A DNA stretch of 64,000 nt, taken from assembly GCF_008642335.1 (NCBI RefSeq), contig NZ_CP029191.1, positions 5,394,001-5,458,000 on the forward strand. The letters are read 5' to 3'. Origin of the DNA: Streptomyces venezuelae. GTDB taxonomy: Bacteria; Actinomycetota; Actinomycetes; Streptomycetales; Streptomycetaceae. The notes under the pieces are model-generated. The model saw nothing but the letters and a program-made list of their open reading frames with translations, was not told the origin of the DNA and made no database searches. Numbering within the stretch: the first letter of the stretch is position 1; each line of letters begins with the position of its first letter. Positions 1 to 64,000 of the stretch are shown here, piece after piece. The translations under genes were made by a program, and so were the position numbers.

Positions 1-719
1 GTGATCCACCGCGCGTCCTCCGAGGCCACGAAGGAGACGATGTCCGCCACGTCGGCGGGCTGGCCTATCCGGTCGAAGGTCGAATACCCCGCCATCTCGG
101 CGCGCTGGGCCTCGGGGATCCCGTCCATCATCTCGGTCTGGATGATTCCGGGCGCGACCGCGTTCACCGTGATCCCGCGGGGGCCGAGCTCCTGCGCCAG
201 CGTGTGCGTCAGGACGTTCACCGCGCCCTTCGTCATCGAATACGCCACGGTGACCGGGAACGCGATGCGTGTGACGCCCGACGAGATGTTGATGATCCGG
301 CCGCCGTCGCGCAGCCGGTCGAGGCCCTTCTGGACCACGAAGAACAGCGCCTTCGTGTTGACCGCGAACACGCGGTCGTAATCCTCTTCCTCGACCTCTC
401 CCACATGGCTGTACAGCCCGATGCCGGCGTTGTTCACCAGGATGTCCAGGCCGTCCGCGTGCCGGTCGAACTCGGCCCAGAGCGCGTCGGCGTCGCCGGG
501 CACCCCCAGCTCGGCGCCGAACGCGAAGGCGGACCCGCCCGCCGCCTCGATCGCCGCCACCGTCTCCTTCGCGGCCACCTCATTGCTGCCGTAGTGCACG
601 CCGACCCGCGCCCCGTCCCGGCCGAGCCGCTCGGCGATGCCCCGCCCGATGCCCCGGCTGCCGCCCGTGACCAGCGCGGTCTTCCCGGCAAGCCTGCTCG
701 TGCCCGTGTGCGCTCCCAT
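1..719 (-). CDS. SDR-family oxidoreductase, 3-oxoacyl-ACP reductase-like (3' end cut by window edge)
   Basis: This is a short-chain dehydrogenase/reductase, presumably a cytoplasmic NAD(P)H-dependent carbonyl reductase. About 239 residues are visible and the C-terminus lies beyond base 1. It shows the cofactor-binding TGGSRGIG motif near residue 18, the NNAG motif, a Ser in IINISSG, and the catalytic YSMTK (YxxxK). The ATG at 719 was chosen because it gives a normal SDR N-terminus. It is divergent from the TetR gene at 829, with a 109-bp shared control region containing an imperfect palindrome, so the TetR protein probably represses it. The substrate cannot be deduced. Family assignment is secure. 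Confidence 0.88.
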   Translation of the reverse strand, partial: MGAHTGTSRLAGKTALVTGGSRGIGRGIAERLGRDGARVGVHYGSNEVAAKETVAAIEAAGGSAFAFGAELGVPGDADALWAEFDRHADGLDILVNNAGIGLYSHVGEVEEEDYDRVFAVNTKALFFVVQKGLDRLRDGGRIINISSGVTRIAFPVTVAYSMTKGAVNVLTHTLAQELGPRGITVNAVAPGIIQTEMMDGIPEAQRAEMAGYSTFDRIGQPADVADIVSFVASEDARWI

Positions 720-756
720 GACGGAGGCCCCCTCTTTCGCTCTCGATGATTTCTCT

Positions 757-780
757 AGCGGTCGTTACAGAAAGAACGCT
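757..780. promoter_or_regulatory. candidate TetR operator between SDR and TetR genes
   Basis: A 24-bp imperfect palindrome has outer arms AGCG and CGCT and 8 of 12 positions paired. Flanking T756/A781 extend it. It lies in the 109-bp divergent interval, where a TetR dimer would control both genes. This is inferred from position and symmetry only. Confidence 0.4.
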
Positions 781-828
781 ACCCCACACCCGCTCCCTTT
801 TTCTAGTGCCCGCTATACAATTCACTCC

Positions 829-1422
829 ATGGCGACGAAACAGCGCGGGCGCCCCCGCTCCTTCGACCGCGAGACGGCCCTGGAACAGGCGATCCGCACA
901 TTCTGGGAGAACGGGTACGAGGGGACGTCCGTCTCCGACCTCACCCGGGTCATGGGCATCGGCGCCCCGAGTCTCTACGCGGCCTTCGGCGACAAGCGCA
1001 CCCTCTTCGACGAGGTCGTGGTGCGGTACGGCGCGACGCACGGAGCCTTCGGCGTGCGCGCCTTCGAGGAGGAGCCCACCGCGCGCGCCGCGGTGTCGCG
1101 GCTGCTGCACGAGGCGGCGGTCGAGTTCACCGACCCCGGTCACCCCCGCGGCTGCCTCGTCATCACCGCGGCCACGAACTGCACGACGCCGGAGGTGGAG
1201 GAGGCCCTGAGAAATCGCCGGAACGCGAACGTGGCGGACATCGAGTCCCGCATCCGCGCCTCCGTCGCGGCCGGGGAACTGCCCGACCGCACCGACCCCG
1301 CCGCCCTCGCCCGATATACGGCAGCGGTCTTCCAGGGGATGTCGCAACAGGCCAGGGACGGCGCCACCAGGGAGGATCTGGAGGCGGTGGCCGATCTCGC
1401 CATGGCGGCGTGGCCGATGTGA
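829..1422 (+). CDS. TetR/AcrR-family transcriptional regulator
   Basis: A 197-residue TetR-type repressor. The N-terminal helix-turn-helix spans roughly residues 10-55 (GRPRSF start, then TSVSDLTRVMGIGAPSLYAA followed by FGDKRTLF). The C-terminal ligand domain contains Cys residues in GCLVITAATNC, as seen in the AcrR-like subgroup that often controls SDR and oxidoreductase genes. The ATG at 829 is preferred over the longer frame because homologues begin just before the GRPRSFD motif. It probably represses itself and the divergent SDR gene. The ligand is unknown. Confidence 0.87.
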   Translation: MATKQRGRPRSFDRETALEQAIRTFWENGYEGTSVSDLTRVMGIGAPSLYAAFGDKRTLFDEVVVRYGATHGAFGVRAFEEEPTARAAVSRLLHEAAVEFTDPGHPRGCLVITAATNCTTPEVEEALRNRRNANVADIESRIRASVAAGELPDRTDPAALARYTAAVFQGMSQQARDGATREDLEAVADLAMAAWPM

Positions 1423-1521
1423 GAAAGTCGGCTCCGATTGTCGGAGAAAGAGACAACAACAAACATCTGCCGACGCATGGACAGAGGAGAATGGTCTAGT
1501 CCACAATGCGTGGGTAAAGCC

Positions 1522-1548
1522 TCCGCTCTCCCCGCACAGGAGAGCGGA
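1522..1548 (+). terminator. hairpin terminator after TetR gene
   Basis: Perfect 10-bp stem (TCCGCTCTCC / GGAGAGCGGA) with a 7-nt loop, about 100 nt past the TetR stop. It has no U-tract, as is common in Streptomyces. The rest of the 1423-1726 gap shows no gene. Confidence 0.55.
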
Positions 1549-1726
1549 TCGAGGAACCGGCACTCTCTGCCCTGACCGTGTCGGATCCTCAAGATCGGCT
1601 GTTCAGTACCGCACATTCTGGCGGCCGATGCACCTGAAGGGCTGCGGTGCCGTGGGCGGGCTGAGGGTCCCGCCCTGGCGCCGCGGCTCGACGGGGGCCG
1701 CCGGACGCGAAAGGTACGCTCCACAC

Positions 1727-3202
1727 GTGCCCTCCATGAACGATCTCGTCCGCCAGCACACCGCCCTCGGTGACTCCGATCTCGAGTGGCTGCATCTGCT
1801 GGTCTCGGAGTGGCAGCTGCTCTCCGACCTCTCCTTCGCCGATCTGGTCCTCTGGGTCCCCACGCTCGACGGCACCCGCTATGTGTCCGTGGCGCAGATG
1901 CGGCCCAACACCGGGCCCACCTCCTACCAGGACGACATGGTCGGGCACCTCGTCCCGCGCGGTCGCCGCCCCCTCCTGGACGCCGCCCTGGACGAGGGGC
2001 GCATCGTGCGCGAGGGCGACCCGGAGTGGCGCGAGGAGGTGCCGGTCCGCGTCGAGTCCATCCCCGTACGCAGGGAGGGGCGCGTCCTCGGCGTCATCGC
2101 CCGCAACACCAATCTCCTGACGGTCCGCACGCCGTCCCGCCTCGAGCTGACCTACCTCCAGTCGGCGTCCGACCTCGCGCAGATGATCGCGGCGGGGTCG
2201 TTCCCGTTCCCCGGGCAGCAGGTCGACATGGATGCCTCCCCGCGCGTGGGGGACGGTCTGCTGCGGCTCGACGCCGACGGCATCGTCCAGTACGCGTCGC
2301 CGAACGCCCTCTCCGCGTACCACCGCCTCGGTCTCGCATCCGATCTCGTCGGCCACCACCTGGGCACGGCGACCGCCGAACTCGCCCCGTCCCGCGGCCC
2401 GGTGGACGAGGCCCTCGCCAAGGTCGCGAGCGGCTGGGCGCCGCGCGAGTTCGAGATCGAGGGCGGCGACGGAGTGATCCAGCTGCGCGCGATCCCGCTC
2501 AAGCCCAAGGGCCCGCGCATCGGTTCGCTGGTACTCCTCCGCGACGTGACCGAACTCCGTCGCCGCGAGCGGGAGTTGATCACAAAGGACGCCACCATCC
2601 GGGAGATCCACCACCGGGTGAAGAACAACCTCCAGACGGTCGCCGCGCTGCTGCGGCTGCAGGCGCGCCGCATCGACTCCGCCAAGGGCCGCGAGGCGCT
2701 CGAAGAGGCCGTGCGGCGCGTGGGCTCCATCGCCATCGTCCACGAGACGCTCTCCCAGAACCTCGACGAGCGCGTGGAGTTCGACGAGATCGCCGACCGG
2801 GTGCTCGCGATGGTCGCCGAGATCTCACCCGGCAAGGTCACGGGCCGGCGTACCGGCCGCTTCGGGATCCTCGACGCGGAGGTCGCGACGCCGCTGTCGA
2901 TGGTGCTCACGGAGATCCTGCAGAACGCGCTGGAGCACGGTTTCCGCGAGGGCGACACCGGCACGGTCGAGGTGTCGGCGGTGCGCGGCGGCACGACCAA
3001 GGACGCGCGGCTGCTGATCACCGTCCACGACGACGGGGTCGGTCTCCCCGAGGGCTTCGACCCGCACCGCTCGGGGAACCTCGGTCTGCAGATCGTCCGC
3101 ACCCTGGTCGAGGGGGAGCTGAGCGGCACCTTCGACATGGTCCGGGCGCCGGAGCGCGGCACGCAGGTGCTCCTGGACATCCCGGTCCGCGCCGACAAGT
3201 AA
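1727..3202 (+). CDS. PdtaS-like sensor histidine kinase (GAF-PAS-HisKA_2-HATPase)
   Basis: A soluble histidine kinase of about 491 residues with the architecture of the actinobacterial PdtaS family. An N-terminal GAF-like domain (roughly residues 5-150) and a PAS domain (about 170-280, ending LLRDVTELRRRE) precede a HisKA_2 domain with the phospho-acceptor His in EIHHRVKNNLQT. The HATPase domain has an N-box ILQNALEHGF and G1 box DDGVGLPEG. PdtaS partners are ANTAR-type RNA-binding response regulators; none is in this window. GTG 1727 was chosen (AAAGG 12 nt upstream); ATG 1736 is an alternative. It precedes wblE, as in S. coelicolor (recalled), and converges on it across a strong terminator. 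Confidence 0.87.
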   Translation: MPSMNDLVRQHTALGDSDLEWLHLLVSEWQLLSDLSFADLVLWVPTLDGTRYVSVAQMRPNTGPTSYQDDMVGHLVPRGRRPLLDAALDEGRIVREGDPEWREEVPVRVESIPVRREGRVLGVIARNTNLLTVRTPSRLELTYLQSASDLAQMIAAGSFPFPGQQVDMDASPRVGDGLLRLDADGIVQYASPNALSAYHRLGLASDLVGHHLGTATAELAPSRGPVDEALAKVASGWAPREFEIEGGDGVIQLRAIPLKPKGPRIGSLVLLRDVTELRRRERELITKDATIREIHHRVKNNLQTVAALLRLQARRIDSAKGREALEEAVRRVGSIAIVHETLSQNLDERVEFDEIADRVLAMVAEISPGKVTGRRTGRFGILDAEVATPLSMVLTEILQNALEHGFREGDTGTVEVSAVRGGTTKDARLLITVHDDGVGLPEGFDPHRSGNLGLQIVRTLVEGELSGTFDMVRAPERGTQVLLDIPVRADK

Positions 3203-3226
3203 CGAACGCCTACAGGCAGCGCGCAA

Positions 3227-3266
3227 AGCAGTGAGCCCCGGACCGTAGGGTCCGGGGCTCACTGCT
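3227..3266. terminator. bidirectional hairpin terminator between kinase and wblE
   Basis: A perfect 18-bp stem (3227-3244 with 3249-3266) closes a 4-nt loop GTAG. It lies 24 bp after the kinase stop and about 107 bp past the convergent wblE stop, so it can serve both transcripts. Confidence 0.8.
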
Positions 3267-3372
3267 CACGTTGCGTTGCGCATCGGGGGTACTGCGCGGC
3301 TGCGGCTCGGGGGCGGGAGTTGCGTACGCGCTGTACGCGCCGCCAAGCTCAGGCTCGTGGGGGGTGTGGGCG

Positions 3373-3630
3373 TCAGGCGCTGGCCTGGCGTGCACGGTTG
3401 CGAGCGGCGCGGCGCTTCATTGCGCGGCGCTCGTCCTCGCTGAGGCCACCCCAGACGCCGGAGTCCTGGCCGGACTCGAGCGCCCACTGCAGGCACTGCT
3501 CCATGACGGGGCAGCGGCGGCAGACGGCCTTGGCTTCCTCGATCTGCAGCAGCGCAGGACCGGTGTTGCCGATGGGGAAGAAGAGCTCGGGGTCTTCCTC
3601 GCGGCAAACGGCGTTGTGACGCCAGTCCAT
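3373..3630 (-). CDS. wblE: WhiB-family iron-sulfur regulator WblE (WhiB1 orthologue)
   Basis: An 85-residue WhiB-like protein that I recognise as WblE/WhiB1. WhiB proteins bind a [4Fe-4S] cluster, respond to nitric oxide and oxygen, and work with the primary sigma factor. The four cluster Cys are visible: one in NAVC near residue 9, then CRRC and the C of VMEQC. The GVWGG turn and a basic C-terminus (RRAARNRARQ) follow. Start ATG 3630 has an AAGGAGAGG ribosome-binding site. The WhiB1 orthologue is essential in mycobacteria. A CRP-like palindrome lies 44 bp upstream, matching the CRP control known for mycobacterial whiB1. Confidence 0.95.
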   Translation of the reverse strand: MDWRHNAVCREEDPELFFPIGNTGPALLQIEEAKAVCRRCPVMEQCLQWALESGQDSGVWGGLSEDERRAMKRRAARNRARQASA

Positions 3631-3673
3631 GGCTGCTACCTCTCCTTGGTATTACATGCAGGTTGCTTGTGAA

Positions 3674-3689
3674 TGTGAACGCTTTCACG
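3674..3689. promoter_or_regulatory. CRP-like site upstream of wblE
   Basis: TGTGA-N6-TCACG matches the CRP consensus TGTGA-N6-TCACA at 9 of 10 positions, with its near edge 44 nt before the wblE ATG. CRP control of whiB1 is established in Mycobacterium tuberculosis; here it is inferred from the motif. The rest of the gap to 3946 holds no gene, only an A/T run (3848-3855). Confidence 0.5.
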
Positions 3690-3946
3690 AATCCCCCCGC
3701 ACGGGAAGGGTCGACGCCCAGTTGCCTGGTGTGGACCTGTGGTGGAGGAGGGGTTCTGGCTCTCTGTGGGGCCGATGTTGCGGGCCGTCCCGATCGCCAT
3801 GTAGAGATTCGCAAACCTCGGCGGCGGATACAACCCCTTCAGGAAAGTTTTTTTTGATTCCTCAGTGTCGGCTGGGTCACAGCCGTACTTCCATGGGGTG
3901 GACCCTGGTTTAAACGTTCGAGTGAAAGGACTTTAGGCCCTTCTAC

Positions 3947-4915
3947 TCACACAATCACACGCAGTGCACGGCGTACGCCTGTGAACGTCACGCTCGTGCG
4001 GAGTCCCAAGTGGTCACCGTCCATCTGAAGGGGCAGAGGAACCTTTGAATGCAAGGTGAAGTCTGTGAGGTCGTGGAGCGTGACCGCGTGCTTACCGTGT
4101 GGTCCCCGCTCCGGCGTCGACGTCAGGAGCTGAGTGCCGTACCGGGCCACCGCGGCCGTGGAGAGCTTCTTCAGACCCAGCACGTCCAAGGCCGTGTCGA
4201 AGGACGCCCGCGGTGACGCGTACAGAGGGCGATTGCCCAGGTAGGAGTACGGAGAGGTGTTGCAGACTATCGACATCACCAGATCCGTCACCGGGTCCTC
4301 GCCGGGCCGCTCCAGCGTGATCATTCCGTGCCTGCGGTGGGGCTCGTCGATGAACTGACGCAGCACCTGACGCACGTAGAGCGCATGCGTCGAGCGTCGG
4401 CCGAGCTCGCGCTGCTGTTCGACCCTGCCCACCACGCCGCCGTCGAAGCCGAGCCCCGCGCAGAACGTGAACCAGCGCGACGGCACCGCCTCGTCCTCCG
4501 TGCCCGGTGTGCCGCCCGCGATCCCCAGGCCCACCGTGCGCTCACTTCCCTCGCGCAAGGCGTCCAGAAGGGCACCGGTGGCCTCCACGGCGTCATTGGG
4601 CAGCCCGAGGGCGCGCGCGAAGACGTTGGTGGAGCCGCCGGGCACGACGGCGAGGCGGGGGAGGCGGTCCGGGTCGGGGCCGTGGTGCAGCAGACCGTTG
4701 ACGACCTCGTTGACGGTGCCGTCGCCGCCCAGGGCGACGACCAGCTCGATGTCCTTGCTCTCCGCGGCCTGCCGGCCGAGGTCCCTGGCGTGCCCGCGGT
4801 ACTCGGTGGTGACCGCGTCGAGCTTCATCTCGCTCGCCAGTGCGTGGACCAGCACGTCACGCGTACGCGCACTGGTGGTGGTTGCCGCCGGGTTGACCAC
4901 GAGAAGTGCACGCAT
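3947..4915 (-). CDS. diacylglycerol/sphingosine-kinase-family lipid kinase
   Basis: A 322-residue DagK/LCB5-family protein, expected to phosphorylate diacylglycerol or a related lipid with ATP at the membrane face. The N-terminal catalytic domain opens with LLVVNPAA and has the signature ALGGDGTVNEVVNGL near residue 80 and a second motif VPGGSTNVFARALGL near 110. The FCAGLGFDGGVV segment marks the C-terminal beta domain. Length is normal for the family. It is divergent from the small membrane protein at 4996. In S. coelicolor a homologue is recalled in the same position beside wblE. The exact lipid substrate is not resolved. Confidence 0.88.
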   Translation of the reverse strand: MRALLVVNPAATTTSARTRDVLVHALASEMKLDAVTTEYRGHARDLGRQAAESKDIELVVALGGDGTVNEVVNGLLHHGPDPDRLPRLAVVPGGSTNVFARALGLPNDAVEATGALLDALREGSERTVGLGIAGGTPGTEDEAVPSRWFTFCAGLGFDGGVVGRVEQQRELGRRSTHALYVRQVLRQFIDEPHRRHGMITLERPGEDPVTDLVMSIVCNTSPYSYLGNRPLYASPRASFDTALDVLGLKKLSTAAVARYGTQLLTSTPERGPHGKHAVTLHDLTDFTLHSKVPLPLQMDGDHLGLRTSVTFTGVRRALRVIV

Positions 4916-4995
4916 GCGAAGCAGACTACCTAGCGCTCTTTACACGGCCTAGACCGAGGTGCCGGGGCCGACGCACCCGGGGCTACCCTGCAGGG

Positions 4996-5454
4996 GTGAG
5001 TAATCAGCGGAAAACCACCCCCGAAGCCCCGGAGTCGCCCGAGCCGGGCCAGCGACCCGCGCGGGTGACCGCCGCCGCGGCGCTGGTCGCTCTGGAGGGC
5101 CTCGCCCTCGTCGCCGGGGGCGTCTACATGCTCGCGCTGGGCGTCACCGGATCGTCCGACGACGCGCAGCAGGCATGGACGGGCGGCGTCACGCTGATCG
5201 TCCTCGCGCTGCTTCCGCTGCTCGCCGCGCGGGGGCTGCTGAAACTGCGCCGGTGGAGCCGCGGGCCCGCGATCATCACGCAGATCATGGCGCTTCCGGT
5301 GGCCTGGCAGATGCTGCAGGCCGACAGCCTGGCGATCCCGGCCGGCATCGTGCTCGCGCTCTGCGCCGTCGCGTCGCTCGTCTTCCTGATCAACCCGGCG
5401 ACGACCGAGGCCCTCGGCATCCAGGGCCCCGGCAACGTCCAGGATCAGAAGTAG
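4996..5454 (+). CDS. small integral membrane protein, conserved hypothetical
   Basis: A 152-residue protein with an N-terminal hydrophilic tail (Pro/Glu-rich, about 25 residues). About four hydrophobic segments follow: roughly residues 28-50, 65-85, 95-112 and 115-133. Charged loops such as KLRRWSRG lie between them. GTG 4996 follows a CAGGGG sequence and was preferred because upstream codons give a low-complexity extension. No catalytic motif is seen. It converges on sigH with a 36-bp gap. Function unknown. Confidence 0.72.
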   Translation: MSNQRKTTPEAPESPEPGQRPARVTAAAALVALEGLALVAGGVYMLALGVTGSSDDAQQAWTGGVTLIVLALLPLLAARGLLKLRRWSRGPAIITQIMALPVAWQMLQADSLAIPAGIVLALCAVASLVFLINPATTEALGIQGPGNVQDQK

Positions 5455-5490
5455 CGGCCCAGGAGCAGAAGCCGCGACTACGTAGAGTGA

Positions 5491-6432
5491 TCACTCCTCG
5501 ACGAGGAGCTTCTCCCGGAGCTGCGCCAGCGTGCGCGCCAGCAGTCGGGAGACGTGCATCTGGGAGATGCCGACCTCCTGCGCGATCTGCGACTGGGTCA
5601 TGTTGCCGAAGAAGCGCAGCAGCAGGATGCGCTTCTCGCGCGGGGGCAGGTCCTCCAGGAGCGGCTTGAGGGACTCGCGGTACTCGACGCCCTCCAGAGC
5701 CTCGTCCTCGGCGCCCAGGGTGTCCGCGACGGCCGGGGACTCGTCGTCCGTGTCGGGGACGTCCAGGGACAGTGTCGAGTACGCGTTCGCGGACTCCAGG
5801 CCCTCCAGGACCTCCTCTTCGGAGATGGCCAGTTTCTCCGCCAGCTCGTGCACCGTGGGGGAGCGGCCGTGCAGCTGGGACAGCTCCGCCGTCGCCGTCG
5901 TCAGCGCGAGACGCAGCTCCTGAAGGCGCCGCGGGACGCGGACGGCCCACCCCTTGTCGCGGAAGTGCCGCTTGATCTCACCGACGACGGTCGGGGTCGC
6001 GTACGTGGAGAACTCCACGCCGCGCTCCGGGTCGAAGCGGTCCACGGACTTGATCAGGCCGATCGTCGCGACCTGGGTCAGGTCGTCCAGCGGCTCGCCG
6101 CGGTTGCGGAAGCGGCGGGCCAGGTGCTCGACGAGCGGCAGGTGCATGCGGACCAGCTGGTTGCGCAGCTCCGCGTACTCCCGACTGCCGCCGTCCAGGG
6201 TGCGCAGCTCGATGAACATCGCGCGTGCGCCGCTGCGGTCCTGCGGATCGTGCCGAACGTGCTCGCTCATGTTTCCCGCCCGTCGCCCGCCGCCCCGGCC
6301 GGAGAGCTGCTCGAGCTCGTCCCTGGCGGTCGGCTCTGCCTGCTCCGACACATCGGCCACCCTCAGCGGACCCGACTGGTCCGGCTCCTCCGGGTGCGGT
6401 TTGGCCTGCTGTTCGGGGATTCCGGTGGTCAT
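5491..6432 (-). CDS. sigH: stress-response sigma factor SigH (SigB/SigF family)
   Basis: A group 3 sigma factor directing RNA polymerase to stress and developmental promoters. Region 2 has MHLPLVEHLARRF and DDLTQVATIGLIKSVDRFDPERG, followed by the core-binding FSTYATPTVVGEIKRHFRD. Region 3 and region 4 (PPREKRILLLRFFGNMTQSQ, then a helix-turn-helix) follow. ATG 6432 gives 313 residues; a second ATG at 6270 gives 259. The frame stays open upstream to a TTG at 6948 (485 residues), antisense-free but overlapping ushX in another frame. It lies 80 bp downstream of its antagonist ushX, so the two are probably co-transcribed. S. coelicolor SigH is known to exist in several N-terminal isoforms. Confidence 0.92.
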   Translation of the reverse strand: MTTGIPEQQAKPHPEEPDQSGPLRVADVSEQAEPTARDELEQLSGRGGGRRAGNMSEHVRHDPQDRSGARAMFIELRTLDGGSREYAELRNQLVRMHLPLVEHLARRFRNRGEPLDDLTQVATIGLIKSVDRFDPERGVEFSTYATPTVVGEIKRHFRDKGWAVRVPRRLQELRLALTTATAELSQLHGRSPTVHELAEKLAISEEEVLEGLESANAYSTLSLDVPDTDDESPAVADTLGAEDEALEGVEYRESLKPLLEDLPPREKRILLLRFFGNMTQSQIAQEVGISQMHVSRLLARTLAQLREKLLVEE

Positions 6433-6512
6433 GCGGCGCAACCCCTCCCTGCCGACGGCGGGCGTGCCTCGTGTGCCGCGCTCTTCGTCCCGCACCGGCC
6501 CGTCCCCGTCCC

Positions 6513-6926
6513 TCACGCCGGCCCGGGTCCCGCGCCGCGCTTCTTGTAGAGGCTGATCGAGACGGTGTTGTCCTCGGCGACGGTCGAGTCCACCTGGCCC
6601 GCGAGGGCCGACAGCACCGTCCAGGCGAAGGTGTCCCGCTCCGGGGCCCGGCCGTCGGTCGTGGGCGCCGAAACCGTCACCTCCAACGAGTCGTCGACGA
6701 GTCGGAAGACGCAGCTGAGCACCGAGCCGGGCACGGCCTGCTGGAGCAGGATCGCGCAGGCCTCGTCGACCGCGATGCGGAGGTCCTCGATCTCGTCGAG
6801 CGTGAAGTCCAAGCGCGCTGCCAGACCGGCCGTGGCCGTCCGCAGCACCGACAGGTAGGCACCCGCAGCCGGAAGGCGGACCTCCACGAAGTCCTGATTC
6901 CCGGGCTCGCCTGCGATCTGGGACAC
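6513..6926 (-). CDS. ushX: anti-sigma factor UshX/PrsH (RsbW-like kinase fold), antagonist of SigH
   Basis: A 137-residue serine-kinase-type anti-sigma factor of the RsbW family, expected to bind SigH and hold it inactive until an anti-anti-sigma factor releases it. It has a GHKL ATPase fold with the N-box region DLRIAVDEACAILLQQA. GTG 6926 was chosen because GGAGGTGAGG lies directly upstream and the start VSQIAGEPG matches the family's length. The longer frame to 7085 adds a low-complexity extension. Position upstream of sigH identifies it as the partner called UshX or PrsH in S. coelicolor. Confidence 0.88.
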   Translation of the reverse strand: MSQIAGEPGNQDFVEVRLPAAGAYLSVLRTATAGLAARLDFTLDEIEDLRIAVDEACAILLQQAVPGSVLSCVFRLVDDSLEVTVSAPTTDGRAPERDTFAWTVLSALAGQVDSTVAEDNTVSISLYKKRGAGPGPA

Positions 6927-7083
6927 CCTCACCTCCAAGGTGGTACAAGCACTTTCGGGGTTCCGGGACCGCCGTCGAGCGGTGGTCCGGACTGCGTCAC
7001 ACGGGTAACGCCCCACGTCGTTCTGCGGTGACGCTACCGCGCTCCCCAGCTCCGTGTCCCGGGGACCCCGGCCTGATGCTGTC

Positions 7084-7104
7084 ACTCATAGTAAGCCTAT
7101 GAGT
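7084..7104. promoter_or_regulatory. perfect inverted repeat upstream of ushX-sigH
   Basis: ACTCATAG-TAAGC-CTATGAGT, an 8-bp perfect inverted repeat with a 5-bp spacer, lies about 160 bp upstream of the ushX start and 70 bp downstream of the zinc-finger gene. It could be an operator for the stress operon or a weak terminator for the upstream gene. Confidence 0.35.
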
Positions 7105-7173
7105 ACGGACAGTGGCTAGGGGTCGCGCAGGCCCAATTGGAAAGAACGGGCGCCGGGTTGACGTACCCAAACG

Positions 7174-7434
7174 TCAGACGATCGAACCGTCCACGAAGCA
7201 CCAGCGCCAGCTCTCGCCCGGCTCGAAGGTCCTCATCACAGGGTGTGAGGTCTCCTTGAAGTGCGCCGTCGCGTGCTGGAAGGGCGAGGAGTCGCAACAG
7301 CCCACATGCCCGCACTCCAGGCACAGCCGCAACTGGACGGGGTGGCTGCCGGCCGCCAGGCACTCGAGACACGTTTCGCTCAGCGGCGCGGGCTCGGGGT
7401 GCGGCAGCGCTGCGACGTGCGGGCACTCGTTCAT
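7174..7434 (-). CDS. UBP-type zinc-finger protein
   Basis: An 86-residue protein consisting of one zinc finger of the ubiquitin-protease (UBP/ZnF) type. Ordered ligands are visible: C and H near the start (NECPHV), CLEC, CLECGHVGCC, then HATAHFKETSHPVM with paired His residues. Actinobacterial members are small stand-alone fingers of unknown role. It lies upstream of ushX on the same strand, with 247 bp between, and diverges from the antiporter at 7481. Base spacing and Cys/His pattern are intact, so it is likely a real metal-binding protein. Confidence 0.83.
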   Translation of the reverse strand: MNECPHVAALPHPEPAPLSETCLECLAAGSHPVQLRLCLECGHVGCCDSSPFQHATAHFKETSHPVMRTFEPGESWRWCFVDGSIV

Positions 7435-7480
7435 GATTGCCAGGTTACGACGGGAACACGGAGGGCGGAGGGGTCTGCCG

Positions 7481-9079
7481 ATGGATGCATTGCCACTGGT
7501 GGCGCTGATCGCGGCGAGCGCGGTGGTGGCGGGGGCGGCGCGCAGGACACCGGTGCCCGCGCCGCTGCTCCTGGTCGCCGTGGGGCTCGCCGCCTCGTAC
7601 CTGCCGGGCGTGCCCGACTACCACCTCGACCCGCACATCGTGCTGCCGCTGATCCTGCCCCCGCTGCTGCACACCGCCGCGCTGGAGAGCTCCTACCTCG
7701 ACCTGCGGGCCAACATCAGGCCCGTCGCGCTCCTGTCGGTCGGTTACGTTCTGTTCGCCACGGTCGCCGTCGGCTGGCTCGCGTATCTGCTCATCCCCGA
7801 CCTGCCGCTGACCGCCGCGCTCGTCCTCGGCGCCGTGATCGCGCCGCCCGACGCGGTCGCCGCGACCGCCATCGCGCGCAGGGTGGGCCTCCCGTCGCGG
7901 ATCACCACGATCCTCCAGGGCGAGTCCCTGGTGAACGACGCGACCGCGATCACCGCCTACAAAGTGGCCATCGCGGCCGCCGTCGGCGAGGGCGCGAGCT
8001 GGTCGGGCGGCGTCCGGGAGTTCCTGGTGGCCGCGGTCGGCGGCGTCGGCGTCGGGCTGCTCCTCATGGTGCCGATCCACTGGCTGCGCACCCACCTGAA
8101 GGAGGCGATGCTGCAGAACACGCTGTCGCTGCTCATCCCCTTCGTGGCGTACGCCGCCGCCGAGCAGGTCGGCGCCTCCGGGGTGCTCGCCGTGGTCGTC
8201 GTCGCGCTCTACCTGGGGCACCGCTCCTGGCAGGTCGACTTCGAGACGCGGCTCCAGGAGGCCGCGGTGTGGAAGGTCGTCGCGTTCATCCTGGAGTCGG
8301 CGGTCTTCGCGCTGATCGGGCTGCAGCTGCCCGTCGTGCTCAAGGGGCTCGGCGAGTACAGCGTGGGGCAGGCCGTCTGGTACGCGTTCGGGGTCTTCGT
8401 CTTCGTCGTGGTGGCGCGCTTCGTGTGGTCGTATCCGGCGACGTACCTGCCGCGCGGGCTCTCGGCGCGGATCAAGGAGCGCGAGGACGACATGGACTGG
8501 CGCAGGCCGCTCATCGTCAGCTGGGCCGGCATGCGGGGCGTGGTCTCGCTCGCCATCGCGTTCTCGATCCCGCTCGTCACGGACGACGGCGAGCCGTTCC
8601 CCGCGCGCAATCTTGTCCTGTTTCTGACGTTCACCACAGTGATCGGAACGCTCGTCGTGCAGGGACTCTCGCTGCCGTGGCTGATCCGCGTCCTGAAACT
8701 GCCGGGCCGGGACGCGCAGGCGCAGACGCTCGCGGAGGCGCAGGCGCAGAACGCCGCCTCACAGGCCGCGGAGGCCCGGGTGGAGGAACTCATGCGGGAT
8801 GAGCGCAACAGCCTTCCACAGCCCCTCCAGGACCGCCTGCGCACCGTCCTGGAGCGCCGCCGCAACTCCGTGTGGGAGCGGCTCGGCCAGGCGAACCCGG
8901 TGACGGGGGAGTCGGCGGACGACACCTACCGGCGCCTCGCGCGCGAGGCGATCGCCGCGGAGCGCGAGGTGTTCGTGAGGATGCGGGACGAGCGGCGCAT
9001 CGACGACGAGATGATGCGGACGCTGCTCCGCAAGCTCGACCTGGAGGAGGCGGCCGCCCACCGCGAGATCGAGGACTGA
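7481..9079 (+). CDS. Na+/H+ antiporter, CPA1 (NhaP-like) family
   Basis: A 532-residue monovalent cation/proton antiporter of the inner membrane. About twelve hydrophobic segments cover residues 1-420. The characteristic CPA1 motifs APPDAVAATAI (near residue 120) and GESLVNDATAITAYKVA (near 150) contain the Asp residues used for ion exchange, and SWAGMRGVVSLAIAF is the conserved late helix. A hydrophilic tail of about 110 residues, rich in Arg, Glu and Ala and probably alpha-helical, follows and may be regulatory. ATG 7481 starts directly before the first membrane helix. Neighbouring sigH suggests a role in salt or pH stress. Confidence 0.9.
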   Translation: MDALPLVALIAASAVVAGAARRTPVPAPLLLVAVGLAASYLPGVPDYHLDPHIVLPLILPPLLHTAALESSYLDLRANIRPVALLSVGYVLFATVAVGWLAYLLIPDLPLTAALVLGAVIAPPDAVAATAIARRVGLPSRITTILQGESLVNDATAITAYKVAIAAAVGEGASWSGGVREFLVAAVGGVGVGLLLMVPIHWLRTHLKEAMLQNTLSLLIPFVAYAAAEQVGASGVLAVVVVALYLGHRSWQVDFETRLQEAAVWKVVAFILESAVFALIGLQLPVVLKGLGEYSVGQAVWYAFGVFVFVVVARFVWSYPATYLPRGLSARIKEREDDMDWRRPLIVSWAGMRGVVSLAIAFSIPLVTDDGEPFPARNLVLFLTFTTVIGTLVVQGLSLPWLIRVLKLPGRDAQAQTLAEAQAQNAASQAAEARVEELMRDERNSLPQPLQDRLRTVLERRRNSVWERLGQANPVTGESADDTYRRLAREAIAAEREVFVRMRDERRIDDEMMRTLLRKLDLEEAAAHREIED

Positions 9080-9084
9080 GTGGC

Positions 9085-10008
9085 CTACGCGACGGTGTCG
9101 CGCGTGCCCGTGATGACCGCGGTGAGGCGGGTGCCGGGCGGAAAAGCGCCCTCTTCGGAGAGGACGGTCAGGGCGTACAGCAGCTTCGCGACGTAGAGGC
9201 GCTCCACGGAGAGACCGGTCGACTCCCCGTGGCGGTCCTCGAAGTCCTCGGCGAAGGCGAGGAGTTCCGGCGGGGTGCGGGCGTAGCCACCCCAGTGGAA
9301 ACGCTCGTCCAGGCGCCAGTTGGCGGTCGGTTCACCGAACGTGCGCCGTTGCAGGGCGGCTATGTCCTCGCCCAGGAAGCCGCCCTTGAGGACCGGTATG
9401 CCGAGGGCCCGCCGGCCGGGGCCGAGTCCCGCGGCGAGACCCGCCAGGGTGCCGCCGGTGCCGCACGCCACGGCCGCCACCTCGGTGTGCTCGCGCAGCT
9501 CCTCGCCGAGAGCCGTGCAGCCCCGCACGGCCAGGGGGTTGCTGCCGCCTTCCGGGATCACGTACGCGTCCTGGCAGCCCGTCTCGCGCAGCAGCGCGGC
9601 CAGCGTCCCGGCCTCGGTCTTCCTCCGGTACGTCGAGCGGTCCACGAAGTGCAGTCGCATGCCGTCGGCCGCGCAGCGGGCCAGGGACGGGTTCAGGGGG
9701 CGCCCCGCGAGCTCGTCGCCGCGTACGACGCCGACCGTGGCGAGGCCCAGGAGGCGGCCCGCCGCGGCGGTGGCGCGCAGGTGGTTGGAGTAGGCGCCGC
9801 CGAACGTGAGCAGGGTGTCGTGGCCCGCGTCGGCGGCCGACCGCAGGTTCAGGACGAGCTTGCGGTACTTGTTGCCCGGCAGGTCCGGGTGGATCAGGTC
9901 GTCCCGCTTGAGCGAGAGCTCCACGCCGTGGCGCCCGAAGCGGTCGTCCTCCACGCGCTGCAGAGGCGACGGCAGCAGCGGGCGCGGGGCGGGCGGGGTG
10001 TGGTGCAC
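9085..10008 (-). CDS. PLP-dependent ACC deaminase / D-cysteine desulfhydrase-family enzyme
   Basis: A 307-residue tryptophan-synthase-beta fold (fold type II) PLP enzyme. The PLP-lysine region is visible as DLPGNKYRKLVLNL, with TFGGAYSNHLRATAAAG as the substrate and carboxylate site, and PEGGSNPLAVRG plus ACGTGGTLAGL as the phosphate-binding loop. Family members deaminate 1-aminocyclopropane-1-carboxylate or desulfurate D-cysteine; sequence alone does not choose between them. GTG 10008 starts 11 bp before the end of the amidase gene upstream, so the two are probably co-transcribed and translationally coupled. It converges on the antiporter. Confidence 0.85.
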   Translation of the reverse strand: MHHTPPAPRPLLPSPLQRVEDDRFGRHGVELSLKRDDLIHPDLPGNKYRKLVLNLRSAADAGHDTLLTFGGAYSNHLRATAAAGRLLGLATVGVVRGDELAGRPLNPSLARCAADGMRLHFVDRSTYRRKTEAGTLAALLRETGCQDAYVIPEGGSNPLAVRGCTALGEELREHTEVAAVACGTGGTLAGLAAGLGPGRRALGIPVLKGGFLGEDIAALQRRTFGEPTANWRLDERFHWGGYARTPPELLAFAEDFEDRHGESTGLSVERLYVAKLLYALTVLSEEGAFPPGTRLTAVITGTRDTVA

Positions 10009-10018
10009 CCCGCCATTG

Positions 10019-10609
10019 TCACTTGAGGCGTTCCTCGATGCGCTCCCGCATCGAGTCCATCGTGAAGCCGCGCGGGTCGATCTTGCCCGGCTGCCACTCC
10101 AGGTGACCGATGACCGAACGCTCCGTCCAGCCGTGGTGGCGGCAGATCGCGGCCGAGACCTTCTCGATGGCCTCCAGCTGCTCGTCGGGCCACGGGTCCT
10201 CGCCGTCGCCCATGTTCTCGCACTCGAAGCCGTAGAAGTGGCGGTTGCCGTCGGTGTTCGCCTCGTTGTCCGGGGGCAGGCGCTTCTCGGCGATGACCGC
10301 GCGGAGCACGTCGTCGTCGCCGAGGCCCGCGTGGTTGGCGCGGCCGTACCCGACGAGGTGGACGCGGCCGTCCTTGGTGATGACGCCATGGCAGAGCGGG
10401 CCGGGGAGGGAGGCGAAACCGTCGCGGCAGATCTCCACCGTGTGGTCGCTGCCCCGCGTGACGGTGTGGTGGATCACCACGCCGTGAACGGGCCCCCAGG
10501 GGCCCTTGTGGTTGCGGTTGTGATGCTCCCAGTCGCCGACTTCGACGACGGTCACGCCTTCGTCCCGCAGGATGTCGAGGAACCGTCCCGCGGACATGGG
10601 TGGGGCCAT
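10019..10609 (-). CDS. N-acetylmuramoyl-L-alanine amidase (amidase_2/PGRP fold)
   Basis: A 196-residue amidase_2 domain protein that would cleave the lactyl-amide bond between muramic acid and the peptide stem of peptidoglycan. Zinc-ligand candidates are the His pair in GVVIHHTVTRGSDHT (near residue 45) and the late GHLEWQPGKIDPRGF segment (near 165). HLVGYGRANHAG and FYGFECENMG are typical of the fold. No signal peptide is visible, so it may be cytoplasmic or exported by another route; prophage and phage lysins have the same form. It overlaps the start of the downstream PLP gene region. Confidence 0.85.
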   Translation of the reverse strand: MAPPMSAGRFLDILRDEGVTVVEVGDWEHHNRNHKGPWGPVHGVVIHHTVTRGSDHTVEICRDGFASLPGPLCHGVITKDGRVHLVGYGRANHAGLGDDDVLRAVIAEKRLPPDNEANTDGNRHFYGFECENMGDGEDPWPDEQLEAIEKVSAAICRHHGWTERSVIGHLEWQPGKIDPRGFTMDSMRERIEERLK

Positions 10610-10747
10610 GGCCGCCTCCTTTGCAAGGCGCGACGGCCGCCTGTCGCGGCCGCCTCGTATGCCCTGCTTGTACCGGAGTTCCGGTGCCCGGACCAGCTGT
10701 TCGGAAGCGATCCGGGGCCTGTTCGGGCACCGTGCGAGCCGATCCGG

Positions 10748-10984
10748 TCAGTTGGCGCGCAGGAAGCCGTCTCCGTGCGTCGCGACGTGGGACTCCAGGG
10801 CCTGCAGCGCCTGCTGGGTGTCCTGCGAGGAGCCGGTGCCCCGGCGCTCCGCGTAGTACGCCGCGCCGAGCTTCTTCAGGAGCGCGTCGCCCGCACGCTT
10901 CTCCTGGACCTCGTCGACTTTCTGCTTGCCCTGGTTGAGGGCCTGCTGGGCCTGCTCTTTGGCGCGGTCCAAGAAGCCTGCCAT
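10748..10984 (-). CDS. small conserved actinobacterial protein, charged and helical
   Basis: A 78-residue protein rich in Lys, Glu, Gln and Ala, predicted largely helical (MAGFLDRAKEQAQQALNQGK start). It has no membrane segment and no recognised motif. Small proteins of this type are widespread in Streptomyces; their function is unknown. It lies alone between the amidase gene and the encapsulin gene, which is divergent. Upstream (10985-11193) is a 209-bp region that must hold both promoters; no clear operator was seen. Confidence 0.68.
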   Translation of the reverse strand: MAGFLDRAKEQAQQALNQGKQKVDEVQEKRAGDALLKKLGAAYYAERRGTGSSQDTQQALQALESHVATHGDGFLRAN

Positions 10985-11193
10985 CGCTGTCTCCTGCCGT
11001 TCGGTGCGGGTGGTGCGGTACGGGGTTCAACGGTCGCGCGGATCTTGGGGTTCCCGCCGAACGAGTGGAATGCCCCCTAGTGCCCCGCCGCAGGGTGATC
11101 CATTCCCGCTCTTTTGTGTAATGGCGCGAGCACACTCCGTGCTGGAAGGGTGGGGCGCGCAGATGACCGCAGGTATCCGGGAGGGCATAGCCA

Positions 11194-12600
11194 ATGTCGG
11201 TAGGCGAAGAGATCCGTTCCGAGTCGGAGCAGCCGCAGCAGAGTCTCGGCACCTCCGCCGCACGGAATCTGGCCACCACCACCAAGTCCGCGCCACAGAT
11301 GCAGGAGATCAGCTCGCGCTGGCTGCTGCGCATGCTGCCCTGGGTCCAGGTGCAGGGTGGCACGTACCGGGTGAACCGCAGGCTGAGCTACTCGGTCGGG
11401 GACGGTCGGGTGACCTTCGTGAAGACGGGTGACCGCGTGCAGGTCATCCCCGCGGAGCTCGGCGAGCTGCCCGCGCTGCGGGACTTCGACGACCAGGACG
11501 TCCTCGGCGAGCTCGCGCAGCGCTGCCAGCAGCGGGAGTTCGCCCCGGGCGAGGTCCTGACCTCCTTCGGCAGCCCGGCGAACGAGGTGTTCCTGCTCGC
11601 GCACGGCCGCGTCGAGAAGATCGGCACCGGTCCCTACGGGGACGACACCGTCCTCGAAACCCTCGCCGACGGCGCCCACTTCGGCGACCAGGCCCTCGTC
11701 GACTCCGAGACGATCTGGGAGTACACCGCGCGTGCCGTGACCGCGTGCACCGTCCTCGCCCTGCCCCGCCAGGACGTCGAGCAGATCGCGGAGCGCAGCG
11801 AATCCCTCCGCGGCCACCTGGAGCGCCTGCGCTCCCTGCCGGCGCAGCGCACCAACACGTTCGGCGAGTCGCCCATCGACCTGTCGGCGGGCCACGTCGG
11901 CGAGGCCGTGCTCCCCGGCACCTTCGTGGACTACGAATCGTCGCCGCGCGAGTACGAACTGAGCGTCGCCCAGACCGTCCTGCGCGTCCACACGCGCGTG
12001 GCCGACCTCTACAACCAGCCGATGAACCAGACCGAGCAGCAGCTGCGGCTGACGGTCGAGGCGCTCAAGGAGCGCCAGGAGCACGAGCTCATCAACAACC
12101 GGGAGTTCGGCCTCCTCAACAACTGCGAGTACGACCAGCGGCTGCAGCCGCACGCGGGCGTGCCCAGTCCGGACGACCTGGACGAGCTCCTCAGCCGCAG
12201 GCGCGGCTCCAAGCTGTTCCTCGCGCACCCGCGCGCGATCGCCGCGTTCGGCCGCGAGCTCAACAAGCGCGGACTCGTCCCCGAGACCATCGACGTGAGC
12301 GGCACCAGGATCCCCACCTGGCGCGGCGTGCCGATCTTCCCGTGCAACAAGATCCCGGTCACCGACGCCAGCACGACCTCCATCATCTGCATGCGTACGG
12401 GCGAGGAGGAGCAGGGCGTCGTCGGCCTGCACCAGACCGGCATCCCGGACGAGATCGAGCCGAGCCTGTCCGTCCGGTTCATGGGCATCAGCGAGCAGGC
12501 GATCATCTCGTACCTCGTGTCGACCTACTACTCCGCCGCGGTGCTCGTGCCCGACGCGCTCGGCGTCCTGGAGAACGTGGAGATCGGCCGCTGGAGCTGA
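11194..12600 (+). CDS. family 2B encapsulin shell protein with cyclic-nucleotide-binding domain (EshA-like)
   Basis: A 468-residue protein of the EshA family, now classed as family 2B encapsulin nanocompartment shells. These have an HK97-type fold and assemble into closed protein cages around a cargo enzyme. The N-terminal shell arm (residues about 30-75) is followed by an inserted cyclic-nucleotide-binding domain (about 90-215, with [14 protein letters not shown] and [12 protein letters not shown]). The remaining shell fold follows, including [12 protein letters not shown] and [16 protein letters not shown]. The gene 102 bp downstream encodes a prenyl synthase, a known cargo type. Ligand and cargo loading are inferred. 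The family call is firm. Confidence 0.92.
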
Positions 12601-12702
12601 CCCCGGGGCCGTGTCCCCGGCCGCGGCACGGGGTACACCCCCTCCGTACGCGCCCACACGCCGAGGAACGGCCACCGTCCGCATCCTTCCCGGGGTGAGT
12701 CC

Positions 12703-13818
12703 ATGACGGACACGACGACGGACACGGCAGGCACGGTGCACGTGGAGGGGCACATCCTGGAACCCGGTCGGCCGGGTGAGCCCGGTGAGGGGCTGGAGGC
12801 CGCTGACATCCTGGCGGCGGCCAGGAAGCTCGTCGACCCGGAGCTGCGCAGGGCGATCGAGACGCTGCCCGGATCCCTGCGCAGGGTCGCGCTCTACCAC
12901 TTCGGGTGGGAGCACGCCGACGGCACACCGGCCGCGGGGAGTGCGGGCAAGGCCATCAGGCCCGCGCTCGTGCTCACGGCGGCGCGGGCCCTCGGCGGGG
13001 ACCCCGTGGGCGCGGTGCGGGCCGCCGCCGCCGTGGAGCTGGTCCACAACTTCACGCTCCTGCACGACGACGTGATGGACCGCGACACCACGCGCAGGCA
13101 CCGGCCCACCGCATGGACCGTGTTCGGCGACGCCGACGCGATCCTCACCGGTGACGCCCTGCAGGCGCTGGCGCAGCGGCTGCTCGCCGAGGACCCCCAC
13201 CCGGGGGCCCCGGCCGCCGCCGCCCGCCTCGCCACCTGTGTCATGGAGCTCTGCGCGGGCCAGCACGCGGACTGCGCGCTGGAACGCCGCGGCCCGGACG
13301 AGGTCACGCTCGACGAGTGCCTCGCCATGGCCGAGGCCAAGACGGGGGCGCTGCTCGGCTGCGCCTGCGCGCTCGGGGCGGTGTACGCGGGCGCGGACCA
13401 CGAGGAGGTCGACTCGCTCGACGGCTTCGGCCGGGAGGCGGGTCTCGCCTTCCAGCTGATCGACGACGTCATCGGCATCTGGGGCGACCCCCACCGCACC
13501 GGCAAACCGGCGGGCGCCGACCTCGCCGCCCGCAAGAAGTCCCTGCCCGTCGTCGCCGCCCTGGCGTCGGGCACACCGGCCGCGGCCGAACTCGCCGAGC
13601 TGTACGACAGGCCGCCCGGCGGCGCGGAGAGCGCGCCCGAGCAGGCGGCGCGCGCGGCCCGTGCCGTGGAGCGGGCGGGCGGCCGCGACTGGGCGCAGGT
13701 GCACGCCGCCGACCGGATGTCCCGCGCGATCGGACAGCTGGCCGCGGCGGTGCCGGACCCGGAGGCGGCCGGCGGTCTGCTGGCGCTCGCGGAGTTCGTG
13801 ACGCGACGTACGTACTGA
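12703..13818 (+). CDS. polyprenyl diphosphate synthase, probable encapsulin cargo
   Basis: A 371-residue trans-isoprenyl diphosphate synthase that would condense isopentenyl diphosphate with allylic diphosphates. The first aspartate-rich motif is intact (LLHDDVMDRDTTRRHRPT, near residue 123). The second is LIDDVIGIWGD (near 255), a DDxxG-type variant. A Thr/Gly/Pro-rich N-terminal tail of about 35 residues precedes the catalytic fold and is a plausible shell-targeting segment, as described for family 2 encapsulin cargo. ATG 12703 has GGGGTGAG upstream. It sits directly behind the encapsulin gene on the same strand. Chain length of the product cannot be read from sequence. Confidence 0.88.
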   Translation: MTDTTTDTAGTVHVEGHILEPGRPGEPGEGLEAADILAAARKLVDPELRRAIETLPGSLRRVALYHFGWEHADGTPAAGSAGKAIRPALVLTAARALGGDPVGAVRAAAAVELVHNFTLLHDDVMDRDTTRRHRPTAWTVFGDADAILTGDALQALAQRLLAEDPHPGAPAAAARLATCVMELCAGQHADCALERRGPDEVTLDECLAMAEAKTGALLGCACALGAVYAGADHEEVDSLDGFGREAGLAFQLIDDVIGIWGDPHRTGKPAGADLAARKKSLPVVAALASGTPAAAELAELYDRPPGGAESAPEQAARAARAVERAGGRDWAQVHAADRMSRAIGQLAAAVPDPEAAGGLLALAEFVTRRTY

Positions 13819-13963
13819 ACGTGACGCCGAACGCGCGACGCCGAACGCGACGTACGCACGGAACGGGTCACCACGTACGCTGCGAGCGGCGCGCAGGCGG
13901 GCGGGCACGGCATGGTGCCGGTCGGCGCGCGGTCGTATGCGGACGAGCGGACAGGGGCGGGCT

Positions 13964-14566
13964 GTGGGTGTGGCGATCCGGAGAGCAGGGGCGGCCGACC
14001 GGGAGGACGTGATCCGGCTGCTCGACGCGGCGTTGGTGCACGACCCGGTGAGCAGTTGGGTCTTCCCCGAGGAGGGCCACCGTCTGCGCACGCACCGGGC
14101 CCTGATGGGCGCCTTCCTCGACATCGCGCTCGACGAGGGGTACGTCGACATCACCGAGGACGGTGCCGCCGTGGCGCTGTGGTGGTCCGTACCCGCGGGC
14201 CCGCAGGGGGACGACGGCGGTGCGGAGGACGGGCCCGCGCTGCTGCGGCAGGCCGTCGATCCCGGCAACGAACGGGTCGAGGTGATCGGCCGGCTGACCG
14301 AGGAGATCCACCCGACCGACCGCGCGCACGAATACCTGCACCTCATAGCCGTGCGCCCCGACCGCCAGGGCGAAGGACTCGGTACGGCACTCGTCACCGC
14401 CGTGCTCGACCGCTGCGACCGCGACGGCCTGCACGCCTATCTGGAGGCCAGCAACGCGCGCAGCCGTGACCTGTACGCGCGCCTCGGCTTCACCTTCATG
14501 GGGACGACGCTCGACCTGCCCGACGGGCCGCCCATGTGGCCGATGTGGCGCGCGCCGCGGGTCTGA
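13964..14566 (+). CDS. GNAT-family N-acetyltransferase
   Basis: About 200 residues of GCN5-related acetyltransferase that would transfer acetyl from acetyl-CoA to an amine. The acetyl-CoA site is visible as EYLHLIAVRPDRQGEGLGTA (R/QxxGxG/A) and the late SNARSRDLYARLGFTFMG segment is characteristic. GTG 13964 was preferred because AGGGG lies 6 nt upstream; ATG 13937 and GTG 13970 are alternatives. It follows the encapsulin-prenyl synthase pair by 145 bp, a gap containing a short direct repeat of GACGCCGAACGCG. A link to the compartment is not supported. Substrate unknown. Confidence 0.82.
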   Translation: MGVAIRRAGAADREDVIRLLDAALVHDPVSSWVFPEEGHRLRTHRALMGAFLDIALDEGYVDITEDGAAVALWWSVPAGPQGDDGGAEDGPALLRQAVDPGNERVEVIGRLTEEIHPTDRAHEYLHLIAVRPDRQGEGLGTALVTAVLDRCDRDGLHAYLEASNARSRDLYARLGFTFMGTTLDLPDGPPMWPMWRAPRV

Positions 14567-14621
14567 AGAAGCGCTGGTCGCAGGGCTGCCAAGGCCGCCC
14601 GTACCGGAATAGCCTGGACGC

Positions 14622-14891
14622 ATGGGCAGCGAAGGGCCACGGCCCGGCCCGGCACCGCGGGACGGGCAGGACGAGCCGGTCTGCGGGGCCTGCGGAGGGC
14701 CGGTGGGTACGGCGATCAAGCGGCGCAAGGTGCTCGGGGTGTTCGTCCCCGTATGGGGCCCCGGGCCGTGCCGCAACGCGGAGTGCGAGGCGTGCGTCGT
14801 CGAGACGGACGAGAAGCCGGGGGCGGGCGCGCGGCGTTCACGCTCACGGCACGGCAGGCGGCACGCTCCGCCCGGTGACGGGAGTCGGTGA
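14622..14891 (+). CDS. small zinc-ribbon-like hypothetical protein
   Basis: An 89-residue protein with Cys pairs CGACGG, then PCRNAECEAC, suggesting a metal-binding ribbon between residues 20 and 58. The N-terminus is Pro/Gly-rich and the C-terminus basic (RRSRSRHGRRH). The stretch AIKRRKVLGVFVPVWGPGP is conserved in similar Streptomyces proteins. No function is known. Reading frame and codon bias support it as a gene. It lies between the acetyltransferase and a lipoprotein gene on the same strand. Confidence 0.65.
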   Translation: MGSEGPRPGPAPRDGQDEPVCGACGGPVGTAIKRRKVLGVFVPVWGPGPCRNAECEACVVETDEKPGAGARRSRSRHGRRHAPPGDGSR

Positions 14892-14947
14892 CGCGAGCGA
14901 GTAGGGTCCCCTCGGCGCGGTGACGAGGCCGTCCGGGAGGGGACCCG

Positions 14948-15916
14948 ATGAAGGTGAGGTCAGGCTTACTCGCCCTGGTATGCGTGGTGTTGGCGGGGTG
15001 CGGGGGCGGGTCGGGACCGGATGCGGACGACATCTCGCCGCCCGGTTACGCGCGCGAGCCCGGCGTACCGCGCGTGAAGAGCGAAGCCGACATCCCTGAA
15101 CTGCCCCTCGCGCGGTACGAGTTCGGCGTCAAGGACGTCGAGCGGCAGGAGAAGGCGCGCAAACTGCTGCAGCGGCAGTGCATGCGCGACTTCGGGTTCG
15201 AGGACTTTCCGCTCGACCCCGACACGTCCCTCCACATGGCAGACGCGTTCGAGTCGACGCTGATCCTCGTGAGCCCGTACGGGACGCTCGACCTCGACCG
15301 GGCCCGCCGCTGGGGCTACGGCCTCGACCCCGGCCTGGCCGAGAAGCAGGAAGCGGTGTTCCGGCCGAAGGGGCGAGAGGTGACCGGGCGGGAGCGCCAG
15401 GTGCTGGAGGGGCCCGAGGCGGGCGAGGGCGGCCGCCTGGTCGTGAACGGGCGGAAGGTCCCGAAGGGCGGCTGCTCCGCGAAGGCGGAGCGTCGCATGG
15501 AGGCGGCGGTGGCCGACCCGACGCGGATGGGGGAGTACGTCTCCCGGCGGACGGCGGAGATCGACAAGGCCGTCGCGAAGGACGAGCGGGTCCGCCGGGC
15601 GTTCCGTGACTGGTCGCGCTGTGTCCAGGACAGGGGCTTCAAGCGGTACGCGAGCCCTGCGCGGGCGTCCACCGACAAGGCGTGGAGCAAGGGGCTCGAC
15701 GACGGCAGCTCGCACCGTACGGAACGTGAGTTGGGTACGGCCGTCGCCGACGTCGAGTGCAACCGCGGCCTCAACGTCACGGGGGTGTGGTGGGCGGTCA
15801 CCGCCGAGAGGCAGCGCGCCGACCTGCGCCGCAACAGGTCTCGCTACGAAGCCGTGCGCAAGGACCAGGACCGGGTGCGCGCAGTGGTCCGTGAGGTGCT
15901 CGGCGAAGCGGGATGA
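14948..15916 (+). CDS. putative secreted lipoprotein with a TTA codon
   Basis: A 322-residue predicted lipoprotein. The N-terminus is MKVRSGLLALVCVVLAGC, with a lipobox LAGC so that the Cys at residue 18 would be lipidated and anchor the protein outside the membrane. The body is highly charged with pairs of Cys (residues about 78, 178, 226 and 268) that may form disulfides. No enzyme motif is seen. Leu7 is encoded by TTA (14966-14968), a rare codon read only by the bldA tRNA in Streptomyces, so translation may be limited to developmental stages. Start ATG follows GGGAGGGG. Confidence 0.78.
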   Translation: MKVRSGLLALVCVVLAGCGGGSGPDADDISPPGYAREPGVPRVKSEADIPELPLARYEFGVKDVERQEKARKLLQRQCMRDFGFEDFPLDPDTSLHMADAFESTLILVSPYGTLDLDRARRWGYGLDPGLAEKQEAVFRPKGREVTGRERQVLEGPEAGEGGRLVVNGRKVPKGGCSAKAERRMEAAVADPTRMGEYVSRRTAEIDKAVAKDERVRRAFRDWSRCVQDRGFKRYASPARASTDKAWSKGLDDGSSHRTERELGTAVADVECNRGLNVTGVWWAVTAERQRADLRRNRSRYEAVRKDQDRVRAVVREVLGEAG

Positions 15917-15923
15917 TGGGCGC

Positions 15924-16520
15924 ATGAGTGAACTCAAGGGGATCGGTGAGTCGGAGCCGACGCCGGGCGCGGTTTCGGGTGAGGAGCCCGAGGGCGCGTC
16001 GAAGGCCGCTCGGACGCCGGTGCCCGGCGCCGTCGACGTCCGTGCTCTGACCGCGCTCGCCGAGACGCACCATGCCCGTGCCGTACGGCCGCTGGGCACG
16101 CGCGAGATCGCCGGGCACCTCGTGAAGGTGTACGCGATCGAGGCGCCGGGGCGGGTCGTCACGGAGCGGGAGGAGGCGTCGGCGCTCCGCGTCGCGGGAC
16201 CGCACCTGGAGCTCGGCCGCGCCCGTGGCTCGCTCGGTCTCGCCGTGCTGATCCTGCACGCGGGCGGCGACGGGGACTACGTCCTCGTCCAGACCTGGAT
16301 CGAGGCGTCCATGTCGGACCTCGCCGTGTTCCTCGGGCCCGCGGGCAGGCCGGACGAGATGCGGCCCGGGCGGGTCGGCCTCGCCCCGTGCGTGTGGGAG
16401 GCGGCGGTGATCGCTCACGAGCGCGACGCCTACGTACGGAATGTGCTGGACGGGACGGGGCCGACGGCGGAGCGCCTTGCGGCGTGGGGCGCGGACGTGA
16501 CGCGAGGGCACCTGCGCTGA
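15924..16520 (+). CDS. conserved hypothetical protein
   Basis: A 198-residue cytoplasmic protein with no recognised catalytic motif. An acidic, low-complexity N-terminal 30 residues precedes a compact domain (about 40-195) with ALTALAETHHARAVRPLGTR and a hydrophobic core (GSLGLAVLILHAGGDGDYVLV). Similar proteins of unknown function occur in streptomycetes. ATG 15924 lies 7 bp after the lipoprotein stop, so the two are probably co-transcribed. Nothing in the neighbours defines a role. Confidence 0.7.
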   Translation: MSELKGIGESEPTPGAVSGEEPEGASKAARTPVPGAVDVRALTALAETHHARAVRPLGTREIAGHLVKVYAIEAPGRVVTEREEASALRVAGPHLELGRARGSLGLAVLILHAGGDGDYVLVQTWIEASMSDLAVFLGPAGRPDEMRPGRVGLAPCVWEAAVIAHERDAYVRNVLDGTGPTAERLAAWGADVTRGHLR

Positions 16521-16573
16521 CGGTGCGCGGGGAGGCCGCGGGGGAGTTCGCGGGTGCGTGATAGACACGGGGC

Positions 16574-17203
16574 ATGACGAGCCGCGGCCGGGCGTTCGAC
16601 GCCGTACTGACTGACCTCGACGGCGTGATCCGCTTCTACGAGATGGCGGAACTGGAGCAGGCGGAGCGTGCGGCCGGTCTGCCGGCGGGCAGTACCGCCG
16701 AGATCGCCTTCCGGCCCGAGACCGACATGCCGCTGATGCGCGGCGAGATCACCAGGGAGCGGTGGATCGAGTCGATCGCCGACGGGCTCGCCGACCGGGT
16801 GCCGCGGGAGCGCGGGCGCGAGCTCGGGACGACGCTCGCCGAGACCAAGTTCCGGGCCGACGACGCCGTGGTGGGTCTGCTGCGGCAGGCGCGGGCGGCC
16901 GGGCTGCCCGTCCTGCTCGTGACGAACGCGACGCCGTGGCTCGCGGACGATCTCGCCCTGCTCGGCCTCACCGGCCCCGACGGCTGTCTCGACGACGTGA
17001 TCAGCAGCGCCGACCTCGGCATCACCAAGCCGGACCGGCGCATCTACGAGACGGCCGCCGAGCGCGCCGGTGCCGCTCCCGCCCGCTGTCTCTTCGTCGA
17101 CGACCGGCAGGAGAACGTGGACGCCGCCGTCGCGCTCGGCATGACCGGCCTGCTGTACGGCGAACCGGCGGACCTGCGCGCTGCGTTGGCTCCGCTGGTC
17201 TGA
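16574..17203 (+). CDS. HAD-superfamily hydrolase (phosphatase-like)
   Basis: A 209-residue haloacid-dehalogenase hydrolase, probably a small-molecule phosphatase. Motif I is DLDGVI (nucleophile Asp near residue 14), motif II LLVTNAT, motif III Lys in LGITKPDRRIYE, and motif IV FVDDRQENVDAA. An alpha-helical cap lies between motifs I and II. All catalytic residues are intact. It follows the hypothetical gene by 53 bp on the same strand and may share its transcript. Substrate cannot be inferred. Confidence 0.86.
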   Translation: MTSRGRAFDAVLTDLDGVIRFYEMAELEQAERAAGLPAGSTAEIAFRPETDMPLMRGEITRERWIESIADGLADRVPRERGRELGTTLAETKFRADDAVVGLLRQARAAGLPVLLVTNATPWLADDLALLGLTGPDGCLDDVISSADLGITKPDRRIYETAAERAGAAPARCLFVDDRQENVDAAVALGMTGLLYGEPADLRAALAPLV

Positions 17204-17240
17204 CAGCTGGTCTGACCGCGGCCGCCACCGCGGACGGGTC

Positions 17241-17741
17241 TCAGCAGGAGTCCTCCAGATAGGTGCGGGCGAGGGCCGCGGCGCCGGTGAGCCAGTCGGT
17301 GATCACCGCCAGCTCGTCCGCCGAGTACCGCGCGCAGAGTTCGGTGAGCAGCTTCGCGTACGGGCCGTAGACGGCCTGCACCCGCTCCGCGGCGGCCGGG
17401 ACCGGGATGACGTGCACCCGGCGCCGGTCGGTGGGGTCGGGTTTGCGCTCCACGAACCCGCCGCGCTCCAGACGGTTCAGGATGCCGGTGACGGCGCCCG
17501 TCGTGACGTGGGCGCGGGCGGCCAGGTCGCCGGCGGTGACCGGGGCGTCCGACTCCAGGACGTGGGCGAAGCAGACCAGGTCCTTGACGCTCAGGTCGAG
17601 GTTGCGGGCGAGTTCCTGACGTCCGACGAGGTTCGTGGCGACGAGGTCGTCCAGCGCGCCGATGGCGTCCGCGGCGGTGGCGCCGGTGCGCGGCGTTCCC
17701 CGCTCTTCCCGCTCTCCATGCCCGCTCAGCTCTCCCTGCAT
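17241..17741 (-). CDS. MarR-family transcriptional regulator
   Basis: A 166-residue winged-helix regulator of the MarR family. The DNA-binding segment is TAGDLAARAHVTTGAVTGIL, followed by the wing with VERKPDPTDRRRVHVIPV, the classic DxRxxR-type motif. Dimerisation helices lie at both ends. It diverges from a small membrane protein gene; the 91-bp interval is AT-rich and contains short inverted repeats, so it probably represses itself and that neighbour. The ligand, often a phenolic compound in this family, is unknown. Confidence 0.86.
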   Translation of the reverse strand: MQGELSGHGEREERGTPRTGATAADAIGALDDLVATNLVGRQELARNLDLSVKDLVCFAHVLESDAPVTAGDLAARAHVTTGAVTGILNRLERGGFVERKPDPTDRRRVHVIPVPAAAERVQAVYGPYAKLLTELCARYSADELAVITDWLTGAAALARTYLEDSC

Positions 17742-17779
17742 TGAACTCCCTTACTGTCTAAGTTAAATTCCTCACTTGC

Positions 17780-17791
17780 TAAGACATCTTA
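17780..17791. promoter_or_regulatory. candidate MarR operator
   Basis: TAAGACATCTTA, two 5-bp inverted arms with a 2-bp spacer, lies in the AT-rich divergent interval between the MarR gene and the small membrane-protein gene. A related half-site (GTCTAAG) lies 20 bp away. Inferred from position. Confidence 0.35.
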
Positions 17792-17832
17792 CGGCGTGCG
17801 TGTACAGGCGTGTACGAGAAGGAGGCAGGAAC

Positions 17833-18147
17833 GTGAGTGGACTGCACGACGAAGGCCACACCGTCGCGGGGTGGACGGGTTCCCTCATCGCGATGCTCGG
17901 GACCGTGTCCGTGGGTGTGGGCATCGTCGGCTGGCGCCCGGGGATCTGGCTGGGGGTCGGACTCCTGGTGGTGTCGGTGCTCGCCACCTGGATGCTGCAC
18001 CTGGCGGGCTGGGGCAAGCCTCCGATACCGCGCAGCCTCGACCAGCGGGTCTTCTCGACGCGGGACCTGACCGCGCGTGCCGGGCACGCGAACTGTGTCG
18101 GGTGCCGGCTGGCCGGGCGGTCCGTCCGTGGCGCCGAGGCGTCCTGA
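17833..18147 (+). CDS. small two-helix membrane protein, HGxxPAAW-like
   Basis: A 104-residue protein resembling the small HGxxPAAW-type membrane proteins of Streptomyces. It has an N-terminal EGHTVAGWTG motif and two hydrophobic segments (about residues 17-37 and 43-60) separated by a short Pro turn. A C-terminal soluble tail has one Cys pair (NCVGC). GTG 17833 was chosen because GGAGG lies 7 nt upstream. It is divergent from the MarR gene and probably under its control. It converges on the TetR gene with only 15 bp between stops. Function unknown. Confidence 0.72.
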   Translation: MSGLHDEGHTVAGWTGSLIAMLGTVSVGVGIVGWRPGIWLGVGLLVVSVLATWMLHLAGWGKPPIPRSLDQRVFSTRDLTARAGHANCVGCRLAGRSVRGAEAS

Positions 18148-18162
18148 CGGCACGGCGCACGA

Positions 18163-18792
18163 CTATCTTCCGCGCACCGCGTCAAGCGCCGGTGCGATGA
18201 CGGCGAAGACCCGGTCCGTCAGTGCGGCCGGGTCCTCCGCGCCGTCCCCCGCGCTCCATCTCTGCAGCACGGCTCCGAAGGCGGACAGGGCGATACGGGC
18301 CGCCAGTTGCGGATAGAGGTCCGTCCGCGGGTCGAGGCCGAGGCGGTGGGCGAGTTCCTCGGCGAGTTCGCCGCCCCACTGCGCCTGGCGCTCCAGGAAG
18401 CGGGCGTGCAGGGCCGGGCTTTCGAGGATCAACTGAGTGACGCGCAGGGCCTGTTGACTCGGACCCGCGCAGGCGTTCACGGAGACCCAGACGGTGTGGC
18501 GCAGTGCGACCGACGGCGGTTCCTCGGCCGGGCGGGACGCCAACTCCGCGCGCATGTCGGTGCCCACGTCGGCGAGCAGGTGGATCACCACGTCCTCTTT
18601 GGACGCGAAGTACCGGAAGAAGGTCCGCTTGGACACCCCCGCGACGGCCGCGATCTCGTCGGCCGTGACCGCGTCGAACCCCCTGCGGGCCAGCAGCCGC
18701 AGCGCGGCCGACGTCAGCTCGTCCGAGACGAGTTGGCGCTTGCGTTGGGCCAGGCTCACTTCCGGGTGGGTACTCACTGCCTCAGTGTACAT
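18163..18792 (-). CDS. TetR-family transcriptional regulator
   Basis: A 209-residue TetR regulator with an N-terminal helix-turn-helix (TADEIAAVAGVSKRTFFRYF, residues about 42-62) and a C-terminal domain of the MftR/TetR_C type (AARIALSAFGAVLQRW). The start at 18792 is uncertain: GTG 18777 gives a shorter protein with GAGG just upstream. It is divergent from an SDR gene, and a 19-bp inverted repeat lies between them, so it likely represses the SDR-thioesterase pair and possibly feeds into control of the polyketide cluster. Confidence 0.85.
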   Translation of the reverse strand: MYTEAVSTHPEVSLAQRKRQLVSDELTSAALRLLARRGFDAVTADEIAAVAGVSKRTFFRYFASKEDVVIHLLADVGTDMRAELASRPAEEPPSVALRHTVWVSVNACAGPSQQALRVTQLILESPALHARFLERQAQWGGELAEELAHRLGLDPRTDLYPQLAARIALSAFGAVLQRWSAGDGAEDPAALTDRVFAVIAPALDAVRGR

Positions 18793-18841
18793 TTCGTGCC
18801 CTGCACGTCATCAAGAGTTGCTTGAGGCATTGAGAGTACTT

Positions 18842-18860
18842 CTTGACACCGAGTGCCAAG
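18842..18860. promoter_or_regulatory. TetR operator candidate upstream of SDR gene
   Basis: CTTGACAC-CGA-GTGCCAAG, with 7 of 8 base pairs in each arm matching, is placed 18 bp before the SDR start and 49 bp from the TetR start. The TTGACA part could also be a -35 box, so repressor binding would occlude the promoter. Confidence 0.55.
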
Positions 18861-18878
18861 TAGGGCAGCTTGTGTCGT

Positions 18879-19817
18879 ATGAGTAATCAGCGTGGCTGGA
18901 CCGCCGAGCAGATCCCTGACCAGAGCAACCGCGTCATCGTCGTCACCGGGGCCAACAGCGGCCTCGGTCTCGCGACCACCCGGGCCTTGGCGCGCAAGGG
19001 CGCGCACGTGATCCTCGCCGTGCGCGACGAGGCGAAGGGCCGCGCCACCGCCGACCGGCTCACCACCGAGATCCCGGGCGCCCGACTGGAGGTGCGGCGG
19101 GTCGACCTGGCCGACCTGGACTCCGTCCGCGCCTTCTCCGACAAGCTCCACGCGGACCACGCGCGCCTCGACGTGCTGGTCAACAACGCCGGCCTGATGG
19201 CGCCGCCGAAGCGGCTCCTCAGCCCGCAGGGCCACGAGGTGCAGTTCGCCGCCAACCACCTCGGCCACTTCGCGCTCACCGGGCTGCTGCTCGACCTCCT
19301 GGAGGCCGGGGACGACCCGCGGGTCGTGACCGTGAGCTCGCCCAACCACCGCCAGGCGAAGCTCTTCTTCGACGACATCAACGGCGAGCGCAAGTACTCG
19401 CCGATGGGCCACTACAACCAGTCGAAGCTCGCGAACGCCGTCTTCGGCTGGCAGCTCCACCAGAAGCTGACCGCGGCGGGCAGCCGGGTGCGCAGCCTGC
19501 TCGCCCACCCCGGCTACACCTCGACCAACCTCCAGACCAGTTCGCCCGCGGGCATGGTGAAGTTCCTGTTCGGGCGGCTGCTGCTGCCGCTCGCCCAGAC
19601 CCCGGACCAGGGCGCGCTGCCGACGCTGTTCGCGGCGACGGACCCGAGCGTGACGGGCGGCCAGTTCATCGGCCCCGACGGCATGGCCGAACTGCGCGGC
19701 GCGCCCAAGACGGTGGAGCTCGCGCCCCGTGCCGCGGACGCGGAGAGCGGCCGCAAGCTCTGGGACCTGTCGGAGGAACTCACCTCCGTGCGCTTCGCGT
19801 TCCGTGCCGCGGCCTGA
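18879..19817 (+). CDS. SDR-family oxidoreductase, retinol-dehydrogenase/protochlorophyllide-reductase-like
   Basis: A 312-residue short-chain dehydrogenase of the larger RDH/POR-like type. It has the cofactor motif TGANSGLGLATTRAL (near residue 24), NNAGLM, a Ser in VVTVSS and the catalytic YNQSK. ATG 18879 begins MSNQRGW and fits the family. It is followed after 18 bp by the type II thioesterase gene, so they probably form one transcript. It is under a divergent TetR gene. It could be a tailoring enzyme of the polyketide cluster or an adjacent general reductase; the sequence does not decide. Confidence 0.86.
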   Translation: MSNQRGWTAEQIPDQSNRVIVVTGANSGLGLATTRALARKGAHVILAVRDEAKGRATADRLTTEIPGARLEVRRVDLADLDSVRAFSDKLHADHARLDVLVNNAGLMAPPKRLLSPQGHEVQFAANHLGHFALTGLLLDLLEAGDDPRVVTVSSPNHRQAKLFFDDINGERKYSPMGHYNQSKLANAVFGWQLHQKLTAAGSRVRSLLAHPGYTSTNLQTSSPAGMVKFLFGRLLLPLAQTPDQGALPTLFAATDPSVTGGQFIGPDGMAELRGAPKTVELAPRAADAESGRKLWDLSEELTSVRFAFRAAA

Positions 19818-19835
19818 CCGCGGCGGGGGCAGGGG

Positions 19836-20603
19836 ATGACCGCGAAGACCGCCGGGGGCAGTGCCTGGATCCGCCGGTACCGGCCGGCCGACGAGGCGCG
19901 CGCGAGGCTGCTGTGTCTGCCGCACGCCGGCGGCTCCGCCTCGTTCTACCTTCCGTTCGCCCGCGCGTTCGGGCCCGACATCGACGTACTGACCGTGCAG
20001 TACCCGGGGCGCCAGGACCGCTGGCACGAGCCGTGCGTGGACTCCGTCACCGGTCTCGCCGACGCGCTGCTCGACGAGGTGCTGCCGTGGGCCGACCGGC
20101 CGCTCGCGCTCTTCGGGCACAGCATGGGCGCGATGGTCGGTTACGAACTGGCCGTACGCCTGGAGCGCGCGGGGTCGCCGCCCCTTGCCGTGTTCGCCTC
20201 CGGGCGGCGCGCCCCGTCCCGGCTGCGCGACAACCCGTCGCCCATCCATCTGCGCGACGACCGCGGCCTGATCGACGAACTGCGGGCGCTCAGCGGCACC
20301 GACGCCCGGGTCTTCGAGGACGAGGAACTGCTGCGCAGGGCGCTGCCCGCGATCCGCAGCGACTACAAGGCGGCCGAAACCTACCGGTACGTCCCGCGCC
20401 CCCCGCTCTCGGCGCCCGTCCACGTGATCGTCGGCGCCGATGATGGCCGAGTCACGCCGGACGAGGCGCAGGCGTGGGCCGGTCACACGACGGGCGGTTT
20501 CAGCCTGGAGACCCGTTCCGGCGGGCATTTCTATCTCACGGAACAGATGTCAAGTGTCGCCGATACGGTTTCAAGGCGGATTCTAGCGGGACTATTGCCG
20601 TAA
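19836..20603 (+). CDS. type II thioesterase (editing enzyme for polyketide synthase)
   Basis: A 255-residue external thioesterase that would clear wrongly loaded or decarboxylated acyl groups from carrier domains. The alpha/beta-hydrolase features are LLCLPHAGGSASFYLPFAR, the nucleophile elbow GHSMG with Ser96, an Asp in VGADDGRVTP, and the catalytic His in GGHFYLTEQ. Proteins of this family are typical partners of modular PKS and NRPS clusters. The gene is 18 bp behind the SDR gene and upstream of the P450, which marks this arm as part of the cluster. Confidence 0.92.
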   Translation: MTAKTAGGSAWIRRYRPADEARARLLCLPHAGGSASFYLPFARAFGPDIDVLTVQYPGRQDRWHEPCVDSVTGLADALLDEVLPWADRPLALFGHSMGAMVGYELAVRLERAGSPPLAVFASGRRAPSRLRDNPSPIHLRDDRGLIDELRALSGTDARVFEDEELLRRALPAIRSDYKAAETYRYVPRPPLSAPVHVIVGADDGRVTPDEAQAWAGHTTGGFSLETRSGGHFYLTEQMSSVADTVSRRILAGLLP

Positions 20604-20670
20604 TCCAGCGTCGCTATTGCGGAATTACATTTATCGTGTGACCTTGATCACGGCAAAATGTATTCCGGTA

Positions 20671-20700
20671 AACCACCTTGTTTGCGCCAACCACCTTGTT
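20671..20700. repeat. tandem 12-bp direct repeat upstream of P450 gene
   Basis: Two exact copies of AACCACCTTGTT start 18 bp apart (20671-20682 and 20689-20700) in an unusually AT-rich 145-bp gap (20604-20748). The position, 49 bp before the P450 start, suggests a regulator-binding site. Confidence 0.5.
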
Positions 20701-20748
20701 AGGCTGAATTCCTCTTTCGGATGCGAGTCGTGCGAGGTGTTGGAAAAC

Positions 20749-21981
20749 ATGGGGGACGTGGACGTGGCCGAGACAGACATTGCCGGCCTACCGGCATACC
20801 CGTTCATAGGGCCGGACGACAATCCGTTCATCCCGGTCACCGGGGCGGATCTGGAACGGCTCGAAGGGCCCGTGGGGAAGGTGCGGCTTCCGTTCGGGGG
20901 ATGGGCGTGGCTCGTCACCCGCCACGAGGACGTGCGGCAGCTGCTGCGGCACCCGGGCTTCAGCTCCGACCAGTACAAGCCCGGGTTCCCGGTGCTCAAC
21001 CCGATCCCGCCCAAGCAGGACGACGCCTCGGGCCTGTTCATCTTCATGGACGGCGACGCGCACAGCCGGTTCCGCAAGATGCTGACCGCCGAATTCATGA
21101 TCAAGAACATCCGGCGGATCGAGCCCCTCATCGAGGAGACGGTCGTCGAGGCGCTCGACCGCATGCGGGACCTCGGCGCGCCCGCCGACCTGATGGCGGA
21201 GTTCGCGCTCCCCGTGCCGTCGATGACGATCTGCCACCTCCTCGGCGTCCCGTACGCCGACCACGACTTCTTCCAGGACCACAGCCGCGTGATCATGGAC
21301 AGGAAGTCGGGCCCCGCGGAGGTCGAGGCGGCCCTCGGCGCCCTCGCGGGACTCCTCGGCGACCTCGTCGACGCCAAGCGCGAGGATCCCGGCGAGGACC
21401 TCCTCAGCCGGCTCACCCTGGAGCGCGTGGACACCGGCGAGCTGCGCAAGGACGAACTCGTCAGCCTGGCCATGCTCCTGCTCGTGGCGGGACACGAGAC
21501 CACCGCGAACATGATCGGCCTCTCGGCGCTGGTGCTCCTGCAGCACCCCGAGCACCTCGAAGCCCTGCGCGAGGACCCGTCGCTCGCGCCGGGCATGGTC
21601 GAGGAGCTCCTCCGCTACCTCACCGTCGTACGCACCGGGCTGCCGCGCCTGGCCATGGAGGACGCGGAGATCGGCGGGCAGCAGATCCGCGCCGGTGAGG
21701 GTGTCGTCGCGATGCTCGCGATGTCCAACCGCGACCAGTCCGTCTTCTCCGACCCGGACCTGTTCGACCCGCAGCGGCGCGAGGCGCACCGCCACATGGC
21801 GTTCGGCTTCGGCCTCCACCAGTGCATCGGCCAGCCGCTGGCCCGCGCCGAGCTGCGCGTGGCCCTCGTCGAACTGGCCCGCCGCTTCCCGAAGCTGCGC
21901 TCCGAACTGTCCCTCGCCGACGTCCCGCAGCGCCCCATGGCCGTGACGTTCGGCGTGGCCGAGCTGCCCGTGACGTGGTGA
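20749..21981 (+). CDS. cytochrome P450, probable tailoring oxygenase
   Basis: A 410-residue soluble bacterial P450 (CYP105-like in overall look) that would hydroxylate or epoxidise the polyketide. The I-helix oxygen-activating motif is AGHETTANM, the ExxR motif EELLR, and the heme loop FGFGLHQCIGQPLARAEL with ligand Cys359. ATG 20749 was chosen because GAGGTG lies 9 nt upstream; the longer frame adds an unlikely 44-residue leader. The ferredoxin gene follows within 4 bp, giving an electron-transfer pair; a reductase is not in the window. Confidence 0.93.
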   Translation: MGDVDVAETDIAGLPAYPFIGPDDNPFIPVTGADLERLEGPVGKVRLPFGGWAWLVTRHEDVRQLLRHPGFSSDQYKPGFPVLNPIPPKQDDASGLFIFMDGDAHSRFRKMLTAEFMIKNIRRIEPLIEETVVEALDRMRDLGAPADLMAEFALPVPSMTICHLLGVPYADHDFFQDHSRVIMDRKSGPAEVEAALGALAGLLGDLVDAKREDPGEDLLSRLTLERVDTGELRKDELVSLAMLLLVAGHETTANMIGLSALVLLQHPEHLEALREDPSLAPGMVEELLRYLTVVRTGLPRLAMEDAEIGGQQIRAGEGVVAMLAMSNRDQSVFSDPDLFDPQRREAHRHMAFGFGLHQCIGQPLARAELRVALVELARRFPKLRSELSLADVPQRPMAVTFGVAELPVTW

Positions 21982-21985
21982 CGTG

Positions 21986-22204
21986 ATGACGATGCGGATC
22001 ACGGTGGACAGGGAGCTGTGCGCGGGCGCCGGCAACTGCGTGGCGACGGTCTCGGAAGTGTTCGACCAGGACGAGAAGGAGGGGCTCGTGCTGCTGCAGA
22101 TCGCGGAGCCGCCCCAGGACCTGTATGAACTGGTCGAGACGGCCGCGCAGATGTGCCCGGTGGGCGCGATCGAGATCGAGGAGCGTGTGCCCGCGTCGTC
22201 CTGA
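21986..22204 (+). CDS. [3Fe-4S]/[4Fe-4S] ferredoxin, redox partner of the P450
   Basis: A ferredoxin of about 72 residues supplying electrons to the adjacent P450. The cluster Cys are in ELCAGAGNC and QMCPVGAI; the position between the first two Cys carries Ala-Gly in place of a Cys, typical of [3Fe-4S] Streptomyces ferredoxins. Three in-frame starts (GTG 21983, ATG 21986, ATG 21992) lie within 10 bp and cannot be separated; the first core residues are RITVDRELC. The gene is 4 bp from the P450 stop, indicating translational coupling. Confidence 0.92.
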   Translation: MTMRITVDRELCAGAGNCVATVSEVFDQDEKEGLVLLQIAEPPQDLYELVETAAQMCPVGAIEIEERVPASS

Positions 22205-22227
22205 CGGGCGGCGCCCGCGCCGTGATC

Positions 22228-22243
22228 CTGGTCCTTGGACCAG
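22228..22243. promoter_or_regulatory. perfect inverted repeat upstream of LuxR gene
   Basis: CTGGTCC-TT-GGACCAG, a perfect 7-bp inverted repeat with 2-bp spacer, lies 24 bp after the ferredoxin stop and about 98 bp before the LuxR start. It is a candidate operator, possibly for autoregulation. Confidence 0.5.
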
Positions 22244-22340
22244 TACGGCGCTCGGAAAATCAAATAGGCCGGTGCGTTCTTTTTCGGTGGGTGAAATATG
22301 CGCAACGAAAAGAAGGCCCGATCAACGGGGGGTCTTCAAG

Positions 22341-22985
22341 TTGGACCGGGGAATTAAAGCACGAGTAACCGCACGAGTCATTATTTGCGACCCGCATCCC
22401 TATGCGCGGCTCGGAATTCGAAGATCACTGGAAAAGGACCCCGCGCTGTCCGTCGTGGCCGAGGTCGCCGAGCTCGCCGAGCTCCTTTCCGCGGCGGAAT
22501 TGTACGATCCGGATGCCGTCGTGCTCGACGGGCAGCTGCACATCGGCCACGCCCAGGAACTCGCCGGACTCGGCGCCGCTCTCGTCGTCGTCGGGGACAC
22601 GGATTCGGCCACCCGCTGGATCGGCCTCACGCAGGTGGACGTGGGTGCGCTGGTGCACTGCTACGACCCCGTGGAGGACCTCGTCGTGGCGGTCCGCAAG
22701 GCGGTCGACGGCACCGGGTACGTGTCGCCCGGCCTCAGCGGGGCGCTGCTCAAGCTCACCCGGGCCATGGCCCCGCGCCACCTCTCGGCGGTGCCCACGC
22801 ATGCGCCGCTCACCTCCCGCGAGTCCGAGGTGCTGCAACTGGTGCGCAGGGGGCTCGCGAACAAAGAGATCGCCCGGCGACTCGGCCTGAGTGAGAAGAC
22901 GATCAAATTCCATGTCTCGAATGTGCTCGCGAAGGCCCATGTGGCTTCCCGGGCGCAGCTGATCGCACTGGCGCCCGCGATGTAG
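22341..22985 (+). CDS. LuxR/NarL-type regulator with degenerate receiver domain, probable cluster regulator
   Basis: About 214 residues. The N-terminal half resembles a response-regulator receiver (ICDPHPYARLGIRRSLE, DAVVLDGQL), but the acidic pair is reduced to CD and the conserved Lys of the switch region is missing (GALVHCYDPVEDL). It is therefore likely phosphorylation-independent. The C-terminal LuxR helix-turn-helix is intact (LTSRESEVLQLVRRGLANKE, then SEKTIKFHVSNVLAKA). TTG 22341 is preferred because GGGGGG lies 8 nt upstream; GTG 22287 adds 18 residues. It sits between the P450/ferredoxin pair and the PKS operon, separated from the latter by two terminators. It is the only cluster-situated regulator of this type. 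Confidence 0.84.
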   Translation: MDRGIKARVTARVIICDPHPYARLGIRRSLEKDPALSVVAEVAELAELLSAAELYDPDAVVLDGQLHIGHAQELAGLGAALVVVGDTDSATRWIGLTQVDVGALVHCYDPVEDLVVAVRKAVDGTGYVSPGLSGALLKLTRAMAPRHLSAVPTHAPLTSRESEVLQLVRRGLANKEIARRLGLSEKTIKFHVSNVLAKAHVASRAQLIALAPAM

Positions 22986-23007
22986 GGGCGGCATGCACGT
23001 ACATGAG

Positions 23008-23050
23008 GACGGGGGTGCCCGCACGGTTCGGCCGTGCGGGCACCCCCGTC
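23008..23050. terminator. strong hairpin terminator after LuxR gene
   Basis: Perfect 19-bp GC-rich stem (23008-23026 with 23032-23050) with loop TTCGG, 23 bp past the LuxR stop. Confidence 0.85.
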
Positions 23051-23053
23051 GTC

Positions 23054-23101
23054 GTACGGGGCGCGGAACCTGGCCGAAAGACCAGGTTCCGCGCCCCGTA
23101 C
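23054..23101. terminator. second strong hairpin terminator, tandem
   Basis: Perfect 20-bp stem (23054-23073 with 23082-23101) with an 8-nt loop CCGAAAGA, starting 3 bp after the first hairpin. Two such stems isolate the PKS operon from upstream transcription. Confidence 0.85.
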
Positions 23102-23177
23102 CTGCACCTAAGCCCGGCCGACGAGCACCGTCCTCTGGCCGAAGTCCGTACCCCGGTCCGAAACAGATACTCGCCGT

Positions 23178-26100
23178 ATGAAGGCATCCAGGTCTGACGA
23201 GCAGAGGACGGGCGAGGCCCGCGGCACCGCCATCGCAGTGATCGGGGCCTCCTGCCGAGTGCCCTCGGCGTCGACTCCGGCACAGCTGTGGAGCCTCCTC
23301 ATGGAGGGCACCGACGCCGTCTCGGCCTGGCCCGCGGAGCGCGGAGCGGGCAGCCCGTCCTGGCGCGGCGGATTCCTCGACGACGTCGCCTCCTTCGACG
23401 CCGCCTTCTTCGGCATCGCCCCCGACGAGGCCGCCGCGATGGACCCCCAGCAGCGCCTCGCGCTGGAACTGGTGTGGGAGGCCATGGAGGACGCCGGTGT
23501 CCGCGACGATCGGCTGCGCGGCTCCCGCACCGGCGTCTTCGTCGGTGTCTCCTCCGACGACTACGCGGGCCTCGCCGCCCGCGGCGGGACGCCGGGCCCC
23601 GGCGGACCGCACGACTTCACCGGCCGCCACCGCGCCGTCATCGCCAACCGGGTCTCCTGGCACCTGGGCCTGCGCGGCCCCAGCCTGGCCGTCGACGCCG
23701 CCCAGGCCTCGTCCCTGGTCGCCGTCCACCTCGCCTGCGAGAGCATCCGCAGCGGCGACGCCGACCTCGCCTTCGCCGCCGGCGTGAACCTGATCCTCTC
23801 GCCCGAGAGCATGCGCGCCACCGCGAACCTCGGCGCGCTCTCCGCGAAGGGGCGCTGCGCCACGTTCGACGAGAACGCCGACGGGTTCGTACGCGGGGAG
23901 GGCGGGGGAGTCGTCCTCCTCAAGCCGCTCGACCGCGCGCTCGCGGACGGCGACCGCGTCTACTGCGTCATCGAGGGCAGCGCCGTCAACAACGACGGCG
24001 GCGGCGAACGCCTCACCGACCCCGACGCCGACGGCCAGCGCGACGTGCTGCGCCGGGCCTACGCCGATGCCGGGATCAGCCCCGACACCGTCCAGTACGT
24101 CGAACTCCACGGCACCGGTACGCCGGTCGGCGACCCGGTCGAGGCGGCGGCCGTCGCCGACGTCATCGCACGCGGCGGCGCCGAGGGGGACGCGGGCCGG
24201 GAGCCCCTGCGGGTCGGCTCCGTCAAGACGAACCTCGGGCACCTGGAGGCCGCCGCGGGCATCGTCGGCCTGCTGAAGGCCGCGCTGTCCCTGCGCCACC
24301 GTCAGCTCCCGCCCACCCTGCACTTCACCGCGCCCAACCCGGCGATCCCCCTGGACGACCTGAACCTCCGGGTGCAGACCGAGCCGACCGACTGGCCCGC
24401 GCCGGACGGCCAACTCGTCGCGGGAGTCAGCTCGTTCGGGATCGGCGGCACGAACTGCCATGTGGTGCTCGCGGAGGCGCCCGAGCGCGCGGCCACGCAC
24501 GACGACACACCCGCCGCTGCCCAGGACGACACACTCCGCCCCGCGGCCCGCCGGCCCCTGCCCTGGGTCCTGTCGGCCCGCACCGAGGAGGCACTCGCAG
24601 CGCAGGCCGCGCGGCTGCACACGTACGTACAGGAGCACCCGGCGTCCAGCAATGCCGACATCGCCCACTCGCTCGCCGCCGGACGCTCGACGTGGGAGCA
24701 CCGCGCCGTCGTCGTCGGCAAGGACGGGGACGACCTCGCGGCAGGGCTCGCGCGCCTCCACGAGCAGGCCGTGAGCGGCGTCGCAGAGCCGGGCGGGACC
24801 GCGTTCCTGTTCTCCGGCGTCGGCTCCCACCGCGTCGGCATGGGCCGCGAACTGTACGAGACGTACCCCGTGTTCGCCGCCGCCCTCGACGACGTGCTCG
24901 ACCACTTCGTCCCCGGCCTCGACCTGCGCACGGTGCTGCTCGGCGACGACGACGCCGCGGCCGCGGAGGCGCTCGACGGCATGCGGTACATGCAGCCCGC
25001 CCTGTTCGCCTTCCAGGTCGCCCTGTACCGCCTCGTCACCTCCTGGGGCGTCACCCCTGACCTGCTGGTCGGCCACTCCTTCGGCGAGATCGTCGCCGCG
25101 CACGTCTCCGGCGCCCTGCCGCTCGCCCACGCCGCCGCTCTCGTCGCCGCGCGCGGTGAACTCATGGAGCAACTGCCGCCGGGCGGCGCCATGATCGCGG
25201 TCGAGGCGACCGAGGAGGAGCTGCTCACCGCCCTCGACGGCGTCGACGACGTGTCGGTCGGCGTCATCAACGGCCCGCGCGCCGTGGTGCTCTCCGGCGC
25301 CGACGAGTCCGTCACCCGGATCGCCGACGCGCTCGCCGCCGACGGCCACCGCACGAGCCGCCTCCGCGTCAAGAATGCCGCGCACTCGCCGCTGATGGCC
25401 CCCATGCTCGACGAGTTCGCCCGCCGCATCCACGGCCTCGACGTCGACGAGCCCGCCGTCCCCATCGTCTCCACCGTCACCGGACGCACCGGTGCCGCGC
25501 TCACGGAGGAGTACTGGATCGGGCACCTCAGCGCCACCGTCCGCTTCCACGACGCGCTCGCCGAATGCCGGGCGCGGGGCGTGACCCGGTTCGTCGAACT
25601 CGGTCCGGGCAGCGTGCTCACCCCGCTCGTCGCGCCGGACGAGACGGAGACCGCGGTCGCCCTCCAGCACCGCGACCACCCGGAGGCGCAGGCGCTCCTG
25701 ACCGGTCTCGCCACGGCCTGGACCGCGGGCACCCCCGTCGACTGGGCGGCGGTCGTCGGCCCGGCGCGGAGGGTGGACCTGCCCACGTACGCCTTCCAGC
25801 GCCGCCGCCACTGGCTCGACGAACGGCCCGCCCCGGAGGAGGCCGAGGAGCACATCGGTTCCGCGACGCTCGCCCTGCGCGACCGCATCCGGACCGAACC
25901 CGACGGCTTCCTCGTCCGCTGGCTCGCCGACCACATGGCGTACCTCACCGGCACCGCGGCCGTCGACCCCGCCGCGACGTTCCGCGACCTCGGCCTGGAC
26001 TCGGTCCTCTCCGTCGAACTGCGCAACCGTCTCGTCTCGGCGACCGGACTGCGGATGCCCGCGAGCATCCTCTTCGACTATCCGACGCTCCGCGACCTCG

Positions 26101-29100
26101 CCGACCACCTGCACGAACGCATCGTCGGCGCGCTTGCGCCCGCGCCCGGCGCCCCCGCGGACACGGAGGTGGCCGCCGGTACGACGGTGGCGGCGGCGGA
26201 CGACGACGATCCCGTCGCGATCGTCGGCATGGCCTGCCGGCTGCCCGGCGGCATCGACTCGCCGCAGCGGCTGTGGGAGGCGCTCGCCGCGGGCGTGGAC
26301 GCCACGTCCGACTTCCCCGAGGACCGCGGCTGGGACCTGGCGAACCTCTTCGACCCGGACCCGGCCAACCCCGGCACGACGTACACGCTCCGCGGCGGAT
26401 TCCTTACCGGCGCCGGGGACTTCGACGCCGAGTTCTTCGGGATCAGCCCTCGCGAGGCGGCGGCGATGGACCCGCAGCAGCGGCTGCTCCTGGAGACGGC
26501 GTGGGAGGCGCTGGAGCGGACCGGTATCGACCCGGACTCCCTGCGCCGCAGCAGGACCGGCGTCTTCGTCGGCGCCACGAACATGGAGTACGGCCCGCAC
26601 TTGGACGCCCCGACCGACGGCACGGAGGGCTTCCGGCTCACCGGCAACACGAGCAGTGTGGCCTCGGGCCGCATCTCGTACCAGCTCGGCCTCGAAGGCC
26701 CGGCGATGACGGTCGACACGGCCTGCTCCTCGTCGCTCGTCGCCCTGCATCTTGCGGTGCAGGCGATCAGGAACGGTGAGTGCTCGCTGGCGCTGGCGGG
26801 CGGCGTGACCGTGCTGTCGACACCCGGCATGTTCGTCGAGTTCTCCCGTCAGCGCGGGCTCGCCGCAGACGGCCGCTGCAAGCCGTTCTCCGACGACGCG
26901 GACGGCACGGGCTGGGCCGAGGGCGTGGGTCTGCTGGTCGTGGAGCGCCTTTCGGAGGCGCGGCGGCGCGGGCACCAGGTGCTGGCCGTGGTGCGCGGCA
27001 GTGCGGTGAATCAGGACGGCGGCAGCAATGGACTGACGGCGCCGAACGGTCCTTCGCAGCAGCGGGTCATCCGTGATGCGTTGGCGAGTGCGCGGTTGAC
27101 GTCGGCGGACGTGGATGTGGTGGAGGCGCACGGTACGGGTACGTCGTTGGGTGACCCGATCGAGGCGCAGGCGTTGCTGGCCACGTATGGCCAGGGGCGG
27201 GACGCGGGGCGGCCGTTGTGGCTCGGTTCGGTGAAGTCCAACATCGGGCACACGCAGGCCGCGGCCGGTGTCGCGGGCGTCATCAAGATGGTGCAGGCGA
27301 TGCGCAACGGCGTCATGCCGCGCTCCCTGAACGTCTCCGCGCCGTCCCGTCACGTGGACTGGGAGTCCGGTGCGGTCAGCGTGCTGGCGGCCCAGCAGGA
27401 GTGGCCCGAGCTCGACCGTCCGCGTAGGTCGGCCGTGTCGTCGTTCGGGATCAGCGGGACGAACGCGCACGTGATCCTGGAGGCGGCGCCGGTCGATGTG
27501 GCGCCGGTCGAGGCGGGTGCGGACGCGGGTGAGGCGCCCGTGTCTGTGGTGCCGTGGGTGTTGTCGGCGCGGAGTGAGGCGGCGCTCGCGGAGCAGGCGG
27601 GGCGGTTGGCGGCTCGGCTTGGTGAGGGTGAGCTGCTGGGGCTGCGGGATGTGGCGCACACGTTGGTGAGTGGGCGTGCGGCGTTGGAGCACCGGGCGGT
27701 CGTGCTCGGCAGTGACGTTGGTGAACTGTCAGCTGCGCTGGGCGAGTTGGCTGCCGGGCGTGAGGCCTCTGGTGTCGTGTCGGGCCGTGTCGGCTCCGGT
27801 GCCGCTGACGCGGGCGCGGTGTTCGTGTTCCCGGGGCAGGGTTCGCAGTGGGTGGGGATGGCTCGGGAGCTGTTGGGGTTCTCGCCGGTGTTCGCGTCGC
27901 GGATGGCGGAGTGTGGTGCTGCGCTTGAGCCGTTTGTGGATGGCTGGTCGCTGCTTGATGTGGTGCGGGAGGGCGACGAAGAGCTGCTGCGTCGGGTTGA
28001 TGTGGTGCAGCCGGTGTTGTTTGCGGTGATGGTGTCGCTGGCGGAGTTGTGGCGTTCGCTGGGGGTGCGGCCTGCTGCGGTGGTGGGGCATTCGCAGGGT
28101 GAGATCGCTGCGGCGTGTGTGGCGGGTGCGTTGTCGTTGGGTGATGCGGCGCGGGTTGTGGCGTTGCGGTCGCGGGCGATTGTGCGGCTGGCGGGTAAGG
28201 GCGGGATGGTGTCCGTTCTGGCGCCGGAGGCTCAGGTTGTGGGGCGTCTGACGGCGGGGCTGCAGGTGGCTGTGGTCAATGGGCCTGAGCAGGTCGTGGT
28301 GTCGGGTTCGCCTGATGAGCTGGATGCGTTCATGGCCGTGTGTGAGGCCGATGGGGTGCAGGTGCGGCGGATCGCCGTGGACTATGCCTCGCATTCGCCG
28401 CAGGTCGAGGAGCTGCGGGATGAGCTGTTGGACGTGCTCGCGCCTATTGAGCCGCAGGCCGGGCAGGTTCCCCTGTTCTCCACGGTCACTGGTGACGTGA
28501 TCGACACGACCGGGATGGATGCGGAGTACTGGTTCACGAATCTTCGGCAGACTGTCCGGTTCGATGCCGCGCTGAAGAGCTTGTTGGGTGCTGGACACCG
28601 CGTTTTCGTCGAGTCGAGTCCGCACCCGGTGCTCGTGGGCGCCGTGACGCAGGCCGCCGAGGGCGAGGGTGTCGCGGGTGTGACCGCGGTGGGGACGCTG
28701 CGGCGGAACGAGGGTGGTTCGGCTCGGTTGTTGCAGAGTCTGGCCGAGGTCTATGTCGCGGGCCTGGCCGTGGACTGGTCGCCGTGGGTGGCGGGCGGAC
28801 GGCTCGTGGAGTTGCCTACGTATGCCTTCCAGCGTCGTCGTCACTGGCTGCCGGCCGGGCGTTCTGTGGTGGACGCGGCGGGGCTGGGGCTGCGAGCCGC
28901 CGGGCACCCGCTGCTCGGCGCCGCCGTTGCTCTCGCGCCGCAGGAAGGCCTCGTCCTCACGGGTCAGCTGTCGCTGCACACGTACCCGTGGCTGGAGGAC
29001 CACGCCGTCTACGGGACCGTCATCCTGCCCGGCACCGCCTTCGTCGAGCTGGCGCTGCACGCCGGTGACGAGGTCGGCTGCGGTGCCGTCGAAGAGCTGA

Positions 29101-32100
29101 CGCTGGAGCGGCCGCTCGTGCTGGCGCCGGGCGTGTCGACGTCCGTGCAGGTGTCGGTGGGGGCTCCGGACGAGGCGGGCCGCCGGACGATCTCCGTGCA
29201 CTCGCGCGTGCAGGACGCCGAGGTCCACGCCGATCAGGGCGCGGAGTGGGTCCGGCACGCCGTGGGCGTACTGGCCGACGGGGCGGCGGCAGAGGCGGGG
29301 ACGGAGCGGCTGGAGGGGCAGTGGCCGCCGGCCGGTGCCGAGCGCGTGGACGTCGCCGACGCCTACGAGACCCTTGCCGACCTCGGCTACGGCTACGGTC
29401 CCGTCTTCCAGGGCCTGCGCGCGGTGTGGCGTGCGGGGGATGACCTCTTCGCCGACGTGCGGCTCCCGACGGAGCCCGACGAGTTCGGCGTGCACCCCGC
29501 GCTGCTGGACGCCGCTCTGCATCCGCTGCTCGCCGGGGAGATCGTCGTTCCGTTCTCGTGGAGCGGGGTGCGGCTGCACTCCGTGGGCGCCTCGGCGTTG
29601 CGGGTGCGGTTGTCGCGGGATGCCGACGGTGCCGTGCGGTTGGCGGCGTTCGATGGTGCCGGTCTGCCGGTGGTCTCGGTGGACGAGCTGCGGCTGCAGA
29701 AGATGTCGCGGGAGCAGTTGGGTGCGGCGGTGGCGGGCGGTGACCCGCTGTACGAGGTGCGTTGGGTCGACGTGCCCGTACCGGCCGCGCCCGGTCGTGA
29801 GCTTCCGGCCGATGTCGTCGTCGCCCACGTCGAGCCCGGCGGCGACGCGGGTGCGCGGGTCGCGGAGGTTCTTGAGACGGTTCAGCGTTTCCTCGCCGAG
29901 TCGGCTGAGGAGGCCAGGCTCGTCGTGGTCACGCGCGGCGGGATGACGGACACGCCGGACCCGGCGACGGCCGCGGTGTGGGGCCTGCTGCGTTCGGCGC
30001 AGACCGAGCAGCCCGGACGCATCGTGGTCGTCGACGTGCCCGAGGGTTCCGACACGGACACGGACACGGAGGCAGTCGTCGCGTCGGCGCTCGCCTGCGG
30101 GGAGCCGCAACTCGCTCTCGACGGCGACAGGGTGGTCGCGGCGCGCGTGATGACCGTCCCCGCCGAGGCGGGTGCCGCGGTGGCGTGGGACCCGGACGGC
30201 ACGGTCCTGATCACGGGGGCGAGCGGCGCGCTGGGGCAGCTCTTCGCGCGGCACCTCGTGGCCGAGTACGGGGTACGTCACCTGCTGCTCGTCAGCCGTC
30301 GCGGCGGCGAGGGCTCGGAGGAGCTGGCCGCCGCGCTGACCGGAGCCGGTGCGACCGTGACCTTCGCGGCCTGCGACGTCGCCGACCGGGAAGGCCTCGC
30401 GGCGGTGCTGGCGGGGATCCCGGAGGACCGTCCGCTGACCGCCGTGATCCATGCGGCGGGTGTACTGGACGACGGCATCGTCACCGCGCTGACCGCCGAG
30501 CGGGTCGACACGGTGTGGCGTCCGAAGGCGGAGGGGGCCAGGCTCCTGGACGAGCTGACGCGCGACGCCGACCTCGCCGCGTTCGTGCTGTTCTCGTCCG
30601 CCGCGAACGTGATGGGCACGGCCGGACAGGGCAACTACGCCGCCGCCAACGCCTACCTGGACGCCCTCGCCCTCGCCCGCCGTGCCGAAGGGCTCGCGGC
30701 GACCTCGCTGGCGTGGGGCCTGTGGGCCGGCGACAGCGCGATGACCGCGCACCTCGACGCGGCCGACATCGCGCGGCTCTCCCGCGGCGGCCTCGGAGCC
30801 ATGTCGACGTCCCAGGGCCTCGCCCTGTTCGACGCCGCCCTGGCGGCCGACCGGACGACCGTCGTCCCCGCCCGCTTCGACCTGCCCGCGCTGCGCAACC
30901 AGGCGGCCCAGGACCGGCTGCCGGCCGTGTTCAAGTCGCTGGTGCGTGCGCCCGTACGCCGGGCCGTGGCGCCCACCGCGGAGGAGGCCTCGTCGTGGGC
31001 CGCCGGGATGGCGGCGCTGGACGAGGGGGAGCGGCGGGACGCGCTGCTCGAACTCGTCCGCGGCCAGGTTTCGTTGGTGCTCGGCCTCGGCACGGGCGCC
31101 TCGGTGGAGGCGGACCGCGCCTTCCGCGATCTGGGCTTCGACTCGCTGACGGGGCTTGAGCTGCGGCAGCGGTTGCAGACGGTGACGGGGCTGCGGCTGC
31201 CGTCGACGCTCGTCTTCGACTACCCGACGCCGACCGTACTCGTCGGCTACCTCCTGGAGGAGATCGGCGGGACGGACGCGGTCTCGGCGCTGCAGGCCCC
31301 GGCGGCGGCCGGGGGTGTTGTCCCGGATGACGACGATCCGATCGTGATCGTGGGGATGGCGTGCCGTTTCCCGGGCGGGATCCGGTCCCCGCAGGAGCTG
31401 TGGCAGGCGACCCTCGACGGGGTCGACGCGATCACGGACTTCCCCGAGGACCGCGACTGGGATCTGGCGAACCTCTTCGACCCGGACCCGGGCCACATCG
31501 GTACCAGCTACTCCCGTCGGGGCGGGTTCCTGGCAGGTGCCGGGGACTTCGACGCGGAGTTCTTCGGGATCAGTCCGCGTGAGGCGGCGGCGATGGACCC
31601 GCAGCAGCGGCTGCTCCTGGAGACGGCGTGGGAGGCGCTGGAGCGGACCGGCATCGACCCGGACTCCCTGCGCGGCAGCAGGACCGGCGTGTTCACCGGG
31701 CTCATGTACCACGACTACGGCACGTGGCTCGGTGAGGCGACCGAGGACGTCGAAGGCCTGATGATCACCGGCAACAGCGGTGGCGTGGCGTCGGGACGTA
31801 TCTCGTACCAGCTGGGCCTCGAAGGCCCGGCGATGACGGTCGACACGGCCTGCTCCTCGTCGCTGGTGGCCTTGCATCTCGCGGTGCAGGCGATCAGGAA
31901 CGGTGAGTGCTCGCTGGCGCTGGCGGGCGGCGTGACGGTGATGTCGACGCCGACGACGTTCGTGGAGTTCTCGCGGCAGCGGGCGATGTCGGTGGACGGG
32001 CGCTGCAAGGCGTTCTCGGACGACGCGGACGGTGCGGGCTGGGCCGAGGGCGTGGGCCTGCTCGTCGTCGAGCGTCTTTCGGAGGCGCGGCGGCGTGGGC

Positions 32101-35100
32101 ACCAGGTGCTTGCGGTGGTGCGGGGCAGTGCGGTGAATCAGGACGGCGGCAGCAATGGACTGACGGCGCCGAACGGTCCTTCGCAGCAGCGGGTCATCCG
32201 TGACGCATTGGCGAGTGCGCGCTTGACGTCGGCGGATGTGGATGTGGTGGAGGCGCATGGTACGGGCACGTCGTTGGGTGACCCGATCGAGGCGCAGGCG
32301 TTGTTGGCCACGTATGGGCAAGGGCGGGACGCGGAGCGGCCGTTGTGGCTCGGTTCGGTCAAGTCCAACATCGGGCACACGCAGGCGGCAGCGGGTGTCG
32401 CGGGCATCATCAAGATGGTCCAGGCGATGCGCAACGGCGTCATGCCGCGCACGCTCCACGCCGACACGCCCTCCCACCATGTCGACTGGGAGTCGGGCCA
32501 GGTCAGGCTCCTCACCGAGAACCAGGAGTGGGCGGAACTCGACCGCCCGCGCCGTTCCGGTGTCTCGTCGTTCGGCATCGGCGGGACGAATGCGCACGTG
32601 ATCCTGGAGGCGGCGCCGGTCGATGTGGCACCGGACGCGGTGGGTGCGGACGCGGGTGAGGCGCCCGTGTCTGTGGTGCCGTGGGTGTTGTCGGCGCGGA
32701 GTGAGGCGGCGCTCGCGGAGCAGGCGGGGCGGTTGGCGGCTCGGCTTGGTGAAGGTGAGCAGCTGGGGCTGCGGGATGTGGCGCACACGTTGGTGAGTGG
32801 GCGTGCGGGGTTGGAGCACCGGGCGGTCGTGCTCGGCAGTGACGTGCATGAATTGGCTTCGGCACTGGGTGAGTTGGCGGCCGGGCGTGCGGCTTCGGGG
32901 GTCGTCTCCGGTCGTGCGGGGTCGTCCGGTGGGGGCGCGGTGTTCGTGTTCCCGGGGCAGGGTTCGCAGTGGGTCGGGATGGCCCGGGAGCTGCTGGGGT
33001 TCTCGCCGGTGTTCGCGTCGCGGATGGCGGAGTGTGGTGCTGCGCTTGAGCCGTTTGTGGATGGCTGGTCGCTGCTTGATGTGGTCCGTGAGGGCGACGA
33101 AGAGCTGCTGCGTCGGGTTGATGTGGTGCAGCCGGTGTTGTTTGCGGTGATGGTGTCGCTGGCGGAGTTGTGGCGTTCGCTGGGGGTGCGGCCTGCTGCG
33201 GTGGTGGGGCATTCGCAGGGTGAGATTGCTGCGGCGTGTGTTGCTGGTGCGTTGTCGTTGGGTGATGCGGCGCGGGTTGTGGCGTTGCGGTCGCGGGCGA
33301 TTGTGCGGCTGGCGGGTAAGGGCGGGATGGTGTCTGTCCTGGCGCCGGAGGCTCAGGTTGTGGGGCGTCTGACGGCGGGGCTGCAGGTGGCTGTGGTGAA
33401 CGGGCCTGAGCAGGTCGTGGTGTCGGGTTCGCCTGGTGAGCTGGATGCGTTCATGGACGCGTGTGAAGGCGATGGGGTGCAGGTGCGGCGGATCGCCGTG
33501 GATTATGCCTCGCATTCGCCGCAGGTCGAGGAGCTGCGGGATGAGCTGCTGGACGTGCTCGCGGAGATCCAGCCTCGGGCCGGGCAGGTTCCGTTGTTCT
33601 CCACGGTCACTGGTGACGTGATCGACACGGCGGTGATGGATGCGGAGTACTGGTTCACCAATCTTCGGCAGACCGTCCGGTTCGACGCCGCGCTGAAGAG
33701 CTTGTTGGGTGCTGGGCATCGCGTTTTCGTCGAGTCGAGTCCGCACCCGGTGCTCGTGGGCGCGGTGTCCCAGGCCGCCGAGGGCGAGGGTGTCGCGGGT
33801 GTGACCGCGGTCGGGTCGCTGCGGCGGAACGAGGGTGGTTCGGCTCGGTTGTTGCAGAGTCTGGCCGAGGTCTATGTCGCGGGCCTGGCCGTGGACTGGT
33901 CGCCGTGGGTGGCGGGCGGACGGCTCGTGGAGTTGCCTACGTATGCCTTCCAGCGTCGTCGTCACTGGCTGCCGGCCGGGCGTTCCGTGGTGGACGCGGC
34001 CGGGCTCGGGCTGCGGCCCGCCGGGCACCCGCTGCTCGGCGCCGCCGTCCGGATCGCCGGTGGTGACGAGGTCGTCCTCACCGGACGGCTGTCCCGTGCC
34101 ACTCATCCGTGGCTCGACGACCACGGGGTCTTCGGCACCGTTCTGCTTCCGGGTACCGCGTTCATCGAGATGACGCTCCGCGCCGCCGACGAGGTCGGCT
34201 GCGGTGCCATCGAGGAGCTGACGCTTGAGCGGCCGCTCGTGCTGGCGGAGGACGCCCAGGTGTCGGTGCAGGTGTCCGTGGGGGCGCCGGACGACACCGG
34301 GCGACGGACCGTCACCGTCCACTCCCAGGTCCAGGACGGCGACGCCGCCGTGGATGTCACCGGGGGAGCGGACTGGGTGCGGCACGCCGTCGGAGTACTC
34401 GCCGACATCGGCGCCGACGCCGGTTCCCGTTCCGGTTCCGTCGCGTCGGACGAGCGGCTGGTGGGGCAGTGGCCGCCGGCCGGTGCCGAGCGCGTGGACG
34501 TCACCGACGCCTACGAGACGCTCGCCGACCTCGGCTACGGCTACGGTCCCGTCTTCCAGGGCCTGCGCGCGGTATGGCGCGACGGCGACGAACTGTTCGC
34601 CGAGGTCCAGTTGCCGGTGGACGCCGACGAGTTCGGCATCCACCCGGCGCTCCTCGACGCCGCTCTGCATCCGCTGCCCTCGGGCGACCTGTGGGTGCCG
34701 TTCTCGTGGAGCGGGGTGCGGCTGCACTCCGTCGGTGCCTCGGCGTTGCGGGTGCGGTTGTCGCGGGATGCCGACGGTGCCGTGCGGCTGGTGGCGTTCG
34801 ACGGTGCCGGTCTGCCGGTGGTCTCGGTGGACGAGCTGCGGCTGCAGAAGATGTCGCGGGAGCAGTTGGGTGCGGCGGTGGCGGGCGGTGACCCGCTGTA
34901 CGAGGTGCGTTGGGTCGATGTGCCTGTACCGGCTGTGCCCGGTGCTGAGCTTCCGGCCGATGTCGTGGTCGCGTACGTCGAGCCCGGCGGCGACGTCCGT
35001 ACGAGCGTCGCGGGCGTACTGGAGACGGTCCAGGGCTTCCTCACCGCGTCGGCGGACGACGAGAGCTCCCGGCTCGCCGTCGTCACCCGTGGCGGCATCG

Positions 35101-38100
35101 CGGGCACGCTGCCCGACCCCGCCACCGCGGCCGTGTGGGGCCTGCTGCGCTCGGCTCAGACCGAGCACCCCGGCCGCATCCTGGTCGTCGACGTATCCAC
35201 GGAGGACGCCTCCGCGAGCGGCGAGACGCAGTCGGCGCTGCTCACCGCGCTCGCGTCGGGAGAGCCGCAACTCGCCCAGCGCGGCGCCAAGTTGACCGCT
35301 CCGCGGCTGGCGCCGGTCAGTGCCGACACCGACACCGCCACCGACACCGACGCCGCCACCCCAGTCCCCGCCTGGAACCCCGACGGCACCGTCCTCATCA
35401 CCGGCGCCGGTGGCTCCCTCGGCGGGCTCGTCGCCCGGCATGTCGTGGCCGAGTACGGCGTACGTCACCTGCTCCTCGTCAGCCGTCGCGGCGCCGAAGG
35501 CTCCGAGGTGCTGGCCGCCGAGCTGACCGGCGCCGGTGCGACCGTGACCTTCGCGGCCTGCGACGTCGCCGACCGGGAAGGCCTCGCGGCCGCCCTGGCG
35601 GAGATCCCGGACGATCACCCGCTCACCGCCGTGATCCACGCGGCCGGTGTCCTCGACGACGGCATCGTCACCGCCCTGACCCCCGACCGCATCGACACCG
35701 TCATGCGCCCGAAGGTCGACGGGGCCCGCCACCTGCACGAGCTGACGCGCGACGCCGGCCTCGCCGCGTTCGTGCTGTTCTCCTCCGCAGCCGGCGTGAT
35801 GGGTACGGCCGGGCAGGGCAACTACGCGGCCGCCAACACCTACCTGGACGCCCTCGCCCACGCCCGCCGAGCCGAAGGGCTCGCGGCGACCTCGCTGGCC
35901 TGGGGCCTGTGGGCCGGTGGTGACAGCGCCATGACCGCGCACCTCGACGAGACCGACATCGCCCGGCTGACCCGGGGCGGGCTCGCCCCGATGACCCCGG
36001 CGCAGGGCCTCGCCCTGTTCGACGCGGCTCTGGCCGCCGACCGCGCCACGCTCTTCCCGGCCCGCCTGGACCTGCCCGCGCTGCGCAACCAGGCGGCCCA
36101 GGACCGGCTGCCGGCCGTCTTCAAGTCGCTCGTCCGCGCTCCCGCCCGTCGCGCGGCGGCCGCCACGGGAGCCGGACAGGCCTCGTCGTGGGTCGCCGAG
36201 ATGGCGGCGCTGGAGGCGGGCGAACGGCAGGAGGCGCTGCTCGAACTCGTCCGCGGCCAGGTCGCGTTGGTGCTCGGGATCGGATCGGGTGCTTCCGTCG
36301 AGGCCGACCGGGCCTTCCGTGAGCTGGGCCTCGACTCGCTGACGGGCCTGGAGCTGAGGCAGCGGCTGCAGACGGTGACGGGGCTGCGGCTGCCGTCGAC
36401 GCTCGTCTTCGACTACCCGACGCCGACCGCGCTGGCCGACTTCCTTCGGGAAGAGATCGGCGGGACGGACGCGGTCTCGGCGGCGCCGGTCCCGGCGGCG
36501 GCCGGGGGCGGCACCTCGGATGATGACGACGATCCGATCGTCATCGTCGGGATGGCGTGCCGTTTCCCGGGCGGGATCCGGTCCCCGCAGGAGCTGTGGC
36601 AGGCGACCCTCGACGGGGTCGACGCGATCACCGACTTCCCCGACGACCGCGGCTGGGACATCGCCGACCTCTACGACCCCGACCCCGACCGGCCCGGCAA
36701 GACGTACACGCGGCGCGGCGGCTTCCTGCACGACGCCGCCGTGTTCGAGCCCGAGTTCTTCGGGATCAGTCCGCGTGAGGCGGCGGCGATGGACCCGCAG
36801 CAGCGGCTGCTCCTGGAGACGGCGTGGGAGGCGCTGGAGCGGACCGGTATCGCCCCGGACTCGCTGCGCGGCAGCAGGACGGGTGTCTTCACCGGGCTCA
36901 TGCCGATGGAGTACGGTCCGCCGCTGCACGAGCCCGTCGAGGGCATGGACGGCTTCCGCATGCTCGGCAGCGCGTCGAGCGTGGCGTCGGGACGTATCTC
37001 GTACCAGCTGGGCCTCGAAGGCCCGGCGATGACGATCGACACGGCCTGCTCCTCGTCGCTCGTCGCCCTGCATCTCGCGGTGCAGGCGATCAGGAACGGT
37101 GAGTGCTCGCTGGCGCTGGCGGGCGGCGTGACGGTGATGTCGACGCCGACGACGTTCGTGGAGTTCTCGCGGCAGCGGGCGATGTCCGTGGACGGACGCT
37201 GCAAGGCGTTCTCGGACGATGCGGACGGCGCGGGCTGGGCCGAGGGCGTGGGCCTGCTCGTCGTCGAGCGGCTGTCCGAGGCGCGGCGGCTCGGCCATCG
37301 CGTCCACGCGGTCGTACGGGGTTCCGCGGTGAACCAGGACGGCGGCAGCAACGGCATGACCGCCCCCAACGGTCCCTCGCAGCAGCGCGTCATCCGTGAC
37401 GCGCTGGCGAGTGCGCGGTTGACGTCGGCGGACGTGGATGTGGTGGAGGCGCACGGTACGGGTACGTCGTTGGGCGACCCGATCGAGGCGCAGGCGCTGC
37501 TGGCCACGTACGGTCAAGGGCGGGACGCGGGGCGGCCGTTGTGGCTCGGTTCGGTCAAGTCCAACATCGGGCACACGCAGGCCGCGGCCGGTGTCGCGGG
37601 CATCATCAAGATGGTGCAGGCGATGCGCAACGGCGTCATGCCGCGCACGCTCCACGCCGACACGCCCTCCCGTCACGTGGACTGGGAGTCCGGTGCGGTC
37701 AGCGTGCTGGCGGCCCAGCAGGAGTGGCCCGAGCTCGACCGGCCGCGCCGCTCGGCCGTGTCGTCCTTCGGCATCAGCGGGACGAACGCGCACGTGATCC
37801 TGGAGGCGGCGCCCGAGGACACGAGTACGCCCGAGAACGAGCCCGCGCCCACCAGCGCGCCCGCGCCCGCCGGGGCCCCGGCCCCCGTGGACACCCCGGC
37901 CCCCACCCTCCCCTGGACCCTGTCGGCCAGGACGGCCGACGGGCTGCGTCGGCAGGCGGCGCGGCTGCTCGACCACCTCGCGGAGCACGAGCACGAGCAC
38001 GAGCACGCCGAGAACACCGCCCCCGACCCCCGCGACATCGGCCACACCCTGGCCACCGGCCGGGCGCTGATGGACCACCGGGCCGTCGTCCTCGGCACCG

Positions 38101-41100
38101 GGCTCGACGGCCTCACCGAGGCGCTCGCCGCCGTCGCCCGGGGCGAGGACACGCCCGCCGCCGTCACCGGCACCGTCCCGGCCGTCGGGGCGGGCGGTCT
38201 CGCCCTGGTCTTCTCCGGGCAGGGCTCGCAGCGCGCCGGCATGGGACAGGAGCTGTACGAGCGGTACCCCGTCTTCGCCGCGGCCTTCGACGCCGTGTGC
38301 GCCGCCGTCGACGCGCACCTCGACGGGTACGCCGAACACCCCCTGCGTGACGTCGTGTTCGCGCCCGAGGGCTCGGCCCTCGCGCCGCTGCTGCAGCAGA
38401 GCATGTACACCCAGACGGGCCTGTTCGCCCTCGAAGTCGCCCTCCTCGAACTGCTCAGGGAATGGGGAGTGACCCCCGGGCACGTCATGGGCCACTCGCT
38501 CGGCGAGATCACCGCGGCCTACGCGGCGGACGTCCTCTCGCTGTCCGACGCGTGCGCCCTCGTCGCGGCCCGCGGACGCCTCATGCAGGCCCTGCCGGAG
38601 GGCGGCGCGATGGTGGCCGTCGCGGCGGGCGAGGAGGAGACCCGCGCGTACATCGCGGAGGCGGGCCTTGCCGACGCCGTCGGGATCGCCGCCGTCAACG
38701 GCCCGCAGGCCGTCGTCGTCTCCGGCGACGAGGCCGCCGCGCTCGACGTCGCCGACCACTTCCGGGCCGCGGGCCACCGCGTGCACCGCCTCGCGGTGTC
38801 GCACGCGTTCCACTCGCACCGCATGGACGCCATGCTCGACGAGTTCGCCGACGCGCTCGCCGACCTGTCCTTCAACCCGCCCCGCATACCCGTCATCTCG
38901 AACCTGACCGGCGGTCCTGTCGACGCCGAACGCCTGTGCACCGTTCAGTACTGGGTGGAGCATGTCCGCGGCGCCGTCCGCTTCGCCGACGGTGTGCGCG
39001 CCCTCGCCGAGCACGGCGTCCGCGCCTTCCTGGAGGTCGGCGCCGACGCCGCCGTGACCCCCATGGCGCACGCCACGCTCGACGAGTGCCTCGGGGACGA
39101 CGGATACGTCGCCGTGGCCACCCTCAAGTCCGGGCAGGACGAGGCCCTCGCCCTGACGCGGGCCCTCGCAGAGACATACGTGACCGGCACCCCGGTGCGC
39201 TGGCACCGGCTGCTGCCGGGCGGCCGCCCCACCGAACTGCCGGGCTACCCCTTCGCGGGCCGGCGCTACTGGCAGGACGCGGCCGCCTCCACGGTCGGCA
39301 TCCGCGCCGCGGGCCTCACCGGCACCCGGCACCCGCTGCTCGGCGCCGCCGTCCACCTGCCCGACGGACAGACGGTGCTCACCGGGCGCATCCTGCCCGG
39401 CGCCCACCCGTGGCTCGCCGACCACGCGATCGGCGGCACGGTGCTGCTGCCCGGCACCGCCTTCCTCGACCTGGCGCTGCACGCGGGCGCCGAGACGGGC
39501 TGCCCGGCAGTCGAGGAACTGACGCTGCAGGCACCGCTGTTGCTCCCCGCCGACTCCGCCGTCTACCTGCAGGTGGTCGTCGGCGCCCCGGACGCGACAG
39601 GCCGCCGTACGGTCGCCGTCCACTCGTCGTCCGCCCCGGCCTCCGGCACCGAACCGCAGGTCCAGCACGCGACGGGCACCCTGACCGCCACGCCCGCGCA
39701 CCCCGGCGACGCGGCGGAGCCGGTGCCCGCCGACGCCGAGCGCATCCCGGTCGACGGCCTCTACGCCGACCTGGCCGCCCGCGGCTACGGCTACGGTCCC
39801 GCCTTCCAGGGCCTGCGCGCCGCCTGGCGTACGCCCGACGCGCTCCACGCGGAGGCCGAACTCCCCGCGCAGCCCGGCACGTTCGGCATCCACCCGGCGC
39901 TCCTCGACGCCGCGCTGCACGCCATCACCCTCGGCGTGCCGTCACTGCCCGGCACGGACGGGCCGCGACCGCTGCTCCCGTTCTCCTGGACGGGCGTCAC
40001 CCTGCACGCGTCGGGGGCCGCGGCGGTACGGGTCAGGCTCACCGCCACCGCCGACGGCGCCGTCTCCCTGACGGCCGTCGACACCGCGGGGCAGCCCGTC
40101 GTCACCGTGGACGCGCTGCTGCTGCGGCCGATGGCCGCGGCCGCGGTCACGACGCCCGGCGGGGACGGCGGACTCCACCTGCGCTGGCGCCCGGTGGCCG
40201 TCCCGGAAACCTCCGGGGCGCCCGTTCACGGCGTCACGGTGACCGAGGTCGGGCCCGGGTCCGAAGGCCACGGTGACGGCGACGGTGAGGTGCAGGCCCG
40301 GCTCTCCGAAGTGCTCGTGCGCGTGCAGCGCTTCCTGGCGGAAACGGCGGGCGAGGATTCCGGCGACGCCGACGAACGGCTCGTCGTCGTCACCCGCGGC
40401 GACATGATGGACCGCCCCGACCCGGCGACCGCCGCCGTATGGGGTCTGATCCGGGCCGCCCGTGCGGAGCACCCCGGTCGTCTGCTGCTCGTCGACGTCG
40501 ACGCCCGCACCGCCCGCTCCGCGGACGCCGTCGCGGCGGCCGTCGCCACCGGCGAACCCGAGCTCGCCTGGCGCGACGGGCAGGCGTACGTGCCGCGGCT
40601 GAGCCGCACCGCTCCCGACCTGCTCGTCCTGCCGGACGACGCGTCCGAGTGGCGCCTTGAGACGACCGGCGAGGGCACGGACTCCGCAGATCCCGCGGAC
40701 GTCGGCGACCTCGCGCTCGTACCCGTCGTCTCCGAGACGCCCCTCGCCCCTCAGGAGATCCGGGTCGCGATCCGCGCCGCGGGCGTCGGCGCCGACGACC
40801 TGGCCGACAGCGGCCGGGCCATCGGGATCGAAGGCGCCGGAGTCGTGACCGAAGTCGGCGCGGAGGTCACGGCACCCGCCGTGGGCGACCGTGTCTGGGG
40901 CGTCTTCCCCGAGGGCGGCGCCGCCGCCAGGACCGCCGTCACCGACCACCGTTCCGTCGCCCGCCTGCCGAAGGCCCTGACCTTCGCGGAGGCAGCGGCG
41001 GCGGCGACCCCGTACCTCGCCGCCTGGCACGCACTCGTGGACGAGGGCGGCCTCCGGGCGGGGCGGGGGCAGCGGGTGCTGATCCACGCGGCCACCGACC

Positions 41101-43046
41101 GCGTGAGTTCTGCCGATGCCGCCGACCCCGTCGGCCTCGCCGCGGTGCACATCGCCCGGCACCTGGGCGCCGAGGTCTACGCTTCCGCGCCGCCCGCCGC
41201 CCACGACGCCCTGCGCGACGCGGGGCTCGACGGCACGCACCTCACCGGGCCCGAACCCGCCGACATCGCCCAGCGCGTACCGGCCGGCCTCGACCTCGTC
41301 GTCGGCCCGCACCGCAGCACCGGCGCCGAGGTGGCAGCGGCCCTGCTGCTCACCGCCGACGGCCGGTACGTCGCCGTCGACGCGCGGGCCGCGGTCACCG
41401 CCCTCGACGCGGGACGGCGGCAGGAGATCCTCACCGAACTCTCCGGCCTGCTCGACTCCGGGGCGCTGCGCGCGCTGCCGTTCACGGCGTACGACATCCG
41501 GTCCGCCACGGAAGTGCTCCACGGCTCCCACAGCTCCCACGACTCCCAGCGCTCCCGCGCGGCAACCACGCCCCACGGCCGCTCCGTCCTCACCGTCCCC
41601 CGCCCCATCGACCCCGACGGCACCGTCGTCCTCACCGGTGCGAGCGGCACCCTCGGCCGGCTGGTCCTGCGCCGCCTGGTCGCCGAGCACGGCGTGCGCA
41701 ACGTCCTGCTGCTCAGCCGCAGCGGTACGGAGGCCCCCGGTGACCTCCTCGACGTCCTCGACACCCTGGACGTACGCGACGACGGCCTCCGGATCCGCTC
41801 CGTGGCCTGCGACGTGGCCGACCGCGAGCAACTGGCCGCGGCCCTCGCGGGCATCCCCGCCGAACATCCACTGACCGCGGTCGTGCACACCGCGGGCGTC
41901 CTGGACGACGGGATTCTCGCGTCCCTCACCCCGGAGCGCCTCGCCACCGTGCTGCGCCCGAAGGCGGACGCCGTACGGGCCCTGCACGACGTGACGGCGG
42001 GCGCCGATCTCGCCGCCTTCGTGGTGTTCTCCTCGGTCGCCGGGGTCCTCGGCTCGGCGGGGCAGGCCAACTACGCCGCCGCCAACGCCTACCTGGACGC
42101 GTACGCGGCCCGCAGGCACGCGGCCGGTGCCCCCGCGGTGTCCGTGGCCTGGGGCCTGTGGCAGGAGACCAGTTCGATGACGGCCGGGCTCGGCGCCGCC
42201 GACCTCGGCCGGATCGCCCGCACCGGACTGCTGCCCACCACCACCGAGGAGGGCCTCGCCGCGTTCGACCTGGCGCTCACGGCGGCCATGCCGCACCTCG
42301 TCCCGGTACACGTCGACACCGCGGCTCTGCGGACGGCCGACACCGTGCCGCCGCTGCTGCGGGACCTGGCGCCCGCGCCGCGACGCCGGACCGCGTCGAG
42401 CGCGCCGACGGCACCCGCCGAGTCGCTGGAGAGCAAGCTGCGCGGGCTCCCGGCCGAGCAGCGCACCGCGCTCCTGCTCGACCTCGTCCTCGCGGACGTC
42501 GCCCAGGTGCTCGGGCACGGTGATCCGCGCGGCGTCTCCGCCGACGGGGCGTTCCGCGACCTCGGGTTCGACTCGCTGACCGCGGTGGAGCTCCGCAACA
42601 GGATCAGCGGCCGGATCGGCGTGAAGCTCAGCGCGACCGCGGTGTTCGACCACCCGAGCCCGCGCGCCCTGGTCGACCATCTGGCGACGAAGCTCACGCC
42701 GGCACCGGCTCCCACACCGGTACCGACACCGGCCGCCGAGGAGCAGCCCGGCTACGAGGGGATCATGGCCGACCTCGCCCGGATCGGCGCCCGGCTGAAC
42801 GGGCTGCGGCTCACCGGCGGCCAGCGCGCCGCCCTCGCCGAGACCGTCCGCTGCCTGACCGAACCGCCGGCGCACGGACACCCCGTCCAGACCGAGGACG
42901 AACCGGCGCTCGCGGAGCCGCCCGCGGACCTGGAGGCCGCCACGGCGGCGGAGGTCCTGGACTTCGTCACCAACAACCTCGGCATCTCCCTCCCGAGCGA
43001 TGTCACGCCCGACACGTACGCCACGCCCGCCACCGACCAGAGTTGA
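23178..43046 (+). CDS. type I modular polyketide synthase, loading module plus modules 1-3
   Basis: A 6622-residue PKS. Loading: KS with Gln176 replacing the catalytic Cys (KSQ, a decarboxylase), AT (Ser634) and ACP (Ser942). Module 1: KS (Cys1183), AT with GHSQGE and YASH 1736-1739 (methylmalonyl), DH (His1942), KR (Tyr2487, LDD motif, B-type), ACP (Ser2656). Module 2: KS (Cys2892), methylmalonyl AT (Ser3346, YASH 3443-3446), DH (His3649), KR (Tyr4216, LDD), ACP (Ser4387). Module 3: KS (Cys4624), AT with HAFH 5209-5212 (malonyl), DH (His5416), degenerate ER (about 5825-6140), KR (Tyr6299, LDD), ACP (Ser6466). A helical C-terminal docking region (6530-6622) follows. ATG 23178 has no clear Shine-Dalgarno. 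It ends 10 bp before the next PKS gene. Confidence 0.96.
27819..28577 (+). repeat. 759-bp acyltransferase cassette, copy 1 (module 1)
   Basis: Core of the methylmalonyl AT. It is nearly identical, with no length change, to 32940-33698 and 44728-45486. It uses TTG, GTG, GGT and GCT codons far more than flanking PKS sequence, which prefers CTC, GTC, GGC and GCC. Confidence 0.85.
32940..33698 (+). repeat. 759-bp acyltransferase cassette, copy 2 (module 2)
   Basis: Second near-identical copy. Between modules 1 and 2 the similarity extends beyond the cassette on both sides, including the linker ending [18 protein letters not shown] and parts of KS, DH and KR. Confidence 0.85.
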
Positions 43047-43056
43047 GAGTGAGTTC

Positions 43057-46000
43057 ATGCCCACCGAGAACGAACTGCTCCAATACCTCAAGGCGGTCTC
43101 GCAGGAACTGCACGCCACCCGAGGGCGGTTGCAGAGCCTGGAGGACCGTCGCAGCGAGCCCGTGGCGATCGTCGGGATGAGCTGCCGGCTGCCCGGCGGC
43201 GTGTCCTCGCCGGACCACCTGTGGGACGTCGTCCTCAAGGGCGAGGACATGATCGGCAACTTCCCCGCCGACCGCGGCTGGGACGTCGACGCCCTCTACG
43301 ACCCGGAGCCCGGCAACCCCGGCAAGACCTACACCCGCTCCGGCGGCTTCCTGCACGACGCGGCGGACTTCGACCCGGCCTTCTTCGGCATCACGCCCCG
43401 CGAGGCCCACGGCATGGACCCGCAGCACCGCCTCATGCTGGAGGCGTCGTGGCAGGCCCTGGAGAGCGCGGGCATCAACCCGCAGACCCTCAAGGACACC
43501 GCCACCGGTGTCTTCGCCGGGTCCTTCCACCACGACTACGACCCCGGCGGCGGCAGCGTCGGCAGCCTCGTGTCCGGCCGCGTCTCCTACGCACTCGGCC
43601 TCCAGGGCCCGGCCGTCACCGTCGACACGGCCTGCTCCTCCTCGCTGGTGGCCCTGCACCAGGCCGTGCAGTCGCTGCGCGACGGCGAGTGCACGCTCGC
43701 CCTGGCGGGCGGCGTGACCGTGCTGTCCACGCCCGGCGTCTTCATCGAGTTCTCCCGCCAGCGCGGCCTCGCCGCCGACGGCCGCTGCAAGTCGTACGCC
43801 ACCGCCGCCGACGGCACCGGCTGGGGCGAGGGCGTGGCCGTACTGGCCCTGGAGCGCCTGTCCGACGCGGAACGCAACGGCCACCGGGTCCTCGCCGTCG
43901 TGCGGGGCAGCGCGGTGAACCAGGACGGCGCGTCGAACGGCCAGACCGCGCCCAACGGACCCGCCCAGCAGCGCGTCATTCAGGACGCCCTCGCCTCGGC
44001 CGGGCTGACGACCGCGGACGTCGACGTCGTCGAGGGCCACGGCACCGGCACGACCCTCGGCGACCCGATCGAGGCGCAGGCGCTGCTCGCCACGTACGGC
44101 CAAGGCCGGGACCCGGAACGCCCGTTGTGGCTCGGTTCGGTCAAGTCCAACATCGGGCACACCCAGGCGGCGGCCGGTGTCGCGGGCATCATCAAGATGG
44201 TCCAGGCGATGCGGCACGGCATCATGCCCAGCACGCTGCACGTCGACGAGCCCTCGCGCCACGTCGACTGGACCGAGGGCCAGGTCAGGCTCCTCACGGA
44301 GAACCGCCCGTGGCCCGAGGGCGACCGCCCGCGCCGGGCCGGTGTCTCGTCGTTCGGCTACAGCGGCACGAACGCCCACGTGATCGTGGAGGCCGCTCCA
44401 GCACCACAGTCCTCGCCGCGCGTCGCCGAGTTGGAGCCGTCGGACGACGGTTCCCTGGTGCTGCCGTGGGTGCTGTCGGCGAGGAGCGAGGCCGCGCTCG
44501 CCGAGCAGGCCGAGAGGCTGCTGGCCCGGCTCGACGAGGGCGGGCTGCCGGGGCTGCGGGACGTGGGCCACACGCTGGCGGAGGGGCGTGCGGTGCTGGA
44601 GCGCCGGGCGGTCGTGCTGGGCAGCGACATCGACGAACTCACCGCCGCCTTGACCGAGTTGGCGGCAGGACGTGCGGCCCCCGGTGTCGTATCCGGGCGT
44701 GCCGTGACGAACGCCTCCAGTGGTGCGGTGTTCGTGTTCCCGGGGCAGGGTTCGCAGTGGGTCGGGATGGCTCGGGAGCTGTTGGAGTTCTCGCCGGTGT
44801 TCGCGTCGCGGATGGCGGAGTGTGGTGCTGCGCTTGAGCCGTTTGTGGATGGCTGGTCGCTGCTTGATGTGGTGCGGGAGGGCGACGAGGAGGCGCTGCG
44901 TCGGGTTGATGTGGTGCAGCCGGTGTTGTTCGCGGTGATGGTGTCGCTGGCGGAGTTGTGGCGTTCGCTGGGGGTGCGGCCTGCTGCGGTGGTGGGGCAT
45001 TCGCAGGGTGAGATTGCTGCGGCGTGCGTAGCCGGTGCGCTGTCGTTGGGTGATGCGGCGCGAGTCGTCGCGTTGCGGTCGCGGGCGATCGTGCGGCTGG
45101 CGGGTAGGGGCGGGATGGTGTCCGTTCTGGCGCCGGAGGCTCAGGTTGTGGGGCGGTTGAGTTCCGGGCTGCAGGTGGCTGTGGTGAACGGGCCTGAGCA
45201 GGTCGTGGTGTCGGGTTCGCCTGGCGAGCTGGATGCGTTCATGGCCGTGTGTGAGGCCGATGGGGTGCAGGTGCGGCGGATCGCCGTGGACTATGCCTCG
45301 CATTCGCCGCAGGTCGAGGAGCTGCGGGATGAGCTGCTGGATGTGCTCGCGGAGATCCAGCCGCAGGCCGGGCAGGTCCCGCTGTTCTCCACGGTCACCG
45401 GTGACGTGATCGACACGGCGGTGATGGATGCGGAGTACTGGTTCACGAATCTTCGGCAGACCGTCCGGTTCGACGCCGCGCTGAAGAACCTGATGGGCGC
45501 CGGGCATCGCGTCTTCGTCGAGTCCAGCCCGCATCCCGTGCTCCTCGGCGCCGTCGTGCAGTACGCCGATCACCTCCGTACGAAGGGTGTGACCGCCGTG
45601 GGCACGCTCCGGCGGAACGAGGACGAGAAGGCTCAGCTGCTCCGTGGTCTGGCCGAGGTGTTCGTCGCCGGTGCCGACGTGAACTGGTCGCTGTGGCTCG
45701 CGGGCGGCGAGCTCGTCGAGCTGCCGACGTACGCCTTCCAGCGCCGCCGGTACTGGCAGCCCGCCGCGGCCGCCTCCGCCGACGTCGGCTCCGCGGGCCT
45801 GGAAGCCGTACGGCACCCGCTGCTCGGCGCGTCCGTGCCTCTCGCCGACAGCGACGACGTCGTCCTCACCGGGCGCCTGTCCCGCGCCGCGCAGCCCTGG
45901 CTGGCGGACCACGCGGTCTTCGGCACGGTCATCCTGCCCGGCACCGCCTTCGTCGAGCTGGCCCTGCGCGCCGCCGACGAGGTGGGCTGCGACACGGTGC

Positions 46001-49000
46001 GGGACCTGACCCTCACCGCGCCGCTGCGCCTGCCCGAACAGGGCGAGGTCGACGTACAGGTGCAGATCGGCGGCGCGCACGGCACGGACGGTGCGGATGG
46101 CGCGGGGCGTCCCCTCGACGTCTACGCCCGGCCCCGCACGTCCGACGGTTCCGGGACGTGGACCCGCCACGCGTCCGCGCTCCTGACGACCGGTGGCACG
46201 GCGACGGACACTTCCGGCGACAACCCGCTGTACGGCGCCGCCTGGCCGCCCGCGGGCGCCGAACGCCTGGACGCCGCCGCGCACTACGACACGATGGCGG
46301 ACGCGGGCCTGGAGTACGGGCCCGCGTTCCAGGGCCTCTCCGACGTGTGGCGGCTCGACGGCGAGATCCTCGCGCAGGTCGCCCTGCCCGGCCGGCAGGC
46401 GGAGGAGGCGCGGCGCTTCGGCGCCCACCCCGCCCTCCTCGACGCCGCGCTGCAGGCCGCCGCCGTCGACAGCCTCGACGGCGCCACGCCGCTGCCGTTC
46501 TCCTTCGGCTCGGTCACCCTGCACAGCCGGGGCGCGAACGAGGTGCGGGTACGCATCGTGCCCACCGGCGACGACACGTTCACGGTCGAGGCGGCCGACC
46601 CGTCCGGTACACCGGTCGCGCGCATCGACTCCCTCCTCGTACGCCCGGTGGCCGCAGGCGATCTCGCCGCTCCGGACAGCAGCACGCGGTCGCTGCTCTC
46701 CCTCGCCTGGACGCCGCACGCGGCGGGCGACGGCGGGACGGGTGCGGGGACGGACACCTCGGACGTCACGGTCCTCGACGTCGCCGCGGCCGTCGGTGAC
46801 ACCGGCACTGGCACCAACACCGACGCCGCCCGTGCGCGGGCCGTTCTCCAGGACACCCTGGTCCGGGTGCAGGAGTGGCTCGCTCAGGACCGGCCCGCGT
46901 CGGCCCGCCTGGTCGTGCTGACCCGGCACGCCGTGCTCACGGGGGCCGAGGCGCCAGGCGCCCCGCTCGACCTGGCCCAGGCCTCCGTATGGGGCCTCGC
47001 CAGGGCCGCCCGCGCGGAGAACCCAGGCCGCGTGATCCTCGTGGACACGGATACCGCTACCGGCGCTGACGGGCTCGACCAGGACGCTTTCACCGGTGTA
47101 CTGCGTTCCGGCGCACCCGAACTTGCCCTGCGGGACGGCAAGTTGTACGTACCGTCCCTCCGCCCCGAAGACACGCAAGCCACCCAGACCACCCGAGCCA
47201 CCCCCCGTACCTCTCCCGCCGCCGCTCTCGGCACCGGCACCGTCCTCATCACGGGCGGCACCAGCGGCCTCGGCGCGCAGGTCGCCCGGCACGCCGCCCG
47301 GCTCGGTGCCCGGCACCTTCTCCTGCTGTCGCGGCGCGGCCCCGAGAGCGAGGGCGTGGCGGCCCTGAGGGACGAACTCACCGCCTCCGGAGCCCGGGTC
47401 ACCGTCGTCGCGTGTGACGCGGCCGACCGTGAGCAACTGGCCCGTGTCCTGCGCCAGTTGCCGCCGGAGTATCCGCTGACCGCCGTCGTCCACGCCGCGG
47501 GCATACTCCGTGACGCCGTCGTCGAGTCCATCGACGCGGACAGCCTGAACGCCGTGCTGCGGCCGAAGTCCGACGCCGTCTGGAACCTCCACACGCTGAC
47601 CGAGGGCACCGAGCTCTCCGCCTTCGTCGTCTTCTCCTCCCTCGCCGGCGTCCTCGGCGGTGCGGGACAGGGCAGTTACGCCGCCGCCAACGCGTTCCTC
47701 GACGCGCTGATGCAGCAGCGCTGCCGTACCGGACTGCCCGGACTCTCCCTGGCCTGGGGCCTGTGGGCCGAGGCGACCGGCATGACCGGGCACCTCGGCG
47801 ACGACGATCTGGAGCGGATCAACCGCGGCGGCATCGCCGCGCTCACCACCGAGCAGGGGCTCGCGCTCCTCGACGCGGCGCTCACCCGGGACGCGGACGA
47901 CGCGCTGCTCCTGGCGGCCGCCCTCAACGAACCCGTCCTGCGCACCACCGAACCGGCGCTGCTGCCCCCGCTCCTCGCGGGCCTGTACCCACCGCGCCGC
48001 CGCCTCGCGGGATCCCGCGAGGGACGCCCGGCGGACGCCGGCGGGCGGCTCTCCCTCGACTCGCGGGACGCGGTCGTCGAACGGCTGCGGTACCGGTTCG
48101 CCGCGACGATGGGCTTCGGCACCGACGAGCTCGACGCCGGCGCGGCACTCGTCGGGCAGGGCCTCGACTCCGTGATGGCCATGCAGATCCGCAGCCTGAT
48201 CGAGGCGGACTTCGGCCAGTCCCTGCCGATCGCCTCGCTGTTCAACGGAGCGAGTGTCGACTCGATCGCCGACCAGCTGATCGCGGGCGCGGGGGCCGTC
48301 GAGGCGGCGCCCGAGGGTGCGGCCGCCTCGGAGCACGCCGAGGGTGCCGAGATCGTCCACGACGTCGTACGCCACCCGGCCACCCGCGACGTCGTACGCC
48401 TCCTCCGCGCCGAACAGCACGGCACGCCCGGCGTCACCCACCACATCGGACTCGCCGTGCGCCTCACCGCGCCGACGACCCCGGAGCGGCTCGCCGAGGT
48501 CGTCGCCTCGCTCGCCGCCCGGCACGCCGCGCTGCGCACCGCGATCGTCCAGGACGCCGACGGCGTACAGCAGTTGGAGGTACGCCGCACGCTCGACGGC
48601 GACCTGGTGCGGTGGTCGGACGTCGCCGAGGACACCGACGTCGACGAGCGGCTGTGCGCGCTGATGGAGCCGCCGTTCGACCTGGCCGCGGCGCCGCTGT
48701 GGCGGTTCGAGCTGCTCGCGCGCCCGTCCGGCGAGCAGGTCCTCGTGTTCGGCGCGCACCACGCGGTCTCCGACCTGGCGTCGCTGATGCTCGTGGCGCA
48801 CGGTCTGGGCGCCGGGCTCGCGGGGGCGCAGCCGCCCGCCGAGGTCACCAACCGCGACATCGACCTGCTGCTGCGCGCACAGAGTGCACAAAGTGCTCAG
48901 AGCGGGTCCGCCGCGCCCTCCGGGGCGCCGTCGGACGCGGGGGACTGGCGTGCGGACTTCGCGGGCGCGGGACGGCTCGACCTGGAGCTGGCCGCGCCGC

Positions 49001-51336
49001 GTCCCGCGCAGCGGTCGTACCGCTCGGCCATGCACCTCGCCGAGCTGCCGCGCGAGCTCCAGGAGCGGGTGGAGAGCCGGGCCAGGGGCCTCGGCATCAC
49101 GCCCGCCGCGTTCTGGCTCGGCGCGCTGACCGCGCACCTCGCGCGGCTGCGCGACCGGGACCGGTTCGTCCTCGCCGTCCCCGTGGACACCCGCATGCAC
49201 GTGGGGGCGCTCGACGCCGTCGGCTACTTCGGGCTGCCGATCCCGTACGCCGCCCAGGTCGACGCCGACGACACCGCCGAGGACGTCCTGCGGCGCACCG
49301 ACGGCCGGCTCAGCCGGGTCCTGGAGCGCGGCGTCACGTTCTTCGACGCGATGTCGGCGCTCGTCCAGGAGGGCCTGTACCGCAAGGACGCGCCGCTCGT
49401 CGAGGTCTACTTCAACTACATGCCGCCGCAGGCCGGGGCGGCGGAGGGCCTTCACATCGTCCCCGCGGGCACCGGCTACTCCGACCTCGACCTGATGGTC
49501 ACGGTCATGCCGGGCCTCGGGAAGGTCGGCCTGGAGTACAACACGGACGTACTCGACGACGCGTCGTGTGCGTCGCTCGCGGAGGACTTCCTGCGGCTCG
49601 CCGAGGAGTTCGCGGCGGACGCGACGACACCGGCGCGACGGGCGGCCGCGCCCGCGCCCACAGCGCCCCTCGCCACCCCCGACCCCACACCCCGACTCGC
49701 TGTGGCCGCGACCTTCGCCCTCGGCAACCTCCCGGCCATGCTGTCCTTCGCCGTACGGGAAGGCGGGGTCGAGGGAGGGCCGTTCGACGTGGTGGAGGCG
49801 CCGTACCACCAGGTCCTCGCGAGCCTGCACGATCCGGGCAGCGTGTTCGTGCAGGGGGCGACGGCCGCCGGGCTCGTCCTGCTGCGCCCCGGCGACCTCA
49901 CCCGCTTCACGGACGAAGCGAGCGGACCCGAGCACGCCCTGCTCGACCAGCTCGCCGACGAGTACCCGGCCGCGCTGCGCTCCCTCGCCGAGCGCACCCG
50001 TAAGCCGCTCGTCGTCGCCTTCCTGCCCGAGAGCTTCCTGCCCGAGAGCGCGGACGACGGACGCCTGTGCGACTGGGAACGGCGGGTGACGGGGCGCCTC
50101 GCGGACGTCCCCGGCATCGCCGTCCTGCCCTCCGACACGTGGACCGGCGACGACTATCCGGTGGCGGACGTGTTCGACGCCCACACCGACGCGATGGCCC
50201 ACCTGCCGTTCCAGGACGAGTTCCAGGCACTGGTGGCGCTGCGCCTCGCCGACGTCCTCCAGCAGGTGTGCCGGCGGGCGCCCAAGGTGATCGTCGTCGA
50301 CGGCGACGAGACGCTGTGGAGCGGTGTCGCGGGCGAGGTCGGCCCGGAGAACGTCGACTTCACCGGGGCGCGTGCGCTGCTCGCGGCGCGGCTCCTCCAG
50401 TGGCGGGAGGCGGGCGTCCTGCTCGCCATGGTCTCCAACAACGACGAGGAGACCGTGCACCGCATCCTCGACCGGCCCGACAGTCCGCTGCGTCGCGAAC
50501 ACTTCGCGGCGATCTCCGCGGCCTGGGAACCCAAGTGGACCCGGATCACGCGGATCGCCGACGACCTCCGTCTCGGCCTCGACAGCTTCCTCTTCCTCGA
50601 CGACAACCCGGTCGAGATCGCCGGTGTACGCGCCCAGTTGCCTGAGGTGCTCTGCCTCACGTGCCCGAGCGCGGACGAACTCGCGGAGTTCGTGGCGCGG
50701 TTGTGGCCGATGGTGCCGCGGGCGGCGACGGCGGAGGACTCGGCGCGGGCCGACTTCTACCGCCAGGAGCAGGTGCGCGACGAGGCGAGGGCCCAGCTCG
50801 GCTTCGCCGAGTTCCTGGCGAACCTCCGGCTCGAACTCGACATCGAGCCGGTGAACGAGGAGACCGCCGAGCGCACGGTGCAGCTCAGCAGGCGCACCAA
50901 CCAGTTCAACCTGCGGCCCCGCCCGCTGGACGACGCGGAGCTGGCGCGGCTGCGGCAGAGCGGGGAGGTGTGGACGGCGACCGCGCGGGACCGCTTCGGC
51001 GCGTACGGGCAGATCGGCGTCCTCGCCGTCACCGTCGACGGCGACGCGCTCGAAGTCGTCGCCTGGATGATGAGCTGCCGCGTGCTCGGCCGGGGCGTCG
51101 AGGACCGGCTCCTGCAGTGGCTCGCGGACCGGGCCGAGGCACACGGCTGCACCGCGGTGCGGCTGATCGCCGAGAACACGCCCCGCAACATCCCCGCCCG
51201 ACGCCTCGTGTCCCGCCTCGGCGGCGGCGACGTCGACGCGCCACGCCTGGAGGCGGCGGTGGGGCTCGCACACCTTCGGGAGTTCCGTTCCTGGGACCCC
51301 GCATCGGATCACGCAGCGGAGGACAGCAATGCCTGA
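43057..51336 (+). CDS. type I PKS module 4 fused to condensation and FkbH glyceryl-loading domains
   Basis: A 2759-residue hybrid. An N-terminal docking coiled coil (1-33, [20 protein letters not shown]) matches the upstream C-terminal docking region. Module 4 has KS (Cys193), methylmalonyl AT (Ser649, YASH 746-749), DH (His952), KR (Tyr1541; LRD at the LDD position, so probably still B-type) and an ACP with [11 protein letters not shown] (Ser1705). Next is an NRPS-like condensation domain (about 1770-2190) with HHAVSD at 1901-1906, the active HHxxxD. The C-terminal FkbH-like domain (about 2212-2770) has DGDETLW (Asp2415, Asp2417), [14 protein letters not shown] and a GNAT-like tail. FkbH proteins convert 1,3-bisphosphoglycerate to a glyceryl-S-carrier. 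There is no thioesterase. The stop overlaps the next start. Confidence 0.94.
44728..45486 (+). repeat. 759-bp acyltransferase cassette, copy 3 (module 4)
   Basis: Third near-identical copy, in a module whose KS, DH and KR differ from those of modules 1 and 2. Similarity falls off sharply at both ends, which is the pattern expected from domain replacement by recombination. Confidence 0.85.
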
Positions 51337-54013
51337 GGCGGCCGGCGGCACGAGTCGCAACCGCAGTGTCAACCGGCGACCGGAAGAGGAGGCAATAGAA
51401 CGAGGCGCCCCCGCGCGAACCGCGGCGGCAAACCTCCTGACCCACTTCCGCAAACCCAAGCCCACGTCCGCGGCGCCGCAGGGGGCTGCCGGGACGACGG
51501 GGTCCGCGGGCCCTGCGAGCCCGGCGGGTCCCACGCAGGCCGCGACACCCGCCGCTGTCTCCGCGCGGCAGTCCGCCGGGTCGACGCAGCCCGCGGCTTC
51601 TGCGGGGCTGGTGAGCCCGGCGGGGCCCGCGCGGGTCGCCCCCGGCGAGCAAACCGCACCCGCCGTGCAGGTCGCACCGGCCGCACCTGCCGACGGTCCC
51701 GCCGACGGCCGTCCCGCGCGGACCGTCGCGGATGTTGCCGCGGACATCGCGGCCCGCGCCGCCCGCTTCCTGCCCGGTGGCGTGCCCGACCCCGAGACGG
51801 ACCTGTTCGACGCGGGGCTGTCCTCCGTCGACGCCGTCGAGCTCGTCGCGCTGATGGCGCGGGAGCTCGACGTACAGCTGACCCTGGACGACGTCTTCGC
51901 CGACGCCCGCCCGCGACGCCTGGCCCAACGCTGGGCCAAGGCCCTGGGCCTCCCCACGACGGCCTCGGCCGCGTCCACGACAGCCCCCGCGGCCCCCGTG
52001 GCCGTGCCCTCCGAAGCCGCCCCCGCGGCCCCGGTGGCAACGACCTCCGAAGCCGCCCCCGCGACCGTGACCCCCACGGCCGTCCCCACCCCCTCCATCG
52101 CCCCCGTCGTCATCCCCGCCCCGGCCGGCGACGCCGCCGTCCACGAGGATCTGGAGGTCATCCTCGAAGACCTCGCCCTCGCCGACCGGCTGCCGTTCAG
52201 TCGGCAGGCCGAACCCGTGGCGCCGCGGCGGATTCTGCTCACCGGGGCCACCGGGTATCTCGGGAGTCACCTGTTGCTCGATCTGTTGCGGCAGGGCGAC
52301 GCGCATGTGGTGTGTCTCGTGCGCGGCGCCGACGACTCCGCCGCGGAGCGGCGGCTCGCCGACGCGCTCGCGAGTTTCGACCAGCCCTGGACCGCCGAGG
52401 TCCGCCGCCGCGTCACCGTGCTCGCCGCCGACCTCCGGCAGCCGTTCCTCGGGTTGGCGAAGGACGTGTGGGAGGGGCTTGCCCAAGAGCTCGATTCCAT
52501 CGTCAACGTCGCCGCCGCCGTCGACTTCCTGCGCGGCTACCCCTCCCTGCGCCAGACCAACGTGCTGGGCCCGCTCGCCCTCGCCGAGCTGGCGATGACG
52601 GGTCGTCCCAAGCCGCTGCACCACATTTCCTCGGTCGCCGTCTTCAACGAGGTCGGCATCGAGAAGATGGGCGAGGACGACCCGGTCGCCCACATCGACC
52701 GGCTCTTCGCCGGGTACGACAAGTCGAAGTGGGCCGCGGAAGCCGTGCTGCGACGCGCCCGCGAGCACGGGCTCACCGTCACGTTCCTGCGGCCCGGCGC
52801 CATCGGCGGGCACACCCGCACCGGTGTGTACAACCCGCGTGACCTCAGCACCGGCCTGATCGGCGCGTTCTCCCGGTACCGGACCGTGCCCGCCTTCAAG
52901 TTCATGAACCTCGCGCCGGTCGACTGGATCAGCAAGGTGACCGCCGCCGTCGTCTTCGACCCCGCCGCGTGGGGCCAGAACTACAACGTCACCGGCCGCG
53001 CCGAGACCCTGCCCCAGCTGGTCAAGGACATGAAGCTGGCCGGGATGAACGTCCGTGTCGCCAACTGGCGCGAGTGGCGGGACGATCTCATCGCGCGGCA
53101 TGCCGCCGACCCCGTGCCCGAGCTCGACTTCCTGATCCGCATCCTGCGCAGCCCCACCGCGATGAAGCTCTTCGAGGCGCTGATGTTCGGCCCGGAGGCG
53201 GGCTCGGAGCGCACCGACCGGTTCGTCGCGCGCAAGCGGCTGCCCGAGGCCGAACGGTACGGGTCACAGGCCCAGTTGAAGGCGTTCGAGCGGATGGCGA
53301 AGGACGGCGTCGCCCGGCTCCCCAGCCGCGAGGACCCGCCCTATCTGCAGTTCCGCGAGCGGACCAAGGGGCGGATCGGCCCTGTCGGAGCGGAGCGTGA
53401 CGCCAAGTGCAGGATGGCGCTGACTCTTTCGATCGCCAGCATGTACCAGGTCGTACGCCACCGGAGGATCGACGTCCGCGGCGAGGTGTTCTGTGAGCGG
53501 CTGCACGCGGAGCCGCTGACCGTCGAGGCGGGCGAGATCTGGGTGCGCCCGGACGAGGGCGTGCCGCTGCGGCACGGGAGCGACCACCCGCTGCTGCGCT
53601 ACCGGCTGGTCCTCGTGGACCGCGACGGCGGCCGCTGGTGGCTGGAGGGCTGGAAGACGGCCCGCGCGAGCCGCGACTTCTGGAAGCAGACCCGCACCAT
53701 CGACGTCACCATCGGCCGCGAGAACGAACCCGCGAGCCTTGAAGGCGTCGTCAAGGTCCCCGGCAAGAGCTACGTGCCCGATCAGATCGACGGCATCGAG
53801 GTAGACCCGCGGCTCACGTCGCAGGAGCAGCGCCTCGCCAAGCTCGCCTGGCTCTCCTGGTTCTTCGTACAGGTCGGCATGGGCCTCGCCGAACCGTCCC
53901 TGCGCGCCGTCGCGGAACTCCTCGACCTGCGCAAGGACGCCATCGACCGCGACCAGGACAAGCTGCAACGCAAGATCAGGAAGCTGATGATCAAAAGGGA
54001 GCAGACCCGATGA
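51329..54013 (+). CDS. ACP-thioester reductase fusion with an extra C-terminal domain
   Basis: An 894-residue off-loading protein. After a disordered Ala/Pro-rich leader (1-125) comes a carrier domain (about 130-205, [10 protein letters not shown], phosphopantetheine Ser166) and another Ala/Pro linker. Next is an NAD(P)H-dependent thioester reductase of the NAD_binding_4 type (about 300-640) with GATGYLGSH at 306-314 and catalytic Tyr463-xxx-Lys467. The C-terminal 240 residues ([16 protein letters not shown], then [20 protein letters not shown]) resemble a beta-rich segment found in large GMC-oxidoreductase/esterase fusions. The gene overlaps the PKS stop by 8 bp. The carrier is the likely acceptor of the glyceryl group made by the upstream FkbH domain; the reductase would release an aldehyde or alcohol. 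Confidence 0.9.
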
Positions 54014-55113
54014 CGACGCTGAGGCCCCTCCACCACGCACTCGGCGCCCGCGTCGAGGACATCCCCTTCACCGCGTCCGACGGCACCCGGCTCGGTCTCA
54101 CCCGCGTCGCCCCCGAGGACGGCTCCACCGACCGCCCGGTCGTCCTGATCCTGCACGGACTGACCGCGTCGGCCGACATGTTCACGCTCCCCGAGACCCG
54201 CAACCTCGTGGACGTCCTGCTCGACGCGGGCTACGAACCGTGGCTCCTGGACTGGCGGGGCAGCTGCCGGCTGCCGTACAACGAGGGCCGGGTCCGCTAC
54301 ACCTTCGACGACGTCGCGCTCTACGACATCCCGGAGGCGGTGGCGCTGATCAAGGAACGTATCGACGGGCGCGAACTCCTCGTCGTCGCGCACTGCATCG
54401 GCGCGATGTGCCTGTCGCTCAGCATGGCCGCGGGGCTCGTGCCGGGCCTGTCCGGCGTCGTCGCGCAGGGCGTGTTCCTCACCCCGAAGATGTCCTGGAA
54501 GACGCGTGCCCGCCTGCACTTCGGCGGCGAGCTGCTGCGCTCCCGCTTCGTCAACATCCCCACCGACTTCAAGAAGGTCGGCCTGTGGTCGAAGCACTCG
54601 CTGATCTTCGCGGAGGTGTCGCTCGGCGCCGAGTGCAAGGACCCCAACTGCCAGATCCTCCACAACGACTCGTGGGGCGTCGGCGGCTCGCTCTTCGAGC
54701 ACGACAACCTCGACGAGGTCACCCACGACCGCCTCGCCGACCTGTACGGCACGGTGCCGATGTGGATCCTGCCGCACCTGCGCAGCATCGAACTGGCGCA
54801 CACGATGATGCGGTACAACGACGGCGACGGCCGCTACGACGCGCTGCCGAAGAACGCCCTCGACGAGGCGGGCTCGTTCGACACCCCGCTGATGCTGCTC
54901 TCCGGCAGCGACAACCGCTTCTGGTACGACTCGAACGAGATCTGCCACGACGTGCTGAAGCGCCGCCACCCCGAGATGGACGTCCGGTACGTGGAGGTGC
55001 CCGGCTACGGCCACCTCGACGCGTTCATCGGCCGCAACGCCGCACTCGACGTGTTCGGCCACATCGTCGACTTCCTCGACGGGTGCCGGGTCTCCGATGA
55101 CGTCCGCGCCTGA
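54010..55113 (+). CDS. alpha/beta-hydrolase with Cys nucleophile elbow (esterase or acyltransferase)
   Basis: A 367-residue alpha/beta hydrolase. The oxyanion region is LILHGLTASADMF. The nucleophile elbow reads AHCIGA, so the usual Ser is Cys129, as in PHA synthases and dienelactone hydrolases. Asp301 (SGSDNRFW) and His335 (GYGHLDAF) complete a plausible Cys-Asp-His triad. Such a site favours acyl transfer as well as hydrolysis. It overlaps the reductase gene by 4 bp (ATGA) and resembles the hydrolase part of GMC-oxidoreductase fusions. It may act on the released ester or in release itself. Confidence 0.85.
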   Translation: MTTLRPLHHALGARVEDIPFTASDGTRLGLTRVAPEDGSTDRPVVLILHGLTASADMFTLPETRNLVDVLLDAGYEPWLLDWRGSCRLPYNEGRVRYTFDDVALYDIPEAVALIKERIDGRELLVVAHCIGAMCLSLSMAAGLVPGLSGVVAQGVFLTPKMSWKTRARLHFGGELLRSRFVNIPTDFKKVGLWSKHSLIFAEVSLGAECKDPNCQILHNDSWGVGGSLFEHDNLDEVTHDRLADLYGTVPMWILPHLRSIELAHTMMRYNDGDGRYDALPKNALDEAGSFDTPLMLLSGSDNRFWYDSNEICHDVLKRRHPEMDVRYVEVPGYGHLDAFIGRNAALDVFGHIVDFLDGCRVSDDVRA

Positions 55114-56539
55114 CCGCCCTGCCGCCCCGGCGCCCGGCACGCGGCTGCTCATGCCCGTCATCCTGCTCGCCATCTTCACGGTCCCGCTGTCGGTCTCCGG
55201 CACCGCCGTGTCCCTGGGCGACATCGCCGACGACCTGGGCAGCTCGTCGGTGGGGGAGCAGTGGGTCCTCAACGGCTACAACCTGACGTTCGCCTGCTCG
55301 ACCCTCGTCTGGGGATCGGTCGCCGACATCATCGGGCGCTGGCAGGCGCTGTTCTTCGGGCTGCTCACGTTCGGCGCGGGCTCCGCGCTCAGCCTCTTCG
55401 CCGGCGACTACTGGGTCCTCGACGGGGCCCGGCTGCTGGCCGGTGCGGGGGCCGGGGCGGTCTTCTCGGTGGGCACGGCCGTCGTGTCGTCCCACTTCGA
55501 GGGCGAACGGCGCACCCGCGCCTTCGCGCTCCTCGGGTCGGTCGCGGGCCTCTCCCTCGCGTTCGGCCCGTCCCTGTGCGGCCTGCTCACCCAGCTCTCC
55601 GGCTGGCGGCTCGTCTACGGCTTCCAGCTGGCCTGCCTGGTCGTCGCCTGCGCGGGCATGCCGCTGATCCGCCGCGCCGCCGCCCACGAGAAGCGGCACG
55701 CGGCCCGCATCGACTGGCCGGGAGCGGCGCTGTTCTGCACGGCGACCACCGTCACGCTCGGCGGCCTCGCCCTCGGCTCCGCGACGGGCTGGGCCTCGCC
55801 GCCCTTCCTGCTCTGCACGGCCCTCGGCATCGGCTGCTACGGCCTGTTCGCCTGGCGCGAGTCCACCGCGCCCAACCCGCTCCTGAGCCTGCGCACCCTG
55901 CGCAGCAGGCGCTTCTCCGGCATCACGCTGGTGGTCGCGGTGGCGTCGTTCACCTTCACCAACGCGGTCGCCTACCTCCCGGTCTTCTTCCAGGGCGCGT
56001 ACGGCGCGTCGGCCGGTGCCAGCGGCGCGTACCTGATGTTCCTGACGCTGCCCGTCCTGGTCGCCCCGCTGATCGCCGCCCGCCTGACCGCGCGCGGCAC
56101 ACCGGCCCACACGATCTTCACGTGGAGCATCGGCCTGCTGGTCGTGGGTCTCGTCCTCGCGGGCGCGACCGCCGCTCCCGGACTCGTCTGGATGATGCTC
56201 CCGATGGTCGTCGTGGGCATCGGGTTCGGGCTGCAGGCGGGCCTCGTCGACGGCGAGGCGCTCGCGCACGTGCCGGCGGACGAGGCGGGCATGGGGGCGG
56301 GCTGGATCAACACGGTCAGGCTCGGCAGCGAGGCGATCGCGGTGTCGCTCTTCGGCTCGCTGTTCGCCAGCTTCGCGGGCGACGCCGACGACGCGTCGCG
56401 CGGCGGTTTCGCCGCCATCACGATCGGCTCCACGCTGTGCGCGGCGGTTCTGGGGATCGTCTCCGTCCTCCTCATGCGACGGCGCCCCGGTCCGGCGGCC
56501 CCGGCCGGGGAACCGAGGGCGGCGGACCACGTCGCCTGA
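55097..56539 (+). CDS. MFS drug/proton antiporter, DHA2 (14-helix) family, probable exporter of the polyketide
   Basis: A 480-residue major facilitator with about 14 hydrophobic segments. Family features include the motif-A-like WGSVADIIGRWQALFFG after helix 2 and motif C-like GLSLAFGPSLCGLLTQLSGW in helix 5. It overlaps the hydrolase gene by 17 bp, so it is the last member of the PKS operon. The probable job is export of the product and self-protection. Substrate is inferred from context only. Confidence 0.9.
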   Translation: MTSAPDRPAAPAPGTRLLMPVILLAIFTVPLSVSGTAVSLGDIADDLGSSSVGEQWVLNGYNLTFACSTLVWGSVADIIGRWQALFFGLLTFGAGSALSLFAGDYWVLDGARLLAGAGAGAVFSVGTAVVSSHFEGERRTRAFALLGSVAGLSLAFGPSLCGLLTQLSGWRLVYGFQLACLVVACAGMPLIRRAAAHEKRHAARIDWPGAALFCTATTVTLGGLALGSATGWASPPFLLCTALGIGCYGLFAWRESTAPNPLLSLRTLRSRRFSGITLVVAVASFTFTNAVAYLPVFFQGAYGASAGASGAYLMFLTLPVLVAPLIAARLTARGTPAHTIFTWSIGLLVVGLVLAGATAAPGLVWMMLPMVVVGIGFGLQAGLVDGEALAHVPADEAGMGAGWINTVRLGSEAIAVSLFGSLFASFAGDADDASRGGFAAITIGSTLCAAVLGIVSVLLMRRRPGPAAPAGEPRAADHVA

Positions 56540-56559
56540 GCCTCCTGTTCAATGACGGC

Positions 56560-57492
56560 ATGATCGAGAACGGTTCGGCCCAAGTCGCCCTCGCGGCACG
56601 CTTCGAGGAGCACAGGCCCCGCCTGAACGCGGTCGCGTACCGCATGCTCGGCTCGCTGAGCGAGTCCGAGGACGCGGTGCAGGAGGCGTGGTTCCGGCTG
56701 AGCCGCACCGAGGCGGACCCCGGGGCGGAGGAGGTGCACAATCTGGGCGGCTGGCTGACCACCGTCGTCGGCCGCATCTGCCTCGACCTGCTGCGCACCC
56801 GGCAGTCCCGGCGCGAGGACTCCCTGGACGCGTCCGTGCAGGCGCACGGCGAGACCCACGTCCCGGACCCGGTCGTGTCCCGCGCCGACGTCGCCGACCC
56901 CGAACAGGAAGTGCTGCTCGCCGACTCGGTGGGCCTCGCGCTCCTCGTCGTACTGGAGACGCTGGCGCCCGCCGAGCGCCTCGCGTTCGTGCTGCACGAC
57001 ATGTTCGGCGTGCCCTTCGACGACATCGCGCCCATCGTGGAGCGCTCACCGGCCACGACCCGGCAGCTGGCCAGCCGGGCCCGCCGCCGCGTGCAGGGTT
57101 CCACGCCCGCGGCGGAGACCGACGTCGCCAAGCAGCGCGAGGTCGTGGAGGCGTGGATGGCCGCCACGCGCGCCGGTGACTTCGACGCGCTCCTCGAACT
57201 CCTCGACCCGGACGTCGTGCTGCGCGCCGACACGGGCGAACTGTCCTCCGGCCTCTCCAAGGTGGTGCGCGGCGCCGCGGCGGTGGCCGGGCAGGCCGCG
57301 ATGTTCGCGTCGGTCGCCGCGGACCAGCACCTGGTGTTCATCAACGGCATGCCGGGCCTGGTCGCGCTCCCCGGCGGCGAGCCGGTCTCCCTCGGCGCCC
57401 TCACGGTGGTGGACGGCCGCATCGTGGAGATCAACATCATCGCGGACCGCGAGCGCCTCGAGTTCCTGACGCGCCCGCTGAGGGATGCCTGA
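56560..57492 (+). CDS. ECF sigma factor of the SigJ/ECF41-like type with C-terminal SnoaL-like domain
   Basis: A 310-residue extracytoplasmic-function sigma factor. Region 2 shows NAVAYRMLGSLSESEDAVQE and GGWLTTVVGRICLDLLRTRQ; region 4 has ETLAPAERLAFVLHDMFGVP and RSPATTRQLASRARRRVQ. A C-terminal extension (about 190-310, EAWMAATRAGDFDALLELLD) has a SnoaL/NTF2-like fold that controls activity in place of a separate anti-sigma factor. It begins 20 bp after the exporter stop on the same strand, so it may be read through from the PKS operon, and it converges on the GTPase gene. Confidence 0.88.
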   Translation: MIENGSAQVALAARFEEHRPRLNAVAYRMLGSLSESEDAVQEAWFRLSRTEADPGAEEVHNLGGWLTTVVGRICLDLLRTRQSRREDSLDASVQAHGETHVPDPVVSRADVADPEQEVLLADSVGLALLVVLETLAPAERLAFVLHDMFGVPFDDIAPIVERSPATTRQLASRARRRVQGSTPAAETDVAKQREVVEAWMAATRAGDFDALLELLDPDVVLRADTGELSSGLSKVVRGAAAVAGQAAMFASVAADQHLVFINGMPGLVALPGGEPVSLGALTVVDGRIVEINIIADRERLEFLTRPLRDA

Positions 57493-57495
57493 GGG

Positions 57496-59538
57496 TCACC
57501 GGTCGGCGGTGGCAGCGGCGCCCTCCCGTCCGCTGCCGCCGGTCCGGCGCACCACGCGCAGCAGGTAGTCCTTGCGGTGGAGCGGGTCGTGGTCGGTCCG
57601 CTCACGCGTCGGCGTCGTGCCGCCGCGCACGGGCTCGTAGTGGTCGAAGGCGGACTCCAACTCGCCCTCGCCCCGGGTGAGTCCGGGCAGCAGCTGCTCC
57701 AGCGCGTGCACCCGCTGTGCGGGGATGTCCCCCTCCAGCCGGTACGACGCCCCGGCCCCGCCCGTCGTCTGCGTGTGCGGGACGGCGCGCAGCCGGGCGA
57801 GCGCGGGCAGGACCGCGCCGACCGTGTCGGCGGGCACGTCGAGCCGGAAGCGGTGCATCGGCTCGTGCACCTCCGTGCCCGCCGCCCGCAGCGCGTCCAT
57901 CAGGACCAGCGGCGTCAGGTGCCGGAAGTCGCCCGCGGTGCTCGACATGCTTTTGTCGAACGTGCCGTGGGCGTGGCTCTGCCGCGGCCAGTAGCCCGCG
58001 TGCGTCATCGTGACCGTGCAGTCGGGGACGCGCCAGCCGTGCACGCCCTGGTGGAGCGTCTCCCTGACGGTCTCCTCGACGGCACGGAAGAACGCGTACG
58101 GCATCGACCCGAGCTCCACCCCGAGCCGGAACTCCACCCCCGCCCCGACCGGCGCGGGCTCCACCCGCAGCCCGACCGTGGCCAGGAACGGGTTGGGGCC
58201 GGTGTCGATGATCTCGTACGCCGCACCGGTGCCGACGACCCGCTCCACGCAGATCGTCGTGGTCTCCCGGAACGTCACGTCGAGCCCGTACTCCTCGGCG
58301 AGCGTCGCCTGGATGACCTCCTTCTGGACCTCTCCGTAGAGCGACACGGAGACCTCCTGGCGGACGTCGTCCTGCCGCAGGTCGATCAGCGGGTCCTGCT
58401 CGGCGAGCTGGCCGAGCGCGAGGTGCAGGGCGCCGCGGTCGGCGGCGCGCAGCGGGCTGACGACGGTCTCCAGGGTGGGCGGCGCGAAATGCCGCGCACC
58501 GGCTCGGACGCCCTCTCGCGGTACGCCGATGACGTCCCCGATCCGTACGCCCGCGAGCCCCCGCACCTTCGCGATCTGCCCCGCGCGCACCTCGTCGCGC
58601 GGTACGTCGGCGCCCTGCTCGAAGACGCTGACGCCGGTGACCTTGCCTTCCGGGAATCGGTCGCGGGTGCGGACGGTGCCCGAGAACATGCGCACGTAGG
58701 CGATCTTCTCCCCGGCGGCACCGCGCTCGACCTTGAAGACGCTGCCGGAGACGGGGGCGTCCGCGTCACCGCGCCGAGCGGGCAGCAACTCGCGGATGCC
58801 ACGCATCAGTTCGGGCACCCCAACGCCGGTGACGGCCGACCCGAAGAACACGGGGTGCACAAGGGCGCGGTGGGTCTGCCGGGCGAGTTCGGCGCGGAGC
58901 CGGTCGTACGGGAGGGACGCCGGGTCGTCGACGTACGCGGCGAGGAGCGCGTCGTCGTGCTCGGCCAGCAGCTCGGTCAGCCGGGCGGTGAAAGCCTCGT
59001 CCCTGCCGGTGAACGGGACGAAGCGCGCGCCGCGCGCGCCGATGCCGGGGACGGACCCCATCGGGACGACGTCAGCGGTCAGACGCTCGGCGATGTGCCG
59101 CAGCACGCCCTCGTAGCGCGCGCCGCGCCGGTCGGTCTTGTTCACGAAGATCAGCGTGGGGATGCGGAGCCGCCGCAGCGTCCGCAGCAGGACGCGGGTC
59201 TGCGCCTGCACGCCCTCGACGGCGGAGACCACGAGTACCGCCCCGTCGAGCACGCTGAGCACGCGCTCCACCTCGGCGATGAAGTCCGGGTGGCCGGGGG
59301 TGTCGATCAGGTTGACGGCCGTACCGTCGACGGCGAAGGAGACGACGGCGGACTTGATGGTGATGCCGCGCCGCCGCTCCAGGGCGAGCGAATCGGTCTG
59401 CGTGTTCCCGTCGTCGACGCGGCCGATCTCGTCGATGACACCGGCGGCGTGCAGCAGCCGCTCGGTCAGGCTGGTCTTACCGGCGTCGATGTGGGCCAGA
59501 ATGCCCAGGTTCAGAGTGTGCGGAAGGGTTGATTCCAC
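57496..59538 (-). CDS. ribosome-protection GTPase, OtrA/Tet(M)-like
   Basis: A 680-residue EF-G-like translational GTPase of the tetracycline ribosomal protection class (OtrA-like). G motifs are AHIDAGKTSLTERLL (G1), RGITIKSA (G2), DTPGHPDF (G3) and NKTD (G4). C-terminal EF-G-like domains follow, including CVERVVGTGAAYE and the domain IV loop HAGYWPRQSH. Such proteins release tetracyclines from the ribosome; many Streptomyces carry intrinsic copies. GTG 59538 is preferred (AAAGG 12 nt upstream); ATG 59574 is an alternative. Its 5' end overlaps the CPBP gene by about 62 bp, indicating coupling. Confidence 0.88.
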   Translation of the reverse strand: MESTLPHTLNLGILAHIDAGKTSLTERLLHAAGVIDEIGRVDDGNTQTDSLALERRRGITIKSAVVSFAVDGTAVNLIDTPGHPDFIAEVERVLSVLDGAVLVVSAVEGVQAQTRVLLRTLRRLRIPTLIFVNKTDRRGARYEGVLRHIAERLTADVVPMGSVPGIGARGARFVPFTGRDEAFTARLTELLAEHDDALLAAYVDDPASLPYDRLRAELARQTHRALVHPVFFGSAVTGVGVPELMRGIRELLPARRGDADAPVSGSVFKVERGAAGEKIAYVRMFSGTVRTRDRFPEGKVTGVSVFEQGADVPRDEVRAGQIAKVRGLAGVRIGDVIGVPREGVRAGARHFAPPTLETVVSPLRAADRGALHLALGQLAEQDPLIDLRQDDVRQEVSVSLYGEVQKEVIQATLAEEYGLDVTFRETTTICVERVVGTGAAYEIIDTGPNPFLATVGLRVEPAPVGAGVEFRLGVELGSMPYAFFRAVEETVRETLHQGVHGWRVPDCTVTMTHAGYWPRQSHAHGTFDKSMSSTAGDFRHLTPLVLMDALRAAGTEVHEPMHRFRLDVPADTVGAVLPALARLRAVPHTQTTGGAGASYRLEGDIPAQRVHALEQLLPGLTRGEGELESAFDHYEPVRGGTTPTRERTDHDPLHRKDYLLRVVRRTGGSGREGAAATADR

Positions 59539-60607
59539 GTACGTCCATGTCCTTTGGGGGAGTGGGGATTCCATTCGCGTGGGACATGCACGAACGCCGC
59601 ATTTCCTTCTCCTCCATGGACGACGCCGGCCTTCCGCCGACACCCCCCAGTCCAGCAACAGCGGCCTCTTCCGGCAACTGATTAACGCCGACTCCGCGGC
59701 GGTTCGCGAGGCGGAGCACGAGGGCGGCGTACCCGCAGAGCATCACCACGTCCACGCCCACCGCCAGCCAGTCCATGTCCGCCGCCGTCTCGTCGGAGGC
59801 CAGCGCGCCGGCGATCGCCGCGGAGACGCCCATCGCCAGCAGGTTGTTGACCACGTGCAGGCCGATCGCCGCCTCCAGCCCACCCGTACGGACCGTCAAC
59901 ACCCCCGCCACCAGGCCGAACACCACGAGGTCCGCGAAGCCCCACGGCGTGCCCCAGCCGTGCGCCGCCGCGAACAGCAGCGCCTGCGGCACGAGCGCGG
60001 GCCACGGCGTACGGCACCACGCCCCGACCGCCTGGACGAGCCAGCCCCGGAACACGTACTCCTCCGCCGACGCCTGGAACGGCACCAGCACGCACACCAT
60101 CGCGAGGCCGAGCAGGAAGTCCGGCCACCCCGCCCACTCCGTGCCGCCACCGCTGCCGTCCACGCCCCCGCCCGCGGACTCGGGCAGCAGCATCATGACC
60201 CCGAGCGACGCGACGACCAACGGCAGCGCGACGACGAGGCACCGCCCCAGCCAGTCCCACCGCAGCCTGCCCGCGACCGACGACAGCGTGCCCGCCGGAC
60301 GCCGCTGCGCCCAGCGCGCGGCGAGGAAGACCACGGGCGTGAGCAGGGCGAGCGAGAGCAGCGCGCTGCCGGTCTCCCCGATACCGCCCCAGACGTGAAA
60401 CCCGTCCTTGTCGACGGGCCGGTCCAGGAACGCTCCCGCGATCTCACCGCCCAGCAGCACGGCGACCGCCGCGACGAGCGCACCGGCCAGCACGAGAGCG
60501 GTCCCCACCAGGGGCCTCCACCAGCGGTGACGGCCGGTGGAGCGGGCGAGACGGTGGTAGGGGAGCGGTGGGGGAAGCGGAGCGTCGGGGAACGGCGTAG
60601 CGGTCAT
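59477..60607 (-). CDS. CPBP-family intramembrane metalloprotease homologue
   Basis: A 376-residue membrane protein with about eight hydrophobic segments and the CPBP/Abi (CAAX protease-like) motifs: QASAEEYVFRGWL (EExxxR, near residue 195), LFAAAHGWGTPWGF and LHVVNNLLAMG. The Glu and His residues would bind a metal within the membrane. The function of most bacterial members is unknown, with immunity or peptide processing as common proposals. ATG 60607 was chosen. The C-terminal 60 residues are polar and overlap the start of the GTPase gene. It is divergent from the sensor kinase at 60714. Confidence 0.85.
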   Translation of the reverse strand: MTATPFPDAPLPPPLPYHRLARSTGRHRWWRPLVGTALVLAGALVAAVAVLLGGEIAGAFLDRPVDKDGFHVWGGIGETGSALLSLALLTPVVFLAARWAQRRPAGTLSSVAGRLRWDWLGRCLVVALPLVVASLGVMMLLPESAGGGVDGSGGGTEWAGWPDFLLGLAMVCVLVPFQASAEEYVFRGWLVQAVGAWCRTPWPALVPQALLFAAAHGWGTPWGFADLVVFGLVAGVLTVRTGGLEAAIGLHVVNNLLAMGVSAAIAGALASDETAADMDWLAVGVDVVMLCGYAALVLRLANRRGVGVNQLPEEAAVAGLGGVGGRPASSMEEKEMRRSCMSHANGIPTPPKDMDVRGINPSAHSEPGHSGPHRRR

Positions 60608-60713
60608 GGACACCAGCATTCCGGCGGCACCGGCTCCACGCGTCGGCCGCCCGCACGATCACGCCCTCCAACCAGAGATAGAGAGATCCGGCCTCCGTAT
60701 CATCGAGCCCGAT

Positions 60714-62735
60714 ATGGAGCGAATACGTCATTGGCTGCTGCCCGTCCTGCTGACGGCCCTGCAGCTGGCCTACTGGCCGGGCCGCGCCCTGCGCGAGGAC
60801 GATCCGGCGGTCGGTGCGGTCCAGTCGGCGGCGGCGCTCGCCGCTGCGGCCGCGCTCACCGCGGGGCTCGCCGTACGCCGCCGTCGCCCCGTCGCCGCGG
60901 CGCTCACCGTCGAGGCCGTCCTGCTCGCCTGCCTGCCGCTCCCGCAGGACGCGACGCTCGTGCACGCGCTGGGCGTGCTGATCGCCCTGTACTCGGTCGC
61001 CGTGCGGTGTCCCGGGCGGACGGTGGCCGTCGTCGGACCCGTCCTCGCGCTCTGTGAGGCGGGCCGGTCGGTGCTGGTGCTCGATTCGGGGACCGAAGCG
61101 GCGGGCGAGGCCGTGGTCAACTGCGTGTTGTTCCTGACCGTCGTGGGTCTCGGCCGCAGCCGCCGCCGCTGGCTCGCGGGCCGACGCAGCGCGGCGCGGG
61201 AGCTGGCGCGGGCCGAGTCCGAACGCGCCCGCGCCGCGCTCACCGAACGCGAGCGGCTCGCCCGCGAACTGCACGACGTGAGCGCCCACCACCTCACGTC
61301 GGTGGTCGTCACCGCGGACGCGGCACTGCGGCTCGGCGACCGCAAGCCGGAACTGACGGCCCAAGCGCTGGAGTTCGCGGCGGACACGGGCCGTGAGACG
61401 ACGGCGGCGCTGCACCGCCTGGTCGCCCTGATGCGGACGTCGGCGGCGGACGAGGAGAGCCCTCTCGGCGAACGCGTCGCCGAGCTCTCCGCAGGCTTCG
61501 CCCGGCTCGGCCTGCGCCCCGGCGTGCATGTCGCACCGGAGGCGGCGCCCCTGACGGGTCCGACGGCGGAAGCGGCCTTCGCCATCGTCCGCGAGGCCCT
61601 CACGAACGCCCTGCGCTACGCCCCGGGTTCGACGGTACGCATCCACGTCCTGTCCAAGGCCGCCGACGGCACGGTGGACGTCACCGTGGAGGACGACGGG
61701 GCGGCGGGCGGGGTGCCCGGCGGCGTTCCCGCCGCGCGACAGCGGCTCGGGGGCGGGCGGGGAACCGTCGGGATGCGCGAGCGTGCCACCGCGCTCGGCG
61801 GCACGTTCACGGCCGGGCCGCGTACGGACGGCGCCGGGTGGGCGGTCCACGCCCACCTGCCGGGCGCGACGAGAGCCCAGCGCCAACGGGCCGTCGGCCA
61901 CCGCGCGCTGCGCGGCCTCGACCTGTCCGACGGGGCCGTCGCGCTCGCCGTCGCCACGCTGCCCGTCTTCGCGGTCGTCGTCGAGGAGCCCACTGCCGCC
62001 GCCCTGGCCTGCGGTCCCGCCGTCGCGCACGCGCTTCCGCTGCTGTGGCGGCGCCGCGCGCCCTGGGCGGTGCTCTGCGCGGTCCTCGCCACGGCCTGGC
62101 TCGCGCCGCTCGGCCTGGCGTTCGGGCTGCTCTCGCCCGATGTGGCGCTCTGTCTGGCGACGGCGGGTGCCGTCGCGGAGTGCGTCGCCGTGTACGCCGT
62201 GGGGGCGTTCGCGGGCCCGGCGCGGGGCACATGGCCCGTCATGGCCGTGGCGGCCGCCGGCCTGTGCCTGTCCTTCCTCGCCCTCGCCGTGGCCGACGGC
62301 ATGACGCAACTTGAAGAGGACGGCGGCGTCGGGCTGCTGCTGTTCCTGAACGTCATCGTCGGCGCCGCGTTCCTGCCGCCGATGGCCGCGTTCTGGGGCC
62401 TCGGTGCCGCCGTACGGTCCCGGCGCGAACGCGTCAGGGCCTGGGAGGACCACGCGCTGACGGCCACGGTGTGGTCGGCGGTCGCCGAGGCGCACGAGGA
62501 GCGGCGCCGCATCGCCGTGGAACTGCGCGGCCAAGTCCTGCGGCACGCCGACGCCGTGGTCGCGCGGGCCGAGGCGGGCGACCTGAGCGGCGTCGCCGCT
62601 GAGGCGCGGGCGGGCCTCGCCGCGATGCGCGAGCTGCTGGCCGCGCTGCGCGAGGTGACGGCACCCGGTGACACCGAAGCCGCGCGCGCCGCCACGACGG
62701 AGCGGAAGACGTCCCCTCAAGGAGCCCTCACATGA
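60714..62735 (+). CDS. NarL-system sensor histidine kinase with a duplicated, degenerate second kinase half
   Basis: A 673-residue membrane kinase of the HisKA_3 family. Residues 1-150 hold about four to five membrane helices. The first DHp domain has ERERLARELHDVSAHHLTSV with phospho-acceptor His187. The ATPase domain has EALTNALRYAPGST (N-box) and VEDDGAAGG. A second set of membrane helices (about 405-555) follows. The tail EERRRIAVELRGQVLRHADA aligns with the DHp motif but has Arg in place of the His. The gene overlaps its response regulator by 4 bp, so the pair is one operon. Signal unknown. ATG 60714 was chosen as the first before the membrane segment. Confidence 0.88.
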   Translation: MERIRHWLLPVLLTALQLAYWPGRALREDDPAVGAVQSAAALAAAAALTAGLAVRRRRPVAAALTVEAVLLACLPLPQDATLVHALGVLIALYSVAVRCPGRTVAVVGPVLALCEAGRSVLVLDSGTEAAGEAVVNCVLFLTVVGLGRSRRRWLAGRRSAARELARAESERARAALTERERLARELHDVSAHHLTSVVVTADAALRLGDRKPELTAQALEFAADTGRETTAALHRLVALMRTSAADEESPLGERVAELSAGFARLGLRPGVHVAPEAAPLTGPTAEAAFAIVREALTNALRYAPGSTVRIHVLSKAADGTVDVTVEDDGAAGGVPGGVPAARQRLGGGRGTVGMRERATALGGTFTAGPRTDGAGWAVHAHLPGATRAQRQRAVGHRALRGLDLSDGAVALAVATLPVFAVVVEEPTAAALACGPAVAHALPLLWRRRAPWAVLCAVLATAWLAPLGLAFGLLSPDVALCLATAGAVAECVAVYAVGAFAGPARGTWPVMAVAAAGLCLSFLALAVADGMTQLEEDGGVGLLLFLNVIVGAAFLPPMAAFWGLGAAVRSRRERVRAWEDHALTATVWSAVAEAHEERRRIAVELRGQVLRHADAVVARAEAGDLSGVAAEARAGLAAMRELLAALREVTAPGDTEAARAATTERKTSPQGALT

Positions 62736-63424
62736 TCGGTCCCGCCCCCACCCCCATCCGGGTGATGGTCGTCGACGACCAGGCCGTCGTCCGTGCCGGC
62801 TTCGCCGCGATCGTCGACGCGGAACCGGACCTCCAGGTGGTGGCCGAGGCGGCGGACGGCGCCCACGCCGTGCAGCTCGCCTCCGAGCTCGCCACGGACG
62901 TCGTCCTCATGGACATCCGCATGCCCGGCATGGACGGACTCACGGCGACCCGCCTGCTGACGGCGGACCCCGTCGCCGGCACCCCCCGCGTCCTCGTCCT
63001 GACCACCTTCGACCAGGACGCGTACGTCCACGACGCCCTGCGCGCGGGCGCCTCCGGGTTCCTCCTGAAGGACGCGCTGCCCGAGGAACTCCTCGCGGGC
63101 ATCCGCATCGTGGCCTCGGGCGAGGCGATGCTCGCCCCCACCGTCACACGCCGCCTCATCGACGCCTTCGCGGGCACGGTCCCGGCGCCGACGACCGCCC
63201 AGGACCCCGAAGTCCTGGAGTCCCTGACGCCCCGAGAGCGCGAGGTCCTGACCCTGGTGGCCGCGGGCCACACGAACGCGGAGATCGCCGACGCGCTGGG
63301 CGTGACGACCGGCACGGTGAAGTCCCACGTCAACGCGGTCCTCGGCAAACTGGGCCTGCGCGACCGGGTACAGGCCACGATCCTCGCGTACGACCTGGGC
63401 CTGGCCAGACCACGGACGAGGTGA
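62732..63424 (+). CDS. NarL/FixJ-family response regulator
   Basis: A 230-residue response regulator paired with the upstream kinase. The receiver has the acidic pair VVDDQAVVRAG, phospho-acceptor Asp61 (VLMDIRMPGMDG), switch Thr in VLTTFDQD and Lys in FLLKDALPEELL. The LuxR-type helix-turn-helix is LTPREREVLTLVAAGHTNAE followed by TTGTVKSHVNAVLGKL. All phosphorylation residues are intact, unlike in the cluster LuxR gene at 22341. It ends just before a strong terminator and converges on sodN. Targets unknown; the adjacent divergent CPBP/GTPase operon is a natural candidate. Confidence 0.92.
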   Translation: MIGPAPTPIRVMVVDDQAVVRAGFAAIVDAEPDLQVVAEAADGAHAVQLASELATDVVLMDIRMPGMDGLTATRLLTADPVAGTPRVLVLTTFDQDAYVHDALRAGASGFLLKDALPEELLAGIRIVASGEAMLAPTVTRRLIDAFAGTVPAPTTAQDPEVLESLTPREREVLTLVAAGHTNAEIADALGVTTGTVKSHVNAVLGKLGLRDRVQATILAYDLGLARPRTR

Positions 63425-63430
63425 AACGCC

Positions 63431-63467
63431 GACAGCACCCGGCTCCGCGCGGATGCCGGGTGCTGTC
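63431..63467. terminator. hairpin terminator between response regulator and sodN
   Basis: Perfect 13-bp stem (GACAGCACCCGGC / GCCGGGTGCTGTC) with an 11-nt loop, 7 bp after the regulator stop and 28 bp past the convergent sodN stop. Confidence 0.75.
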
Positions 63468-63494
63468 AGTGAACGCGAAAGCGACGCGAGTGCG

Positions 63495-63890
63495 TCAGGC
63501 CTTCTTCGTCTCCCAGAAGATCTTGTCGATCTGGGCGATGTAGTCGAGCGCCTTCTGGCCCGTGGCCGGGTCGGTCGAACCCTTGGCGGCCGAGAGGGCC
63601 TTCAGGGTGTCGTTGACCAGCTGGTGCAGCTCCGGGTACTTCTCGAAGTGCGGGGGCTTGAAGTAGTCGCTCCACAGCACCGAGACGTGGTGCTTGGCGA
63701 GCTCGGCACGCTGCTCCTTGATGACCACGGCGCGCGCCTGGAAGTGCGCGTCGTCGTTGGCGGCCATCTTCTCCTGCACGGCCTTGACCGACTCCGCCTC
63801 GATGCGGGCCTGGGCCGGGTCGTACACGCCGCAGGGCAGGTCGCAGTGCGCGCTGACCTTCACCTTGGGGGCAAACAGGCGGGTGAGCAT
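63495..63890 (-). CDS. sodN: nickel-containing superoxide dismutase SodN
   Basis: A 131-residue precursor of nickel superoxide dismutase, which disproportionates superoxide. A 14-residue leader (MLTRLFAPKVKVSA) is removed to expose His1 of the nickel hook HCDLPCGVYDPAQ, where His1, Cys2 and Cys6 bind nickel. The maturation protease SodX is not in the window; the space downstream is taken by the convergent regulator, so it is expected beyond base 64000. Start ATG 63890 has GAGGAGG upstream. In S. coelicolor expression depends on nickel through Nur and the s-SodF small RNA; this is known there and not shown here. Confidence 0.97.
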   Translation of the reverse strand: MLTRLFAPKVKVSAHCDLPCGVYDPAQARIEAESVKAVQEKMAANDDAHFQARAVVIKEQRAELAKHHVSVLWSDYFKPPHFEKYPELHQLVNDTLKALSAAKGSTDPATGQKALDYIAQIDKIFWETKKA

Positions 63891-64000
63891 GTTGCTGTCC
63901 TCCTCGTGATCGTCTTCTCAGGTGGGACATTACTCCGTGAGAGACGGGTTTTCGCGAGGGCCCCCATGGGCTTAGGACAAAAGTCCAGGGTCAGACTGGG
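63891..64000 (-). promoter_or_regulatory. sodN upstream region
   Basis: This holds the sodN ribosome-binding site (GAGGAGG) and probably its promoter. A short inverted repeat GGAC-AAAA-GTCC lies at 63975-63986. No convincing Nur box could be assigned. The region runs to the window edge. Confidence 0.4.

Follow-up and report, generated by a model that had tools for sequence, protein, structure and literature searches.

Release cassettes in which a condensation (C) domain and an FkbH domain close the assembly line have been described in part. The foxicin cluster contains the run FoxBII-FoxBIII-FoxEI, a PKS ending in ACP-C-FkbH followed by a 945 aa PCP–"TE" protein and a 378 aa esterase, as well as an additional A domain, FoxBI (excerpted text of PMC5318452). 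Foxicin A was the sole structure that could be linked to a cassette of this kind, and in it the acyl chain is amide-bound to an aminobenzoquinone, without a glyceryl ester (same excerpt); this amide and the extra A domain are counterpoints to the glyceryl-ester release favoured below. In malleicyprol biosynthesis, the C domain of the reconstituted BurF (C-NEX-T-Red) esterifies the polyketide onto a carrier-bound hydroxy acid, trigonic acid loaded by BurJ/BurH, and the reductase frees an aldehyde, the beta-keto chain permitting butenolide closure (excerpted text of PMC12304814). In the vioprolide C-FkbH-T module, FkbH-loaded glycerate is ester-linked to the acyl chain by the C domain, within a continuing NRPS line whose excerpted description mentions no reductive release (PMC8949500). 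Among open-licence PMC literature screened by titles and abstract starts, no complete cassette tested as a set was found, and the foxicin paper alone covered the order. The order itself is thus already described in the foxicin cluster and the component enzymes are known; the suggestion in the preliminary description of this DNA that such an order might be undescribed is not supported (PMC5318452).

The window (the whole analysed stretch of 64,000 nucleotides of Streptomyces venezuelae, contig NZ_CP029191.1) encompassed the following features.

18163..18792, reverse strand: TetR-family regulator at the cluster flank (PF00440/PF17754)
18870..19817, forward strand: SDR oxidoreductase, likely tailoring (PF00106; SDR gene kept by relatives)
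19836..20603, forward strand: type II (discrete) thioesterase (PF00975)
20617..21981, forward strand: cytochrome P450, likely tailoring, TTG start uncertain (PF00067)
21983..22204, forward strand: ferredoxin-like protein of 73 aa, probable P450 partner (sequence reading; kept beside the P450)
23178..43046, forward strand: PKS 1, KSQ-AT-ACP loading module and modules 1-3 with DH and KR, and ER in module 3 (Pfam, motifs)
43057..48384, forward strand: PKS 2, docking domain and module 4, KS-AT-DH-KR-ACP (Pfam; AT motif YASH)
48385..49644, forward strand: condensation (C) domain (PF00668; HHxxxD intact)
49645..50277, forward strand: FkbH N-terminal region, likely NEX-type extension (conservation)
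50278..51231, forward strand: FkbH domain, predicted HAD phosphatase/glyceryl transferase type (TIGR01686)
51719..51943, forward strand: acyl carrier protein, Ser166 (PF00550)
52229..53248, forward strand: thioester reductase (TR), Tyr463/Lys467 (TIGR01746)
53309..53953, forward strand: X domain, small beta-barrel with C-terminal helix (AF model, HHalign; no Pfam match)
54010..55113, forward strand: alpha/beta-hydrolase with Cys129 nucleophile (Cys-hydrolase), FoxEI ortholog (PF00561)
55097..56539, forward strand: predicted MFS exporter (PF07690)

Like the foxicin cluster, the window displayed C-FkbH at the PKS end, then a carrier-reductase protein and an adjoining FoxEI ortholog. The foxicin-type locus of our set (L035), where three consecutive genes fit the published sizes of 945, 378 and 259 aa, shared 54% identity with the window in the reductase protein and 65% in the hydrolase. 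As its 945 aa protein scored 242.8 bits against TIGR01746, FoxBIII is, judged by sequence, a thioester reductase and not a TE as printed in PMC5318452. The window differed from the foxicin cluster by its KSQ start and four modules, the absence of a separate A-domain gene (FoxBI), an MFS gene in the place of the FoxEII carboxylesterase that follows FoxEI, and its P450/ferredoxin/SDR set. With BurF it shared an HHxxxD C domain and a YxxxK reductase on the following carrier, whereas BurF has the FkbH N-terminal part only and the window a full FkbH; the excerpted BurF description mentions neither an X domain nor a Cys-hydrolase (PMC12304814). The BurF donor is beta-keto and alpha-unbranched, in contrast to the chain predicted from the DH, KR and YASH AT of module 4. 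With vioprolide the window shared C-FkbH, for which the excerpted report gives an ester-forming C precedent (PMC8949500).

The line was KSQ-started with four extension modules, and its terminal unit was module 4–C–FkbH (43057–51336). The KSQ starter reported in the preliminary description was borne out by the signature VDAAQASS at residue 172 of PKS 1, as were the fusion of module 4 to C and FkbH domains with intact motifs (HHAVSD beginning at residue 1901 and DGDETLW at 2415, 43057 numbering), the carrier (Ser166) and thioester reductase (Tyr463/Lys467) in the overlapping gene, and the lack of a thioesterase domain at the end of the line; the type II thioesterase gene lies upstream (19836-20603). 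Both ORFs (43000/43057-51336 and 51329-54013) were confirmed, with an 8-base overlap; translation could plausibly begin at 43057, which corresponds to residue 20 of the 43000 ORF, since the docking domain occupies residues 22-49 of that ORF. The NADPH motif of the module 3 ER was disrupted. If the starter is acetyl and this ER is dead, the predicted chain is 2,6,8-trimethyl-deca-2,4,6,8-tetraenoyl, and the DH, KR and YASH AT of module 4 would be expected to give an alpha-methyl enoyl ester. The AT motif HAFH denotes malonyl specificity, and was found in none of the 62 readable last-module ATs of relatives.

Catalytic residues of the C and FkbH domains were fully conserved. The condensation domain (PF00668, residues 1816-2214, 83 bits) kept HH and D in 71/71 loci, and the FkbH domain (TIGR01686, residues 2427-2744, 347 bits for a cut-off of 147) kept D-x-D-x-T, Lys and Asp-Asp in the same number. 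The FkbH N-terminal region was 44-73% identical to the window among loci covering it, and its match to the N-terminus of BF1531 (3slr) was weak and insignificant. The best solved relatives of the C domain were NRPS C domains, 4znm, which we take to be the ester-former SgcC5, being a weak match (E 1.4e-5). As a counterpoint to the main reading, amide formation is common for C domains, and the solved relatives do not distinguish ester from amide. None of the genome's 55 PF00501 matches lay within the window coordinates; as the window thus encodes no adenylation domain, a loader can be seen for one acceptor alone, glyceryl.

The second protein carried a PP-binding domain (residues 149-201), whose carrier Ser was invariant (72/72), and a thioester reductase domain (TIGR01746, residues 302-634, 242.7 bits, cut-off 213.35). 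The reductase Tyr and Lys were invariant in 80/80 loci and the NAD(P) motif was intact. By sequence and by Foldseek, the best match among solved structures was the terminal reductase of myxalamid MxaA (R domain 4w4t; 4u7w), which releases the product of a PKS-NRPS pathway by reduction; its substrate is an amino acid unit in amide linkage, not a glyceryl ester. The C-terminal X domain, overlooked in the preliminary description as was the hydrolase, was found in 80/80 loci. It matched no Pfam family, its AF model had a pLDDT of 84.7, and HHalign related the domain (97.5%, E 6e-12) to the accessory domain of GMC/patatin proteins; the domain is common to GMC oxidoreductases, patatins and hydrolases. 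The start codon of the hydrolase gene overlapped the TR stop. This gene was present in 78/78 loci with at least 3.5 kb beyond the TR start, with an invariant Cys nucleophile (79/79), and its best solved relatives by sequence were gastric/acid lipases. X domain and hydrolase also accompanied GMC ("cholesterol oxidase") genes. As a counterpoint to glyceryl-ester release, the hydrolase could cleave the ester again.

The ordered set C–FkbH, ACP–TR–X, hydrolase was conserved across loci. The 80 loci, to which three genomes contributed two each, were the best of 117 confirmed TR-protein relatives (169 pattern matches) and, being picked as such, are biased to the TR family of the window. The search for other PKSs with C-FkbH and a following ACP-TR, suggested earlier, retrieved the complete set in 70 of the 71 loci whose contig reached the C domain (68/69 where 5 kb or more precedes the TR, plus L021 and L066), a recurrence which argues for an order beyond chance. 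L024 lacked the hydrolase only because its contig ends. A hydrolase-first search yielded 35 strong places, the 35th being the window; among the other 34, 18 coincided with members of the 80-locus set, 30 had at least 6.3 kb upstream and four were too short. The cassette was complete at 29 of those 30 (15 already-known loci; 14/15 of the new ones). The exception, L134, was the one place with a cassette-type hydrolase gene outside a cassette, a further counterpoint to the main reading. The acyl source varied while the cassette stayed constant, with three or four modules and an AT-less KS in L018 and L042. Cassette hydrolases above 600 bits occurred in 33 of 295 sampled Streptomyces genomes, and loci from Nocardia, Catenuloplanes, Amycolatopsis and Actinomadura carried the entire cassette as well, so that many uncharacterised clusters share one putative release mode.

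We consider it fairly probable that this is a conserved release cassette freeing an O-acyl-glyceraldehyde (or acylglycerol) reductively for processing by X/Cys-hydrolase, each chemical step being inferred from gene order, domains, motifs and conservation. FkbH would draw on 1,3-bisphosphoglycerate to charge the ACP of the following protein with glyceryl, and the C domain would take the finished branched polyene off the module 4 ACP and join it through an ester bond to a glyceryl-S-ACP hydroxyl. The TR would reduce the thioester with NADPH to O-acyl-glyceraldehyde, or to acylglycerol by two reductions. The X barrel may keep the lipophilic product bound until the coupled Cys-hydrolase acts, by hydrolysis or by transfer of the acyl group; the P450/ferredoxin and SDR would tailor the product and the MFS protein export it. 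The release proposed in the preliminary description was thus supported in part: C, FkbH, ACP and TR occur jointly across loci, their catalytic residues unchanged, and BurF gives precedent for ester formation before reductase release. A glyceryl ester as the end product is doubtful, given the foxicin A amide, and the novelty of the order was not supported.

Other fates of the chain were weighed. The acyl group might end on the amine of a separately made core, glyceryl being lost or built into another ring, as suggested by the acylamido-benzoquinone foxicin A and the same cassette in L035 (excerpt of PMC5318452); the missing FoxBI-type A domain, the MFS gene rather than FoxEII 3' of the hydrolase and the window-like group's own P450/SDR set make this possible but doubtful here. 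A glyceryl relay is a more speculative, unlikely reading: glyceraldehyde would be a traceless handle, the X barrel would keep O-acyl-glyceraldehyde soluble and the Cys-hydrolase would use it to acylate the true end product at an amine or alcohol, which would explain the foxicin A amide lacking glyceryl, the cysteine lipase-fold enzyme locked to the cassette, and X and Cys-hydrolase beside carbonyl-forming GMC oxidases. Attack of the acyl alpha-carbon on the freed aldehyde, giving a butenolide, would follow the C-(FkbH N-terminal)-T-Red logic of BurF, but closure there uses a beta-keto chain (excerpt of PMC12304814) and module 4 has DH, KR and a YASH AT; with malonyl-type last extender ATs in 0/62, it looks blocked and is quite improbable. 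Least credible of all are a non-redox (R*) TR, given the intact Tyr/Lys and NAD(P) motif, or the usual tetronate route, in which FabH-like enzymes build in glycerate (excerpt of PMC12304814), as the Pfam scan of the cluster genes displayed no FabH-like KSIII ligase gene and a beta-keto chain is not expected.

If the favoured acyl-glyceraldehyde release is true, polyketides of the acyl-glyceraldehyde or acylglycerol type are predicted to form a family, the foxicin pathway is corrected with FoxBIII as a reductase, BurF gains a glyceryl-loading counterpart, and polyketide release is linked to the X/Cys-hydrolase module found elsewhere with GMC genes.

The MFS gene was 75-78% identical in L009, L010, L012 and L013, and was not found at this level 3' of the cassette in the remaining loci. 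The type II thioesterase gene was present in L108 and L110 and absent from L107 and L111, while a TetR-family gene lay near SDR and P450 genes in all four. P450 matches (74-89% identical) were obtained in 8/8 window-like genomes queried; in two of these, a single stop codon was counted within the match.

The cassette proposed to release the polyketide stands at the end of the assembly line of a polyketide synthase (PKS) cluster placed as follows.

5394001–5458000 of a single-contig genome of 8.05 Mb: window, 72% GC
18870 to 56539, + strand: cluster

Cluster genes followed the order SDR, type II thioesterase, P450, ferredoxin-like protein, PKS 1 (three extension modules behind a KSQ loading module), PKS 2 (module 4 fused to a condensation (C) domain and FkbH), a protein joining ACP, thioester reductase (TR) and a further domain, X, an alpha/beta-hydrolase, and MFS. 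Re-reading of domains and motifs bore out every residue claim of the preliminary description. The AT domains of modules 1, 2 and 4 displayed the motif YASH, that of module 3 HAFH, and that of the loading module the unusual NAAHS. The NADPH motif of the module 3 ER was interrupted by an insertion, and the equivalent domain in a relative (L110), reading GAVG, may be functional. With the motifs in their usual meanings, the chain would be 2,6,8-trimethyl-decatetraenoyl, given an acetyl starter, activity of all DH and KR domains and an inactive ER. Elsewhere in the window (11194-14566), a polyprenyl synthetase gene adjoined the gene for a shell protein that resembles encapsulins (SrpI-like, PF19307) and includes a cNMP-binding domain.

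The cassette is a genuine, conserved unit. With a profile built from the TR protein, 80 loci were obtained in named genomes (the best 80 of 117 confirmed relatives), and their domain order was checked with the individual domains of the window as tblastn queries. The search for other PKSs with C–FkbH followed by ACP–TR, as initially suggested, recovered C, the FkbH N-terminal region, FkbH, ACP, TR, X and hydrolase, arranged in this order and all on the same strand, in 70 of the 71 loci reaching the C domain; the exception (L024) lacked the hydrolase only, its contig stopping 1,770 bases past the TR domain start. The remaining nine loci began within or just ahead of the TR gene. The hydrolase was found in all 78 loci whose sequence continued for 3.5 kb or more beyond the TR start, and active-site residues of the cassette domains were invariant across the loci read. 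With the hydrolase as the starting point instead, matches above 600 bits were obtained at 35 places in 33 of 295 genomes of the genus to which the window belongs. Of these places 34 were fetched, and the complete cassette was present at 29 of the 30 with enough upstream sequence; half of the 30 were loci already in the TR-based set, and 14 of the 15 new ones carried it. A lone cassette-type hydrolase (locus L134) had no C–FkbH or TR within 7.1 kb upstream.

The acyl supplier differed between loci, with four modules in the window and L014 and three in L009 and L015. Since the C–FkbH end was also carried by AT-less KS proteins with ACP(s) (L042 and L018, with the same pattern by tblastn in L019 and L022), the cassette serves more than one kind of PKS. 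P450 matches of 74–89% identity were found in all eight closest-cassette genomes queried (L009, L010, L012–L017; L011 was left out), two of them counting one stop codon within the match, while best matches reached just 44–47% in three other genomes (L020, L038, L075). TetR–SDR–P450–ferredoxin genes lay ahead of the KSQ PKS on the cassette contig in the three loci read through (L009 with L107, L014 with L108/L109, L015 with L110); P450 and cassette were on different contigs in the L016 genome.

The preliminary description knew of no pathway with this order, yet the foxicin cluster, published in 2017, displays it under another label. FoxBII ends in C–FkbH, and is followed in the published description by FoxBIII (945 aa, labelled "PCP-TE"), the esterase FoxEI (378 aa) and FoxEII (259 aa) (PMC5318452). 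Locus L035 (Streptomyces sp. Tue6028) encoded successive proteins of 945, 378 and 259 aa in the same order. The first (L035:9968-12802) scored above the curated cut-off for thioester reductase and gave no thioesterase match in a Pfam scan, so that FoxBIII is, judged by sequence, a thioester reductase. The order C–FkbH, ACP–TR, hydrolase was therefore already in print, though with no reductive mechanism attached to it. Foxicins were absent from a foxBII mutant, and foxicin A, an acylamido-hydroxy-acetamido-benzoquinone, bears a 2-methyl-enoyl chain (PMC5318452). Its acyl part agrees with the branched last extender, whereas its linkage disagrees with a retained glyceryl ester.

A mechanistic precedent was found in the malleicyprol synthetase BurF, whose terminal C domain joins the chain through an ester bond to a carrier-bound hydroxy acid and whose reductase frees an aldehyde, DNPH-trapped from substrate mimics (PMC12304814). 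The NEX domain of its terminal module was named for the N-terminal extension of FkbH-like proteins, and its butenolide is closed by a beta-keto group (same source). The C–FkbH and ACP–TR arrangement in the window looks like BurF, but with a full FkbH, which would load its own glyceryl. A BurF-like butenolide closure appears unlikely here, because HAFH was found in none of the 62 readable last-module ATs (71 relatives examined, nine without a reading) and KR and DH were present in most loci having a modular last module.

AT motifs of the last module (n=62)
FASH: 43
YASH: 11
LAGH: 3
YSSH: 2
YGSH: 1
FAAH: 1
GAGH: 1

Ester formation on glyceryl-S-ACP followed by reductive release, as first proposed, is the best reading and a reasonably probable one. 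A second, separate FkbH gene was located outside the window (G000:C1:6592736-6593656, L125), near condensation-domain genes.

Domain X, overlooked in the preliminary description, comprised the final ~210 residues of the TR protein and matched no Pfam family. It was homologous to a domain at the C-terminus of GMC oxidoreductases (HHalign 97.5%, E 6e-12, 142 columns). In its model (pLDDT 84.7) eight strands make up a barrel and a long helix follows at the C-terminus, a structure that allowed assignment to a fold class only. X-like domains of GMC type occurred in GMC proteins of 1,128–1,156 aa, among which P0203 adds an alpha/beta-hydrolase domain, and were also fused to patatins (P0184 and others) and alpha/beta-hydrolases. 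The cassette hydrolase, likewise overlooked, was akin to gastric and acid lipases, with Cys replacing Ser. An X-bearing GMC gene lay within 3 kb of all seven weaker hydrolase relatives in the genus (five at 262–289 bits, two at about 128), and within the same distance in seven of nine short loci fetched from the ten places where distant relatives were found elsewhere in the phylum. The Cys was conserved in all 16 such relatives (seven from the genus, nine from the phylum). The X/Cys-hydrolase pair thus accompanies a predicted carbonyl-forming oxidase elsewhere and a predicted carbonyl-forming reductase here. Both an intermediate with ester and aldehyde groups and an acyl transfer would agree with this association, which proves neither. 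GMC 'cholesterol oxidase' genes with a C-terminal X near a Cys-nucleophile hydrolase (loci L089-L095, L115-L123) were recurrent in Actinomycetota.
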